DNA of 64,000 bases from the NCBI GenBank assembly GCA_026770025.1, contig JAMXDE010000009.1:1-64000 (forward strand), written 5' to 3'. This DNA comes from Craspedostauros australis. Its lineage: Eukaryota > Bacillariophyta > Bacillariophyceae > Mastogloiales > Achnanthaceae. The translations under genes were made by a program, and so were the position numbers. Positions 1-64,000 of the stretch are shown here, piece by piece. The stretch's first letter is position 1; every line of letters begins with the position of its first letter. The notes beneath the pieces were generated by a model. It was not told the DNA's origin. It worked only from the letters and a program-made list of their open reading frames with translations, and searched no databases.

Positions 1-804
1 AAGGTTGTTAACTTTCCGCCAGTAGTGACTCGTGCTCCATGCGAGCTTCGTACTCTACCACAGCACCATCACATTGATGATCGCAAGACTACTATACATC
101 TAATCAACTCCATGTTTGCGCCCAATTTCCCTACAATACTCGTACAGGTGGTATCGTATGTATGCACCCACAGGTTATGAATCTAAATGTCTTCGAAATG
201 CAGCAAAGTTCGATGCAGCGAACTCTGCTTCGAGTACAGGTGCCAGCGTATTGGGCGGGCCAGGCTCCCACTTGTGTTGTAAAGATCGCGAGCAGCGTGC
301 CAAGCGCGGAGAGTCCAGCTCCAGCAGTACCACTGGAACATCGACATTGACGTCGCGGGGTCGTGAATTCCAGTATTCAAGCTCGTGTCATACCACAGGT
401 TGTTTTGAGCCAAGCACTGCGGCCTTTGGCACATCCTAGACGGTACCCTCCTTCAAATCCAGTTCATTTGCCTGCCAATCCGAGGTCGCTCAATCTCCAA
501 TTGCCATCCGCGATCTGGTCGAACGTTTTGGTGACGGCACGAAGACAAAATCTCGCAAGATGGCTACGACCATCTCGCGGAGCTTGAATCGGTCAGAATC
601 CGCACACCTCCGCGAAAGGTCGTGCACACGATTCCATGCTGGCAATGCGGAGCCCACACAGCGAAAGCTGTCATTTCGTGCGTTGCCCATGCCTCCTTGA
701 AGTAGGAGCTCGGCTCGTCATGGTTGGTACATCTGAATGGCTTCATTGACCTGTCTTCCAATAAACGACTTCATCGTGCACGATGGAAATGCTGTCTGCA
801 GGTG
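1..804. other. No recognisable gene upstream of the broken peroxiredoxin
   Basis: Only short overlapping open frames in several phases are present, with no conserved motif I can name. A stretch near 440-690 reads as basic peptide fragments that change frame, so it could be decayed coding or transposon sequence. No start or splice site could be assigned. Confidence 0.4.
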
Positions 805-1093
805 ATTTCGATGTGTATGCTGGCAAACCATTTGAGGAACTCATTGCAGCCACAATCGAATTATTGCGCAAACACATCTGATGGACGAGCCAGAGCACTT
901 GTGTGCATATTCATACAATGGATTTGTGGCAGAAGGGAAGCTTCAATGCCGAGGTCATGCCCAATTCTGACACCACCAAACACAACTACACTCTCCTCAT
1001 CTTCTACCATGGCATCCACTGCCCCATCTGCCCTGGACAGCTCAAACAGATTGAAGTCTACTACTCAGATCTCCTCAAGGCCAACATGAGCAT
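805..1093 (+). pseudogene. Peroxiredoxin-like (AhpC/TSA) gene, 5' fragment cut by a retrotransposon
   Basis: The frame at 903-1093 encodes a thioredoxin-fold segment with a hydrophobic beta strand followed by YHGIHCPICPGQLKQIE. This is the CxxC peroxidatic region of AhpC/TSA-type redoxin proteins (family usually written RGLHCPVC). An upstream piece (DFDVYAGKPFEEL) lies in another frame with a stop between, so the 5' end is already damaged. The frame runs into the LTR at 1094. The continuation (SIVA..., then SMDTKEKA) resumes at 10200 after the target-site duplicate. The enzyme would reduce peroxides with thiols. As it stands the gene cannot make a full protein. The exact start is unknown. Confidence 0.7.
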
Positions 1094-1774
1094 AGTTGAG
1101 ATTCAATGAGGGACAGACTACTACCGAACACGGTATCAACCCGATGGGAGAAATTCCTGTTTTGGCGCGAAATCTTCCGACTTGATTGACCACCAAATCT
1201 TTTCTCCTCCTTTCTCTCCTCCATTCACGAATCCATCATGACCCAAACCTGACCGACCTGACTCACAACCCCCTGGGAACTATATGCTCTTCAGATCCTC
1301 CTTACTACAACATACCTCAATTCCCTCATGCTGCTGACCACCACACTACTACCGTGGTCTAACATGTGTATCCAACTTGCTTCAACTCAAGCAATGGAAT
1401 CCGAGGGTCAGCTTCAGCCACATCCACTGCTTCATGACTGTCATCACTGATTGTCATGATCTACACTACAGTGTAATTACATGTGCGGAGAGCAAAGTAC
1501 TGTATTGACTGTCTACTCTGTTGCACTGAATCAAGTGCATCAGTGCAGGGTCTCACCAAGTTGTGTGGCATCGTTTCTTCACCTACTAACACCAATAAGC
1601 TAACTCATAATAACAGACAAGGATTAGCTACAAAGCACTCTACTTCTCATCGTTACAAGTTATAACTCTTCAAACAGCACACCTCTCTTGAACTGCATCA
1701 CACGGTATCCCGAAGCCGGCAGATTCACGAGGCATTCTCCACCGATTCGCGACGCCTACGCCCGAATCCTAACT
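1094..1774 (+). repeat. 5' LTR of copia element 1
   Basis: The 681-bp block aligns with 9545-10199. Shared segments include GTTGAGATTCAATGAGGG at the left end, a TTTTGGCGCGAAATCT block, and CGCCCGAATCCTA at the right end. It carries the element promoter by family analogy, although no TATA box was assigned. It is about 26 bp longer than the 3' copy. Confidence 0.88.
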
Positions 1775-2114
1775 GTAGCTGCGAGTGGTTGCCAAATACT
1801 CTCTTATCAACTCCACCGAGCATCTTCCTCTGCCAACCGATCGCAAGAGTCTCTCTGAGACGAAGCAAAAGGCACAGCTCGAAGACCGAGCTTCCAACAA
1901 GGACCACGTCCTCACCGCATGCATCTGATCTGAAATCAGATCCCCACCGCTCGAAAACCGAGCCACTCAAGAGGACAAAAGTCCCAGCTGAAGGTAAGCG
2001 ACCCAAGGTCGAACTTCAGTAGCCTCTGCCAAAGCAAGCAATAACCGCACTCGCCGACCGAGTGCGAGCCCCTCCAAGCCTGCATCGAACTTCAGTGCAC
2101 ACCTTCCCAACGAA

Positions 2115-3680
2115 GTGAAGTCGAGCAAGAGCAAGAGAAGGCAAATAGATCGATCCCCTCGAAGTCCGAAGACTATTCGAGAAGTCCCCGTCATCCATCA
2201 TGGCGGAAGAGACACCCCTGCCACGCTGGAAGAGCTGCAAGCGCAGCTCGAAGCGATCACGGTCGAGAACGCTCGCCTCACACAGGCGACGTTGGCGGCC
2301 GAAGCCGCTGCAGAAGCAGCAAACGCGGCCATAGCCACTGCCCAAGCAGCGGCGACAGCCACCACAACCCCAAGCCGTCCCGGTCTCGAGCGCAGCCGCT
2401 CCGCTGGCGACACAAGACCTCGAACGGAACAGTCCTTCCTCGGCGACAGCATCTTCGACATGGAAACTCCCATGCCCAAGAAGAGCAGAAAGTCAGAAGA
2501 GGACAGCGAAGACGACGACCACGACCTCTCTGGGAAACCAACCGTTCCCATCATGGGAGGCATCCTCAAGCAAGGACGCAACTGGGTGCCCTGGACCGCA
2601 GGCGCACCAAACGGACATTGGACCGGCCTCCAAGACGAGTCACACACCAGGTGGACCAACTCTCAACAACAGAGAATCCTCCATAACGGTGCTGACTCCA
2701 CCAACCAGTCCAAGCGAGAGCAAGGACTCACCGACAAGTTCAAGAAAGGAGGGAACATCCAGCAGTTCATTCGCCTGGTGCGAAACCACATGGCAAGAAC
2801 CGGACTCCTCACCATGGCGTACATCGCTGACGCCAACGCAGAGTCAGGGATGACTTGCGTCTTGGACTCACCAGCCGCCTTCACTCTTGAAGATGCCACC
2901 AAGCATTTCGACGAGTTCCATCTGAAGTGGGATCACTACGACGTCCAGAACAACGAGACAGCCTCAGCGTTCTTCCGTGACAGTCTTGATCCAGTCCTCG
3001 AAGACCAGCTCATGAACCGAATCGAGCCGAAGTTCCACGATAACTTCATCACTCTCTTCGTTGAGTTCATGAACAGCAACTCGGCCAACTCCTTGGATGA
3101 ACAAGACGCCCTCGCAGCCAAGATCCGCGAAGTCAACTGCAGACGTTTTCCAAACGAGAACGTTGGTCTCATGGCAGTCCACCTTCGTGCTCTTTGCAAG
3201 CGCCTCGACGACGCCGGTCGCTTTGACCTCCGTCTCCTCCGAACGATCCTCGATGCCTTCCTACAGGCTGGAGGACAGATCCGGTCTGGTGAACAGTACC
3301 GACGTCCTCTCTATGTGATGAAGGATAGCCTTGAGGAAATCCTCATGCGTCTCCCCGTCTTCACGTACGAGTACGCTCGCCCACAGCTTGCCGCAAAAGA
3401 TCTCACATGGATGGCAATCTGCAACAAGGCTGAGGCGTCGTACGAAAACGAAGTGCGCGGAAATCGCTGGCATGCCATCAGGCGTACCAGAGATAGCAAC
3501 GTGCCCAAGTACTCGTACGCCAGCAACGTCGTCCAGAATCCAAGCGCCAACGTTCTCGAGCAACACAAGGGTTTTCTCCAAGAACGACGGAAGGAGAAAC
3601 AACTTCAAGAAGCCCAAGGAACGCGACGCCAAACGCAACGCCAGCCAGGGCTGGTCGTCCAAAGCTCCCAAGCCCGGTGA
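2115..3680 (+). CDS. Copia Gag polyprotein (element 1)
   Basis: The 521-codon frame starts with a basic stretch and an Ala-rich coiled-coil region (about residues 35-80), followed by the capsid-like region typical of copia Gag (residues about 190-440). It forms the virus-like particle that packages element RNA. Near 3560-3600 the conserved sequence moves to the next frame, where a C-x2-C...H...H knuckle (WCAKCRRWRLSH) and hydrophobic segments continue to 4185. The last part of this frame is therefore out-of-frame tail. The shift follows a GGGTTTT run and may be a mutation, a sequencing error or a recoding site. The start ATG is the first in the open frame but is not confirmed. Confidence 0.75.
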   Translation: MKSSKSKRRQIDRSPRSPKTIREVPVIHHGGRDTPATLEELQAQLEAITVENARLTQATLAAEAAAEAANAAIATAQAAATATTTPSRPGLERSRSAGDTRPRTEQSFLGDSIFDMETPMPKKSRKSEEDSEDDDHDLSGKPTVPIMGGILKQGRNWVPWTAGAPNGHWTGLQDESHTRWTNSQQQRILHNGADSTNQSKREQGLTDKFKKGGNIQQFIRLVRNHMARTGLLTMAYIADANAESGMTCVLDSPAAFTLEDATKHFDEFHLKWDHYDVQNNETASAFFRDSLDPVLEDQLMNRIEPKFHDNFITLFVEFMNSNSANSLDEQDALAAKIREVNCRRFPNENVGLMAVHLRALCKRLDDAGRFDLRLLRTILDAFLQAGGQIRSGEQYRRPLYVMKDSLEEILMRLPVFTYEYARPQLAAKDLTWMAICNKAEASYENEVRGNRWHAIRRTRDSNVPKYSYASNVVQNPSANVLEQHKGFLQERRKEKQLQEAQGTRRQTQRQPGLVVQSSQAR

Positions 3681-6600
3681 ACCACAGCGCAAGCTTGTCA
3701 ACGACAAGACTTTCATGTGGTGCGCCAAGTGCCGCCGCTGGCGTCTCTCGCACAACACCGAGAGTCATCAGGACAACTTCAAGTTCAAGGCGAAGGCAAA
3801 GGGCAAGCAAGCTCCCAAACAGGACAACCTCTCCATTGACATGGCTGCGTGGACATGCTTCACAGCCGCCTCCAGTCAAGACGAAGACACCTGGTGGTCT
3901 CTCGTCTGGAACCTCTTCACCTCCTTCAACTACTTCGGTAGCATCGTTGGAATGGTTCTCCTCTTCGCCTCACTCCAAGTCATCACTATCGGAGTAGAGT
4001 ATGGGTGGTACATCGCGGCAGCAAATGCCTGGATGCTAATTGCCGTAACTCTACTACTCCTCCACACGAACGTACCACGAAGACCCGACTCAATCAACTC
4101 TGCTGATCTAGTCTACAACAAGGCACGAGTCAAAGAACGGTACAGCAAGTGCACAAACGTCCAACACACTTCAATGGAGCCGTGAAACGCAGTCTCTACG
4201 ATCTCGTAATGGAAAGTCTCGACCCAGATGGACCCAAACCCGTGAACGTGTCGAAAGGAAACTCCCCACGAACAAAACGTGTGTGGCGTCCCCAGGCTCG
4301 GACCAAAACTCGCAATCACAGATCAAAACGTCGTCACTGGAATCAATCGAAAAATTCCACTTATGGTAAAAACCAAACACCCACGACAGCAAAATTGCCC
4401 CGCCAAAGAAGGTCGCACCTCATCCATCTCACGAAATCTCTGGAGCCTGTACCCAACTCGCGGAATTGACTTGATGTATGATCGAAGTCAAAAGCAACAA
4501 TGTGACAATGACATGCCCGCACTACTCACTCTGCAAGGTCTAGCCTCCTTCTTCTCCAATCGCAATGCTTTCGCATCTCCAGCTAAAGCTGAGAGTATCT
4601 CTCGCCCGATGCTCCATTCGAACTCGTCTGGGACAGCGGAGCATCAATTTCTGTGACAAATGACCTCAACGATTTCTGTTCTACTCCAAGTCCTCCACCA
4701 AGACCGACCTTTCTCAACGGATTCCTCAAGAAAATCCAAGTGAATGCGTTGGGAACCGTCGAATGGTATGTCCTTGATGTAACTGGAAGCCCTCGCAAAT
4801 TGCGACTGCCGCTTTCCATGTTCCCGAATCAAAGGTCAAGCTAATCAGCACTTCCAGTCTCCTGAAGAGTATCAGGGCGAAACGATCGTTTTCGACAAGT
4901 CCTCCTGCAAACTCAGCGGGAATCCTGGGAAACGACGATCGCAATGCAATCGTAGCGAACTACAAGAAGTCCACAAGGCTACCTACATCCGTCGGCTACA
5001 GCGCCGACAACATCCATGACGTGCCAGCTGCACTAACATCCATTGTCACAACCGTTTCGGACCACAACGTGAACCTCACCCAACCGCAAAAGGAACTTCT
5101 TCGGTGGCACTATCGTCTCGGACATTTATCCTTCAGTCGAGTGAAGTTCCTGCTGCGTTCGGGCACGCTCACTGGGTCAGAATCGTCCAGAAAGATGCAC
5201 ACAGCTGCCGCAAGGGTCACAAGCCTTCCGCTCTGTGCCGCATGCCAATTCGGAAAGCTGCACCGTCGCCTTCCCCAGGAATAACTCAACATGTCGTCCG
5301 TGACAAACAAGGAGTTTTGCGCACCGATCACTTGTTCCCAGGACAACAAGTATCAGTGGACCACTTCGTCGGTCGAACGCCAGGACGCCTCTTCTCAGGA
5401 CGAGGCAAAGGCGATCCAAACGAAATGTACAAAGGCGGAGCCATCTTTGTCGATTCACGCATCAGGATACATTCACGTGGAACCTGTGGCAGCGCTAACC
5501 ACGCACGCCACCCTCGAAGCCAAGGAACGGTTCGAACTGATGTGTCGTGATGTTGGAGTCCCCGTACGATCGTATCTATCAGATAACGCCACCACCTTCA
5601 CCTCACCCGAATACTCCAAACACCTTGAAATATTCCATCAAGTCCATCGATTCGCAGGTGTCGGCGCACATCACCACAATGGAATCGCCGAGCGAAGCAT
5701 TCGAACAATGTCTCAATGGCTCGAACCATGATGATGCATCAAAGCATCCACTGGCCAACGATGTTTGATGCTCAACTGTGGCCAATGGCCGTCGTACACG
5801 CCGCGTACATCTACAATCGCGTGCCTAACCCTACACCCCGGCCTCACACCTTACGATGTTTCTGTCACGCATCCGTCTTCCCCTCAAGCAACTTCATAAC
5901 CTGCCACGTGTGGGGCAGTCCAGTCTATGTCCTTACAAAGCACTGGCCGATGGACGCAAGATACCCCGATGGGAGCCAAGAGGAGAGAGATACGTGAACA
6001 TGGGTCTCTCTACGAAGCATGCTTCAACCGTACCTCTAGTCCTATTACCACGGACAGGTTTCAATCACCCCTCAGTTCCACGTCGTGTTCGATGACTGGT
6101 TCGCAACGATTGCTACCGACTTGAAGCAACTTCCAAGCTATCAATCGAAGAATGGACTCGCATGTTTGGTGGACACCACCTTCCAATATCCATTCGATGA
6201 CGACGATGTGGAATCAATGGAGCAGGATGACATCTTCGCATCAGACACGCAAGACCACCAGCCGGTTACAACGCAACGACGATAACACTCCACCACCGAG
6301 AATTGATACTCGAAACCAACAAACCATCCGTGAAAGAACGCCACAGGTATTGGCGAAAGAGTCGCAAACCAATGACGCAACAGATCCCCGATCTCATGAG
6401 TGAAGCTCTCCCCCCTCCGATGCCAGTTTCAGAGGGAGCCAACAGGCAAATGTCTTCGACAGAGGGAGCTCCCGATGAGTCCCCGGTACCTGACTCTACT
6501 ATAGAGTCACCGGATCAGCGAACACTTCAAACCGCAATTGAGTTTCACCTCTCCGAGAATCACCAACACTAGAACCAGCGACTCCATTACCACTTCCAGC

Positions 6601-9490
6601 TCCGACACCAATTCAGACGAGCTCCACGCCACCCATGACACCTAAGTCTGAGCCAACGCCAGAAAGACCTCGAAGCACGAGAACTCGCAAACACCAAAGC
6701 GATTCACGTACGCACGTATGGGAGGCAAAGCAGCCTGGCTGGACGACGAAGACACCGATGATTACTACTTCTGCCCTGCAGTAGCTACCTTGGAAGAAAT
6801 TGAACAGGCCGCAACACCCAGGGAACTGCACCCCGACTCCTCATCGATCATCACATTCTCACAAGCTATCGTCGATTGCTTACATACAATCGAACCTCTC
6901 CAACGCAAAGGTAGCGACTCTCTCTCCATCGATCTACACCATTCAAGGTGGACGCTCACTACTTGTTGCGCAGACTCCGAGGTCGATTCAACACCTTGAA
7001 TCCACAGCCAACAACGTCGTCCTGTCCAACGTTCACTCCAAAGGCGGCTGAAGTAGAAGAAGCAAGCATCAACATGGCTGACTGGTGGCAACCGGACCCC
7101 GACAACATGACCGAGGAAGGAGCGACTCCATTTCAGGAAACGTACAACAACTTTCACTCGGACATGGAGGACCATTTCGAGAAAGACCTCAACAGCGTCT
7201 TCTCACGAAGATTTCCTCCAACTGGCCACTGACCACGCCGTCGAGCAATTCGTGGAGAAGCTGAGTACCTTCATCAGTACTGGCACGATGGAACCCCCAC
7301 TTCGAACGCTCTCGACTTCATGTCAAAGGCCAAATCAGGGCCAATTGTACTACCCAGACCCCGAACATTTGATGAACCAAGGGTACCTTCCACCCAAATC
7401 TGCGTACAGCGCAGAAGCGTTCGTCCAAAGGACTCGCTCCGTTTGGAACGCGATGATCGAAAATTCATAATTACCGTCTCGCATTCGAGCTACTCCGTCG
7501 CCAAGTGGACGACGATCCGACCAGGACCGTGGCTACTTCCAAGCGAATATGAGATTGAGCAATTCGTCCAAGGGGCATGATTGAGTCGAACACGGCGCAC
7601 TCACTTCGGCCCAGCGGCTCGCTCCGCCAACAAAGGATCCATGCTCGACATCGACTCGTCATCCACGCTCGACATCAACCCGTCGTTCATCCTGACACAG
7701 CGGAAGTGCATTCCACCAACCACATGGGCGAACTCGAACAGCATGCCTACTCTTGTCGCAATCATCGAGCCACAGAAGGATGCAACAATAGTACTCCCAC
7801 CTACGTCGATAATCGCATGTATCAGCTACTTTGCCGCAGGTGGCGCCTTGGAGATCGCCGAACGCACCTCGGTGTAGCAGGCATCCAACACCGACCCGTG
7901 ATACTCTCTCCTTCGACTAAGCCATTCGCGACGACGAAACAAAGACGAGTGGATGCAAGCCGCCGAAAAGGAGATTTCGAGATCTCACGGAACAAGGGCA
8001 CGTGGGGCGGAAGTGAAGAAGATCGACTTCAAAAACGATCGCATCTTTCCAGGAACCTGGGTCTTTCGCCGCAAGCGCCTCCGACGGAACCATCAAGAAA
8101 TACAAGGGACGCTGGTGTTGCCGAGGAGACCTTCATGCAAGAGGACGCCTCCACCTACGCACCAGTCGTCGCATGGTCATCCGTCCGAATCTTCCTCAGC
8201 ATTTTCCATCGGTCATGGGTTGGACAACAACGTCCATCGACTTCACGAGACGCTTTCGTGCAAGCATCCATCCACAAGCCAGTCTACCTTCATCCTCCCT
8301 CGTGGATTCAACATCAACGAAGGGTCCCGACACCTGCCTCAAGCTCCGCAAGAGCCTGTACGGTTTGACGATTGCTCCTCGCCTTTGGTATGAACACCTC
8401 ATCCGCGCCCTCACTACCGATTCGGCTTCAAGGCCTGCGACCAAGAGCAGTGCTTGTTCCTTCAAGAGGACATCATGATCGTCCGTCTACGTTGACGATG
8501 CGGGCCATCGCCTCCAAGACCAAGCAAGCGCCGGGACGACTTCATCAAGTCAATGCGCGACCTCGGCTTTGAGCTCACCCAAGAGGGAGCTTCACCGAGT
8601 TCCATGGGAATCCGAGCTCAGCCGTGATCCAAAAGCAGACACGGTCTATCTCGCCAGCCAGGACTAATCAAGAAGATCCTCGCCACTACGAAAATGACGA
8701 ACTGCAGTCCGTGCCCCGTACCAAGCTACGCAGCTCGCACTTGGACAGTGCCAAGGATGAGCCACTCCATGACGAACCATGGAACTACCGCTTCCGTCGT
8801 CGGCATGTTGTTGTATCTCACGACCAACAATCTCCCAGACCTAGCGTTCGCAGTCTCCCAAGTCGCTCGCTTCGGAAGCGACCCTCGCGCTCACACGCCA
8901 AGGCCATCATGCGCCTCATGCTCTTACCTCAAGCACACTGAGGACAAGGGCACCATCGTGCGTCCCACCGGCACTCGATCTCAAGTGCTGCTTGTGGATG
9001 CAGCCTTCGCGGGCTTACGGACGAGAAGACAACAAGACCCCGTCTCCGTCAAGTCGCGCACTGGCTACCTCATCCATTGGGAGGGTGCCCACTCATTGGA
9101 ATCTAAACTCCAACTGAGATTGCTCTATCTACGATGGATCCGAGGTACCCGCTCTCTCTCCTCGCAATGCGCACGCTGATTCCCATCAACAGCTCATCCG
9201 CCAAGTCATCAACACGCCGGCACCACATGCCGCTGCCCCAACCTCAGTGCACGGTGTTTGAGGACACAGCTTGCATTCCCTCGCCACAATCATCAACCAA
9301 CCGCGGGGCACCAAACCTTTCGACTAAGTGGCATTCTTTTGGTACTGGGCTCAAGGCAGGGTTCATCACATCCAGCACATTGCAACACCGGAGCACTGGC
9401 CGACATCTTCACCAAAGATTGTCTATCGCATCTCGAATACCTACGATCAAGATCAGGGTTGGTAATAACCAACACAGAAACAAAACGAAG
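3560..9490 (+). pseudogene. Copia Pol remnants (element 1)
   Basis: Pieces in all three frames give, in order: a zinc knuckle and hydrophobic linker (3700-4185), an aspartic protease with WDSGASISVTND (about 4628-4660), a GAG-pre-integrase HHCC region (RWHYRLGHLS...CAACQFGK, 5100-5265), and an integrase core with SDNATTFTSPEY and HHHNGIAERSIRTM (5455-5735). Then come reverse transcriptase pieces (PGTWVFRRKR, LRKSLYGLTIAPRLWYEHL; 7980-8480) and RNase H pieces (SVVGMLLYLTTNNLPDLAFAVSQVARF and a terminal ADIFTK; 8790-9420). Frames change many times and stops intervene. The region 6100-7900 holds the expected linker but few conserved motifs. A functional polyprotein is not possible from this copy. 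Confidence 0.85.
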
Positions 9491-9544
9491 GATTAAGTTT
9501 TCATCGATCCACAACTCCAATCCCGACCCCACACTGAGAGGGCG

Positions 9545-10199
9545 TGTTGAGATTCAATGAGGGACATACTATTGCCGAACCCGTATCAACCCGATGGGCG
9601 AAATTCTTGTGTTTTGGCGCGAAATCTCCGGCTTGATCGACACCAAATCTTTTCTCTCCTTTCTCTCCTCCATTCACGAATCCATCATGCTGTCAACCTG
9701 ACCGACTGACTCACACGCCACTGGGAACTATATGCTCTTCAATCCTCCTTACTACAACATACTCGATTCCTTATGCTGATGGCCACCTCACTACCACCGT
9801 GGTCTCAACTGTCTATCCAACCGCTTCACTCAAGCAATGAATCCGAGGGTCAGCTTCAGCCACAGCCACTGCTTCATGACCGTCATCACTGATTTCTGAC
9901 CTACACTGCGTGTACTACATGTTCGGCTAGCAAGTCCTGTATTGATTGTCTACTCTGTTGCACTGAATCAATGTGCATCAGTGGGGGTCTCCAAGTTGTT
10001 TGGCATCGTTTCTTCACCTACTAACCCAATAACTACTCATAATAACAGACAGGATTAGCTACAAAGCACTTACTACTGACGTTTACAGGTTATAACTTTC
10101 AACCACCACCTCTCTTGAAGCATCTCACACGGCGATCCCGAAGGCGGCAGATTCACGCGGCATTCTCCACCGATCGCGAAGCTACGCCCGAATCCTACT
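9545..10199 (+). repeat. 3' LTR of copia element 1
   Basis: This is the 655-bp partner of 1094-1774, starting TGTTGAGATTCAATGAGGG directly after a purine-rich tract and ending at the second AGCAT. Compared with the 5' LTR it mainly lacks single bases. Confidence 0.88.
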
Positions 10200-10500
10200 A
10201 GCATCGTCGCATCTCCATGGATACGAAGGAGAAAGCGACGGCATGAAGGACGCAGTTGTCGACAAGAGCGATGCAGAGCTGAAGCTTCCATTGGCGTACG
10301 GCCTCACTGCAGAGCAGGCAAGGAATGGCGACTGGACATGTCAGCTGGTCGCCCAGATACTGCCGAGCCCGCGTATTTTCGGAGCCTGGTCTGTTCGTGG
10401 TGGACGGCAACAAGAACCTGTTCTTCGAGGTCGCATTGGCATCATTCAGCTCTCCGATCGAGGATTTGGTCGGTGTCATTGTGGGCTTGCGTCACTCTAT
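10200..10500 (+). pseudogene. Peroxiredoxin-like (AhpC/TSA) gene, 3' fragment
   Basis: Immediately after the LTR the interrupted reading resumes as SIVA, then in shifted frames SMDTKEKA, then MKDAVVDKSDAELKLPLAYGL (10242 on), then FSEPGLFVVDGNKNLFF and SSPIEDLVGVIVG (10376-10490). Order and spacing match the C-terminal half of AhpC/TSA-like redoxins, where the downstream EPG/FVVD strand and the EDLLG helix follow the active-site helix. At least three one-base shifts separate the pieces. They are either decay after insertion or local consensus errors. The C-terminal end is not clear and may lie beyond a splice site. Confidence 0.68.
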
Positions 10501-11350
10501 CCGGCTCGTGGTCAGATGCACTAATACTTTCAATGAATGTGCGGGTGTGCGACATTTTGTTGTCATGTTGCTATGCGTAACTGATTTCCATTAGCGAGTC
10601 GGACAGGAAGTGATGTTCCATACCATCCGCAAGACAATCCACAAAATTCTTCTGTCTGCATGCAGATGGCTGATGGGTGGAACCGCTGAATCAGTAAGTA
10701 TGTAAATGTGTGGAAAGAAACAATGAAGCACGCGACGAAGATCAGCGATCATAGAATAAGCTCCCGATGATTCGCCATTCACACATGCGTTGCGAATGAT
10801 GAACACTCACGCTCATCATGGGTGGCTTCCCCTATTGGGCGTTGTCTGGGCGCGTCGTTCTTGGTACAGGACGCTGACATCTGGTGCCCATCCATCACAT
10901 GGACAGATCATCACTGCCGGTACTTGACTAGCACCACCGCTGTCATACTATCATGTTTGCCGTGGGACAATACCCATTCGAATAAGACTGTAGTGCGCAG
11001 AGCGTTCCTCTCAATGATTGTATTATATAATAGATACGTCCAAGTACGTATTGGTGATCGAGGATTGGACATTGACACATTACCGCCACATGTCAACGAC
11101 GTCGCCTCAACTCGTCCTCGACTCTGTCGTGCTATTGTCGGAGCGATTGCGCTTCCTTTTTCTGCGAACAATCGAGTTGAGATAAGAATGCACCAGGGAT
11201 GATGACGGGAGGTGACTTGTTTTTTGGCTATAGATTTTGGCAACGCATCAACAACCAACTCATCTCCTCGCATGTGTGTGTGCGCACCATTCCAACCCCA
11301 TCTCTCTTCGCCTATTGGCTTTGATCTTGTGTAGTAACTGTTCTAATATC
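10501..11350. other. Intergenic, nothing recognised
   Basis: Short open frames only. There is no conserved motif, long repeat or splice pattern that I can support. Confidence 0.4.
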
Positions 11351-11393
11351 TTTTAACGAAGTATTGTCGGGCATCGCCCGACACTTGTTAAAA
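11351..11393. repeat. Strong nested hairpin
   Basis: Outer arms TTTTAAC (11351-11357) and GTTAAAA (11387-11393), middle arms AAGT and ACTT, and inner arms GTCGGGC (11366-11372) and GCCCGAC (11376-11382) close on the loop ATC. Together they give 18 base pairs with two small bulges on the left arm only. It lies about 110 bp before the C tract. The function is unknown. Confidence 0.75.
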
Positions 11394-11499
11394 CTACTTT
11401 TTGACACGGGGAGGATCCCTTGTGCTTGCACAATATCCATCCAAGGATGGTCTGGCATTTCACACACCGCCTTGACTGTCCACCACCCCCCATCCAAAC

Positions 11500-11911
<412 letters not shown>

Positions 11912-12379
11912 ACCCACACAACACCACACAAAAAAACTCCATCAACAAACAACCAACACTCCGCTTCCTCACAAGCAACCACCATCGCAGCTCATTGGGT
12001 GGCAACACCTCCCTCCTTGATCTGGCACACCCTATCATTCCTCTCATGCTTTGCTTCTACCCGCGTCAGCGCCAGCAACTGCGGTCGTCCGTACGTGCTC
12101 CACAATTCGGACGGTGATGGTACATCCGCGTGAGTACACGACAAGCAATCAACGGTTGTTGCGATACACGATCCCACATTCTGGAGTTGTGTGAGCAACC
12201 ACGCTCCGATTGGTTTTCCTACGACTACTCTATTGTGGAACACACGTACTTGGAAGAGGAGGATTGCATAATGCTGCCATTGTCGTTGGCGTTGCTGTTG
12301 CTATTGGCATTACAAAGACCGTTCTGTTGTCTCACACACAATCCATCCTCTCTATTCTCTCTCTCTCTCTCTTCTCGCT
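11912..12379. other. Intergenic between the C tract and protease 3' end
   Basis: It contains a (CT)n pyrimidine run at about 12355-12378 that ends in TAG next to the protease stop codon. No gene is supported. Confidence 0.4.
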
Positions 12380-13994
12380 CTAGCAACCATCAGGAATGTT
12401 CTTCAACACCTCCGATCCGATGTTGCCACCAGAGTGCAGCTGCTTTCCGTCGGCGACCAACGCGAAGCCGTCTCCGCTGATGCCATCACCAAAGGCATCG
12501 AAGAAATCAAAGTATGTACAGCGATCACGTGGAACGCATGCCTTGTATTCGGGATACTCAGTGTTGGACCTAATGAAGCCAGACTCGTTCCAGTACTCTG
12601 TGCTCGAATCTTGAGAGTCATACATCATGAAGGATGTGTCTTCTGGGAAATCATCGGTGCGGAGCTTCAACGTGACAGAGATGCAGGAGCTGTCATCATC
12701 GCCACCATCATCGTTGTTGTTGTCATTCTCATCATTGCTGTTTCCACCTCCTGCGCCACACAGCTCGGATGGTACTTTGGACATGGCACATGCATTCTCC
12801 TGTGGGTGTAGGAGTATTGGGAGAGTGGGGAAGAGTACAATAGAATGGAATGGAATAGTGAGCTCGCTGCTGTGATCATACCATACATCTTTGCATACTC
12901 ACCATACTCTCCACACTCTTTCATGCTTCAACCATACTTCGAGCATACTTCCATCATGCATTGACATGCATGCACCCACTCGGATGTACGTACCTTGATC
13001 CATTCGTACGTGTTGCTCACACGAGCGTACACACCAGGATATCGCTGCTGAGCACAGCCGATACCCCAAGACACCACGCCCACCTGGACGCGCTCACCGC
13101 CCTTCGTCACAAACACGGGACCGCCAGAGTCACCCTGACATGAGTCCTTGGCACCCTGGTGGACACCATCCTTCACGAAGCCAGCGCAGAACTCCGCCTC
13201 ATCGCTGACCTGTCCATTGTATCTGTCCTGATTGTTGCACCACGCAGTATCGACCTGCTGGATGTCCAGGCCCATCAGAGTCTCCGATGGGAAGCCGCCA
13301 TCCGATGTGTCACCGAAACCAATCACTGTCATGGTCTGCGGATTTCCTGACCCATCTGTCCCTGGAGTGCCGAACTTGCTGTTGATCTTCATCATGGGCA
13401 CATTGGATGGTGCAGGGTTGGATAGACGGAAGAGCATGATGTCGTTGATCTGAGTGGCAGCGTAGTCTGGATGGACGCGCTTGTCATCGATCTTGCGTGC
13501 GTCAGGTCCTGTTGGCTGGTTCCATGCGAACTCATCATACGCACTGATGATGGCGTCCATTCCGATGGTCTGATCGGAGTCGCAATGTGCCGCAGTGAGG
13601 ACGATGTCAGGTGCGATGAGCGATCCGCCGCATCCCACGGCCCAATGGACGAACTCTGGGTACTCTCCCTTCGTCGCTTCGTTTCCTCCCACGATGTGCG
13701 TCTCGTAGTTGTTGGCATTGATGGAGTGGGTGCGCTTGTTGTGGGTTGGGCTGCTGCCATGTCCATGCCTCTTTGGACGATCTCCGCCACGCGTGGTCTT
13801 CTTCGCGTTGGTGTGAGAATCATGATGATGCGGAGCAGAATTGTTGGTGTGGGCACCGCCTCTGAGTGCGCGCCCTTCGGTGTCATGTTGGGTGTCACGG
13901 CCGGCGGCAGAATTGTGGTCTGTTGCCGATGCGGCGGTGTTTGAGGTAGCCGCGATGATTGCGATGAAGATGGAAGGGCTGATGAAAGTTTCAT
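12380..13994 (-). CDS. Secreted trypsin-like serine protease (S1), two exons
   Basis: Exon 1 runs down to 12994 (donor AAG|GTACGT). Exon 2 is 12799-12380 (acceptor CACAG|GAG), joined in phase 0. The protein has the S1 activation site (THIVGGNEATKG), His in LTAAHC, Asp in INDIMLF, Ser in GDSGGP, and an Asp six residues before the Ser, which predicts cleavage after Lys or Arg. Exon 2 adds a C-terminal domain (LKLRTDDFPEDTSF, then FDAFGDGISGDGF) of the kind attached to secreted diatom proteases. The frame stays open up to an ATG at 14187. A better start is the ATG at 13994: with one more A in its AAA run it would read MKTFISPSIFIAIIAATSNT, a good signal peptide. The gene is probably functional with a one-base sequence error. 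Otherwise the start is 14187 and the protein lacks a clean signal. Confidence 0.82.
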
Positions 13995-14199
13995 GGTTGC
14001 TCGTTCGTGTTGGCGTTGGCGTTGGCGTTGGTGTTGGTGTTGATGGCGAGTTCGAGTGCGAGTACGTTGTTGTTGTGATGCGCTGATATTGTTGCTGTTG
14101 AATGCGATTGGATTTTATGAGATGAGATGAGAAGAGACGACGAGGGATGGAATGGAATCCAAAGGAGGTTGCATTCCACTCATTCATGCATTCCTGTAT

Positions 14200-16393
14200 T
14201 CACTCGTTCGCTGGTGCAGGAGGAGTATGCAGGACTGATACTGCTCTATGGCTTGTGCATGGCACCATCTCGATCGATCATCGAATTGAGTCCATTGCAA
14301 GATAAATGTCGGCGCAGGACTACAATCGGTTGCGGATTGCAAGAGCAAGACCCATGTTGATGGCACTTTGCTCGAGCGGGCGATCCATCGACTGTTGCAT
14401 CTACTTGAGCATACTAGTATGTACTCTCACTCTGCTGGAGTGCTCGTCGCATGTATTCATCATGGCAATTGGTCTTGCTTCTCACCCGTACCCCCAGTTT
14501 CGTTTGTGCCGAGACTCCAATGAATCGTTTGTTCTGATGGATTGGAGCGTCAATTCAATACCATCAACAGTTCTACTTGTGCTAGTCGTGCTAGTTGTGC
14601 TAATAGTGCTACTAGTGTTAATAGTACCAGCGGTGCCGATTGTTGATACTGGTATGAACGACATCGTTTGAGTATTGGTCATGGGATGAGTAGAAGATGT
14701 GATGTGATGCGATGTGATGTGTTGATTTTGTGGCGTTGGTTTTGTTCGACATCGGGAATGACTGGATGTCGCGCCCGCGTGTTTTGATTGGTGACTGTAG
14801 CCGACAGGCGCAACAAGACCAAGAACTGAATCGATTGATCTCGATAAGTGAAATAGCTACAAATATCGCACACTCGTGGTTTGGTCCCGTATTGTTGGGC
14901 TCAATGCCCATTTGTTGTCCTTTGTTGAGACAACTCTCGTCTATTGAATGAACAGTCAAACAGATCGCCACAATTCGCCACAAGTCGCGATGTTTTGTGA
15001 TGGCAAGCAACACTCTGCGACGATCAATCAACCAAGCGACCAAGTGAAAGGCAAGCCACATACCACCCATTCTTCGTGTAGAGTTGCATTCATACGCACA
15101 GCTTCACACGTCGCATGATGTTGGTGTTGCTGTTGGCGCTGTTGGCGCTGTTGGCGCTGCATCTCCATGATGTGCTCTCCATTCAGTATGGTCAGTCTCG
15201 AGCGACGGTAGTGCTAGGTCGTACTGCATGGATGGAGTGGATCGCCAGCGTGCCGGGGGTGCTGGAGTGCTGAAGTTGTTCCAGTCCTGTTCGCCACCAG
15301 TATCGCTTTTTTATTCCTATTCTACTCTTCTATGCCGAGTTCCCATTGTTCTCATCGATTTGTACGGCAGACGGAGATGCACTCGCCATGTGCTGATCGA
15401 TCCGCTGCTCGTGTCCGAATCAACGTGGCTCGAAGTGACTCAGAGCGCGTCCCGAAACAGTTTTTGTTTCAGATTCCTTTGTTCCGAACACCAACGCCGA
15501 ATTGTGGCGGCTATTCACAATCACGATGATGCGGTGGCCTCCGATGTGCATTGAAGTGCCTATCAGGCAGCGCTCCAAGCCTTGAAGAAGAAGAAGATCT
15601 CAAGAGCAAGATCAAGGTCAACGCAACGGAAAAAAGATCACGGGCTGTAGTGGACTGACGGTGACTATTCTCGGCTGGTGAAGTCATGGCCCCATTCATC
15701 ATGATGGCGATGGAGATGGCGCATGTGCAGAATTCGTCGTTGCAGCCGAGGGTCCTGCCGACGACAGTGGAACGATGATCAAGAGTATCTCCGGTTGCAA
15801 CGATGAGGCAACTCGTGGGGTCGTGGCGGCTGAAGAAGCCGAGGCCCGATTCAACAGCATCAAGGACGGTGATGGTGTGAATGATCTGCTGGCCAGAACC
15901 GTGAAGAACGGCGCGAGACTGCTCACTGGTGCGGAGAATGCATGCCGAGGAACCTTTGCTTCGGGATTGCGCACGGTGAAAACAACAAGGTCGGAGACAA
16001 CTTCTTCATCAAAAAGTCTACGTGCCGTGCACGGCCGGCTCCTCATGCCGTCAATGTGCACGTAAAGAAGTGTGCAGCGAGAACAGCACATTGGCCTACA
16101 TAACGACTTGTGACGCAACGTGAACACAAAAAACTCGAGAGAGAGAGAGAGAGAGCTTTCTATTCTGCTTATGGCCACCTAAGTTATGAATACACTTCCA
16201 TCTTGCTTCAACTATTTGCACTACGCAGCCAGAGAATTGAGAGTATTTTGCAGGCCGCGCAGTCGCCGAAGGGTTCGTGTGAATTCCAAATGCTCCCCGC
16301 CTCAGCCAGTCCTTCTCTTCCAGCTGCGCCTGTCCCAAATGTTTTTGCACAATACTATAGCTAAGTTTGTCCTGCGGAACCTCCGCCACCTCT
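14200..16393. other. 2.2 kb without a supported gene
   Basis: It holds a (GTTGGC)n-like leader repeat just before it (14007-14042), a degenerate GTGCTAGT-type tandem at about 14573-14635, a GTTGGCGCT triplication at about 15130-15162, and a (GA)n run at 16138-16157. A frame at 15700-16065 (+) has gene-like composition (AEFVVAAEGPADDSG..., NGARLLTGAENACRG) but no start and no family I recognise. Confidence 0.4.
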
Positions 16394-19300
16394 TCAAGAC
16401 ATGTCTGTCAATACTGATAGATCGTCATCGTCATCATCACCATTGGCATGGCCTTCAACAGTTTCATGGATGGCGTACGACTTCTCGTTTTGCCTGGCTC
16501 TTGACCGCAAATCGTCGCTCCTCAATCCAGTGCTCGTGACAGTTGGAACCACAGTTGCCTCTGGAGTACGCACAGTCACAAGATCAAAGCAGGCATCCAA
16601 TCTCTGCGGATCCATAAGTGCGACTGTTTGGGCAATGACGCCGTCGCTCTTTCGTGCGTGGCGCACAAGATCTTCATCGATGTGATCTCCGCGCCGCTGT
16701 CGCAGGTCCTCGCATTTGGTGACGGCGCCCCAAGCCTCGTAGAATTCTGCGGCGCGTGTGAAGTAATGGCGGATGAGGTTGGATGTTCTGTCCCGAGCAT
16801 CGCGCGTGCTAATTCGTAAGAAGGCCTCACCGGCCATCTCGCACGCCAGGCCGGCTTCGTGGATATGGTTTCTCGATCTGGCCTTCTCGATCGCTTCGTC
16901 GTAACATGCTTGGACGTACGTGGGCGTTCGTGGGCCCATCTTGATGGCCTTCATTTCTGCTCGCAATAGGAGGTAATGGTGACGCACGTTGTTGCCTTTT
17001 GTTTCGCACATTTGCTTGAGTATGTGCTTTTGCTTTCGGAGGATCGAGATGTACTTCCTTTGTTTCGTCTGATGATAACGGTTCGATGCCATCAGACCGC
17101 CCAATTGGGGTATGGATGATGCCACGGAGTACGCGAGGTCGCTCACCTTGGCGTTGTCCACAAGGTGGAACAGGACCTCGGCAAACTCGAACTTGCGGAA
17201 GAAGACCGCAAGGTGTAACCGGCTCCAGTGCGCGGTGTTTTGGAGGTACGGATCGCCACCTTCGAACTGTTTGAGGTTGCCAAGTTCATCCCAATCTAGC
17301 TTGAGGATGCCAGCCATGTACCTGGGGGCAAGGACGTACTCTGGCATGAGCTTGGAGTGGGCCTCGATCTTGTAGATGGTGAATTGTTGCAAGGCAGAAT
17401 CGACAGCGGATGATAAGCCGTCCAACGGGTATCCCTCCATGTATGCATAAATGAGACTTGAAAAATGAGACACGATGCCTATCTCAAAGTCACCACTCGA
17501 CATGGCGGCTTTGTATGCCTCTTGAAAGTCAGAGCTGATCTCCGCAGGCTCCTTCGTGTATGGGTCGATGTAGATGGCCGCAACGTTGTAAACCAACGCG
17601 CGGATTCGTGTCCCGTCAACCTTGTGAATGGCCTTCTTTGCGAGTTCGATGTATCTTCGTGCGTTGGAGTACTCGCCGAGGACAAGATGAAGCATTGCGA
17701 ACATGGCCAGTCCTTGGCAGGAGCCTTCGCAGATGCCTTGTGCTCGGGTGATCTGAACCATCTGAACCGTGGACAGCACCCACGTGAGGGTGGATTGACA
17801 CACGTAGCTCCGCACCGCGATTTGTTGCAGGAATCCGATGGATTGGATTGTGGCGGGGTCTGTCGTCACGGGGCATCGGCTGAAGAACTCGTCGTCACTT
17901 GTTTGTCCAAAATAGGATCTTGCCGACATCAGTTGCCATACGGATCTGGCCAGGAACCCGCGCTTGGGATACACGTCGCACAGCTGGGCGCTGGCTTGGC
18001 TCATCTCAAGCGCGCGCTTGTGCTTGTCCTGTCTTGCCAAGGCATCCGCCATGGAGTGGTAGGTGGGAAGCTTGTGTGGGATGCACTGGGCATGCTGCAA
18101 GAGTTCGTCGCTCAACGAAAACCCCAGCTCGAAATTGCCAACAGCCAACTCAAGATCTGCTCTCGAACGAATCAAGCGCAGTGTGAGCTCGTATTGATAT
18201 TTCCATGGGTTGCCATGGGCCTTCTTCAATTGCTCTGTCGCGATTTGCAGATATTTGGCGGCTGGGATGAGAGCGGCGATCTTCAACGCGTGCTCGCCGA
18301 CTTCCAGATTCTGCTTGGCGGCCTGCAGATGATCCTTCGTTCGTGCCAAATTCAGATATTCCATGGCGACAAAAAGCAGGGCACCATCATCCGTGGCTGC
18401 ACGGGACGTTGCAAGAGCGGCTCCGTCCCCTTTCTCGGAAGACTGGGTACCATCTGTGGACGCTGCACATATGTTCCACAGACATTGGCCGATGCGCAGT
18501 TGGAGCTTGATGCGGATCTCGCCGAAGGGTACGAGACTCCGGGCCGCCTGCTGGACGCGATCATGCGCAAAGGAGTACGTAGTGCCTCCGATCGAGTTGT
18601 GCAGCATGCTTTCCAGCACCGCTTGTTCGAGCCATTCGACGACCGGAATGTCGTCATCGGGGATGTTTGGGGAGGATCTGAGGTTGCTTTCATCGTTGCC
18701 AAGGATATCTTCTGCGCTGCGGTTGTGTCGGACTTCATAGTCCTGCAGCATCTGAAGCAGGCCTGAGTCGAAGGATGATCCGATGTACGATGCGAGTGCC
18801 AAGACCTTTTGCAATGGACGAGGCAAGGATCGAATCCTGGATGTTAGGAGATAGGTGATACCCTGCGGTCCTGTTGCCTTCGATCCCCCGTTCCCACTTG
18901 TGTTCGAATGGGAGTCATCTTGGAATTTCCATTGGGAGGAGATGGCATCGTATGCCAAGCCATGCGTGCGCTCCATCTCTCGCAACAGATGGATGGCGTG
19001 AAAGATATTGCCGCCAGTCTGTTGGTACAAATGCTCGGTGAGTCGACCGACGAACGCATCATGATCGCTGTGATCTGCGCCCCCAAGCTGGAGGAGATTC
19101 GACACCCAGTCGTAGAGCTCTTGCGGAGAAAAATCCGCGAGATGGATGCTGGTGTATGGCATGGGAGCGTTTCTCGTCTTGGCTCTGAGCTCTGTCGGAA
19201 CGTCTTCCCGAGACGATGACTGACGGATGTCATTCAGAAGCTTCATGAACGGGAGAGTAGCATTCGGCTCCAGCAGCTCGCCCGGTGAGTGAGGATTGGT

Positions 19301-20281
19301 CTCTTGACGGATGGTGCCGATCAAAAGTAGGTGAGGCCGGTGCAGGATGGTGGATACCAGATCCATGCTCTCCTGCGACGCCCACTGCAGATCGTCGAGC
19401 ACCATCACCAATGGACATTCCTTGGTCGATATGATTCTGAGGAATTGCGTGAACGTGTACTGGAGCCTGTTCCACGATGTCTCGGTGGAGAAGTCGGTCG
19501 GAGGTTTTGGAGCCGTCGCGCCTTGATTCTTCGCTTCGGCCGCCACATCACTGGCGCTGTTCAATAGGATGGACAGGGCCGGGATGAAGGAAATGAGGAG
19601 ATCCTTTTGCTGTGATGTCATCCAGCTCGATTTGACTCTTCGACGCAGACGTTGAAGCTCCGTCGCCGTCTTGCTCTTGCTGTCTTTGTGCCCATCGGCA
19701 TCGCTGATCGCGGCCAATCTCCCAGAAGCAACACTGGGGGTGGCAGCTTGGGACGCTAATTCGGCACACCAGCCCGAGAATGCTTGCGTGATGGCGGCGA
19801 AGGGATTGTGTCGTTGGGATTCTTCAAACTTGCCCTTGATGATGATAATCTTGTGCCCGTCCCCTGACTGTTCGCAAAGCTGGGAACAGAACGCATCCAC
19901 GAGCTTTGACTTGCCCGTCCCGCTGGCACCCCATACAAACACAGCCGGAACCCAAGGCTCGGCGCCACTCTTGTTTACGTCGTTTGGGGTTGTTGCCGGA
20001 GATGTCAGCTTCAGTACCTCGCCTCCATCGGGCGCCTTGCTGGCTCTATTCTGCGCCATCACTCGATAGAAAACATGACGCATCGTCCTCAACTCTTTTT
20101 GCCTCCCATGAAATCCACCCGCAAAGCAGCCGTCCTTGAAGAACGTAGTGGTGGGGTCGATGAGGTCGCCATCACATTGGTAGTCACCATCTGATGTGGA
20201 CATGCACGTGGACGAGGCACTCTCCAGGTGAGGACTTGGTTGGACCGGAGTGTCGTCATGCACCGACGCTGTGGCGAGCAT
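16394..20281 (-). CDS. Large AAA_16-type predicted ATPase with helical-repeat C-terminal region
   Basis: A single 1295-codon exon. After a short Ser-rich start, the segment FAGGFHGRQKEL leads to a Walker A GASGTGKS (residues about 118-125), the GKFEESQRHNPF region, and a Walker B LVMVLDDLQW (about 291-300). This is the order seen in Orc1/MalT-like ATPase domains (AAA_16) of multidomain sensor kinases and cyclases. From about residue 650 the chain is all-helical with TPR-like pairs (for example MEYLNLARTKDHLQAAKQNL). Such proteins usually bind nucleotide and hold a signalling partner. No kinase, cyclase, GAF or PAS domain is seen here, so it is an orphan ATPase-solenoid. The C-terminus is acidic. 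The long plus-strand frame opposite it is a shadow. Confidence 0.85.
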   Translation of the reverse strand: MLATASVHDDTPVQPSPHLESASSTCMSTSDGDYQCDGDLIDPTTTFFKDGCFAGGFHGRQKELRTMRHVFYRVMAQNRASKAPDGGEVLKLTSPATTPNDVNKSGAEPWVPAVFVWGASGTGKSKLVDAFCSQLCEQSGDGHKIIIIKGKFEESQRHNPFAAITQAFSGWCAELASQAATPSVASGRLAAISDADGHKDSKSKTATELQRLRRRVKSSWMTSQQKDLLISFIPALSILLNSASDVAAEAKNQGATAPKPPTDFSTETSWNRLQYTFTQFLRIISTKECPLVMVLDDLQWASQESMDLVSTILHRPHLLLIGTIRQETNPHSPGELLEPNATLPFMKLLNDIRQSSSREDVPTELRAKTRNAPMPYTSIHLADFSPQELYDWVSNLLQLGGADHSDHDAFVGRLTEHLYQQTGGNIFHAIHLLREMERTHGLAYDAISSQWKFQDDSHSNTSGNGGSKATGPQGITYLLTSRIRSLPRPLQKVLALASYIGSSFDSGLLQMLQDYEVRHNRSAEDILGNDESNLRSSPNIPDDDIPVVEWLEQAVLESMLHNSIGGTTYSFAHDRVQQAARSLVPFGEIRIKLQLRIGQCLWNICAASTDGTQSSEKGDGAALATSRAATDDGALLFVAMEYLNLARTKDHLQAAKQNLEVGEHALKIAALIPAAKYLQIATEQLKKAHGNPWKYQYELTLRLIRSRADLELAVGNFELGFSLSDELLQHAQCIPHKLPTYHSMADALARQDKHKRALEMSQASAQLCDVYPKRGFLARSVWQLMSARSYFGQTSDDEFFSRCPVTTDPATIQSIGFLQQIAVRSYVCQSTLTWVLSTVQMVQITRAQGICEGSCQGLAMFAMLHLVLGEYSNARRYIELAKKAIHKVDGTRIRALVYNVAAIYIDPYTKEPAEISSDFQEAYKAAMSSGDFEIGIVSHFSSLIYAYMEGYPLDGLSSAVDSALQQFTIYKIEAHSKLMPEYVLAPRYMAGILKLDWDELGNLKQFEGGDPYLQNTAHWSRLHLAVFFRKFEFAEVLFHLVDNAKVSDLAYSVASSIPQLGGLMASNRYHQTKQRKYISILRKQKHILKQMCETKGNNVRHHYLLLRAEMKAIKMGPRTPTYVQACYDEAIEKARSRNHIHEAGLACEMAGEAFLRISTRDARDRTSNLIRHYFTRAAEFYEAWGAVTKCEDLRQRRGDHIDEDLVRHARKSDGVIAQTVALMDPQRLDACFDLVTVRTPEATVVPTVTSTGLRSDDLRSRARQNEKSYAIHETVEGHANGDDDDDDLSVLTDMS

Positions 20282-21267
20282 CCTGTACGATCCCGTGTTC
20301 GACTTCTTGGGCTGTGCACAGCGTCTCTCGTGCTTGTTGGATTGGTTGGTCGATCAATGATTGGTCGATGATTTCAGGTGCACTAATATTTTATGGAATG
20401 TGGTGGCAGATACGTCGGGCTGTGTGGATGGATGTGCATTCGAGTACTACTCTTGTATCGAGTATGGTGCTAGGTCCTCGTATGGTCGAGTGTGCATCAC
20501 TACCTGTGTGTTCGCGCCATACCAGGACGCTTGGTTCTGCTCATGTTGTTTCTTCAACGCCGCGGCAACGAGTTACACTTGAGGATGAAAAAGTGGTGGA
20601 TTGGTGACGTGGTGGTGATCAACGTTTCGTCTTCTGTCAGTGGGTGTCGATCCCATAGTCGTGGGTTTGTGAACTGTGGACCATACTTGCGATGGCTCTT
20701 TGATCATGGTTGCTGTCATGGGCGTGGACAAGTTTCATTGCGGATGTGTCCACAGTGAGTGTTTCCCGCTTGTTGGCGCAACCTTCATGTGGGGGCGTGT
20801 CGCACCCTTGTCTCCGAGCAAGCGTTCGGGATTGGTTAAGGGATTGTTTGTGGTCCCTGGAAGGAGAGAACAGTTGGTGGCTGACAACGAACACCATTGA
20901 CTATTGTCAATAGGACGGAGTGTGTGAATCAATGTTGTTCGCTAGTATCCCTAATGATTTTGGCCTGGTACTGGCCTACGTAGCTTGCGTCCGGACGCAA
21001 ATTGGAGGTGCAGTTTGTGAAGTGTCGCAGAATTGACGAGGGTCACCGTCTATTTGGCACACAGCAAAGCTTTGTGGAGGAAACGAACCTCGCACGAGCG
21101 ATACCACCCACCACTCCGAACGGTTGCGGCAGGCACGTAGCATGCTCGTAGTGCACCGTTGTGCTGATGCAGTCATCATCGACGCCATCTCACCGTTGGG
21201 CATATCTTCTTCGTGGAGGTGTGAATAGGCCGGCGGCGACTGATTCGATGATCGATGCTTGCACCTC
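20282..21267. other. Intergenic, nothing recognised
   Basis: About 1 kb between two minus-strand genes. It should include the promoter of the ATPase gene and the 3' end of the SPF45-like gene. No motif stands out. Confidence 0.4.
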
Positions 21268-22464
21268 TCAGTCCCTCCCACCAATGCCTTCCGACTCCTG
21301 ACGTTGCTTTTCCACCAACCAGGCCGGCAGATTTGATACGCCGCGGCCACGACCTCGGCCTCGCCCCATGCCACCGAGCGTTTCCAATTGCAGCAGCGCG
21401 GTTGGTTCCTTCGAAGTCGGTAACAACGAAAGCACTTCCTGCCGTTCCTCTTCCAACCGTCTTCGAAGTGCTTCTTGCCGTTGCAGCGTTTCCTGGATAT
21501 CTCTTTCTTGCTCTTGCCGTTCTCGCTCCAGCTTCTTGCGTTCCCAGTGCTGCAACAGGTCGTTTGGCACGTACGGATCGTACGGATCTTGGACATCGAG
21601 CGGTTGTTGGCGTTGGTCGTGTGAATGTCGGCGATCTTGGGACTGGCGATGTGTGTCATGCCCGTTTTCAACGTCAGGAACACCCATGTCCACGTCATCC
21701 ATCTCGATTTCGTTCACATCCGTGCTGCTTCCTGGGAGAGGGGAAGCATTGGAGTCATCTTCCACTTTGATCAGCATCTTGGTCGTATCATCGTGGATGG
21801 ACAGCAACGGGGATCTCACAGAATTGATCGGAAGATCTTGAGCGGATGACGTTGATTTGCTTGTCGTCGTGTAAGATGTCGCAAATGAACTCGTCGCTTC
21901 AGATGACGGTGGATCCGTTGTTGACGCAGTGGGATCTCTGATTACTGTTGTTTCCGGAGGGATTGCGTGTGGTTCCTGCTTCACCTTCGTTCTTCCTTCG
22001 ACAACCGCAGCAGCAGCAGATCCAGCGTCTGCGTGGACGCTAATATGCAATCTTGGCCGTTGCTTCGATGCGGATGCCTTCGGTGTCGAAAGCGCTGTCG
22101 AAGTTGCCACAGCTTTTCGCTTCCGAGCAGCAGCAGGGATGAACGCCATCGACGTCCCGGCCTTTCCGATGCCACCAGCGATGCCCGACGCCGATGCCTT
22201 TGCAGCTGTCTTTTTGCGCGACACCGACTTTGGCGCGAACATCGTTCTGGAGACCGGCGTGCTGGGCTTTGTTGTGTCAGCTGATCTCTCGGGCACATCC
22301 TCGAATTTGGATCCTTTGTCGAATTCCTTCTCCTTCTTCACCTTCACCTCATTCCTGCTGCTGCTGCCATCGCCAGCTGCATCATCCTCGCCCTTTGTGG
22401 CGGGGAGATCGCCGAACAAGCCACCGTACATCGGGGCGCCTGATGCTCCAGCCACAGTTGCCAC
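21268..22464 (-). CDS. SPF45/DRT111-like N-terminal-type splicing-factor homologue, without G-patch or RRM
   Basis: The 398-residue protein begins with MYGGLFGDLPATK (residue 12 on), matching the MLGGLYGDLP start of plant DRT111 and SPF45 proteins. It has FAPKS/AFIP motifs, and PYDPYVPNDLLQHWERKK followed by a charged coiled coil (about 310-350), as in the YDPARPNDYEE segment of that family. It ends with an RG-rich run and VSNLPAWLVEKQRQE. In the known family a G-patch and an RRM follow. Here a stop comes directly after, and no downstream exon with those domains was found. The middle is Ser/Thr-rich and disordered. A role in 3' splice-site choice is inferred only from the N-terminal match. 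It could be a paralogue or a truncated gene. Confidence 0.6.
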   Translation of the reverse strand: MATVAGASGAPMYGGLFGDLPATKGEDDAAGDGSSSRNEVKVKKEKEFDKGSKFEDVPERSADTTKPSTPVSRTMFAPKSVSRKKTAAKASASGIAGGIGKAGTSMAFIPAAARKRKAVATSTALSTPKASASKQRPRLHISVHADAGSAAAAVVEGRTKVKQEPHAIPPETTVIRDPTASTTDPPSSEATSSFATSYTTTSKSTSSAQDLPINSVRSPLLSIHDDTTKMLIKVEDDSNASPLPGSSTDVNEIEMDDVDMGVPDVENGHDTHRQSQDRRHSHDQRQQPLDVQDPYDPYVPNDLLQHWERKKLERERQEQERDIQETLQRQEALRRRLEEERQEVLSLLPTSKEPTALLQLETLGGMGRGRGRGRGVSNLPAWLVEKQRQESEGIGGRD

Positions 22465-23840
22465 CGTTGCTCCCGTCGGTTGTATTGAGTTGATTGTGGT
22501 GGTTGCTGTGATTGGTTCGGATCTATCTGTCTGTGGATGGAAATGTAGCTCGTATCATGCTATACCATGCGCTTCCGTTGGTCTATCTACTTCTCTCTCT
22601 GGAGACGTATTATAGAATACGATAATACCACTCCTTGTGCCGTTGCGCCAGAATCGATCTGCGCCATGGTCGATCTTTGTTTTGCTGTTGTCCTTTGTTT
22701 GGGTTGTTCTTGGGCTGTCGCCACTCACAGGCACAAAAACAACGTGTCAAGCTGCGGTGTCGAATCCCATCAACAATAGCGTACTTATTCAGTTTCAATT
22801 GAGCTCTCTTGGGAATTGGCATCAACGGTTTTCCGCGCGGCGGAAACGGGCGTCTCTCTTCGATCGCGACCCACCACTCCACGCAAGGACGAGGAGAAAG
22901 ATGACATGCCATAATCGTATTATTACCACTGAGAGACAACATCGTAGAATAGTTCTCTCACATCCAAGGGGGATGCTGCCAATCAGAGCAGAGCAATCGT
23001 GCAGTGCTCGTATAATGCAATAGACATGAAGAGCTTCTTCATCGTATGACCGCCATCACATGAACTCCACCTCGCACTCGCGTTTGCGTGATCCTTTCTG
23101 CGCGGCGCATTCGGTGGTGCTTGGTGTCTCCAACTCATGTCTCGAGGGAATGGGACACCGAGAAGGTGAACACAAAAGAGGAAGAGAATGAGCAAGGGCA
23201 AGAGAACGGTAGGCACACACACAAGGCACGATCGACAGAAGTGAGACAAGGGTCATGGGATGCAACTCACCTCTCCTTGCTTCGGAGAGCGATTCATACG
23301 CGTACACATAATCGGATGAGTGAGGAAGAAGATACCGCACGTCTCGGCTGTCAAGACGATCCAGATTACGAACGACTCCCTTCCTCAAGTTCGTACGACT
23401 ACGTGTGCGGGTGCGAATGCACATTGACTTCAAAGACACCATCACGCTACTCGTAGCCACACAGATGAACAACAAAGTCGTTCCCCAACTCTCATCGTCC
23501 AAGATCAAGGGTGGGGGCAGGGGCAGCAATACTGAGAGTCGTCGCGGCATGCTTCGAAATAGAAAGAAGACAAGTGCCCTTTTGTTGATGGCTCATCCAT
23601 CCGATCGTTGATAGCTTGTTGCGATCCATGGTGTGCAGCGAGAAGCTCCGGGAGCACTCCAAAGTTTTCTCCGGAGATCGCTAAATTCATCGAACTCACA
23701 CGCAACGACCATCACCATCTCATAACTTTCGTCGATCGACAATACAATCAACTCAACGATACCGTGCGACGCTACCTCGCACTCCACTACACGACGATAT
23801 CCTCCACACACATCACCTTCCACAAAGCAACACTCCAACG
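22465..23840. other. Intergenic, nothing recognised
   Basis: This is shared upstream DNA of a minus-strand gene (22464) and a plus-strand gene (23841), so promoters in both directions are expected. No gene is supported; the open frames are short and lack motifs. Confidence 0.4.
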
Positions 23841-24203
23841 ATGAAACTTTCTTCCAACTTTTCCGTCAAGTCCATGTGGGTACCCTTGACGGCTGTCCTG
23901 TTACTGGCTTGCGCAATGACGCCAGTTCAGGCTTCCGCAACGCACGTGGCAATCGACAAAGTCGACGACGCTGTGCCGATCCTTCACCGTGTCAAGAAAG
24001 GAGGGGTGCGTGGATCCACGCGACGTCATCTCAGCAGCACCCCAACCACTAGTGATCTCTCTCCAAGTGATCCTTCTCCAAGCAACCTCTCCACCAGCAT
24101 GGATTCGAACAGCAACATCTTCACCCAACATCACATGACTCATCGTCATCATTTCCACCATACGACCAAGACTGGACCCACTACCTCTTCCAAATCACGT
24201 TGA
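23841..24203 (+). CDS. Small secreted Ser/Thr/His-rich protein
   Basis: The 120-residue frame starts after an A/C-rich leader (CAAAGCAACACTCCAACG before ATG) like other genes here. Residues 1-32 form a clear signal peptide (hydrophobic core PLTAVLLLACAM, likely cut after VQA). Next comes a basic RVKKGGVRGSTRR segment that could be a processing site, then Ser/Thr/Pro repeats (DLSPSDPSPSNLS) and a His-rich tail (HHMTHRHHFHH). No domain family is recognised. It could be a cell-wall, metal-binding or silica-associated peptide, but that is a guess from composition. A single exon is assumed. Confidence 0.55.
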   Translation: MKLSSNFSVKSMWVPLTAVLLLACAMTPVQASATHVAIDKVDDAVPILHRVKKGGVRGSTRRHLSSTPTTSDLSPSDPSPSNLSTSMDSNSNIFTQHHMTHRHHFHHTTKTGPTTSSKSR

Positions 24204-24713
24204 CGCGCTTTCATCGAAGATGAGGATGGTGAACTGAGGAGGCGAAGAAGTGGGAATGGACATGCGGCAGAGTCGATAGATCTGTTCTGCCATTGCAGAA
24301 CACGACATGGTTATCCAACTGGTCATGCATCCGTACGGTGCATCACATGCTGTTCAAGATGCAGCGAATGTGATGGTGTGTGGCATTGGTAATGCCAATG
24401 GAAACGCATGATGGTGACTGCGACGCGATGTAATCTTCCGAGCGATCCAAACTGCACCTGAGCTTCAATACAGTACTCTATTCTCATTTGAATTAGCCAC
24501 TTCATATTTCGCATGAATCCATCTCTCTTTTGCTTTCCGCTGGTACATTTCGAGTGCACATCTCCTATACGTATGGCCCTGCGCTTCACCAGTGTGTTTG
24601 TACCGAAGAGCGCGCCATGCTCTGCTTTGCTCCACCCTACCAAGTATTGGTATGCTGCCGGTACGTGTTAGTACTACTCGTCCATCCAGACGCGCGAATG
24701 TACGCACGAGTAG
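24204..24713. other. Intergenic, convergent gene ends
   Basis: Lies between the 3' ends of the small secreted protein (+) and the PAP/fibrillin gene (-). No feature is recognised. Confidence 0.4.
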
Positions 24714-25499
24714 TTAGATGTTGGTATCAAATCGTTCTTCCTCGGCTCGTTTCGTCACGTAAACATACCCCCGCGACGCCGTGGTATCCGGATTCTTGGC
24801 AAAGAAGATGCGGTAGTCATCATCCAAGTACACGTGCTCCCATTTCCGTATCTGCACTGTGTCGAACGTCTGTTGCGGCCCCAGTGGAAGGAAGTTGGCA
24901 AGCTTCGTGCCAACAGAAATGAAGGTGATGGCGAGCGTCGTGGCGCTGTTGGTGTCGGCGGGTGCCAACGATCCCTTCAGCACGCCGACGAGGGGTGGAA
25001 ATTCAGATCGGAAGATGTTCTGCGCGGCGCCGTTCGTGAGGTCGATATCCTGATACACGTCACCCAAGATGGGGCCGAGCTTGCCATTGCTGGGACCCGA
25101 ATTTGCCAGGTTCGTCCATCGCAACTTCCAGAATCCGTTCATCATGTCGGTCTTCTGGACGGGAGACTTGGTCGGATTCAGCTTCTCCAATGACTCGCAG
25201 ATAGCAACGATGTCCTCCTCGAGCTCCTTGGGCGTGTCGATCCCATTCTTGGGTGCCTCCTGGATGCGCGCTTCCAACTGCTCCAGCAGCTCTGATGCGG
25301 ATGGGCCCTTCAGAGCTGGATCATTGTTGAAGAGCGGCCGCAGGAAGGAGGGAGTTGCGGATGGGAGATCAAATGCCAATGCTGGAGATGCCCAGGTCAG
25401 ACAAACCAACACAACGAAGGTCAGCATGGAGACGGATGCTGACACTGACGACGACGCTGATGACATTGTGGAAGTGCTGCCCGTGCGTGTTAACGACAT
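24714..25499 (-). CDS. Plastid-lipid-associated protein (PAP/fibrillin family), plastid-targeted
   Basis: A 261-residue protein. Residues 1-42 are a signal peptide ending ...TWASPALA, followed by FDLPSATPSFLRPLF. This is the ASAFAP-type motif with Phe at +1 that directs import into complex plastids. The rest is a PAP/fibrillin domain: a LLEQLEARIQEAPKNG helix, the conserved MNGFWKLRWTNLANSG, GDVYQDIDLTNGAAQNIF, and the closing YLDDDYRIFFAKN and GYVYVTKR strands. The family forms lipocalin-like barrels at thylakoids and plastoglobules and is linked to photoprotection and lipid handling. The start at 25499 was chosen because it gives the best signal peptide; the frame is open to 25799. Confidence in family and targeting is high. 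Confidence 0.9.
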   Translation of the reverse strand: MSLTRTGSTSTMSSASSSVSASVSMLTFVVLVCLTWASPALAFDLPSATPSFLRPLFNNDPALKGPSASELLEQLEARIQEAPKNGIDTPKELEEDIVAICESLEKLNPTKSPVQKTDMMNGFWKLRWTNLANSGPSNGKLGPILGDVYQDIDLTNGAAQNIFRSEFPPLVGVLKGSLAPADTNSATTLAITFISVGTKLANFLPLGPQQTFDTVQIRKWEHVYLDDDYRIFFAKNPDTTASRGYVYVTKRAEEERFDTNI

Positions 25500-28310
25500 C
25501 CTGTTCGAGCGTCTCCACGCCTTGCACCTTGCGTCTTGATCGGTGGTCGATGCGGTTGAATTCGATGGAAGCCGATTCGTTTCTCTTTCATGCAAGTGGA
25601 AGAAGGAGATGATGGATCTCGATGGAGAGCACGTTCGCCTTGCAGCGTACCTATTGGTATCTGTTGTCGTATCCACGAGATATCTCTTGTCTTTTTGACG
25701 TGCGCAAGTCGCCTTTGTCATCTCCAGTCGCGAACGGATACTACGTCTGTCCGTGCCACCTGCGCAGTGATCAACACAGTTGATTTTCGCTGTGCGCAAT
25801 CAACATCACAGATTTCGCGACCATCCATTTCCGTTCGACCAACAAGAAAGCGAGCTGTCTCAAATGAAGATGCGCTGGATGTGAACAAGAGAGGAAGGAC
25901 AGGAACACACCCACCCATCAACCATCGGCCATCGGTCATCGACCACCATCCGAATGATGGGACATTCCCGGCAACACCCACGATGACATTGATCAACACA
26001 CCATGCCTGATTGGTAGCGAGATCTCGGAAGGCACTTTCGTACTCGTTCATAGTGGATAGAAGATGACGAAGAGAAAGCAGTCACGACGGCCACTTCTTG
26101 TCCACGAGAACAGAGACTTGGGAATGGAGAATGGAGAATGGAGGACACCTGCGGCAAGGTTGAACGCATCGCGCAACAACATGTGGAACGACGGTGCGAA
26201 ACGAATGGAGCATACCGCAGCTGATCTGCGCCAGTGGATGTGGTTGATGTAGGCATTCCGTGCAACTTGATGTTCTCATCATTCGCCGTTGTCTCAGCAA
26301 TCCAATCAGCAGCATCAACATCAACAGCAGCAGGAGCAACGTCGGCAGCGATGTCATGGGCGACTGGATGAATTCCATGAAAGCATTCCATGAAGGCATT
26401 CCATGGCTGCCCTGATTGTCGCCACCACCACCACCATCAACGGAGCAGCATCAGCGATATCGTGCAGAGTACGAGAAGTCACTCGTCACCGACACGGCTA
26501 CCCCATCCATCTACTCTGCTCCACTCCACGATGAGCAGGTCACCTTCCCTCCAAGGACGGATCTGATCTTGACGATGAGTACCGCCGCGATCAATTCGCC
26601 CGTGGTCGTTGCATGCTCTTCGATGTGGAGTATCTGAATGCAAGTCGTGACCAAAGTAGTAGTTGAAGAAGCTCTCGATGACGAAGCACGCAATGGCTAT
26701 CTATTCATGGAAGACGCGACGTTCCACGGCTCATTCTCATCAACGCGCTGACGGGTGTGAATGAGATATGATTGGAATCCACTGATCCGAGTGCCTCCTT
26801 CCGTCCCTCCATTCCGTTGTTGCTGCTGCAAATAGTGTTGCGGTTGTAGGTGCTGGACATCGCTATCAAGGAGAACCGCGCCCGTTATATCGTCTATCGT
26901 CGATCATCTATTGCTCATCATCGATCATGATCAATCACGCTGCGCAGTCTACTGGAGATTCTGCAGTCGCTGTTCATCCATGTGAGTGAGCATGTGGTCG
27001 TGCTCGTACTCATGCTCGTCCTCTTTGGCACGATGACTATCCATTCCAAGGACTTCTCATCGCATCGTGATGAAGATCTGTTGTGTGTTCGAGTGTCCGT
27101 CTTTGCCGTTCTCAGAATAGTGAGGCAGTCGATGATCGCAGCTCGCTTGGTGTAACGTCCCATGCGAGTACTTGCCGACCGATAGTAATCGAGAGTGACA
27201 GCTCAAAGGACGGGCATCATCTCGGTCCGTGTTTGTGCTTGCGGGGGTAGGCTGCGAAGGGCAACCGTGAAGCATAGTGGTATGTTCGCCGCGTGTTTGC
27301 CTAGCATGTTTACTCTGTACATACGAGCGTGGACGTTGGTATTGGTCTTTGCTCTGTTGCACATTGCAACAGAGCCTATGACGCGGTCTGTGGTGGAGTC
27401 TATTGTGCAGTCTGCGGCGTTGTCAACATTCCCAAAGCTCAGCACTCGTCAGATGGTGCGGTGGACTGGTGGGCAGTGTCTTTGAGATGATTGATTGCTC
27501 GTGACGGCAGTAATCTGCCCGTGACGTCGCTTCTCGAACAACTCTCACAATTGCGTGTACGGACACGGAGCTCCAACCTGAACATGCAGTACGGGCCAAT
27601 GCGTCCATCAGAGTTACTTGCCCACTTTGACAATGACTACGACTACACGCACCATGATGATTACCATGATGACGATGATGCTATCGATATCTATTCCATC
27701 TGCTCGTACGAGTATGAATGGAGTGCCTCTGCTTCCACATTCTAAGAATGTTCGTGCTTGTCAGAGCAGCGACCTGGAGAACTAATGCACAACATGTCGA
27801 TCGGATCATCGGGAGAGCAACACCCATTCTGACAACCGTAATCATCAGGTGTCAAGACGGTCGTAGCATTCGCGGTCGCGCTTGTACTCGTCGTGACGCA
27901 TGCATTCGTGTATTTGGTACTGGTGACTTTCTTTACGTGTAACATTGGTAAGACTGCGACGCAGACTTTCTTTCCGAAGGGCCATGCATTGGTACCAACA
28001 TGAGTATCGCTGTGGAACTCGTCAGAACCACCAGATGTTCTGAAGGATGCGTGCATGGATGCATGGGCGGGTGTATGCATAGATTGGAAACACCGAACCC
28101 CTTTTCGGTGTGCTCCGTTGGTTGGTGTCGGCGATGAACAAGGCCTTCGTGAGGCGTGCGGCATTTGCCGTGTTGGTCAGGCTGCCTGGTTGTTGCTTCA
28201 TGGCACAATACCCGCAGTTCCCTCATCGTTGATGTCATCTATCGAGATCATTCAGGCTCCATCTTGATCCTCTTGCTCTGTCTTGAGGCGATCGACGTGC
28301 TCGAGTTCGT
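25500..28310. other. 2.8 kb without a supported gene
   Basis: Short frames in all phases, none with a recognisable domain. The frame at 27491-27745 (+) ends in an Asp/Tyr/His-rich stretch (DNDYDYTHHDDYHDDDDA) that may be chance low complexity. A perfect 11-bp hairpin lies at 27351-27375. Confidence 0.4.
27351..27375. repeat. Perfect 11-bp stem-loop
   Basis: GCTCTGTTGCA, loop CAT, TGCAACAGAGC. It lies in a gene-free stretch about 0.9 kb beyond the stop of the NTPase-nuclease gene. No T-tract follows. The role is unknown. Confidence 0.7.
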
Positions 28311-31300
28311 TTAGGCTGGCTTCCTGTATTGTCTTCGTCCGCTGAAGATTACAGCGTGCGCGCCAGGTTTTGCGGTATTAGTACGGTGCTTGTTCATTTC
28401 GTCCATCTGATTCTCCAGGATGATGGACTTGTCCACCACGAAAGGAACGTAGGGAATTTTTCCGCCGTAGTTCCAAGCAACTGTGCTTTTCGTGCCTGCA
28501 ACGGTGTATATCAGGTCTTTGCCAAAGAGATCACGCAGCCCGGGGTTCGCCACTGCGGAAGCATTTTTCTTGTTGTCGTTCATGTCTGAGCTTGTATCCT
28601 CGGAGTAATCTTTGGCTTGGATACAGATTGTTCGCAAACCGTAGAGCTTCTTACCTGTGTTGTCCGTCTGCTGTGCAAGGAAGGTGATATAGGCATCTGC
28701 GAACTCACTGCTACCTTCTGCAACGTGGATGAGTGGCAGGTTGAAGATAAGTTCCACGACGCCCGTCTTTTTCACGACGTCTGTGGTTGTGCCTTGAGAT
28801 GTGTTGGCGGAAGCGGCGGCGGCCGGTTTCGCGTCTTCGTCGGGTGCTTTGTGAGATGTATTGGTGGAGTTGTTGATTCCCGCCGCGGGAATGCGACGGG
28901 TGACTTGGGGCACAGTGGGGGCTTTCTGCTTGTGGTCTTGCTGGTCGTTGTATTGTTGTTCGACCTCCCAGAGCACACTGAGTTGGTGGAGTAAGTCGTG
29001 ATCGACGAAAATTGAACCATCGGATGTCAACTCTGTCCATGTCGTATCTGAATCAATGTCCTTGAGCGGACTCGAACGCGAGTCTCTGTTTTGGTCAAAG
29101 TGACATTCGTCCATTTTGCCAAATACAGCGCCCGGCTTGTTTGCAGCAGCATCCATGATGCGCTGCTTGTCCGCTTCGGTCTCGACGCAAGTCATCGTTG
29201 ACTTGTGGAAGTACACCCGAGCAATCCCGAGGTCTCTTGGAAGTAGTGCCGGGTGGGTGCCCTTGAGAGACCAAAAGAGATGGCCGGGGCCGTTTTCCAC
29301 AACTGAGTCTTTGCTGGTCGTTCCGCATGCGTAGTGGGAAAACATGTTGTTGTTGGTCGTCACCCATTTTTCGATTCTCATGCCGACCTTGCGCAGAGCA
29401 GCAAAGATGTCTGCTTCCTGCTGCCCAACCGTGTTTGGATTGGGACCATTGGCGGGAGCAGCAACGACGCGCCCGTGCTTATCCTTCTTCACGACGGAGG
29501 ACGCAGCGATGGCGGCCCCGGCCAGCAACGCAGTGAGAGCCTCAAAGCTGGCTGAGGTTGTTCCCAGAAACGATTTCTCAGCCGCAATTGCTTCACCGCC
29601 TTGAATGAGCCAAAGGCAAAGGAGCTGCATGGCATCGCTGAGCGCGAATGGACTTGCCTGCGGCTTGAAGCTACCATCACCTCTGAGTGGCCTTGCAGTG
29701 ACTAAGCCATACGCGACGACCAACCGATGCATGATGGCATCGCCCGCGTCGCCCTTGAAGCGTTGGAAGGTGATCCCGTAGTCCATGTTGTTCAGTTGAT
29801 CATTGGTGAGCGATTTGCTGAAAGATTCATTCTGTTGGAAAAGAAGAACTGCCAAAGCCTGGGATGCTGTGAGCCGCGCAAGGTACGGGTTGTGCACCAG
29901 AGTTTTCATGCCATTGCTTTTCATGAAGACTTTGAAGGTTTCGGAAAGGATGGCATTCTGCTCGTATTCATTCTCATTTGACTTCTTTCCGTTGCTTCGG
30001 TTGATGTCTTCTTGCCTTGTTGACACTCGCATGTAGATCGAGATCATCCGGGCGTTGGAATCCACGATGGCCTTGAGAAGAGGGAACTTCTTAACCTCTG
30101 TGTACTCTGGTATGATGGTAGGCTTGCCGCCTTGCGTGTATTCGCTGCGAAGAATGTAGTAGACGTATGCGGGATTCACCTTTGCAGAAGTATTGAGGTG
30201 AGTGAAGCTCTTGGGGATTGATCCCGTCGGTGGTTGGGCGGCACCAGTGCCTGCCACAGAGAATAGGACTTTGATGTGAATGTGCTTGAGAGGACAGAGG
30301 TGTCCGCTTCGTTCCAGGTCTCTTAGCTTGTTGTTGGACTCTTGAAAGGACAGGCTCGGTTTGCTTGCATTCGAAGAGCCTTGTGGTGCTCCTGATAGAG
30401 GGAGGATGTCTTTCTCCATCAACTCTTTAGTGCATCTGTACTGGATGAACTTCCCCAGCACCGTTCCAAAGTCACTGTGGCTCTGGATGATGGCCCGGAC
30501 GAAGTTTGGGGACTTGCTTGCTTCGTCAATCCCAACGACGATGAACAGTGTGGTCTTCTCTTGCATCTTCCCATCCAACACTTTCAGGAAGTTGACAAGC
30601 CTGTCGAGACTTGTTTCGTCTGCCGTGAGGACCGATTTGACTTCACTTGTGAGCTTCGTCCATGATTTGTTCATTCGGTCTGTCTTGACCGCAAGAGAAT
30701 TCGACGAATCGAGAAGTTTCACATCGTCAGTGTCGAGCATGATGGTGAACAGAGCGTCTCTGGTGAATGCGCTCGCCGCAAGCTCAACGGTCTTGCCGCT
30801 ACCACTCTCTTCGTGGTACACATGAACCCGGTCGTCGTGGAGGTATCCTCGTCGGATCGACGCGTTGATGAAGACTTGTTTGGGGACCATACCGATACTT
30901 CCTCCATGTCGAAAGTTGGCCTTGCCGATGTAGTGTGCGTATTCAGTTTCATTTCGGTGGATGATGTTCGAGGTGTACTTCAGACGACGAAAGCCATTGG
31001 GGTCGTAACCGCGGATCTCCTTCAACAGCTTGAGAACTGATTGGCGTGGGCGAGTAGGATCAGCGAGTTTGAAATCGTCGTTGGGTTCCTGGATAGCGTC
31101 GAGGATGCACTGGGGGATTTCTTGATAGAAACGAAGGAAGGCCAGGAGCCACGTTGACACCGGGGTGGGGCTCTGAGCAATGACGTAATCCTCAACATTG
31201 CCGCACAGTTGTGCAGCGGTAAGGCCTTGGCGCACCTGCGTGCAAACGTGTTTGCGGCAGGCGTCCCATTTCGAACGAATCCGTAGGCTCGTCTTCTTGA

Positions 31301-31520
31301 CGCGGGCAACATCGGGGGCGACGACGCCGGTCTCCGTCAGGGCCTTGGTGGCGCACTCCTCCAGATGGTTTTGTGCTTCCTTGTCCTTGTCCAAGTTCGA
31401 CATGTCGGTCCAGAATTCCTTTTTGTTGAAGATTGAGTCGAGATCGATAGGCGTTGCTTGATCAGCCTCAGTCGTTGACGCTTGAGCGTCGCCGACGTCC
31501 ATCGCCGCGTCGTCGCTCAT
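28311..31520 (-). CDS. Crinkler/RHS-like P-loop NTPase with C-terminal nuclease-like domain
   Basis: A single 1069-codon exon. The P-loop reads YHEESGSGKTVEL (about residues 235-247; the usual first Gly is Glu), and a Walker B LFIVVGIDEAS lies near 325-335. A C-terminal alpha/beta region has FADAYITFLAQQTD and then ICIQAKDY (about 965-972), a QxK variant of the PD-(D/E)xK nuclease motif. An STAND-like or AAA-like NTPase joined to a restriction-endonuclease fold is the layout of Crinkler (CRN) effectors and trypanosome RHS proteins. No N-terminal LFLAK-type header or signal peptide is seen; instead there is an acidic start (MSDDAAMDVGDAQ). In free-living algae such genes are thought to act in conflict with parasites or transposons. 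The family call is from motif order only. Confidence 0.6.
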   Translation of the reverse strand: MSDDAAMDVGDAQASTTEADQATPIDLDSIFNKKEFWTDMSNLDKDKEAQNHLEECATKALTETGVVAPDVARVKKTSLRIRSKWDACRKHVCTQVRQGLTAAQLCGNVEDYVIAQSPTPVSTWLLAFLRFYQEIPQCILDAIQEPNDDFKLADPTRPRQSVLKLLKEIRGYDPNGFRRLKYTSNIIHRNETEYAHYIGKANFRHGGSIGMVPKQVFINASIRRGYLHDDRVHVYHEESGSGKTVELAASAFTRDALFTIMLDTDDVKLLDSSNSLAVKTDRMNKSWTKLTSEVKSVLTADETSLDRLVNFLKVLDGKMQEKTTLFIVVGIDEASKSPNFVRAIIQSHSDFGTVLGKFIQYRCTKELMEKDILPLSGAPQGSSNASKPSLSFQESNNKLRDLERSGHLCPLKHIHIKVLFSVAGTGAAQPPTGSIPKSFTHLNTSAKVNPAYVYYILRSEYTQGGKPTIIPEYTEVKKFPLLKAIVDSNARMISIYMRVSTRQEDINRSNGKKSNENEYEQNAILSETFKVFMKSNGMKTLVHNPYLARLTASQALAVLLFQQNESFSKSLTNDQLNNMDYGITFQRFKGDAGDAIMHRLVVAYGLVTARPLRGDGSFKPQASPFALSDAMQLLCLWLIQGGEAIAAEKSFLGTTSASFEALTALLAGAAIAASSVVKKDKHGRVVAAPANGPNPNTVGQQEADIFAALRKVGMRIEKWVTTNNNMFSHYACGTTSKDSVVENGPGHLFWSLKGTHPALLPRDLGIARVYFHKSTMTCVETEADKQRIMDAAANKPGAVFGKMDECHFDQNRDSRSSPLKDIDSDTTWTELTSDGSIFVDHDLLHQLSVLWEVEQQYNDQQDHKQKAPTVPQVTRRIPAAGINNSTNTSHKAPDEDAKPAAAASANTSQGTTTDVVKKTGVVELIFNLPLIHVAEGSSEFADAYITFLAQQTDNTGKKLYGLRTICIQAKDYSEDTSSDMNDNKKNASAVANPGLRDLFGKDLIYTVAGTKSTVAWNYGGKIPYVPFVVDKSIILENQMDEMNKHRTNTAKPGAHAVIFSGRRQYRKPA

Positions 31521-32596
31521 CTTGCTGTTGACAGCCGTTCGGCGGAAGTGATTGGAGGCGAAAGGGCGACAGCAACAAGAAACCGTGGAGTTCTGGTGTT
31601 GGTGTGAGAGTTGGTATGAGTGTTGGTGTCATCAGCAGCGACGACAATGTTTGGTTCTGCTCACCTTGTCTTGTTCTGCCTTCGTGAGGACTCCAGTCAG
31701 GCTCCGTTCAGCTTTGATTCCTTCGGTCGCCTTCGGACCGCCTTAGATCGTATGCTATCGTGTTGTGCAGTGGCAGTTGCAGTGGCAGCAGCCCTGTTCG
31801 CTACCTGCGATGAATCCGTCTGTGTATGAGGCTGTGTATGTGTGTGCTTTCTCCACTGCTCCACGAGGACTCCTCAGCCAACCAATAACCAATACGGGGA
31901 CTGTGGGGTCTAGCGAAGGCGTGGCTGGTTCTGATGGTTGAGTGTTGAGTGTTGTGGGTATGTCGACGTCGATGTTGTTGATGATGATTGTGATTGTGAT
32001 GATAATTATGATGACAATGGCTGTGCTCTCTTGGATGAGTCTGCGAGTACGGAGCGAGGAAAGTCTCGAGAGAGTGTTCGACAGGCACGTTCACACCAAC
32101 GGCTTGTTGTTCTTGGTCTCCTCGACTTCATGCCTGTTTGAATGCGTTTGTGCGTCTTTGTGCTGTGGCAACCACACGGATTAGACTCGCAGAACACTCA
32201 GGCTTTGCTGCACTATCTCTTTTTCAGTGGTGTTTTTGCCTTCCCCTTGGTGGTGATTGCTCTGGTCCATTTTCGGCAGCGTGGATTTCGGAATGCACGG
32301 CTTCATGGCAAGCATTGTTTGATGATGAACTCGCTGGAGTTGTTGCCCCTGCTCCAAAGAGGGGGAGAGAATGAGAGAGCAAGAGCGAGAGAGGGTGAGG
32401 TTTTTGTGTGCTTTGTCTGACACAAGATCCATCACCATCGTGTCTCGTCCACTCCACTTTCGTCACATGGAATTCGAGACACGTCTCGCGTGGGTGTTCT
32501 CCAAACCCGGTTCTCCGATTCATTTGTTCTGAGGGAGTCGTCTGAATCATTCTGAAATCTTCCTCCAACCACACAAAATACCGCGAGGAGAAGAAC
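31521..32596. other. Intergenic upstream of the NTPase-nuclease
   Basis: No gene is supported. The 3' end of copia element 2 should lie to the right, but an LTR could not be identified. Confidence 0.4.
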
Positions 32597-32655
32597 ACAG
32601 AATGAATTCAGACGCTTGCGAGTTGGTAGGTGCTGCAAAGGAGAGACCTCAAGAC
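32597..32655. repeat. 59-bp direct repeat, left copy
   Basis: ACAGAATGAATT, a diverged middle, then TGGTAGGTGCTGCAAAGGAG and AGACCTCAAGAC, matching 39559-39617 in the same orientation. The sequence to the right of the two copies shows no similarity. Confidence 0.8.
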
Positions 32656-33051
32656 ACACAGAAGACGATCCTATCTAGCATTAGTGGCTGTTGTTGTTGC
32701 TGCAGCTGTTTCGAGCTGTGGTCCTCAAAATTGTGTGTTCTCTCCTGCTTTGAAAGGATTCTGTTGCTGACACATGCTCACGTACGTATCCACTAGACCG
32801 GTGGCGCGTAGGAGTCATTGCACAAGACCAAATGACCGTACCGGTTGACTGGCAGATGGTCCGACCTGTATGATCCCAAAACTCGTTCTGTCCCCTCGTT
32901 GTGTAGGCACTTGTCTACCCCCTGGATCGCCCTCCGTGTCTGCCCAATGTCCCCTATTTTGGCATGTAGGAAAATGGCATTTTGCTTACCAAAAACCTCG
33001 CGCATCGCGACTCAGTTTGCAACTCTGTACGGAACTCTGTTGTCTATCTCA

Positions 33052-36000
33052 TTAGTACAAGAATTGACCAAGCAGCGTCTCACCCTTCGGGGCTGGCATT
33101 GTCTTTGTGAATATGTCTGCCAGGTTTGTCATGGTATCCTCTTTCGCTATGCGAATGATACCACTGGCAACAGCCTCTTGGCATCGGTGGTAGGAGATGC
33201 TGTGGTGCTTCTTCGACAGTGTCGAGTGGGGTGTTGATGCATTCTTGAAGACTGCCTCGTTGTCGCAGAACATATTCGTCGGTCCCTTGATAGGTACCCC
33301 AAACATGCGCAGCTTGTATCGAAGCGACGACACCATCTCCACCGCGAGCCTCATTGCAGTGAACTCCAACCCAAAGGTGGAGGTCTCCACCGAGTTCTGC
33401 CTCTTGCTGTACTATTAGCGCACGCTAAATCTCTAACAATAGCGACACCCGTCGACCAATCAGAAATCTCCACTTTTCTTACCTTTTCCGTTCCGAACGG
33501 AAATTTTGGTCGAAAATCCGTTGTGTCAGATTTGTGTCGCATTTCGCGTCGCAAGAATCGTTTTCCCTCAATCACAGATCCAAAAATGCCGCGGAAATTG
33601 ATTTCTTGCCAAGATGAACCAATCTGCCCAATCAGGACAGACTTGGATCTTGGGTGTGACACGTGCGAATCTTGCCATGACCTTCTCAAATGAATACGAT
33701 CAATCGTGCGATCGTACTACTAGCAACATTGTGAGAAGATGTAATTCACAACACGTGGTATCGCGGTGTTTTGTTCATTGACCTTTTGCACCTCATCTTC
33801 ACGCAGTAACACGCACATTTGCCGTGTTGTCTCCGTGTTAATTTCACTTGCAATTTGCATGAGACCTGTCATGCCTCTCTCATGCTCACAGTTCCAAGAA
33901 GACAATCTTGTGAGCTCGACAGCATTTCAACTACCATACGAATAACACAGTAAACAAACACTCTCCTCACCAACAACAACGACTTGATCACTCTACGTTC
34001 TCGGTGCGGTATCTTCAAACCCATCTACGATTACGTTCTAACATGTACCATAGAACCGGTGCACGATTCAGGAAGATGAGTATCCCCGTTTGTGATCACC
34101 TTGTTGCCTTGTCAGCTGTGTGGTTGGCATCCACAAAGCAATGTGTCGATGCTGTGTTGCCTCTGGGCTCTGGCATGTCCATTGGCATGGCTTCCTCAGC
34201 ATTGCGGTAGAAGTCCTCCCATTCAAATGACTGGAAGCAGTCTTCTGATATCCTGGGGTGATCAGGGTCCATCAGCATCGTTCGTCGCGAAGTGTTCTTC
34301 AGGTATCCGAAGATGTGGTAAGCCTGCTCGAGATGTCCGACCCGTGGCATGGCAAGATGGGATGACAGCAGTGACACTTCCAGCAAGATGTCGACTCTGC
34401 CAATCTCAATTGCCCATCGCAGCACACTGATCAGCTCCTGGAACCGCCGCAATCCATCTGCTTTGAGTTCTGGAGTCTCATCTTCTGCTGGATGGTAGCT
34501 GCAAGTGAATGGTGTCCGGCATCCTGATGGTAGTCGTAGTCCTTGCTTGTCCAACTTCTCTTCAACGTTCTCAATGGCTGCCTTGCAGTATTTCTCCGAT
34601 GACACACTCCAACACCGCGTGCCATGTTCATTGCTCTTCTGACTGAGTGATGCACCAAGATACATGTCTGGCGGCTCAACCTTGTCCCCTTTCAATTTGA
34701 AGACAGAAGCAACGCCATTGATGACCTCTCTGGGCTTATGGCTCATCGCCATCACGTTGTCAACATAGCAAAGCACGATCTCGTAGTATTCGAAACCGTC
34801 GGGTTTGGTAGCCGCTCGTAGCCATACGTCTGGATCAGCCTTCGATGATCGGAATGAGCTGTCATGAAGTACACCTGCCAATTTGGCCCGGAATGCTGCT
34901 CCAGAGGACTTCAACCCGTACAGAGCTTTGCGCACAAGCATGATCTGTCCTTCCTCAGCAGCAAACTCCGGTCCTGCCCTGGTCCAGACTTTCTCTTGGC
35001 AGTCTGCTGCCAGGTATGCATTCTGGATGTCACATGCCAGCACCTCCAGATCGTTCATTGCAGCGATGGTCAGCGCGATCCGCACTGAGTCCCTGGATAC
35101 CACTGACAAGTATGTGATGGATGATGGTGTTGTGGTCTTGTGACTCTCAGCCACAAGCCTCGCCTTCTGTCGGAAGTTCTCGTCCAGCTTCACATTGAAT
35201 ATCAGATGGCACTTGATCTGCTGGTATCCTTTTGGTAGCTGCGACTCATCGCCCTTGAATGCCTCGAATGCCAGTCGAACGTTGTTCATCTCCTTCAGGA
35301 TTGAATCCCACCAGAGAGTATTTATGTTCTCTCGATCAACCTCCCTAGCTTTGTTGACTGTCTTGGGAACCCTGACTCCGTACTTGTGCGTCCTTGACCA
35401 GTACTTGGACTTGGTCTTGGATATGATGCAGTCCCATTTCTTGAGGACAATCGGAATCCACCACGCAAAGGCTGGCTCTCCAGCGATGCGATTCTGGGTG
35501 GCATACTCTATTAGTTGCACCAGATATGAATCCTTCATGTCTTTCATGGCGTTCCATGTTGTGCTTCCGTCCTTCCATTGCACCAGCATCTCCCAGCCCA
35601 CCGTTGTCTCTCTTTGGCGTCGAACCCCGTTTCTGGATGAAACAAATGCGTCCTGCTGCTTGATGGCGCTCTCATCGGCCCTGTGATCGAGTATTTCGTC
35701 CACTATGACGTGCCGATGTCCTTCAGCGTCGACCTGTGCGAAAAAGTTCTCAGCGATGACGTTTGCCATCATGGACTGCTTGTGGCCGTCGGCAAACTCC
35801 ACCTCATACATCCTTGTGTCCGTGATGGGATTGTCAGACGCAGTGCCGATGGGCTTGCCACCCTTGTCCCGTAGCCGCTTTGTCACCTTCGCGAATTCAG
35901 GATAATCCCCCCCCCCCCCCGCGATCGATGAATAACTCCATGTTGGTGTATCCGTTGAACTCGTCAGGAGAGAAGGAATCGTCTGCATGGGGCACGGCAT

Positions 36001-37929
36001 GAGTGCCGAACGTGCACCCAAACTCTTCAGCAAAATCCGGGTCGTCCTCCACCAGCTCCGCCCAGGCAGACAGCGCAGGCCTGCCGCCGACGGCTGCCAG
36101 CCGCTCCTCCTTGAAGCGAGCGGATCTCGCGTCGTCAAAGGTCCGAAAACGAGCCTGGTGCTTGTCAATGCTCTTCTCCATCTCCGTATCTTGCTGCACA
36201 GTCGTCCGTGGGACAGGTATGCTGGAGGCTCGAAGCATCCAATATGACATCAAGCTCCCTGTGGTATCGGCAACCCCAAGGAAACGCCCGAGTTGGATCT
36301 CACCCAACCCCACATCCGGATTGAACCAGACACAATCGTAGAATGCAAACTCCAGGTACTCGGAGATGTCCGGGGTCTCACCTGTCAGGTGCTCGATCGG
36401 TGTCCTCCCACCCAACCCACCAGCATTGCTGGCCGTGCGCTGCATGATACGGGCAATGTACGTCAACCCATAGCTCCAGACTCGCCGCGGGCAGTTGGAC
36501 CGAAACATGGTGCGGTACCACGTCCTTCGCAACTCGCGGATGACGCCCTCAGCGGGGTTTTGCTTGTGCCGGCCGACCTCCGAGACTTGTATCTGGATGC
36601 GGTACCGACGTGCTTTCGCCTGGAACTTGCTGTTGCGTCCAACTTGCTCCGGAGCGCCGTCGGCAACCAGCAGATCAGGTGCACCGTACTCGCGTACGAA
36701 TGCCTCCAATGCGTCAGGTGCCTCCGACTTGCGATCGAGGTGGTACGCCTGGACAAAGAACTGCTTGTTGGCAAAGATCTGGGAGTATTTGCGCCCATGG
36801 ATGTCGGTACATCGCGCATGCATCGTGTCGGTGGCCATGGTGCCGTGGATGCGCTTGGGAAGGTACATGCGATCGGCTCTGTATCTGCGTGCCAAGAGCA
36901 TGAGCGCAGATCGGACCAAATGCCTGGTGGTGGCGTGAAGCGTGAGTCTGGCCTGAGCAATGCTGAGGCCCCACTGCCCGCTGAGCTCTTCAGGCGTCGT
37001 CCGTGAGTGGCGATCGAGTGACAAGAAGGCCTGGGAGGTCGTATCTTGGCTTCTGTGATCGGAATCTCCTGTGGAATCGTCGCTTCGCCTGTCTGTGTGG
37101 CCGTCTTGATTGGGAGCTCGATATCTTTGGAGCTGACCTGTATGGACTGGATGAGCCTGGTGTCGAAGGCATGGATATTGTGAATGGCGTCGCTGTGCGC
37201 CTCGGAGTCCCCTGGATGCACACGGACAGCCTTGGCATTCCTCAGCTCGATTTGATCCTGTTTGCGATATGGTGCTTGATGGAACTGCGCCTTTGCTGGT
37301 TCCCATGGTGTGTCGGATAACAGATACATGTGCGGGAGCTGCTGCAGGTTGGAGGTGGACGGGTGCCAGGTGTCGAGGTAGATGATACTACCATCGGACT
37401 TGAGGCACGCGGTGAAGCAGCCGTCGTCCTGTGCTATCTCCATGGGTTGTCCCTCATTTGGGTTGTCCTGCACAGTCACGCCGTGATGGCACAACTGATT
37501 CGGGTTCACCAACATATGGTCGAGGTCCGGCATGTACAATGCTTTGTGCATGACCGGGATGTATCGTCTTCTATTCGCAGAAGTGTATCCAGTCACTGCA
37601 GTGGCGATGGGGACATCCGTGATGGGCGAGTATGTCTCTGTACACAGTGATACATGACAGCACCTCTCTGTGCAATGAAGCACAACCGTCTGTTTGCCAG
37701 CGACGATTGTATCCGCATGCGAGTCCACTTCCATCCTTGCCTGGACGCCTCTGGCGTTATGCGTGTTCTGCGCAGACACCGTCCCGATCCTCCTGGTGCG
37801 AGCAGAGGGCTGAATCGCAGCAACCTGTAGTTTGTACGCGCGAGACTGGTTTGATGATATAATGAGTGCTATCAGACTGTTAATCCAACCGCCGCTCACT
37901 ATGGCCATCCACCAATCACGCCACAAATG
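33052..37929 (-). pseudogene. Copia Pol (element 2): protease, integrase, RT, RNase H
   Basis: From right to left: a hydrophobic helix (WWMAIVSGGWINSLIALIIS, about 37855-37920), a protease with MEVDSHADT (Asp-Ser-His in place of Asp-Ser-Gly), and an integrase with Asp in TDTMHARCTD, Asp in VADGAPEQ and Glu in NPAEGVIRELRR. Next is a chromodomain-like linker (about 35500-35710; LVQWKDGSTTWNAMKDMKDS). Reverse transcriptase follows with Asp in ACDIQNAYL, but YVDN at 34756-34767 where YVDD is expected. RNase H pieces come last (SQTGILIFLNRAPVLWY, 34044-34095; STFGLEFTAMRLA to LADIFTK, 33052-33400). Two frameshifts, one stop and one insertion break the frame. Confidence 0.85.
33413..34043 (-). mobile_element. 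Solo LTR nested in the RNase H domain of copia element 2
   Basis: The RNase H reading ...VLWY breaks at 34043 and resumes with SVETSTFG-like sequence left of 33413. The 631-bp insert is flanked by TGTAC at 33408-33412 and 34044-34048, a 5-bp target duplication. On the minus strand it starts TGTTAGAACG, typical of a copia LTR, and ends GCTAATA rather than the usual CA. It has no coding capacity. A solo LTR forms when the two LTRs of an inserted element recombine. A short non-autonomous element is the alternative. Confidence 0.7.
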
Positions 37930-39369
37930 TCAGTTGCCGGAGCCGCTCCTCTTCGAGTCTCTGCCACCGAATGAGTTGCCAGCTTGGTCGTTGCGTCCTT
38001 GGGGCTGCTTGGTGAGCTGGTTGACTGTCTGCAACAGGTCTTGCTCATGCTTGCTCTGCTCCTCGCTCGACGTCTTGAGCTGGCTGATCTGTTGTTTGAG
38101 CTTCTTGACCTGGCGTTTGGATGGTGAGTTGGTGCCGCCTGGCCTCCTGCCACGCTGTCTTGGGGGTCTGGCCTTCAGGATCTCGGCATGATATGGCTTG
38201 ACCTCATCACTGAACCATTGGCTGCGGTCGTACTTCCCAATGTAGATGGAACCGTCAGTTGTGATGGCTCCTACAGCGGGAGCAGGACCTTCGGCTGTGT
38301 AGCGACCGGTAGATGTCGTTTTGCACACATAGCGGGAGCTCTTCACCGTCGTTGACTGCTCTGGGATCTCTTTTGCAAAACGGAGAAGCACCTCCTTGTA
38401 ATCAGGGACAGGTTCGCCGTACGAGAGCTTGAGGGCAATCTTGAATGGCTGCATGCCCGGTGCCAGGATGGATCCAAAGATGGCATCCACGATGTCTTGG
38501 TTGTGCATGGGGATGTCGCACTCTTCAAGGGCGTCCACAGCTCGCTGCAGCTGGGAGGAGAACTTTTCAAAGGAGAAGTTCCTCTTGCTCTGGTATCGCA
38601 TGGTCGCGATGGTCTTCTTGGTTTTTGACGCTTGTGCGTCTAGGCTGGCCTTGCTGTTGTAGCGGGCCTGCAGTGCCAGGAAGTTCTTACAGCTATTGTG
38701 CTTGTGGATGGTGGACTGGATGTAGGTGTAGGCGTCCGAGTCTGGCGCCATGTTCTGCAGGATGACTTGATGCACGGTTGCGGCATCCTGGATGAACTCC
38801 TCACCGGTGTGAGGTGCCAGTGCCACCGCGTTCTCCTCCCATGTGAGGTCGAGGTCCCATGCGTCAGCCGGTTCTGCTCGTATAACATACCAGATGGGGA
38901 TGCCTCGCATACCGATGATGGACCAAAGGATGCTGTCCAGTCCATCACCCCAGCGCTTCCACTCGAGCGACGACTTCAACAGGATGCCGAATGGCTTCCC
39001 GATCAATTTGTCGCCCTTTGTGCGTCGGTTCTTGCGCTGCTCGATGCGGTCCGTCGCATCCGCGATGCTGTTGAGGAATGTGGCTTGGCTGGTGCCTTCT
39101 GCGAAGGCAAACTCTTGTCGGATCCTGTGTTGGTCATCAACCCAGTGTGCCAGCGATGCCAGCCTCTTCTTGATTGCCCTGTTGATGAAGATGACATTGT
39201 CTCCTTTCGCAAGTGCATCGCAGGTGTCGTCGATGGTCTTCACCGTCTCGCCTCTCATGGTTGCCATTCCCAGTGGATCAGGGGCAAAGGTGTCCTTGAC
39301 TGCGTCTCTGACTGCAGGGACGCTCAGGCCGCACCACTCGAACATCGTCTGAAACGAGATGACCGCCAT
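37930..39369 (-). CDS. Copia Gag (element 2)
   Basis: A 479-residue intact frame. Capsid-like helical segments (SLEWKRWGDGLDSILW, FEKFSSQLQRAVDALEECDI, MHNQDIVDAIFGSIL) are those of copia Gag. A basic linker and a coiled coil near the end (KKLKQQISQLKTSSEEQSKH) follow, but no CCHC knuckle is visible. The frame closes with TGA followed by C, and pol continues in the same frame, so a Gag-Pol fusion would be made if the TGA were read through. Gag would build the particle around element RNA. Confidence 0.82.
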   Translation of the reverse strand: MAVISFQTMFEWCGLSVPAVRDAVKDTFAPDPLGMATMRGETVKTIDDTCDALAKGDNVIFINRAIKKRLASLAHWVDDQHRIRQEFAFAEGTSQATFLNSIADATDRIEQRKNRRTKGDKLIGKPFGILLKSSLEWKRWGDGLDSILWSIIGMRGIPIWYVIRAEPADAWDLDLTWEENAVALAPHTGEEFIQDAATVHQVILQNMAPDSDAYTYIQSTIHKHNSCKNFLALQARYNSKASLDAQASKTKKTIATMRYQSKRNFSFEKFSSQLQRAVDALEECDIPMHNQDIVDAIFGSILAPGMQPFKIALKLSYGEPVPDYKEVLLRFAKEIPEQSTTVKSSRYVCKTTSTGRYTAEGPAPAVGAITTDGSIYIGKYDRSQWFSDEVKPYHAEILKARPPRQRGRRPGGTNSPSKRQVKKLKQQISQLKTSSEEQSKHEQDLLQTVNQLTKQPQGRNDQAGNSFGGRDSKRSGSGN

Positions 39370-39558
39370 CTTGTTGGTGGAGCGATGTTGGATGCTGCCA
39401 ACCTGATCGCTCGATCCGTTGGTTGATCAACACCAACGTCCCTCTCTCGGTGTTTTCGGGATGCTCGGCGTTCGTAGCTGCGCGCCGTTCCCGTCTCCTC
39501 GTCTGCCTGCATGTAGCACAGCAGGGAAGTGATATGCAGCACTGCAGGAAAGTGATAA

Positions 39559-39617
39559 ACAGAATGAATTATGATGTTTGTAAGCTGGTAGGTGCTGCAA
39601 AGGAGAGACCTCAAGAC
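39559..39617. repeat. 59-bp direct repeat, right copy
   Basis: Partner of 32597-32655. It begins 190 bp outside the gag start of element 2. Similarity stops sharply on both sides, so it is not part of a long LTR pair as far as I can see. Confidence 0.8.
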
Positions 39618-39954
39618 GCGCTGGGCTGTCCAAATTCCACAGGGAGCCCTGCTATCGGACTCAATTCAGGGTTCGCAATTACTCCTCCTTTTGGAAAACA
39701 TTAGAGTACTCTACTTGCAAACCGTTGCTGCTAAGTGTGCATCACATCGATGCTCTAGTGTGCTTCAAGTGACCAGTCCCTCGTTCTTGTTGTTACTGTC
39801 TGTCGCGATTGGCACCATGGTGACATTTCGGGAATGCTGACTCACGGTTGGGTCAAATCATGCTCAGCAGGATTGGCCAAACACGTTTTCATCGAAATCT
39901 TGTTGTATGCATTCCATGTAGTCATGAATTGCGTGGTTGACATGATTCGTGCTT

Positions 39955-40247
39955 TGACGTCACGATCGTGTTCTTTTGACGTCACTGCGCCAGCTTTCAG
40001 CACCATGACGATGTTCTTTCGACGTCACGATCTGAAACCTGTGACGTGAAACACGATCTGAGATCGTGACGTCGAACACGGATCGTCGAGAGGTCCTTCG
40101 AGCTCCGCGAAATGAGAATTCTGCTTGATCGGAACTTCGTCATCGTTGTTTTTTACTTAAGGTCGAAAGCTGCTCGACGTCAGCAGTGTTGAGCCTATGC
40201 TGACGTGGTGCACAATCCCGAGACCAATCCAATCGCCTTTGACGTCA
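39955..40247. promoter_or_regulatory. Cluster of eight ACGT-core (CRE/bZIP) sites upstream of the thioredoxin-like gene
   Basis: Full TGACGTCA palindromes lie at 39955-39962, 39977-39984 and 40240-40247. Variants are GACGTCAC at 40021-40028, TGACGTGA at 40042-40049, TGACGTCG at 40067-40074, GACGTCAG at 40176-40183 and TGACGTGG at 40201-40208. A CACGATCT/AGATCGTG inverted repeat spans 40052-40068. The last site is 340 bp before the ATG at 40587. In diatoms TGACGT elements are bound by bZIP proteins, including aureochromes, in CO2, cAMP and light control. Regulation of this gene is inferred from position. Confidence 0.7.
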
Positions 40248-40586
40248 CGTTCGCATCATCACACACAACTTCACACGATTTTTCGCACCAAAGTGTCGAG
40301 AACTGCAAACAGAACATCATCACAAGGGCGAACAGGAACGGACCAGACACGAAAAGCCAAACAACCAAACTTCCTCGCAAGGTGTTTGCCCAAGACCAGC
40401 ATCTGCACGAACAAGGCACACATGGACATCCTCAGACCTCCCTCATCATCTCATAAAATCTCAACGATCCGATCAGGTATCATAACCATCACAACCATCA
40501 CAACCAACCAGCCATCAAACCTCTCTACCACGCTCATTGAGACTCCAACACAACCACAAACTACAGCTACAGCTACACTCCACAAG

Positions 40587-41510
40587 ATGCAGACCAACAA
40601 CATGAACCAATCCTCCAGCCAACTGTCGTCGGGAAGCGCAATGCTCGGCAAGCGCTCCCTCGTGGTTTGCCTCGCCCTGCTGTCCAGCATGTCGGGCGTC
40701 GATGCCTTCGCGGCACGTGCGCCAGCCTCCACCAGCAGCATCAGCAGCCCAGCCACCACGGATGCCGCATCCTCGGTCGAATCCACCATGCCAGCCTTCG
40801 TCCAAAACAGAAACCCAATCTCTCCAGAAGCCATGCGCTCCGCACCAACCCTCCCAAGGGCAGCCACCACCCCTAGCATGGCCAGCGCCCGCGGTCTGTT
40901 CACCAGAAAGAGCCGCCATGCCTCCAACCTTGCGCAGGCCCCACCGGCGCCACAGCAGCGATCGCCATTCGCAGATGCCGAGCAGTCGGTCACATCGCAC
41001 GCCGACTGGATGGAGCTACTGCACGGAAACCCGGACTACCTTGAGGACGAGATCACGGTCGTCAAGTTCCACGCCTCGTGGTGCCAGTCCTGCAAGAGGC
41101 TCAACCACCAGTGGCAGGGCAAGGTCCTGCGCAAGTACGCCGGTATGGATGGAATCGCATCACCGACGGAGGGCAAGAACACCTTCAAGTTCGCCTCAGT
41201 CGAGTTCGGAAAGAACAAGCAGCTCTGCGAGTCGCTGGGCATCAACAAGCTCCCCACCGTCAAGTACTTCTACAAGGGCCAGCTGCTGTCATCGCTGACC
41301 GGCGGCGCAAAGAAGATGCCACAGTATACCGACGCCTTCGAGACCTACCAAGCAGCAACGCCATCCGATCTCCAGTTCGAGGTCGACCTGCAGGCACGCA
41401 AGGCGTCGCTGCAGGAAGCAATGGCCACCAGCGCCGATAGCCAAGACCAGCAGCAGCCAAAGCAGAAGGTGTCTCTCAAGGAGCGCCTCAGCGCCAAGAT
41501 CAACGCATAA
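40587..41510 (+). CDS. Plastid-targeted thioredoxin-like protein
   Basis: A 307-residue single-exon protein. Residues 1-40 form a signal peptide (KRSLVVCLALLSSMSGVDA) directly followed by FAARAPAST, an ASAFAP-type import site with Phe41 at +1. Then comes a Ser/Thr/Ala-rich transit region to about 125. The thioredoxin domain (about 140-270) has ITVVKFHASWCQSCKRL with an active-site CxxC (Cys166, Cys169) and INKLPTVKYFYKG with the cis-Pro. A Gln-rich tail ends in a basic KERLSAKI helix. It should act as a dithiol-disulfide reductase in the stroma. The CQSC dipeptide differs from classic CGPC, and the partner is unknown. The start was chosen for the signal peptide; an upstream in-frame ATG exists in a non-coding-like leader. 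Confidence 0.88.
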   Translation: MQTNNMNQSSSQLSSGSAMLGKRSLVVCLALLSSMSGVDAFAARAPASTSSISSPATTDAASSVESTMPAFVQNRNPISPEAMRSAPTLPRAATTPSMASARGLFTRKSRHASNLAQAPPAPQQRSPFADAEQSVTSHADWMELLHGNPDYLEDEITVVKFHASWCQSCKRLNHQWQGKVLRKYAGMDGIASPTEGKNTFKFASVEFGKNKQLCESLGINKLPTVKYFYKGQLLSSLTGGAKKMPQYTDAFETYQAATPSDLQFEVDLQARKASLQEAMATSADSQDQQQPKQKVSLKERLSAKINA

Positions 41511-42041
41511 ACACCATCAGCGCTGCCATGCCATGCGATGCGATGCTCAAGAGAAGCAACACAACCTCACCAATCATTTTTGCCCAACACTCATACTCGA
41601 TACCATAAACAACATAGAACAATCCATTTTCGAACGCTACAGACAAACGTACCCAGAGTACACCATGCTCACTTCATGACCTGAACCATACTACTATGCA
41701 TGTCGGTACTTCACTTGGTGGGTCGATGTTGAAGTTCGCACACTCCGTTGAGTTGCTCCAAAGCGAAATACGAGCCAGAGCAGGGATTGCATTGGATGCC
41801 ACTCTCGTCTTGCCTTCGCATAGTTTGAGGCGTCGACGGGTTATCTTCGACGCACCTTCGCCCCTGTGATTTTGAAGCCAGGGCAGATGGGGGTGACTGT
41901 GTCCAGTGCCGGTTTGGACGGAGAACATTGATGTCCGTATCCGTCGAAGATCAATCACCTTGGGTGGCCATGATGCGAGTGCAGTATTGGGAGCGTCTGT
42001 ATTGTACAGTACGCTACCTCTCTGTCTCTTCCTCTCGAAAG

Positions 42042-42080
<39 letters not shown>

Positions 42081-42319
42081 GAAGCACTTATCTGCAGCGA
42101 TGATGGAGTACGAATAGAGTGCAGCAATGATCGAGCTAAACATGGCGCCAGTAGCACAGCTATGCAAATGCACACTGCGTTCATAAGTAGAATAGTTCTA
42201 TTTCGTTGTAATGTTAGGGGTCGCCGCATGAGTGCAACCTTCCAGACGGCGGCATCATGCTTTCTTGGAGTTCTATTATCGTATACCCCCACCCCTCATC
42301 ATCAGCATCGCCATCAGCA
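41511..42319. other. Intergenic, convergent gene ends with a GATA microsatellite
   Basis: Lies between the stops of the thioredoxin-like gene (+) and the membrane protease (-). Apart from the (GATA)n run nothing is recognised. Confidence 0.45.
42043..42081. repeat. (GATA)n microsatellite
   Basis: About nine uninterrupted GATA units. Confidence 0.95.
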
Positions 42320-43585
42320 TCAAGAGCGCCGGCAGCAACCGCAAAGATCAAAGTCGGGACAGAGCTGCTGCTTGCCGCACCAGCAAAGCTGGCAGCAGAG
42401 AATGAAGGACAGTATGAAGACGGCGATCAACGGGGCGGGGCTCGATTGTTCGTCGTAAACATCGAGTTCGTCGCGCGTGCCCGAGCTGCCCGTCCCTTCC
42501 TGCAGCACGATGTCGTCATCCTCCTCGTACGTGCAGGCATGACACGTGAAGGGGCATTGCACCCAAGCCTCGTGATCCCTCTTGCAGTATACATCAACCG
42601 CTTTGTCGCGGATCCAGTCGCAGCGACGGAATCGGTGCCACCAGTCGGTGTACAGGGCACCCGCAAAGTCCCGACAAACATCACCTTCCTCGACCCGGAT
42701 TGGATTGATGGTATCGTCGACGACGACGGGGCATGGGGTGTCGGGATTGGCAGGCGAGGTTTCGAAGCGGCAGATCATGGAGTCGATCCATGGCTTGGCG
42801 TAGGCCGTATCCGCGTACACACCCGCCGTCGTCTGGCTCGCGCATTCTTCACCGAACGACACGACACCGACTTGCAGATCCTCAGCGGGAGTGGTACCCA
42901 GAACCATGAGAGGTCCGCCGGAGTCGCCCTGACAGGAGTCCTGGTTGAGATCCGAGGCGCACACCATGCTCTTGCGATGCAACGCGCCGCGATACTGCTC
43001 GTCGCAGTCCTTGTCATCCACGACCTTGAGCTCCACCTCCTGCAGGAAATCGGCGACAGGGCCGTCCGTGAAGATGGCACCCAAGCCGATGACCGTGACG
43101 GAATCGCCCAAGTCCAGCAGCTCCCGCTTCTCATTGATCTTGAGCACGGCAGGCTCCAAACGCTCCGGCACAGGGTCGATCTGCAGCAACGCGATGTCGT
43201 TGGTCGTCGTCCAGTCGCTGTAGGCAGGATGCGGGATGACGCGCTTGATCTTGGAGACGTGCTCCCCTGTCTCATCCACCGTCAAGGCGCCGACGGAGAC
43301 GGACATGATGGCTTTCTCGCGGTCCGATGGTGCGCAGTGCGCTGCCGTCAGCACGAACTCCTTGTGGATCAGCGAACCGCCGCAGCCGAACGCGCCATTG
43401 AAGTCAAGCCGCACGTAATAGGGATAGCGGTCGGGCTGCACATCGTTGCCGTTGACGATCAGGCTGCGACCAAAAGGGAATTCCTCTGAAGTCTTGCGGC
43501 CGTGCATTGCAGTTGCTGGAGCCGCAGCGAGGACGACGGATGGCGTGGCCAGCGCGGCTGCCGCCGTGAGTATTGAGAGTCTCAT
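42320..43585 (-). CDS. Membrane-anchored trypsin-like serine protease (S1)
   Basis: A 421-residue single-exon protein. Signal peptide residues 1-20 (MRLSILTAAAALATPSVVLA) are followed by a short propeptide and the activation site GRSLIVNGNDV. The catalytic triad is His83 (LTAAHC), Asp130 (NDIALL) and Ser222 (GDSGGP); Asp216 predicts trypsin specificity. After the protease a Cys-rich module (about 310-350; CDWIRDKAVDVYC, CPFTCHAC) resembles a ShKT domain. Then comes an acidic linker, and a transmembrane helix (about 377-397, PLIAVFILSFILCCQLCWC) with a short Cys-rich cytoplasmic tail. This makes it a type I surface protease. The start at 43585 gives the signal peptide; the frame is open to 43744. 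The long plus-strand frame across it is a shadow. Confidence 0.9.
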   Translation of the reverse strand: MRLSILTAAAALATPSVVLAAAPATAMHGRKTSEEFPFGRSLIVNGNDVQPDRYPYYVRLDFNGAFGCGGSLIHKEFVLTAAHCAPSDREKAIMSVSVGALTVDETGEHVSKIKRVIPHPAYSDWTTTNDIALLQIDPVPERLEPAVLKINEKRELLDLGDSVTVIGLGAIFTDGPVADFLQEVELKVVDDKDCDEQYRGALHRKSMVCASDLNQDSCQGDSGGPLMVLGTTPAEDLQVGVVSFGEECASQTTAGVYADTAYAKPWIDSMICRFETSPANPDTPCPVVVDDTINPIRVEEGDVCRDFAGALYTDWWHRFRRCDWIRDKAVDVYCKRDHEAWVQCPFTCHACTYEEDDDIVLQEGTGSSGTRDELDVYDEQSSPAPLIAVFILSFILCCQLCWCGKQQLCPDFDLCGCCRRS

Positions 43586-44337
43586 TGCTTTTGCTTGTGC
43601 TGTGAGTGCTTCAGTGCTGATTTGGGTGTTGCCTTTACCTTTTCTTGTGGAGCAGATATCGTCGTCTCTCTTCACGAGTCCTTTGTGGTTGGTCTCAATG
43701 GTGTTCGTCGTTTTGTTGTGTTTGGTTGTTGCAGCACAGAACAATGATCCTCGTCGTACGTACTTTTGTTGCTTCGATGTCTGTGCCAGTTTTGGATTGT
43801 GAGACGAAATGGCAATCTTGTGTCACCAGAATACCCAAACGTTCCGAAACGCGGGAAAAGTACATTTCCAACACAATCCCACCGTTCGCCAATCCCAGCG
43901 AACTCACGAATCGCCTGCGACATCGATGGCGATACCAGCGAAGACCACGAATCACGCTCACAAGTATTGTTCGTGATTCTATACCTCAGTCATGACTACT
44001 ATGGTCGAATCTGTCGACTTTGTGCACTTCGTTGATTGAACGCACCGAGCCAGTCCCGATCTTCAATGAGCAAGTTTCGAGTGACGTCAAGACGTCGGCA
44101 TCAATTCCACAAACACAAAACGCCTCACACAGATCCAATTGGAGACGATACGACATACACCATTACACCATCAACGAGACATCAGTGTTGTTGCTGCGGT
44201 TCCACACTTCTTGCTTTCGCGTCGATACAGCGACACTTGAGATCGTGTCCTCCAGCCTTACTACTCTGCTCTGCTGTATTCTGCTCTTGACCACGCTTCA
44301 TTCCGCCGCTATCGAAAGGAAGGCTTTGGATATTGCA
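43586..44337. other. Divergent intergenic region
   Basis: Lies between the 5' ends of the membrane protease (-) and the IMPACT-like gene (+), so it should hold both promoters. No motif is assigned. The reading frame of the plus gene is open from 44020, but that part lacks conserved sequence. Confidence 0.45.
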
Positions 44338-45903
44338 ATGAACACAGCTGGTTCAAGCATTGTCGCGGTCACGCTGATGATGATGATGATGATGATGACC
44401 ACGATGACGATGATGGCGCGGACGGCAGCATCCTTTACACCAAGCTGCAGCATGTGCACCGCCAGTCCGAGGAGACTGCAGTTGAGACGGACGATCACGA
44501 CCACGACCATGACCCCTCCCATTCCTCGCTTGGTTCCGAAAGTTCGGACGCCAACGACATCGACATGCCTCTCCATGAGCTCCTCATCCTCCACGGAAGC
44601 GCAGAAGACGCTGGCGGAAGGGTCGCACGTTGCTGAAATGGAAGTCAAGAAGAGCCGCTTCATCGGATACGCAAAGCACGTGGAGGATTGGCAGCAGGCG
44701 CAGGCCTACATCGAGGAGGTCAAACGGGAGCATCCCAAGGGGAGGCACTGGTGCTACGGCTTCGCATGCGGAGTCAATCCGGTGTCCGAACGGTGCTCGG
44801 ATGATGGTGAACCCACAGGGACTGCGGGCGTTCCCATACTCGGTGCGTTGTTGGATGCAGCTGCTTGCATGTGTGCCTGTTCTTGGAGGCAGATGGATGG
44901 GCAGGTGGCTGGGTCGAATGCATGGCTCGAGCGAATAGAACGAGTGGATGAAATGCAAGCACGGCTTCATTCTTTTGATGTGTGTTATTGTACATGAGAA
45001 GTGGGATGGTCTGATACCACGAATTGCGCAAAACGATCATGCCAGCACTACATTGCTGTCGTTCGGAGCTCTTCAGAGCCATCGTATTAACGCTACTTCT
45101 CGTCACTGAATGTTGGTTATGCACCCAACCAGAATTCCATTCATTCAATGCTCTGGCGCGTACAATTCCACACGTGCGCACTTGTCTCACACTCACTGTC
45201 GCTATTTGCGTGCGTTGCTCTTGGCGAACCATTGGCTTGCGACTCTCGTCACGCGCAGGTGCCATCAAAGGGGAAGAGCTGTCGGACGTCGTCTGCGTTG
45301 TGGTGAGGTATTTTGGTAAGTTACGAATGCTCCATCCATCCGTGTTTGTGCGGCATTATTTGATGGTATTCTGCGGGCGCAGGTGAACTGGCACTGCCGC
45401 TGCAGGTGTTGGCGATCGTGAAAGGTTCACGCACTTGATGCGACACTCCTCGAATGCATCAAGTCGTCATGACGGCAATTCTGCGATGCTCTATTCGTCT
45501 TTCTATGACTACGTAACGTTGGATGCTCACCACCCCCATTGGTCTCAACATCTTCGACGCCTGCTGCTCTGTACTGTGCTGTGCCGCACTTCAAACAGGA
45601 GGTATCAAGTTGGGAGCCGGCGGCCTGATTCGAGCCTACGGTGGAGCGGCTCGGTTGGTCCTGCGCGAAGCCCCGGTCGATATCCTCATTCCAAAGTGCT
45701 CGATCCAGGTGAAGGTGGACGGGAGCTACGTTGGCGTGGTCTACGAGTGTGCCGCGAAGGTATCCGGCACGACCAGTTCGGAGGAATATGGTGCGGATGG
45801 TAGTTTGACGGTCACGATCACAGCGGACCTCGAATATCGCGAACGACTCCGAACCTCGCTGACAGACGGGACGAGAGGCAGCGCTCTCATCAACGATTCG
45901 TGA
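44338..45903 (+). CDS. IMPACT/YigZ family (UPF0029) protein, three exons
   Basis: Exons are 44338-44842, 45259-45315 and 45599-45903 (867 nt, 288 residues). All introns are GT-AG in phase 1, and joining restores GTAGVPILGAIKGEEL and VVRYFGGIKLGAGGL, the signature blocks of UPF0029. Earlier comes KKSRFIGYAKHVED and CSDDGEPTGTAG; after it IRAYGGAARLVLREAP. Bacterial YigZ and the IMPACT C-terminal domain share this fold. IMPACT inhibits GCN2 signalling, while YigZ function is unclear. No RWD domain is present, so it is closer to YigZ. The N-terminus has a run of seven Met from an ATG repeat, then TAASFTPS, which could be an organelle-targeting site. The true start among the Met codons cannot be decided. 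Confidence 0.88.
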
Positions 45904-47317
45904 GCCTGAGTCAAGCCAAGGCGGGGATGATGATGGCAGCCATGGGAGTCATTGATATGGTGCGAGGGTGGTGATGATCATGGTCAACGCATAGCCAGAC
46001 CAAACGAGGATTTCATGGCTTGTACAGCGGCGTTCCATGCGATGTATTTTCCCTGTATAGTCCACCACGACTCACATGGCGGACCATCGTTGGTGACAGC
46101 TCAAGTACAAGGCAAAGGACTTGTGCATCGAGCGGGGAATCGCCCACAAGTAGCCAGAAACAATGCTTCAAGCAAAGATGAAGGGTCATTGGCATTACGA
46201 TGAAATCAACCAGCACCCTGGTGACGCGAGACAGAAACACTTTGCCACGATTCAAGTCCATGAAGATGAACATGAGCATGGAAACGAACTCGATCCAGTG
46301 AGTACTCGTCATGATTGCTTCTGGTACCGGTGTTCGAAGGCTGGCACCGTCATTCTGTTGAGGCTCTGTCGAGGCCAGACGTTTGTGCGCTCGATCTGAT
46401 CGCGAGAAGTCCGAGTACAGTATCGTTTTATTCTTCACCAAGACATCTCTTGCTATCTCCTTCCGTTCTGGTGCCTCTTCCAAAATCACACGGATGTATG
46501 TGATACACGAAAGACTGAGGTTAACGAGCATGATGCCCTCCAACGCTCTGCTTGACTCGCGTCGCACCGGTACAAAGAGAGCAGGAGCACCAACACTCGC
46601 ACAAGCAGAAGACAAAGATGGAATCCAATTGAAAGTGGAGAGCAGGCCCATCAGCAAAGGTCAACCATCCCAGCGCTCCGACGACACCATTCTACACACT
46701 CTACCATGCTTGGCATGAAGATGACAGGCCGCGGACGCTTTATCCTCAGAATGCGGTTTCATTCCAAGCAACCTCAAAGGGTGTGGCAGGTCATCAACGA
46801 CGCCGAAGATTCAAGAAGATCTGCGTCAGCAACAGAGTTTACTTTCGTTGGGTCCTCACGAAGGACACGTATAGTACGTACTTAGTAACACATCATCACA
46901 GAATGTCTGGTGACTTCGGCGAGGCAGCTGCACGGATGACGTGTTGTGCACACATTCCGACGCGAAAAGGCACCAATCCTTCACAATCCCCAAAATGAAA
47001 CAACAACACCAGACCAGCCCAAGAGAGTTCAACAAATCCAACAGGCGGTAATCAACAACTTCCAACATCCACGCCCGTGGCAACTATGTAGAACAAGGCA
47101 AACCTCAACTCGGTATCAAGGATCACTCGAAGAGGATTGTTTGGTATCCGTGGCCACGCCATGCACACGTATACGCGCACAGCGGCTATCCGCGTTGTCG
47201 CAGGACCGTAGTTGCCGCCGCACGTCCCCATCACAAACTTCATCATCATCATCACTGCCATCACCATCGTTTCCAACAACAACAGCAAGACCAAACTACG
47301 CTGATAATACTCGTACA
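45904..47317. other. 1.4 kb without a supported gene
   Basis: A minus-strand frame at 46013-46657 has hydrophobic stretches but no motif. The stretch before 47318 is probably the leader and promoter of the GPCR-like gene. Confidence 0.4.
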
Positions 47318-48910
47318 ATGGGGTTCTCCGACAATCAGCAGATTGCACTGGTCGTCTCAGCGGCAGTGGCTGGATCGCTCTCCATCCTGGGATCGTTGGC
47401 AATCCTCTACCTCATCCTGTCAGACTGGGATAACAAGTTCACCAAAGTGAAGTATCGTTTCCTGTTCGGATTGAGCGTGGGCGATATCTTTGCCTCGTCG
47501 GTCTATGTTTTGTGGAATGCACCAGCACCTGCAGACACACCTGGCGTTTGGGGCGCCATGGGAAATGACATGACGTGCTCCGCGTAAGGCTTCTTCTTTC
47601 AGCTCTCGATGGTGGGGACGGTCTACAACGGTGCCCTCTCCCATTTCTTCTACAAGTCCATCTGCCAAGGTATCACTGACGACGACTACTACTACCAAGG
47701 ATGGGAGCTCATGTGGCATCTGTTGGCCGTCGGCTTTCCCTGCATCTCGGCCCTGCTTGGCGTCGCGATGGGCGTCATGAACCATTCCAGTTTTGGATGT
47801 TGGATTGCGCCGCATCCATCCGACTGCGTGCACAACGATGAAGTGGATTGCATCCGTGGGGAGAAAGCCTTCCTCGTGGGATGGTTCTTCGTAGGTATTC
47901 CGTGCCTCATCATCGTTGGAATCATCGCGTACTGCATGTGGAAGATCCAGGTCGAGGTTGGCGAGGCCGCCAGAGCTCATAACGAAGGATCACAATTGGA
48001 ACGGGAAGGCGGTGCTCGTTTCTCGCAGTCCCCACAGCGCAGTGAGAAGTCAGAACAGCCAAAGTCACGGTCAGAGTCCACGAAGACGAAATGGCGAGGA
48101 GGGAAGCAGCATCAAGGAGATCTGGATGAAGCGACGCAGTCAAATGAACAAGGCGATCCCACTATGGAAACTCTCCCACAAAACGAGTCATTCCAGCGAT
48201 TGTCCGCCACATCCAAGACAAGCCACAAACGCGCCTCCGGGAGGGTGAGTATGGATGGATCCGTTGGCTCATATCCGACTCCACAGCCGCAAGCGTCAAC
48301 GCCAGCGACGGCGACTGCTATCATCGACGAACCTTCGAAGTCAGGTACAATCCAACGCCCTGCTACGCACACAAGAGCAGCCCCGCAGATGGATGATCCG
48401 AAAACAACAGACTCAACGTCGCAGTTGCTGACATCATCGTCATGTGCATCCACCTCCGATGGTATCGTCACTGAGAAGCGGTGGTCAGAGTCGGCGGATG
48501 GCGCAAATCGTGCCACAGCTGATGGAAGAAGCAACGCAGACAGCGTCGTGAACCATGCCGCGGATCGGTCTGTGAATGGCGTTCAGCAGCGCGTGGCGGA
48601 GGTTGCGCGGCAGGCCTATTGGTACATCGGCATCTACGTCGCGACGCACATGTTCGGATTCCTCGCCTACAATCTCTACATGAACGGCATCGATCCGCCA
48701 TTCGTCAGCATCTGGCTGTACATCATCTCATGGCCTTTGCAAGGATTTGCCAACTTCTTCGTCTTCATTCGACCGCGCGTCGTCGTCCTCCGAAATCGCT
48801 TTCCTTCACTCTCTCGGACGCGCGCCATGTACCTCGCGCTATTCCGCTACGACGGGATGGTCGACCCTGCATCTGCATCATCTCGCGTAGAAAGCGAGAC
48901 GAGCAAATAG
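47318..48910 (+). pseudogene. Seven-helix cAMP-receptor-like GPCR with one in-frame TAA
   Basis: Reading through a single TAA at 47585-47587 (codon 90) gives a 530-residue seven-helix protein. TM1 is ALVVSAAVAGSLSILGSLAI, TM2 has FLFGLSVGDIFASSVYVLW, TM3 FFFQLSMVGTVYNGALSHFF, TM4 WHLLAVGFPCISALLGVAM, TM5 FLVGWFFVGIPCLIIVGIIA, TM6 WYIGIYVATHMFGFLAYNLY, and TM7 SIWLYIISWPLQGFANFFVF. These fit the slime-mould cAMP-receptor/secretin-like class found in diatoms. A roughly 160-residue Ser/Thr/Asn-rich third cytoplasmic loop separates TM5 and TM6. The stop replaces the expected Gln in a Cys-x-Ala-Gln-Gly-Phe-Phe block (CAA to TAA), with the frame kept on both sides. It may be a null allele, a sequence error, or two separate products. 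Confidence 0.8.
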
Positions 48911-50073
48911 ATGGGCGAGCATCAGAAAGAACAGGACCAGGAACAATTGCGACAACCATGGAGGAAACGGAGGCAACGGCGAAGCGGCGGCGAAATGAAT
49001 GATCACAATGTAATGTTCACACAATCAGCAAGGAAGTCGGTGACAGGAGTGAAGGAGGAGCGGTAGGGAATGTTTCTGACTGTCGCCCGTCCCCTTGGAG
49101 CATGCACCCTTTTGAATTCGTGGTACCGCGACAAACATCACGGGATGCAGCGAACAGATAGGAGAGAAACCAAAGTTAACATTGAAGCCACAACCACCAA
49201 GGAGGTCACAACGCTCTTTCGCAGTATTCTCTCGAAGAGCAAAAGCGACCTAACGCATCGATTGAAACGATCGTGTCTGCGTATCCGCACAAGAGTACTT
49301 TGCAGCAACCAGCTGCAATGCGCTCCGGCTTCCCGAACAACAACAACTTCGTTTTCGGTTCTAGGCGCAGTTTGTCTTTTTAGTTTCTCCGATTTTCGTT
49401 CTCGCTGATCGATGCCATTTGGCATTCATTACATATTCTACCGTATCTCCCTGAAGAGCGAAGCACATTTGGCACGATTGATTGTTCCCAGTCGTGTCAG
49501 TGGTCAATGGCACGTTTGACGTGTTTTTTGTCAACAGTCATCACGCTATAGTCTACCATCTAAAGCTAGGTACAATTTCTGAACTCCGGCTCGGCATCGC
49601 CGCAAACAACAACACCAAGACCGTCCGAACCTTGCGACAGACATTCGAGTGGCAGACGTGTGTGCGCATGTACTTTCTGTCGCAGTACGGTACGAGCACG
49701 ATGATGCCTTGATTGCACCATACTGCTCGCCGTTCACACGGATGGACACAGCCACTCTACTCTCGGAGACGAAGAAGCAAATACGCTCGCACGTGCCCAG
49801 CATCACAAGCAGGCGCATTCTCTGTGACATTGTTCATTTGCAGCATGCAAGATACCACGCTACAATCCATCCACCCGCCCAGCAGAGGAGAATGAGTGCG
49901 ATCGAGCGGAGGATGTTGTTCATGTTTGATGGCTATTCCATTCGCGTTTGCGTTCTCATTGCTGCAGGATGGCTGTTGCAGCTTCAGATGGACGTATACA
50001 TGTACGGGTACTCTGCATCAAATGAACATCACTCCTGTTGTCGTCACCATAATTGATCGATCGTCGCACGGGC
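48911..50073. other. Intergenic, convergent gene ends
   Basis: Lies between the GPCR-like gene (+) and NOT3 (-). Nothing is recognised. Confidence 0.4.
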
Positions 50074-53000
50074 CTATTGCAGCTGATCCTCAAGGTATGA
50101 GTACTCGAAGCGAAAATCCTGTTTGATGCGCGTACACCAACCGGTCTCGTAATCAAAGTACACGTACGTGCCCTGTTCGTATTCATCTGTCGTCACGTTT
50201 GGCTCTTCGTGGCGTTGGAACCACGTCATGTACTTCTTGTGGAATCTCCATGACTGTTTCTTCAGCTCGCGCGCCGCCAGGTACTGTTGGTACGTCCCCT
50301 GAGCGTAGTAGAAGATGAAGAACAAGCAATCCGTGCCCAATTTCTCAAACACGGCAGGGTTTTCAAAGATGCTGGAAGGAGCAGCCGGGTAGCTCGAGTG
50401 CGTGGCGTAGGGATTCTGCGGGGTGTAATGGCGGCCGCGTTCCGAATCCGAACCCGTTGGCATCGTAGCGAACGACTCGTTCAGTGCTTTCAGGTACGAC
50501 GAGGACTGCGTCACAGCTGCAGCCGCGGCCGCCGCTGTATCTGCGTAGTTCGATGCGCCGCCTGGTGCCTGTCCTTTGCCTGTCGCACCAACCATTCCCT
50601 GGGTTGCTGTCGGGTTGATTCCCAGACCAAGACCTCCAAGGCTGGACACAAGTCCCTCGAGTCCAACAGCAGCATTGAGAGCTGCCGCATTGTTTGCACC
50701 TGGCGCAGCACCAATTCCACTGAGCTTGCTTGCTTCCGCGGCCTTCTCCTGTTGCTGTTGTTGCTGTTGCAGTGCCGCGGATGCTTGCTGCTGCTGCTGT
50801 TGCCTCTGTTGTTGTTGCTGCTGCCGTTGTTGCTGTTTTCGCAATGCTTCCTGCTGAGCAGCTACCTGTTGTGCTTGCTGTTGTTGTTGCTTTTGCAGCG
50901 CCTCTTGCTTGGCGGCGGCAGCGGCTGCTGCTGCTTCCTGCTGCTGACGCAAAGCCGCAGCTTCCTCTTGCTGTTTCCTCAACAGCGCTTCCTGCTGGCG
51001 CTGCAATTGCTGCTGGCGCAGTTGTTCTGCCTGTCGAGCCTGTGCATTGAGAACGGAGTTTGTTATGAGCGTGGTTGTAGCGTGCGTATATGCGTGTGTG
51101 TATGCGTGTGTGAGATAGATGGATAGAGAGAAAGAGCAATAGGGTGTATCGTACGTACCCAAGACAGAAGTCAAGTTGTGAGTTGATCATTCGCCATTCC
51201 GTATCAGCGCATGTTGCCAAAGAGCAATCGTAATACTGCATGATCGAAATTGTATGACCACAAAGAATGCTTCACCTGATCACCGATGCTGCGCTGTGAA
51301 CAAACCCAATCACATCGGACAAATGAATCAACGATCATTGCACGCCGACGCACCTTCTGCCGTTCCTTTTCTTGCTGCTCCGATTCTCGTTTCAGGATCG
51401 CCGCCATGGATGTGCCAGAACCGACGTTGCTGGATGCGCTTGCCAGCACGGGTGTCGGACGCGCGGCTGGGATCGTGGTAGGTGTCGGTGTGCTTGAGCT
51501 GGGTCCAGATCGATTCTTGGACGGCGTGCCTGATGCGGCGCTGCTGTTGGAACCCTTGCCTCCGCTGGTGGATGAATCTACGCTCTTGTCATCGTTCGTG
51601 TGGTTGCTGTGCGAGTTGTTGCTGGAATGGCCGCCGCTCTTGGACTTTGTGGTTCGGGCGCGGCCGATGGTGAGGGGGATGATGCTGCTGGTGGACGACT
51701 TCTTGGACTTGCTGCTGGATTTGGAACCCTTGGTGGATGCTTGCGATCCGGATTCCTCCTCCTTGATCTTCTTCGGTTGCTGCGCCACCGTGACTCTGTC
51801 GACATTGACAACGTCCATCTCGTTGAGACCCAGCTCGTCGTACATGTACTCCCCGTCGTACGCCTGCTGGTAGTCCGGGTCTTCGTAGCTTTCCAGGTAG
51901 TACTCGAGCTCGCCCTTAATGTCGGCGGTGTTGACGGTGTCCACCTTGAGTCTGTCGTTCATGACGAGTCGCATGATGCCCTCGAGCTTGTTGACGTGGA
52001 ACTTGTGATTCATGACGTATCCGTTGTACTCCTCGATGATGTGCTTGTTGGTCTTCTTCCCCCTTCCAGAACTGAGCTTCTCGATCTCCACCTCGCGATC
52101 CTCGATGAGCTGGTTGAGCTTGTCCACGAACTCCTGCATCCACTTGCAGGTGTTTCGCTTTGCGATCTCCGACGGATTGAGGCGTTCCGCGCGCGCCAGA
52201 CCTTCCTTGCTGTAGGTCTTGGTCTTGGTGTCCTTCTCGCACACCTTGAACTGCTCCATCTTGGTCTCGATGAGCTTCCTGGCGTCGAGCAGCGGATCCT
52301 TGTCCTTGACATCGGAACTGCTGATCCATGACTTGATCTGATCTCGCAGCCGCTGCAGCTTCTTGATCTCCTTCTTGAGATCAGCCTCGTACTTCTCCTT
52401 CTGGTTCTGCTGCTCAGCAGTGTACACCTTCTCCCAGATCTCATCGAAGAGCTCAACACCCTCGTCGACCTTCTTCATGGTCCGGTCGATCTCGGCTTCA
52501 ATTGTTGATGCCGTTCATTGGTCAATTATGGCATAATACATCACGTTGTAACGTTGTGCAACATCGTGAATTGGAGTGTAGTGCAGTGCAGCGCAGCGCC
52601 GTGAAGTGTTTGTGATTGGTGAAAAGAAAAGACGGGCGTAAATCATGGTGGATGCAACAATTGTGAGTCCAAGAAGCGCACGCGATCAGCCAAACAAAGC
52701 AAAGCATTGCAAGGACGCATCTCGTATGGTAGTCCGAGAGGCGTTAGCATCTGGTGCACCTCACAATGGTCCTTTGTGGGATTTGTTGACACACGCCCAG
52801 AAGTCAACACGCTGCCGTCCAATCACAATCACAATCACATGGAGCGTGCTGAACAGTCTAGCTGTCACGCTGATGCCTTCATCTGATAACGAGACATCCT
52901 TTGGTCAAGTACGGATCTTCCTTCGCACAACTCTCGCACGTCCCTTGCTGGTTTCGTTGCGCAGCCGAGTGCTCCACTCTATTGCGAAGTCGAGCTGGAT

Positions 53001-53074
53001 GGAGAAGGGTGCTAACCACACCTTCAAAACGGTTGGTGGGTGAACTCACTTTGCAGTTTCCTGGCGTTCGACAT
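50074..53074 (-). CDS. NOT3: CCR4-NOT transcription complex subunit 3 (NOT3/NOT5), three exons
   Basis: Exons are 53074-53050 (25 nt), 52495-51354 and 51039-50074, giving 2133 nt and 710 residues. Donors are CAAA|GTGAGT and AAG|GTGCGT; acceptors are TGAAG|CC and CACAG|GCT. The joined N-terminus MSNARKLQTEIDRTMKKVDE matches NOT3 proteins, as do QNQKEKYEADLKKEIKKLQR and RKLIETKMEQFKV (Not3 coiled-coil domain, residues about 1-235). A Ser-rich linker, a poly-Gln/Ala region (about 390-530) and the C-terminal NOT box follow (AARELKKQSWRFHKKYMTWF, YFDYETGWCTRIKQDF). The protein scaffolds the deadenylase complex in the cytoplasm and monitors ribosomes in yeast (Not5). Family length is similar. The Gln repeats are CAG/CAA mixes. 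Confidence 0.95.
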
Positions 53075-55006
53075 GATGACGTTGCTGTTGCTGTTGCTGT
53101 TTCTGTCGCGGTCTTGATGGAGATGATAGCTGGCTTGTTCGTTGATCGTTGATTGTCGATCGTTGGTCGTTGCTTCAGTGGGATGCCTTTGTGTGCAATA
53201 CAATACCTTTGGGCACAATCGAAAGATTTTCAGGCCACAGGGTGTTCGAACTGCTTTGAATCTCAAATCCTCCCCTCTCTTATTGGATGCTTGGCAGATC
53301 AGCGGCTCGCTTGGTATCACAAGGTGAACGCAGGGTCTGAGTGTGATGCAGCGGTATCGTTGCCGTCGTTGCTCTGTGTGTTGACGTTGTTGGCGCCGAC
53401 GGATGGAACGGCAAGGAGCGCCATGGTCACCAACAACAAACACCATCATTCTGGTTGGTGCGGGTGCGCAAAGGCTCTCCGCACAACACAGACAAAGACG
53501 CCTCATATCTCATTTCGGTCGAGAACCGTATCACTTGATTGTATGGACAAGCGTACAAATAGGTTGTTTGAGAAGGCCTATGTAAGTTTTTGGTGCGTTG
53601 ATCGGAACGGAGAACAGTCATCGTTGTAACGGCAGTAATAACGGCCATCTCGACTTTCTTGGAAGCGATAAAATACCAACACATGTTGTCTGTTCTTGGG
53701 AAGTCTGGGTGGTCAACGTGCCGGCAGAAAAACTGGGATGGCCACGATTTTTATTTGCTTGTTGTTGTGTTGCAGGATGGAAAGCACCCAATCTTCTTGT
53801 GGGTACAGAGAGGGATGGAAAAGAAGTGGAATAAAACATATAATAGTGCTCTTCTTCTTCTGAATTATACACTCTACTCTGAAGAGCTCAAGTTGGAGTG
53901 GGTTGCATGGAATAGGTTGTGAGCCATCATATGCTACTATACAAAGCAACAGGAGAGGCTGAGAAATGTTCTGGTGATTTGAGGCTTCCGTTCCACTCTG
54001 GCCGATTTGCCTCCGAAGGGGTGGCCAATTAATTCGAGATGAGAATTTTGAACACTAATTGTTAATCATGTGGGAATTATTTATATATTGTCCCACCGAC
54101 ACGTGATCGAGTGCGCAATGATGCCGTCAAACAACGAGGGAACTAGCACTGCGACACGCCGTTGGCGAAGGGTACGCGCGCGCATGTCCTGCTTCATGTC
54201 TGTTGGAGAGTTTGTGCAGTTGATTTTGTGATGACACAGACGCACGTCTTTGCGGCCACGTTGTTGGGTCTACCCGTGTACTGTGTGTAACTTGTTGTTC
54301 GCCTCTTCTTCGCAGCATTGCCGTGATGAAACACGTTGTTTCTTCCTTCGTGTCTTCCTTTGTTTGTTTGTGCTGCTTCGGTCTGTCTCTCCGCAAGGGT
54401 TCCTTTTGGAAGTCGTATCACCCGCATCATCTGCCCCTTGTTTGTCCTTCTATCAATACTCGGTTCACCTGATCACCTCATCGCCATCGACAACATCTGC
54501 AACATCTGCAACATCTTGAACATCGCACGGCAATCGAGCACCATCGGACTCAAACTCAAGCTCAGCTTCAGCACTGTCACCACCATCAAAGCCACCACTG
54601 TTGGCAGTCGTCGCAGCAGCAAATCGAAGACCAGGCAGCAACCGAGAGACAGAAACGGCAAGGCTCTCATCATCGGCAAACTGCGACAACCGGCATCCCA
54701 GAGCTGCATCAAGCTACGAAGCAATCGCTGGAGGCTTTCGGAGGACTACAGCGTTCAGAATTCATTCGAGAAACAGTCGTTCAATTGATTAAGAGTGCGC
54801 TCCTCCATCACTCGGCGAGGAACAAGGGCCCTGCTCACGACGAACCCGGCGATCGTACAAGATCAAAGATGCAGGAACGAAGCAGGCGGAAGATGAAGAG
54901 GACGATAGCAACATCCAAATCTTCATGGACATCAACGGCAAAAGCAAAGGCAAAGGCAAATGCGAGGTCAACGACAACAGCGAAGAGGCTGACTTCGTCA
55001 CAGTCA
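53075..55006. other. Divergent intergenic region, 1.9 kb
   Basis: Upstream of both NOT3 (-) and the Asp/Asn-rich gene (+). Open frames here have no recognised domain. The part 54480-55006 is open in frame with the plus gene from 54785 but lacks conserved sequence and precedes its signal peptide. Confidence 0.45.
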
Positions 55007-57964
55007 ATGGCATCGCGTCCTATCCTCCTCAGCATGTTCATCCTCCTCATCGTCTCGCCGCTCATTGCTAGCGTCAATGCCTACGATTACAACAACTACT
55101 ACAATTACGGAAATGATGACGGCAATAATGATGATGGCAATAACGACGACGGCAATAACAACAACGATGATGGCAACAACAACGATGACGCAAATGCCAA
55201 CGCGAACAATGACGATGGAAACAATAACAACAACGATGACGGCGATGATTACTACAATGCTGGAGATGACAACAATGACGACGCCAATGCAAATGCTAAC
55301 AACGATGACGCAAACGCCAACGGAGACGACGCCAACAACTTCTGGAATAGTGAGTGGATTCATGCTGCGTGATGCACATTGAATCATGCGTCGTGCGTCG
55401 TGCTCCCATGCAATGCAATGCAATTCGAAGACAATACTGTCGATCTTTCGCCAGATGAGTTGAGGATTGGTTGCGAGCATGAGGAAAGTCCGGCTTGGCG
55501 AAGACGGAGAGGAGCACGGCGCATATGGCGAGACACAAGCTTGTCTTGATGCCTTCTCAATGCCTTGGATGCTGTCTCTGGCGAACCGCAAAACAGACGC
55601 ACTGTACCACGCCTCCTTCCCTTTCCCTGTGCCCAACTCATACTCTTCCCTCCCTCGTCTACTCTACCGTGTTTATAAACATGATCAAAACATCCATTGC
55701 TTGCGATCACATCTCACACACTCACTTCGCACTCAACCGATTTCGTTTTTGCTTTTGCTTTTCTTTGATTCAATCTCTCTGCCGCAGATCGTGATGACGA
55801 CTTCAACAACGATCACGATGATGACCTCTTCCAGTACGGCTTCGAAGAAGGCTTCGATGATGTTTACATCATGCCTGTATCCTGCGTCAACTAGTAAGTC
55901 AAGTGTCCTGCTGTGTGCATTCCAAAAAGGGCCTTCCGCCAACTGCACACGCTTGTGCTCTTCATCGACTCAACTTCTGCGAACTAACTTTGTCAACTGC
56001 ACGACATACGCAATCACAATTGATCTTTCTTCATATATCACTCTTCTGCTCGCACCACAACCATCATCACCACTGACAACACGAACAACAACACACTGGC
56101 ATCCACAGCAACAACGGTCACATGATTCAATTCGAGCTCTTCGAGGACACCAGCTCATTCCAATGCCGACATTCAAAAGTGGGAAGCTTCGTTGTCAGTA
56201 TCGCCCATTACATGCGCGCGTATTTCAACTACCAGGCGTTGGTGAAAGGCAACAACTTTCAGCTCCCCGGTGACGCTGGGTATCTCAACGTAAGTGTATT
56301 CGGCGGTGCATGAGTTGAGTGCCTGTTCGTGCAGATGCTCTCTGGAGATGTATGGTTTGCAGCTCCTTCATACAAGTGGCAACTTGATCGTCGTTGCGCT
56401 TCATTTCATCACCATCTTTACGCATTTCACATCCTCAATCTCTCCTTCCCTTCAAACAACACCATTGCCATCACCATCATCCATACGATCGCCAAAATCT
56501 TGCGCTGGCCCATCCGGCAGTGTCTGATGTTGCAAGAGACTGCCTATGGCGACTCTCCGGTGTACGCAAAGATTGGTTGCATGGAGCGTTCCACCTTCAC
56601 CTCCACCAAACTGGCACTTCACCTCTACACCGACGCCAAGTGCAGCCAACCTTTCGACGATGGCGAGACGGCGCAGAAGCACAACAAGCGCGGATACGAC
56701 GTCAACGGGTACGCGTTCCGAACCAAGGTCTCCTTCCGCCCACCATTCTACTCCTGCCAATCCTGCACACCATCATCCATCTCCGAAACCTTCAACAGGC
56801 AGTCAGGAACATGGTATGATGATGACTTCATCGTGCAACAGGAGAGAAACCAGGAGAACAATAAGGACAAGGATGACGAAGACGACGATCAGAACGCCAA
56901 CAACGGGTATTATGATGATGACAACCACGTGGACGATGCCTACTACAAACCAAACCAGGATGACGCATACTACCAAGCCAACGACGATGTTTACAACAAC
57001 GGTGACGACGCCTACGGCAACCGCAATCTTGCGTCATCCGGCGTCGACAATGCCGAACAACGTTCTGCAGAATCGGATACGCGTTTGTTGGCCGCGTCGC
57101 CAACAGAGCTCGAGGTGAGTGAATCAACAATTTGTTGTCCTGTCCTGCACTCCACTGTGACCTGTGTGAAGGTGCTGGTTGCATGTGGCATGCATATTCA
57201 CAATCGTCTGCGTCTTTGTTCTGAGGACACGCGCAAGAAGAAGCACTCTCCTCTATACCATGTCACCGAACTTGTCCTTCCTGATGTTCCTCACACCGTA
57301 CTTCTGCACAAAACAATACCTCACAACGTGCGCTTGAACTCATGATCTGACAAACCCACGCAAAAACTTGACGTCATGACACGGAATGGAATGGAATGGA
57401 ATGGAATGAAATGAAATGAAATGGCAACAGAAATACGAGAACGACTTCTGGACCGAAGTGGATGAGGCGAAGCGCGATTTGTACAACAATGGGTACGATG
57501 TCGGGGACTGGAACATGTGCCAGCGCGTGTACAAGTACGGCGTGTACTGCGACGAGGATTGCCAAAGCCTGAATGCATACCGCACGGATCGATGGTCAGG
57601 CGCCGACATCGTGCTGCTCTCCTTCTTGGTGACGTTCATCTGCGGCATGATGCTGCTCGTCGTTGCCAAACGGCTGAAAGCGGCTCAGAAGCAACGCATC
57701 TACGGGAAGGCATCCACACACCTCCCAGGCCTTCCACCAGCAGCCATGTTCATGCTGTTCATGGTGCTGATGTTCATCGTCGTCGTCCTTGCCAAGTTGA
57801 ACTTCGTGAACGAGACGTTGATCTTCGCTGTGGTGACCTGCATACTGCTGTTCATCTACATGCTGAAGCTCACTCTGTTTGACAACAGAAGGCCGGTCCT
57901 GCTCGCAGCACCAGGCCATTATCAACAATTCGACAATCCCATGGACGGTCGGATATTCAGTTAA
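55007..57964 (+). CDS. Asp/Asn-rich multi-pass surface protein, five exons
   Basis: Exons are 55007-55349, 55788-55893, 56109-56289, 56521-57114 and 57431-57964. All junctions are GT-AG, phases agree, and the sum is 1758 nt (585 residues). Residues 1-25 are a signal peptide (PILLSMFILLIVSPLIASVNA). Residues 26-115 repeat (D/N)DGNN and NDDANANA units. A Cys-containing ectodomain follows (FEDTSSFQCRHSK, YMRAYFNYQALVKGNNFQL, YAKIGCMERSTFTSTKL, FRPPFYSCQSC), then a second acidic stretch (YYDDDNHVDDAYYKPNQDDA), then MCQRVYKYGVYCDEDC and three membrane helices (about 466-487, 511-530, 537-558). I recognise no characterised family. The exon 4 acceptor at 56520 is the least certain. Composition suggests a calcium- or mineral-binding cell-surface role, which is a guess. 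Confidence 0.78.
57383..57422. repeat. (GGAAT)n/(GAAAT)n microsatellite next to a splice acceptor
   Basis: Tandem GGAAT then GAAAT units end 8 bp before the exon 5 acceptor (CAACAG|AAA at 57431), inside intron 4 of the Asp/Asn-rich gene. There is no polypyrimidine tract here. Confidence 0.9.
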
Positions 57965-59066
57965 GAGCGCAAGAGTCTTGGATAAGAACAAGTGGCTGGG
58001 CACGACGACGGATACATTCTCTGCCTGCACTCCATACTCGTGCTCTCACATGCACACACATGGAGGAGGTCCAACTTGCGCATTGGAAAGGAAGCATCGT
58101 GGGCATGATATCGCATTGCTCTGAACGGTACTACTATTGTATGGCAAGAGCAACATCACAGGCAATGGGAACAACGACATGGGACATCGACGAGAGCATA
58201 ACGAGGCGTGGTGCGATTTTTTCATCACTCCAAATTCACATCGCTACGGATGCACAAACGAGAACAACTGCACCGATGACTCCTTTGGAAGCAATGGGGG
58301 AGGCAGACACGCCCCGTGCCTTCGTTGACAGTAGAGGCCATCTCGAAGTGGTCTATGATCATGTGCATCCCCAAACAGCTAAGACATGTCGCAGAGGGAG
58401 CAGAACGATTGCCGCCACACCCGCGCAAGCACAGAGAACAACGATGACAGTGACGGAAATGATGAAAATGATGATGAATGCTCGGAAATGGGACGTCAGC
58501 GTGTCCCAAAAGTATTCCGGTTGTAACATTAGATTTGAAAATACAATAGCACTCGCTGGTGTGCCAACACGACGACACCACAGCTGTGCATAAGATGATC
58601 TCTCTATCTCCGCGATCGCAGATCTGCATCAACACAGTGCACGCTTTGGGTGCAGCTCATTTACGAGCATCTGTTACCAGAGAGCAAGTGGTGTGGTGTG
58701 GAACGGACCAGAGTGAATATTGGTAGTATCTCCAACGAGAGTAGTCCCATACGTATCGGCCACCACAAATCGCGCAGAGTATTGCTGCGAAGTGAAGCTA
58801 TTTATGTACCATGATTGCGGACCAAGATCGCACGCTGCGATCACTTGGTTTGATCGCAGCCACAAACACGCTGCGCGTGTTTGGCTTTGTGTTGGCCATG
58901 GCGCGATTGTTGCTGTTCGCTCGTTGTTTGTGTTTGTTTGGCTTGGCTTGTGGTTTGGTTGGTTGGTTGGTTGCTCACAAAGATCCAAGCACAAAACGCC
59001 ATCGAGCAAGCAACCAAAGAAGCAAGGCAGTGAGACAAGCAGAGAGAGAGAGAGGCAGAGAGAAAG
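57965..59066. other. Intergenic, nothing recognised
   Basis: A frame at 58060-58593 (+) has no recognisable motif. A (GA)n run at 59040-59065 sits directly before the GluRS start codon, as its 5' leader. Confidence 0.4.
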
Positions 59067-61810
59067 ATGCAACTCGTGATCAACCCCAACTCGGAGGAGG
59101 TGACGGACCGTCCCCTGGTGGCGCTGTCTGTGGCTGTGCTGACCAACACAGTGGTGGACATCAAGCTGTTCAGCAACCACCACGCGAAGACCACCTCCCT
59201 CAGCACCAAGACCGGAAGCATCGTGGGAGACCTGGCCATCGCGCGCTACCTGGCCCGCCGCTGCGCCGGAACGAACAATGCCGCCGCGGCGGATCGCGTG
59301 ATGGGCGCCACCGCCGAAGATCAGGGGCAGGTCGATGCCTGGGTGGACTACGCCCAATCGCTGAAGCTGCTGCCCAAGGACCAGCGCGTCAAGGCCGTCT
59401 GCATGACGCTGGAGCACAACCTCCTCTCCCGCACCTACCTGGTGGGTCACGGCATCACCCTGGCCGACATCGCCCTGTTCTCCGCCATGGGGTTCCCCAA
59501 CCAGGCCTCCGATCTCGCGCTCTTCCTCAACACCGTCGCCGCCGACAAGTACCCGGCCACCCACCGCTGGACCAACATGATGGCCACCTGCCCGGCTCTG
59601 CAGGAGGCCATGCAGTGCGCCGTGGGCATTGCGAACAGCACCGAGGCCAAGTTCAGCCTCGACGAGCAGCTGGAGCCGCTCGTGTCCGGCATGGCGCTGC
59701 TGGAGGGTGCCACCGCAGGCCGTGTCGTCACGCGGTTCCCGCCTGAACCGTCCGGTTACCTGCACGTCGGTCACGCCAAGGCTGTGCTGCTCAACGACTA
59801 CTACGCCCGTCGGTACAAGGGGCGTCTCCTCGTGCGCTTCGATGACACCAACCCATCCAAGGAGAAAGAGGAGTATCAGCAAGCCATCATCGAAGATGTA
59901 CGTACGGGCTGCGATTGCTATTGCTACTGCTACTGCTCTTGTTCGGATGTTGTTCGGCTCTGCCTGCGCGACTGCTATTCTTTGCGATGTTGTGTGGATG
60001 GTCATGTGCGGATGGTCATGTGCATACTGTACTCAGTTCTCCTCGCCGATCTGGTTATTGCTGGTGATCTACGAGTGTTCACAATCTCACAAATCTCCTC
60101 TCCTTTGTCTCTGTGTGGTGACCACTTGACACGTAATAAATCGATGAACGTACATTCGTTCAAACTCGCACACTCATGTTCACAAACGCAACAACAGCTG
60201 GGCAAGCTGGGCGTCAAGCCAGATGTCATCAGCCACACGTCAGACTATTTCGAGACCATCGCTTGCTACGCCAAGTACCTGATCGAGAATGGCCTCGCGT
60301 ACATGGACGACACGCCTCAGGAGCAGATGAAGGAGGAGCGCATGGAACGCAAGGAGTCCAAGCACCGCAACCAAACCTCCGAGGATGCCATGAAGTACTT
60401 CAAGCTCATGTACAGCGGCAGCGAGGAAGGCTCCACCTGGTGCCTGCGGGCCAAGATCGACATGCAGAGCGTCAACGGAACCCTCCGCGACCCCGTCCTC
60501 TTCCGGCAGAACACGACGCCCCACCACCGATCCGGCACCAAGTACAAGGCCTACCCAACGTACGACTTGGCATGTCCTATTGTGGATTCTGTCGAAGGCG
60601 TCACTCACGCTCTGCGTACCACCGAGTACAATGACCGCGACGAGCAGTACCAGTGGATCCTCAAGGCCCTCGGTCTCCGCCGTGTCCGCATCCATGCCTT
60701 CGCTCGCATGAGCTTCATGTTCACCGTCCTTTCCAAGCGCAAGCTCACCTGGTTCGTCGAGCAAGGCCTCGTCACAGGCTGGGACGACGCTCGCATGCCG
60801 ACCGTCCGTGGAGTCGTGCGCCGCGGCGTCAACGTCCCCGCATTGCGCAAGTTCATCTACTCGCAGGGTGCCAGCCGTCGCATCGTCAACATGGAATGGA
60901 ACAAGTTCTGGGCCGAGAACAAGCGCGAGATCGACAAGTGCGCTAAGCGTTTTATGGCCATCGACAAGAAGCAGCATGCCACCTTGACCGTGACCAACGG
61001 ACCTGCCGAGGGTGACAACTCCTACATGGCCGCCGACTACCATCCAAAGGATCCGTCGTTGGGCAGCCGCGTCATCAAGCTTGGAAAAGAGATTCTGTTG
61101 GAGACTGTCGACGTGGAAGGCATCACCGTCGGTGAAGATATCGTCCTTTTGCGATGGGGTGAGTGAATCATTGGTGCTAGTGTCGTTAGTGCTGGTGTTG
61201 GTGTCGGTATGACTGCTTGCGAACTTTGCTTGTGTTGTCTTGTGCTGTCCTTGGAGGGACAGCAATGATGGCGAGAACGGAGAGCTTCACCATGCTACTG
61301 CTACATTATCCATTCACCTCCATTCGATCTCCTGCATCCTAATCCAACCGCGTTCGCTTGTCCCTTCCCTCCACTATGCTCCACTGTATTCATTTGGACA
61401 ACACAGGCGTGGTCAAGATCACCAAGGTCGAAGGAGGCCTGGAGGGTGAGCACATCCCGGACGGCAACTTCAAGGCCGCCAAGCGCAAGATCAGCTGGAT
61501 GGCCAAGTCCGATGCCAACCTCAGCGTCGTCCTCACCGAGTTCGACAACCTTGTCTCCAAGGAGAAGCTCGAGGAGGAGGACAAGTTCGAAGACTTCGTC
61601 AATCCCGACACCATGGCATCCACCGAAGTCATCGGCGATGCTGGCCTCAAGCTGCTGAAGGAGCACGAGGTCATCCAGCTCGAACGCCGTGGATACTATC
61701 GCGTGGACCGCCCATACGTGTCTGCCACCAAGCCATTGATGCTGTACATGGTCCCTGATGGCAAGGCCAAGGCCATGTCCGGCCTGCAGGGCAAGTTGGC
61801 CCACCGTTAA
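59067..61810 (+). CDS. Cytosolic glutamyl-tRNA synthetase, three exons
   Basis: Exons are 59067-59897, 60198-61158 and 61407-61810 (2196 nt, 731 residues); all introns are GT-AG. Residues 1-200 form a GST-like domain (TLADIALFSAMGFPN) as in eukaryotic GluRS/EPRS. The class I catalytic core starts RFPPEPSGYLHVGHAKAVLL (HIGH variant HVGH at 233-236). It continues with RFDDTNPSKEKEEY, CPIVDSVEGVTHALRTTEY and the KMSKS variant LSKRK (455-459), then GWDDARMPTVRG. The C-terminus is a beta-barrel anticodon-binding region (ITKVEGGLEGEHIPDGNFKA). The enzyme charges tRNA-Glu with glutamate in the cytosol. No WHEP or ProRS part follows, so it is the unfused form. No targeting peptide is seen. The long minus-strand frames across it are shadows. 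Confidence 0.96.
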
Positions 61811-62069
61811 GAATTCGGGTACTCACACCAAGACGAACGCAAAAGTTACGCCAGATTCTCGAGGCGGGCCTTTCTTCTCTCAAGAGATTCCGTTGGTCGA
61901 TCGCGATTGATTGATCGATCAATCGATTCACCGTTAACAGTACGTAGCCTCTACTAGTACACGTACCCATACCCATACCAACTATATGGACGCTTTACGT
62001 CTGCAACATTGTGATAGCATTCCACGGCTGATCCATCGATTATACGCACATACTAGGATGTGGCGCGGC
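61811..62069. other. Short convergent intergenic region with a 16-bp palindrome
   Basis: 259 bp between the GluRS stop (+) and the DnaJ stop (-). It contains the palindrome GATTGATCGATCAATC at 61909-61924. Both 3' ends must be formed here. Confidence 0.6.
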
Positions 62070-63881
62070 TCAGTAGTGACGATGTCCATGCCCATGTCCT
62101 CCGTGCCCGGTCCGACCTCTCCTGGCAGCTTGCTCGGCAGCCTCGACACGTTCTCGGATGGCCGCTGGATCGTATCCCTCGTCGTACAGCTTCCTCTTGA
62201 AGTCATCCGACAGAGTCTCCAGAGCGTCGCCCAGAATCTTGAATTGCTTCTCTGCCTGCTTCTGCTCCTCCACGGATTTTTGCGAATGCCGATCGGGATG
62301 GTATTTGAGGCACTGCTGCTTGTACGCCTTCTTGATCTCCATCAGACTGGCGAGACTGGAGACGCCCAGCGTGCCGTAAAAGTCCGGCCGACGTTGCTTG
62401 CGCACTTCAAAGTCGGCCTTCTCATAGGCCTTGTGCAGACGCATGTCGTTGCTTTCGAACCTGCGAAGGAGGTCGGACACCTCGCTCAGGGCATCCTCGT
62501 GCTGACCCAGCCCATGGTAGGCCTGGAACTTGATCAGCCATGCTGGGATGTAGGCCTCCTGTGCGTACACCACGAGGGCACAGTCCTTCAGGCAATTCGC
62601 ATGCTGCTTCAGCCGGAGGTAAGCCTCGGCCCTCTGCGTGTACAGGGTCGCGTACAACGGCGATCGGCTGGGGTTGGGTACGCAAATATCCAGCGCCTTC
62701 GTGATGTGGTCGACCGCGCTTTGGAACCGGCGGTGGAACATGTCCTGTTTGGCGGCCGCGATGGAGGAATGAACCTGACGCGTGGTTTTGAGCGCCGTCT
62801 TGATGGTTCTGGATTCCGGATCGAGACGCAGCGCCTCACGCATCAGCTTGAGGCCATGCTCGTAGTCTCCCATGAAGAACATGGCCTGTCCACGAATTTG
62901 GAATGCCTCTGCATTGCGAGAATCGAACCTGAGTACACGCATGGTCATGGTCAGCGCGGCATCCGTGAGGCCCAGTCCGAGATCTGCCTTGGCGGCTCCC
63001 AGCAAAACGCAAGGTGGCATGATGGATTCCTTCATGAGACGACCGAACGATGATTTCGCGGTGGCATACTGCCTCAGCTCCAGCTGTTTCGTTGCCTGCT
63101 GGAAGCTCAGACGGTGCTTGGAAACGTAGTCGAGCTCCTTTTGCAGTGATTGGGTTCCGCTTTCATTTGGTTGTTTGGCAGAGGCAAATGCGTGCAGGCC
63201 TTCCTGAAGTCCCAGCTCCGCCTTCTCGAACCGCCCGAGTTGAAGATACGCGCGACTTTGTCGCATGTAGGCTTTGGCGTACAGTGTGTTCCATTGGATG
63301 GCGCAGCTGCTGTCCTGCAGGCACTGCGCATATTGCTGTAGCTTGAAGTCCGTGGTTGCGCGGTTGCAGAAGAGCGTTGCAAGGAGGCTGGCAGCATCCG
63401 AGGCAGGCTTGCTCGGTGTGGCATTCAGCGTCTTTGGGGTGATGAACTCATGATACTCCATGTCATCCTTGGACATGAGAACGTCTATGGCTCGCTTGTA
63501 GAGCAAGCGTGCTTGCGAAAAGTGTTGGTTGGAGAATTGATTGTTCGCCTCCTCCTTTAGCGAACTGGCCAAGGATATTTGCTGTTTGATTTTGTTTTCC
63601 AATCTCTTGATTCGGTCGATGGCAGTCACTTGATCGTTCTGAGGGCGTGCATCGACACCGTGCGTGGATTCTTTGTCATCGCTGCCTGTGCCGCTGCCTG
63701 CGTCGCTGCCTGCGCTGCTGGGATGGACGATCTGTGGCTGCTGACCTGAACCACCGTGGCTGGCTGGTATGTTATCAGATGAGGCATCAGATGAGGCATC
63801 GTGAGAGTGCTTGACTTCGCCACGACCTCTCTTGGTGGGTCGAGCTGATGGCGATCCTTGCGGCATTGGACCCGTCGCCAT
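62070..63881 (-). CDS. TPR-DnaJ co-chaperone (DNAJC7/DNAJC3-like), possibly 5' partial
   Basis: From the ATG at 63881 the protein has 603 residues; the frame stays open to 64000 with gene-like Ser/Ala-rich sequence, so the real start may lie outside. A disordered N-terminus is followed by TPR pairs (KEEANNQFSNQHFSQARLLY, FCNRATTDFKLQQYAQCLQD, LYTQRAEAYLRLKQHANCLK; about 100-480). A J-domain follows (about 500-570) with DFYGTLGVSSLASLMEIKKA and the HPD motif in YHPDRH (528-530), needed to stimulate Hsp70 ATPase. The tail is Gly/His-rich (GHGGHGHGHRHY). TPRs of this kind bind Hsp70 and Hsp90 C-termini, so it likely passes clients between them in the cytosol. No signal peptide is visible, which argues against the ER DNAJC3 type. 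Confidence 0.92.
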   Translation of the reverse strand: MATGPMPQGSPSARPTKRGRGEVKHSHDASSDASSDNIPASHGGSGQQPQIVHPSSAGSDAGSGTGSDDKESTHGVDARPQNDQVTAIDRIKRLENKIKQQISLASSLKEEANNQFSNQHFSQARLLYKRAIDVLMSKDDMEYHEFITPKTLNATPSKPASDAASLLATLFCNRATTDFKLQQYAQCLQDSSCAIQWNTLYAKAYMRQSRAYLQLGRFEKAELGLQEGLHAFASAKQPNESGTQSLQKELDYVSKHRLSFQQATKQLELRQYATAKSSFGRLMKESIMPPCVLLGAAKADLGLGLTDAALTMTMRVLRFDSRNAEAFQIRGQAMFFMGDYEHGLKLMREALRLDPESRTIKTALKTTRQVHSSIAAAKQDMFHRRFQSAVDHITKALDICVPNPSRSPLYATLYTQRAEAYLRLKQHANCLKDCALVVYAQEAYIPAWLIKFQAYHGLGQHEDALSEVSDLLRRFESNDMRLHKAYEKADFEVRKQRRPDFYGTLGVSSLASLMEIKKAYKQQCLKYHPDRHSQKSVEEQKQAEKQFKILGDALETLSDDFKRKLYDEGYDPAAIRERVEAAEQAARRGRTGHGGHGHGHRHY

Positions 63882-64000
63882 TCCTGCTGTGCCATCTGCC
63901 GTGGCAGCATTGGCTGAACTATCCGATACCTGCGTCTGCGAGATGTGCGCCGTCGCTGACAGAAGATGAGACTGAAGGCTGCCGTAATCTCCGGTCCAAT

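Follow-up and report, generated by a model that had tools for sequence, protein, structure and literature searches.

Ty1/copia elements of the diatom CoDi groups are described as being flanked by target-site repeats, insertions being matched by an empty site on the second haplotype, and TG/CA ends are missing in three of their 26 families (CoDi3.2, 4.2 and 4.3; Maumus et al. 2009, PMC2806351). Tos17 of rice is reported to generate a 5-bp target-site duplication (TSD) within the target consensus ANGTT-TSD-AACNT (PMC6911290), and copia elements from Rosaceae are reported with TG...TT or AA...CA ends and TSDs of 4-6 bp (PMC5659011). Gene conversion between LTRs, as described, alters the LTRs of otherwise intact elements and misleads their dating (PMC7251063; PMC4921805).

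The locus considered here lies in a window of 64,000 nucleotides, which is the start of contig C7. With little doubt it represents the insertion of a Ty1/copia element into an AhpC/TSA gene copy, probably a dispensable one, with duplication of AGCAT and with LTRs that probably became discordant at or after integration. The element shared its Ty1/copia type and target-site repeats with the CoDi groups, some of which are also known to have non-TG/CA ends; compared with these groups by description, it displayed LTRs of 685-687 bp and AGTT...AACT ends (PMC2806351). As reported for Tos17, the 5-bp TSD lay within a symmetric preferred target but, unlike in Tos17, this carried W-T-G ahead of the TSD and C-A-W behind it (PMC6911290). 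Non-canonical LTR ends and short TSDs were shared with the copia elements described from Rosaceae, whose end dinucleotides are not palindromic, in contrast to the AG...CT found here (AGTT/AACT; PMC5659011). Compared with the published descriptions of LTR gene conversion, this would be a single case, in which a C8-like stretch ended at the 3' LTR end (PMC7251063; PMC4921805). The gene resembled AhpC/TSA (PF00578) and SelL-related redox proteins (NF040769) in displaying an AhpC-TSA region with a CxxC motif (HCPIC), and the score against NCBIfam NF040769 (33 bits) was far under the cut-off of 120. The roughly ten gene copies, the missing N-terminus and the mutually mismatched LTRs, the latter unlike a single recent insertion, go beyond the original prediction.

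The element and its two assemblies

The element was 9.1 kb long, of Ty1/copia type, with paired LTRs and a short TSD, and was found in sense orientation in the gene (Table 1). The insertion was assembled twice, the sequence being cleaner on the minus strand of contig C53 (C53:19910-29056). The left 314 bp at the locus were identical on both contigs. Differences between them clustered at 7-12 kb and 27-30 kb of the window; from 12 to 27 kb they did not exceed one to two per kb, except for three at 26-27 kb.

On C53, gag-pol formed a single open frame of 2438 codons, which in the window was interrupted by indels absent from C53. For this reason, true decay was rejected as the principal explanation for the state of gag-pol and of the gene half in the window; poor consensus near the contig end accounts for most of the window's frameshifts, which in such a place may be mistaken for decay.

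It is extremely improbable that the whole arrangement is an assembly artefact, the end of C7 having joined gene pieces across a repeat. Such a join would fit the position of the window at the start of C7, its many indels relative to C53 at about 7-12 kb and the reverse overlap of C7:1-30422 with C53:1-30149; but C53 displayed identical junctions in orderly sequence, which led to rejection of chimerism as the whole explanation. Moreover, the gene pieces were arranged as in the paralogs, with a perfect 5-bp duplication at the junctions, as in 26 other sampled copies.

The predicted copia identity was supported by Pfam matches to GAG-pre-integrase, SH3-like and RVT_2, which followed one another in copia order in the C53 copy. 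GAG-pre-integrase (E 1.2e-10) lay upstream of RVT_2 (E 7.8e-40), and the SH3-like match before RVT_2 (3.3e-4, 21 bits) was under its cut-off of 27. Neither the integrase catalytic core nor RNase H was matched by Pfam in this copy, RVT_2 being the sole match in the last 438 codons; two pol pieces taken from the window itself gave no Pfam hit. The putative primer-binding site is represented by GGTAGCTGCGAGTGGTTGCC, conserved after the LTR in many copies. Its pattern had 97 exact matches in the genome, elements and genes taken together, none of which was shown to be a tRNA; no tRNA genes were found in the window.

Table 1. Features of the interrupted locus (window positions) and empty paralogous sites (contig positions)
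Feature	Position	Strand	Basis or remark
5' part of AhpC/TSA-family gene copy, running from MDLWQKG... up to ...LLKANMS and including the HCPIC CxxC motif	918..1093	+	sequence, paralog and Pfam comparison
Target-site duplication AGCAT, left copy	1089..1093	+	sequence
5' LTR, AGTTGAG...CCTAACT	1094..1774	+	LTR alignment
Putative primer-binding site, directly after 5' LTR (GTAGCTGCGAGTGGTTGCC in window; GGTAGC... on C53)	1775..1793	+	putative function
Internal region, gag-pol	1775..9544	+	Pfam matches on C53
Putative polypurine tract ahead of 3' LTR (GAGAGGGAG in C53 and further copies; altered in window)	9536..9544	+	putative function
3' LTR, lineage of C8/C32/C5 copies	9545..10199	+	LTR alignment
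Target-site duplication AGCAT, right copy	10200..10204	+	sequence
3' part of the same gene copy (C53 reading: SIVAISMDTKEK... through ...PARGQMH and stop)	10200..10524	+	frameshifted in window
Empty site	C53:147066-148095		left/right-flank matches overlap exactly 5 bp, one AGCAT
Empty site	C7:733269-733746		left/right-flank matches overlap exactly 5 bp, one AGCAT
Empty site	C7:1019694-1020172		left/right-flank matches overlap exactly 5 bp, one AGCAT
Empty site	C7:1150688-1151166		left/right-flank matches overlap exactly 5 bp, one AGCAT
Empty site	C15:443405-443878		left/right-flank matches overlap exactly 5 bp, one AGCAT
Empty site	C70:133168-133586		left/right-flank matches overlap exactly 5 bp, one AGCAT

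The interrupted gene and its empty paralogous sites

Both AGCAT copies were encountered at exactly the positions originally predicted, adjoined by direct repeats of ~680 bp. The gene reading halted at Asn-Met-Ser on the left and restarted at SIVA to the right of the element, as had been proposed, and the left frame continued into the LTR as I-V-E-I-Q-stop, ending five codons past Ser. Removal of the element restored the claimed order of motifs; the window alone did not yield a single open frame because its right half was frameshifted, most likely through consensus errors. In C53 this half was free of frameshifts and the frames were open on both sides.

The two flanks matched successive positions of the PF00578 profile (21-59 and 62-120), with E values of 5.6e-4 and 6.9e-3 and scores of 20.3 and 16.8 bits, each below the Pfam cut-off of 26; a full-length paralog was above it (51 bits, E 1.8e-13). 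Flanks from different proteins were looked for and were absent, both matching PF00578. Sequence comparison assigns the gene to the AhpC/TSA family as peroxiredoxin-like, and a peroxidase function is putative, the feature observed being the CxxC motif.

A 5-bp match at two fixed places has a chance of ~1 in 1024. The AGCAT pair exceeds chance since six of the nine paralogous loci examined displayed an uninterrupted site with one AGCAT and since the outer 5-bp flanks were identical in 27 of the 31 distinct sampled element copies with both outer flanks (the interrupting copy included; copy L104, with the flanks of L103, omitted). The four copies without matching flanks were two pairs having identical flanks. 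The remaining three paralogous loci, a pair on C6 and one on C41, gave no match to the search expression for the insertion site. That a single copia element split one gene copy and duplicated 5 bp of the target, as first proposed, is upheld by the successive parts of one Pfam family and the six single-AGCAT paralogs. Empty sites without a single AGCAT were sought and not encountered; the empty sites are paralogs, an empty allele of the interrupted locus having been sought in the assembly and not found.

The AhpC/TSA-like gene family comprised ~10 loci, four of which were full-length without stops. Several members were broken. Full-length paralogs begin with ~31 residues that had no counterpart in the interrupted copy; these were also missing from its nearest sister, in which the site was empty and the frame open. 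The dN/dS ratio was 0.50 between the interrupted copy and this sister, compared with 0.08-0.13 in all six pairs of full-length paralogs (Fisher p 0.0005 and 0.0002 for the two pairs tested), and 0.15-0.23 between the interrupted copy and full-length paralogs. Gene copies of C70, C6 and C41 (frameshifted, with stops or in pieces) were excluded. Since the N-terminus is missing in both the interrupted copy and its sister and constraint is weaker, the copy struck was probably spare and dispensable. It may have been active before the insertion, as the ratio of 0.50 was below one (p 0.03), the values against full-length paralogs were 0.15-0.23 and the sister frame was open.

It is very unlikely that the gene copy remained intact, the element being spliced as an intron or the halves being used separately. 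The open flanking frames on C53 and the sense orientation would permit this, but the 5' frame stops shortly after Ser, the N-terminus is missing, and a 9.1-kb element serving as an intron would be exceptional. The preferred reading is that the retrotransposon integrated between adjacent Ser and Ile codons, sense to the gene, duplicating its 5-bp target, as shown by the anatomy and the empty paralogous sites, with the gene frame ending within the LTR. The target, a member of a duplicated pair without N-terminus and under weaker constraint, was probably dispensable, and the two LTRs would have come to represent different lineages at or after integration, most likely by conversion or homologous recombination. 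Insertion of a common copia-type element into a probably spare, already shortened gene copy is ordinary biology, seen unusually clearly because uninterrupted sister genes display the empty site; it gives a clear instance of a gene family losing a spare member to a retrotransposon, the empty paralogous sites serving as controls.

Discordance between the two LTRs

The two LTRs of the interrupting element were 24 substitutions and one gap apart, compared with 0-1 substitutions in 18 of the 19 other sampled pairs. When aligned over 685 columns, the window's own LTRs agreed at 600, the remainder being 44 substitutions and 41 columns with gaps. The sample consisted of the best 40 of 362 candidates, all taken, and of 20 of 25 further ones, so that LTR-pair statistics lean towards query-like copies; comparison and tree left aside a truncated LTR on C64 as well as the 3' LTR of the window. 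Although the TSDs were intact, the LTRs fell in different lineages of the family (p-AU 0.022 against sisterhood). In the C53 reading, the 5' LTR came no closer than 23 substitutions to any of the 57 other LTRs aligned. A donor for it was sought with 251 of its most divergent bases and not found, the best match outside the locus reaching 95% (C64) among 40 of 316 candidates scored.

The discordance likely goes back to another copy or its cDNA, through homologous recombination or gene conversion with this element; chimeric assembly could contribute, as C7 and C53 may share reads. Mutations gathered in both LTRs of an old insertion are an unlikely cause: the 3' LTR (C53 reading) was two substitutions from a C8 LTR and shared rare variants of the C8 subfamily, of the 25 columns that differ, 19 displayed in the 5' LTR a state known from other LTRs and six a state absent from the 56 others, and some stretches of the internal region departed from another copy by 1 to 3 per 400. 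Ageing would nonetheless accord with the number of differences between the LTRs, with the moderate strength of the test against sisterhood and with a C55 LTR pair with TSD, which displayed 14 differences and yet grouped as sisters. It also appears doubtful that an old solo LTR in the gene copy was rebuilt to a full-length element by recombination with young cDNA of another lineage. Old age would then apply to the TSD and 5' LTR, the 3' LTR and internal part being young, and a retrotransposon would have been gained at a fixed site by recombination, not by integrase. Because the LTRs differ by 24 substitutions and belong to separate lineages, their divergence cannot date the insertion; such dating was rejected, and LTRs of different lineages call for caution, as their divergence misdates insertions.

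LTR ends and target preference of the family

The family is large and recently active in this 75-Mb eukaryotic genome, its size being gauged from the 97 exact matches to the primer-site pattern and from the near-identity of most sampled LTR pairs. Sampled LTRs displayed AGTT...AACT ends instead of TG...CA, the truncated LTR of C64 and the error-rich 3' copy in the window being the exceptions. TG...CA ends are usual, but not required, for Ty1/copia; searches requiring them would miss this family because of its ends.

The preferred target was palindromic, roughly WTG-TSD-CAW. Duplicates, one polypurine-preceded sequence and one primer-site sequence were dropped from the target-site sample, and the patterns used omitted T at -10 (one pattern) and G at +10 (the other, 100 of its 116 matches listed). 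The left-hand TG was present in 30 of 91 targets versus at most 10 of 91 at control offsets; the right-hand CA dinucleotide, present in 19 of 94, did not exceed the highest control offset (18 of 94, p 0.44). Together, the AGTT...AACT ends and palindromic target aid annotation of this copia family. Within the TSD itself, T was rare at the first base and A at the last.

Insertion site and empty paralogous sites

As claimed in the original prediction, AGCAT was present at 1089-1093 and 10200-10204, with direct repeats sitting immediately inside the two copies, and both the observation and the main interpretation, a copia insertion splitting a peroxiredoxin-like gene with target duplication, were upheld. 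The event is an ordinary one, in a gene that belongs to a multicopy family; the present analysis adds empty paralogous sites, a frameshift correction, unusual LTR ends and mismatched LTRs.

A full-length paralog matched AhpC-TSA (PF00578, E 1.8e-13); the pieces of the interrupted gene aligned to profile positions 21-59 and 62-120, each alone under the cut-off, and resemblance to solved structures was weak (best E 0.0067). About ten loci of this family were retrieved by protein search of the genome: four full-length copies without stops, two with stops (contig C6), one each on C70 and C41, in pieces, the interrupted copy itself, and its empty sister on C53, which is N-truncated. The 314 bases preceding the element gave 10 scored genome matches and the 701 bases following it 13 (own locus counted, some loci in pieces). 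Left- and right-flank matches overlapped by exactly five bp in six loci, as required of an empty site; three other loci (two on C6, one on C41) displayed no match to the search expression at the site.

Coordinates of the insertion, empty sites and neighbouring features (window positions unless a contig is named)
Feature	Position	Strand	Basis or remark
5' LTR	1094-1774	+	repeat comparison
3' LTR	9545-10199	+	repeat comparison
Empty site	C53:147066-148095		5-bp flank overlap, single AGCAT
Empty site	C7:733269-733746		5-bp flank overlap, single AGCAT
Empty site	C7:1019694-1020172		5-bp flank overlap, single AGCAT
Empty site	C7:1150688-1151166		5-bp flank overlap, single AGCAT
Empty site	C15:443405-443878		5-bp flank overlap, single AGCAT
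Empty site	C70:133168-133586		5-bp flank overlap, single AGCAT
U2 spliceosomal RNA gene	11298-11488	+	Rfam RF00004, 100 bits
DNA resembling U2 gene region	C53:142294-142604		94.6%
Long C-rich simple repeat	11490-11890		directly after U2 gene
Second copia-type element	34096-39426	-	RVT_2 E 5.9e-20
59-bp direct repeat	32597-32655 / 39559-39617		6962 bp apart, copies 88% alike

Aligned to the full-length protein, both the interrupted copy and its sister (C53:147 kb) began matching at residue 32; the sequence ahead of this point was different but common to both. Since their similarity ran past the gene (window 11891-15116 against C53:148706-151900, 90.5%, including by eye a trypsin-like protease frame), the two loci constitute a segmental duplication. 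With the two gene pieces counted separately and then summed, dN/dS came to 0.50 for the interrupted copy against its sister. Set against the four full-length paralogs, the interrupted copy gave 0.15-0.23, and all six pairs of those paralogs gave 0.08-0.13. On rounded counts, the excess of amino-acid changes in the interrupted/sister pair was significant against the two full-length pairs tested (p 0.0005 and 0.0002), and its ratio was also below one (p 0.03). The interrupted copy was probably a relaxed duplicate, not necessarily useless before the insertion.

Two assemblies of the locus

Searching the 74.8-Mb assembly (90 contigs) identified the window as bases 1-64000 of contig C7, of which 1-30422 recurs in reverse as C53:1-30149; we infer two unmerged contig ends of one locus. 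The two readings were almost the same at 12-26 kb of the window, a C-rich stretch at ~11.5-11.9 kb was unaligned, and differences (many small indels, some substitutions) were concentrated at 7-12 kb and in the stretch 27-30 kb, where C53 ends. On C53, gag-pol could be read through 2438 codons as a single open frame, and the gene's right-hand part was likewise open up to its stop; the broken frames of the window therefore most likely reflect poor consensus and are uninformative on age. The U2 gene, shortly downstream of the interrupted gene, marks the host as a eukaryote.

Mismatched LTRs

Among sampled LTRs (best 40 of 362 candidates plus 20 of 25 further matches, pair statistics leaning toward query-like copies), 18 of the 19 other pairs displayed zero or one substitution and the remaining one 14. 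On the C53 reading, the LTRs of the interrupted locus were 24 substitutions and one gap apart. The 3' LTR was two substitutions from an LTR on C8, in a group of eight (support 99/96); for the 5' LTR, none of 57 others was closer than 23 substitutions. Forcing the two together was rejected (p-AU 0.022); the 14-difference pair remained together. A single position separated the final ~305 internal bases ahead of the 3' LTR from the C8 copy, against 18 in the 595 bases upstream of these. The error-rich C7 reading also placed the 3' LTR in this group, with 22-27 substitutions to its members versus 36-45 to other LTRs compared. Because reverse transcription is expected to yield identical LTRs, the mismatch likely arose through conversion or recombination that involved another copy or cDNA. 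LTR gene conversion is reported in plants (PMC7251063). The 14-difference pair (C55:224 kb and 233 kb, duplication CATGT) probably belongs to an older insertion by a member of this family.

Element family and target preference

Pfam matches in the C53 gag-pol pieces followed copia order (GAG-pre-integrase 1.2e-10, sub-threshold SH3-like 3.3e-4, RVT_2 7.8e-40), with none for integrase core or RNase H. Sampled LTRs ended in AGTTGAG...CCTAACT. LTR ends without TG/CA have precedent among diatoms: Maumus et al. (PMC2806351) report them for three of 26 copia families. Among 31 distinct sampled copies for which both flanks were available, 27 had identical outer five-bp flanks. The other four formed two pairs with flanks common to both places (C57:14 kb with C7:2686 kb; C8:434 kb with C3:3631 kb), which may be additional duplicated stretches, or contig ends left unmerged, around copies that had recombined.

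The three bases preceding the duplication were W, T and G in 82, 47 and 44 of 91 distinct left flanks, and its first base was T in five of these. Those following it were C, A and W in 44, 36 and 81 of 94 distinct right flanks (drawn from 100 of 116 pattern matches). The left TG dinucleotide stood clear of control offsets; the right CA, over the same 94 flanks, did not. The window target, ATG-AGCAT-CGT, fitted except at the second right-hand base. Targets of palindromic form have been described before, for example for Tos17 (PMC6911290).

As to the second copia-type element of the window, the 59-bp repeats are possibly its LTR remnants.
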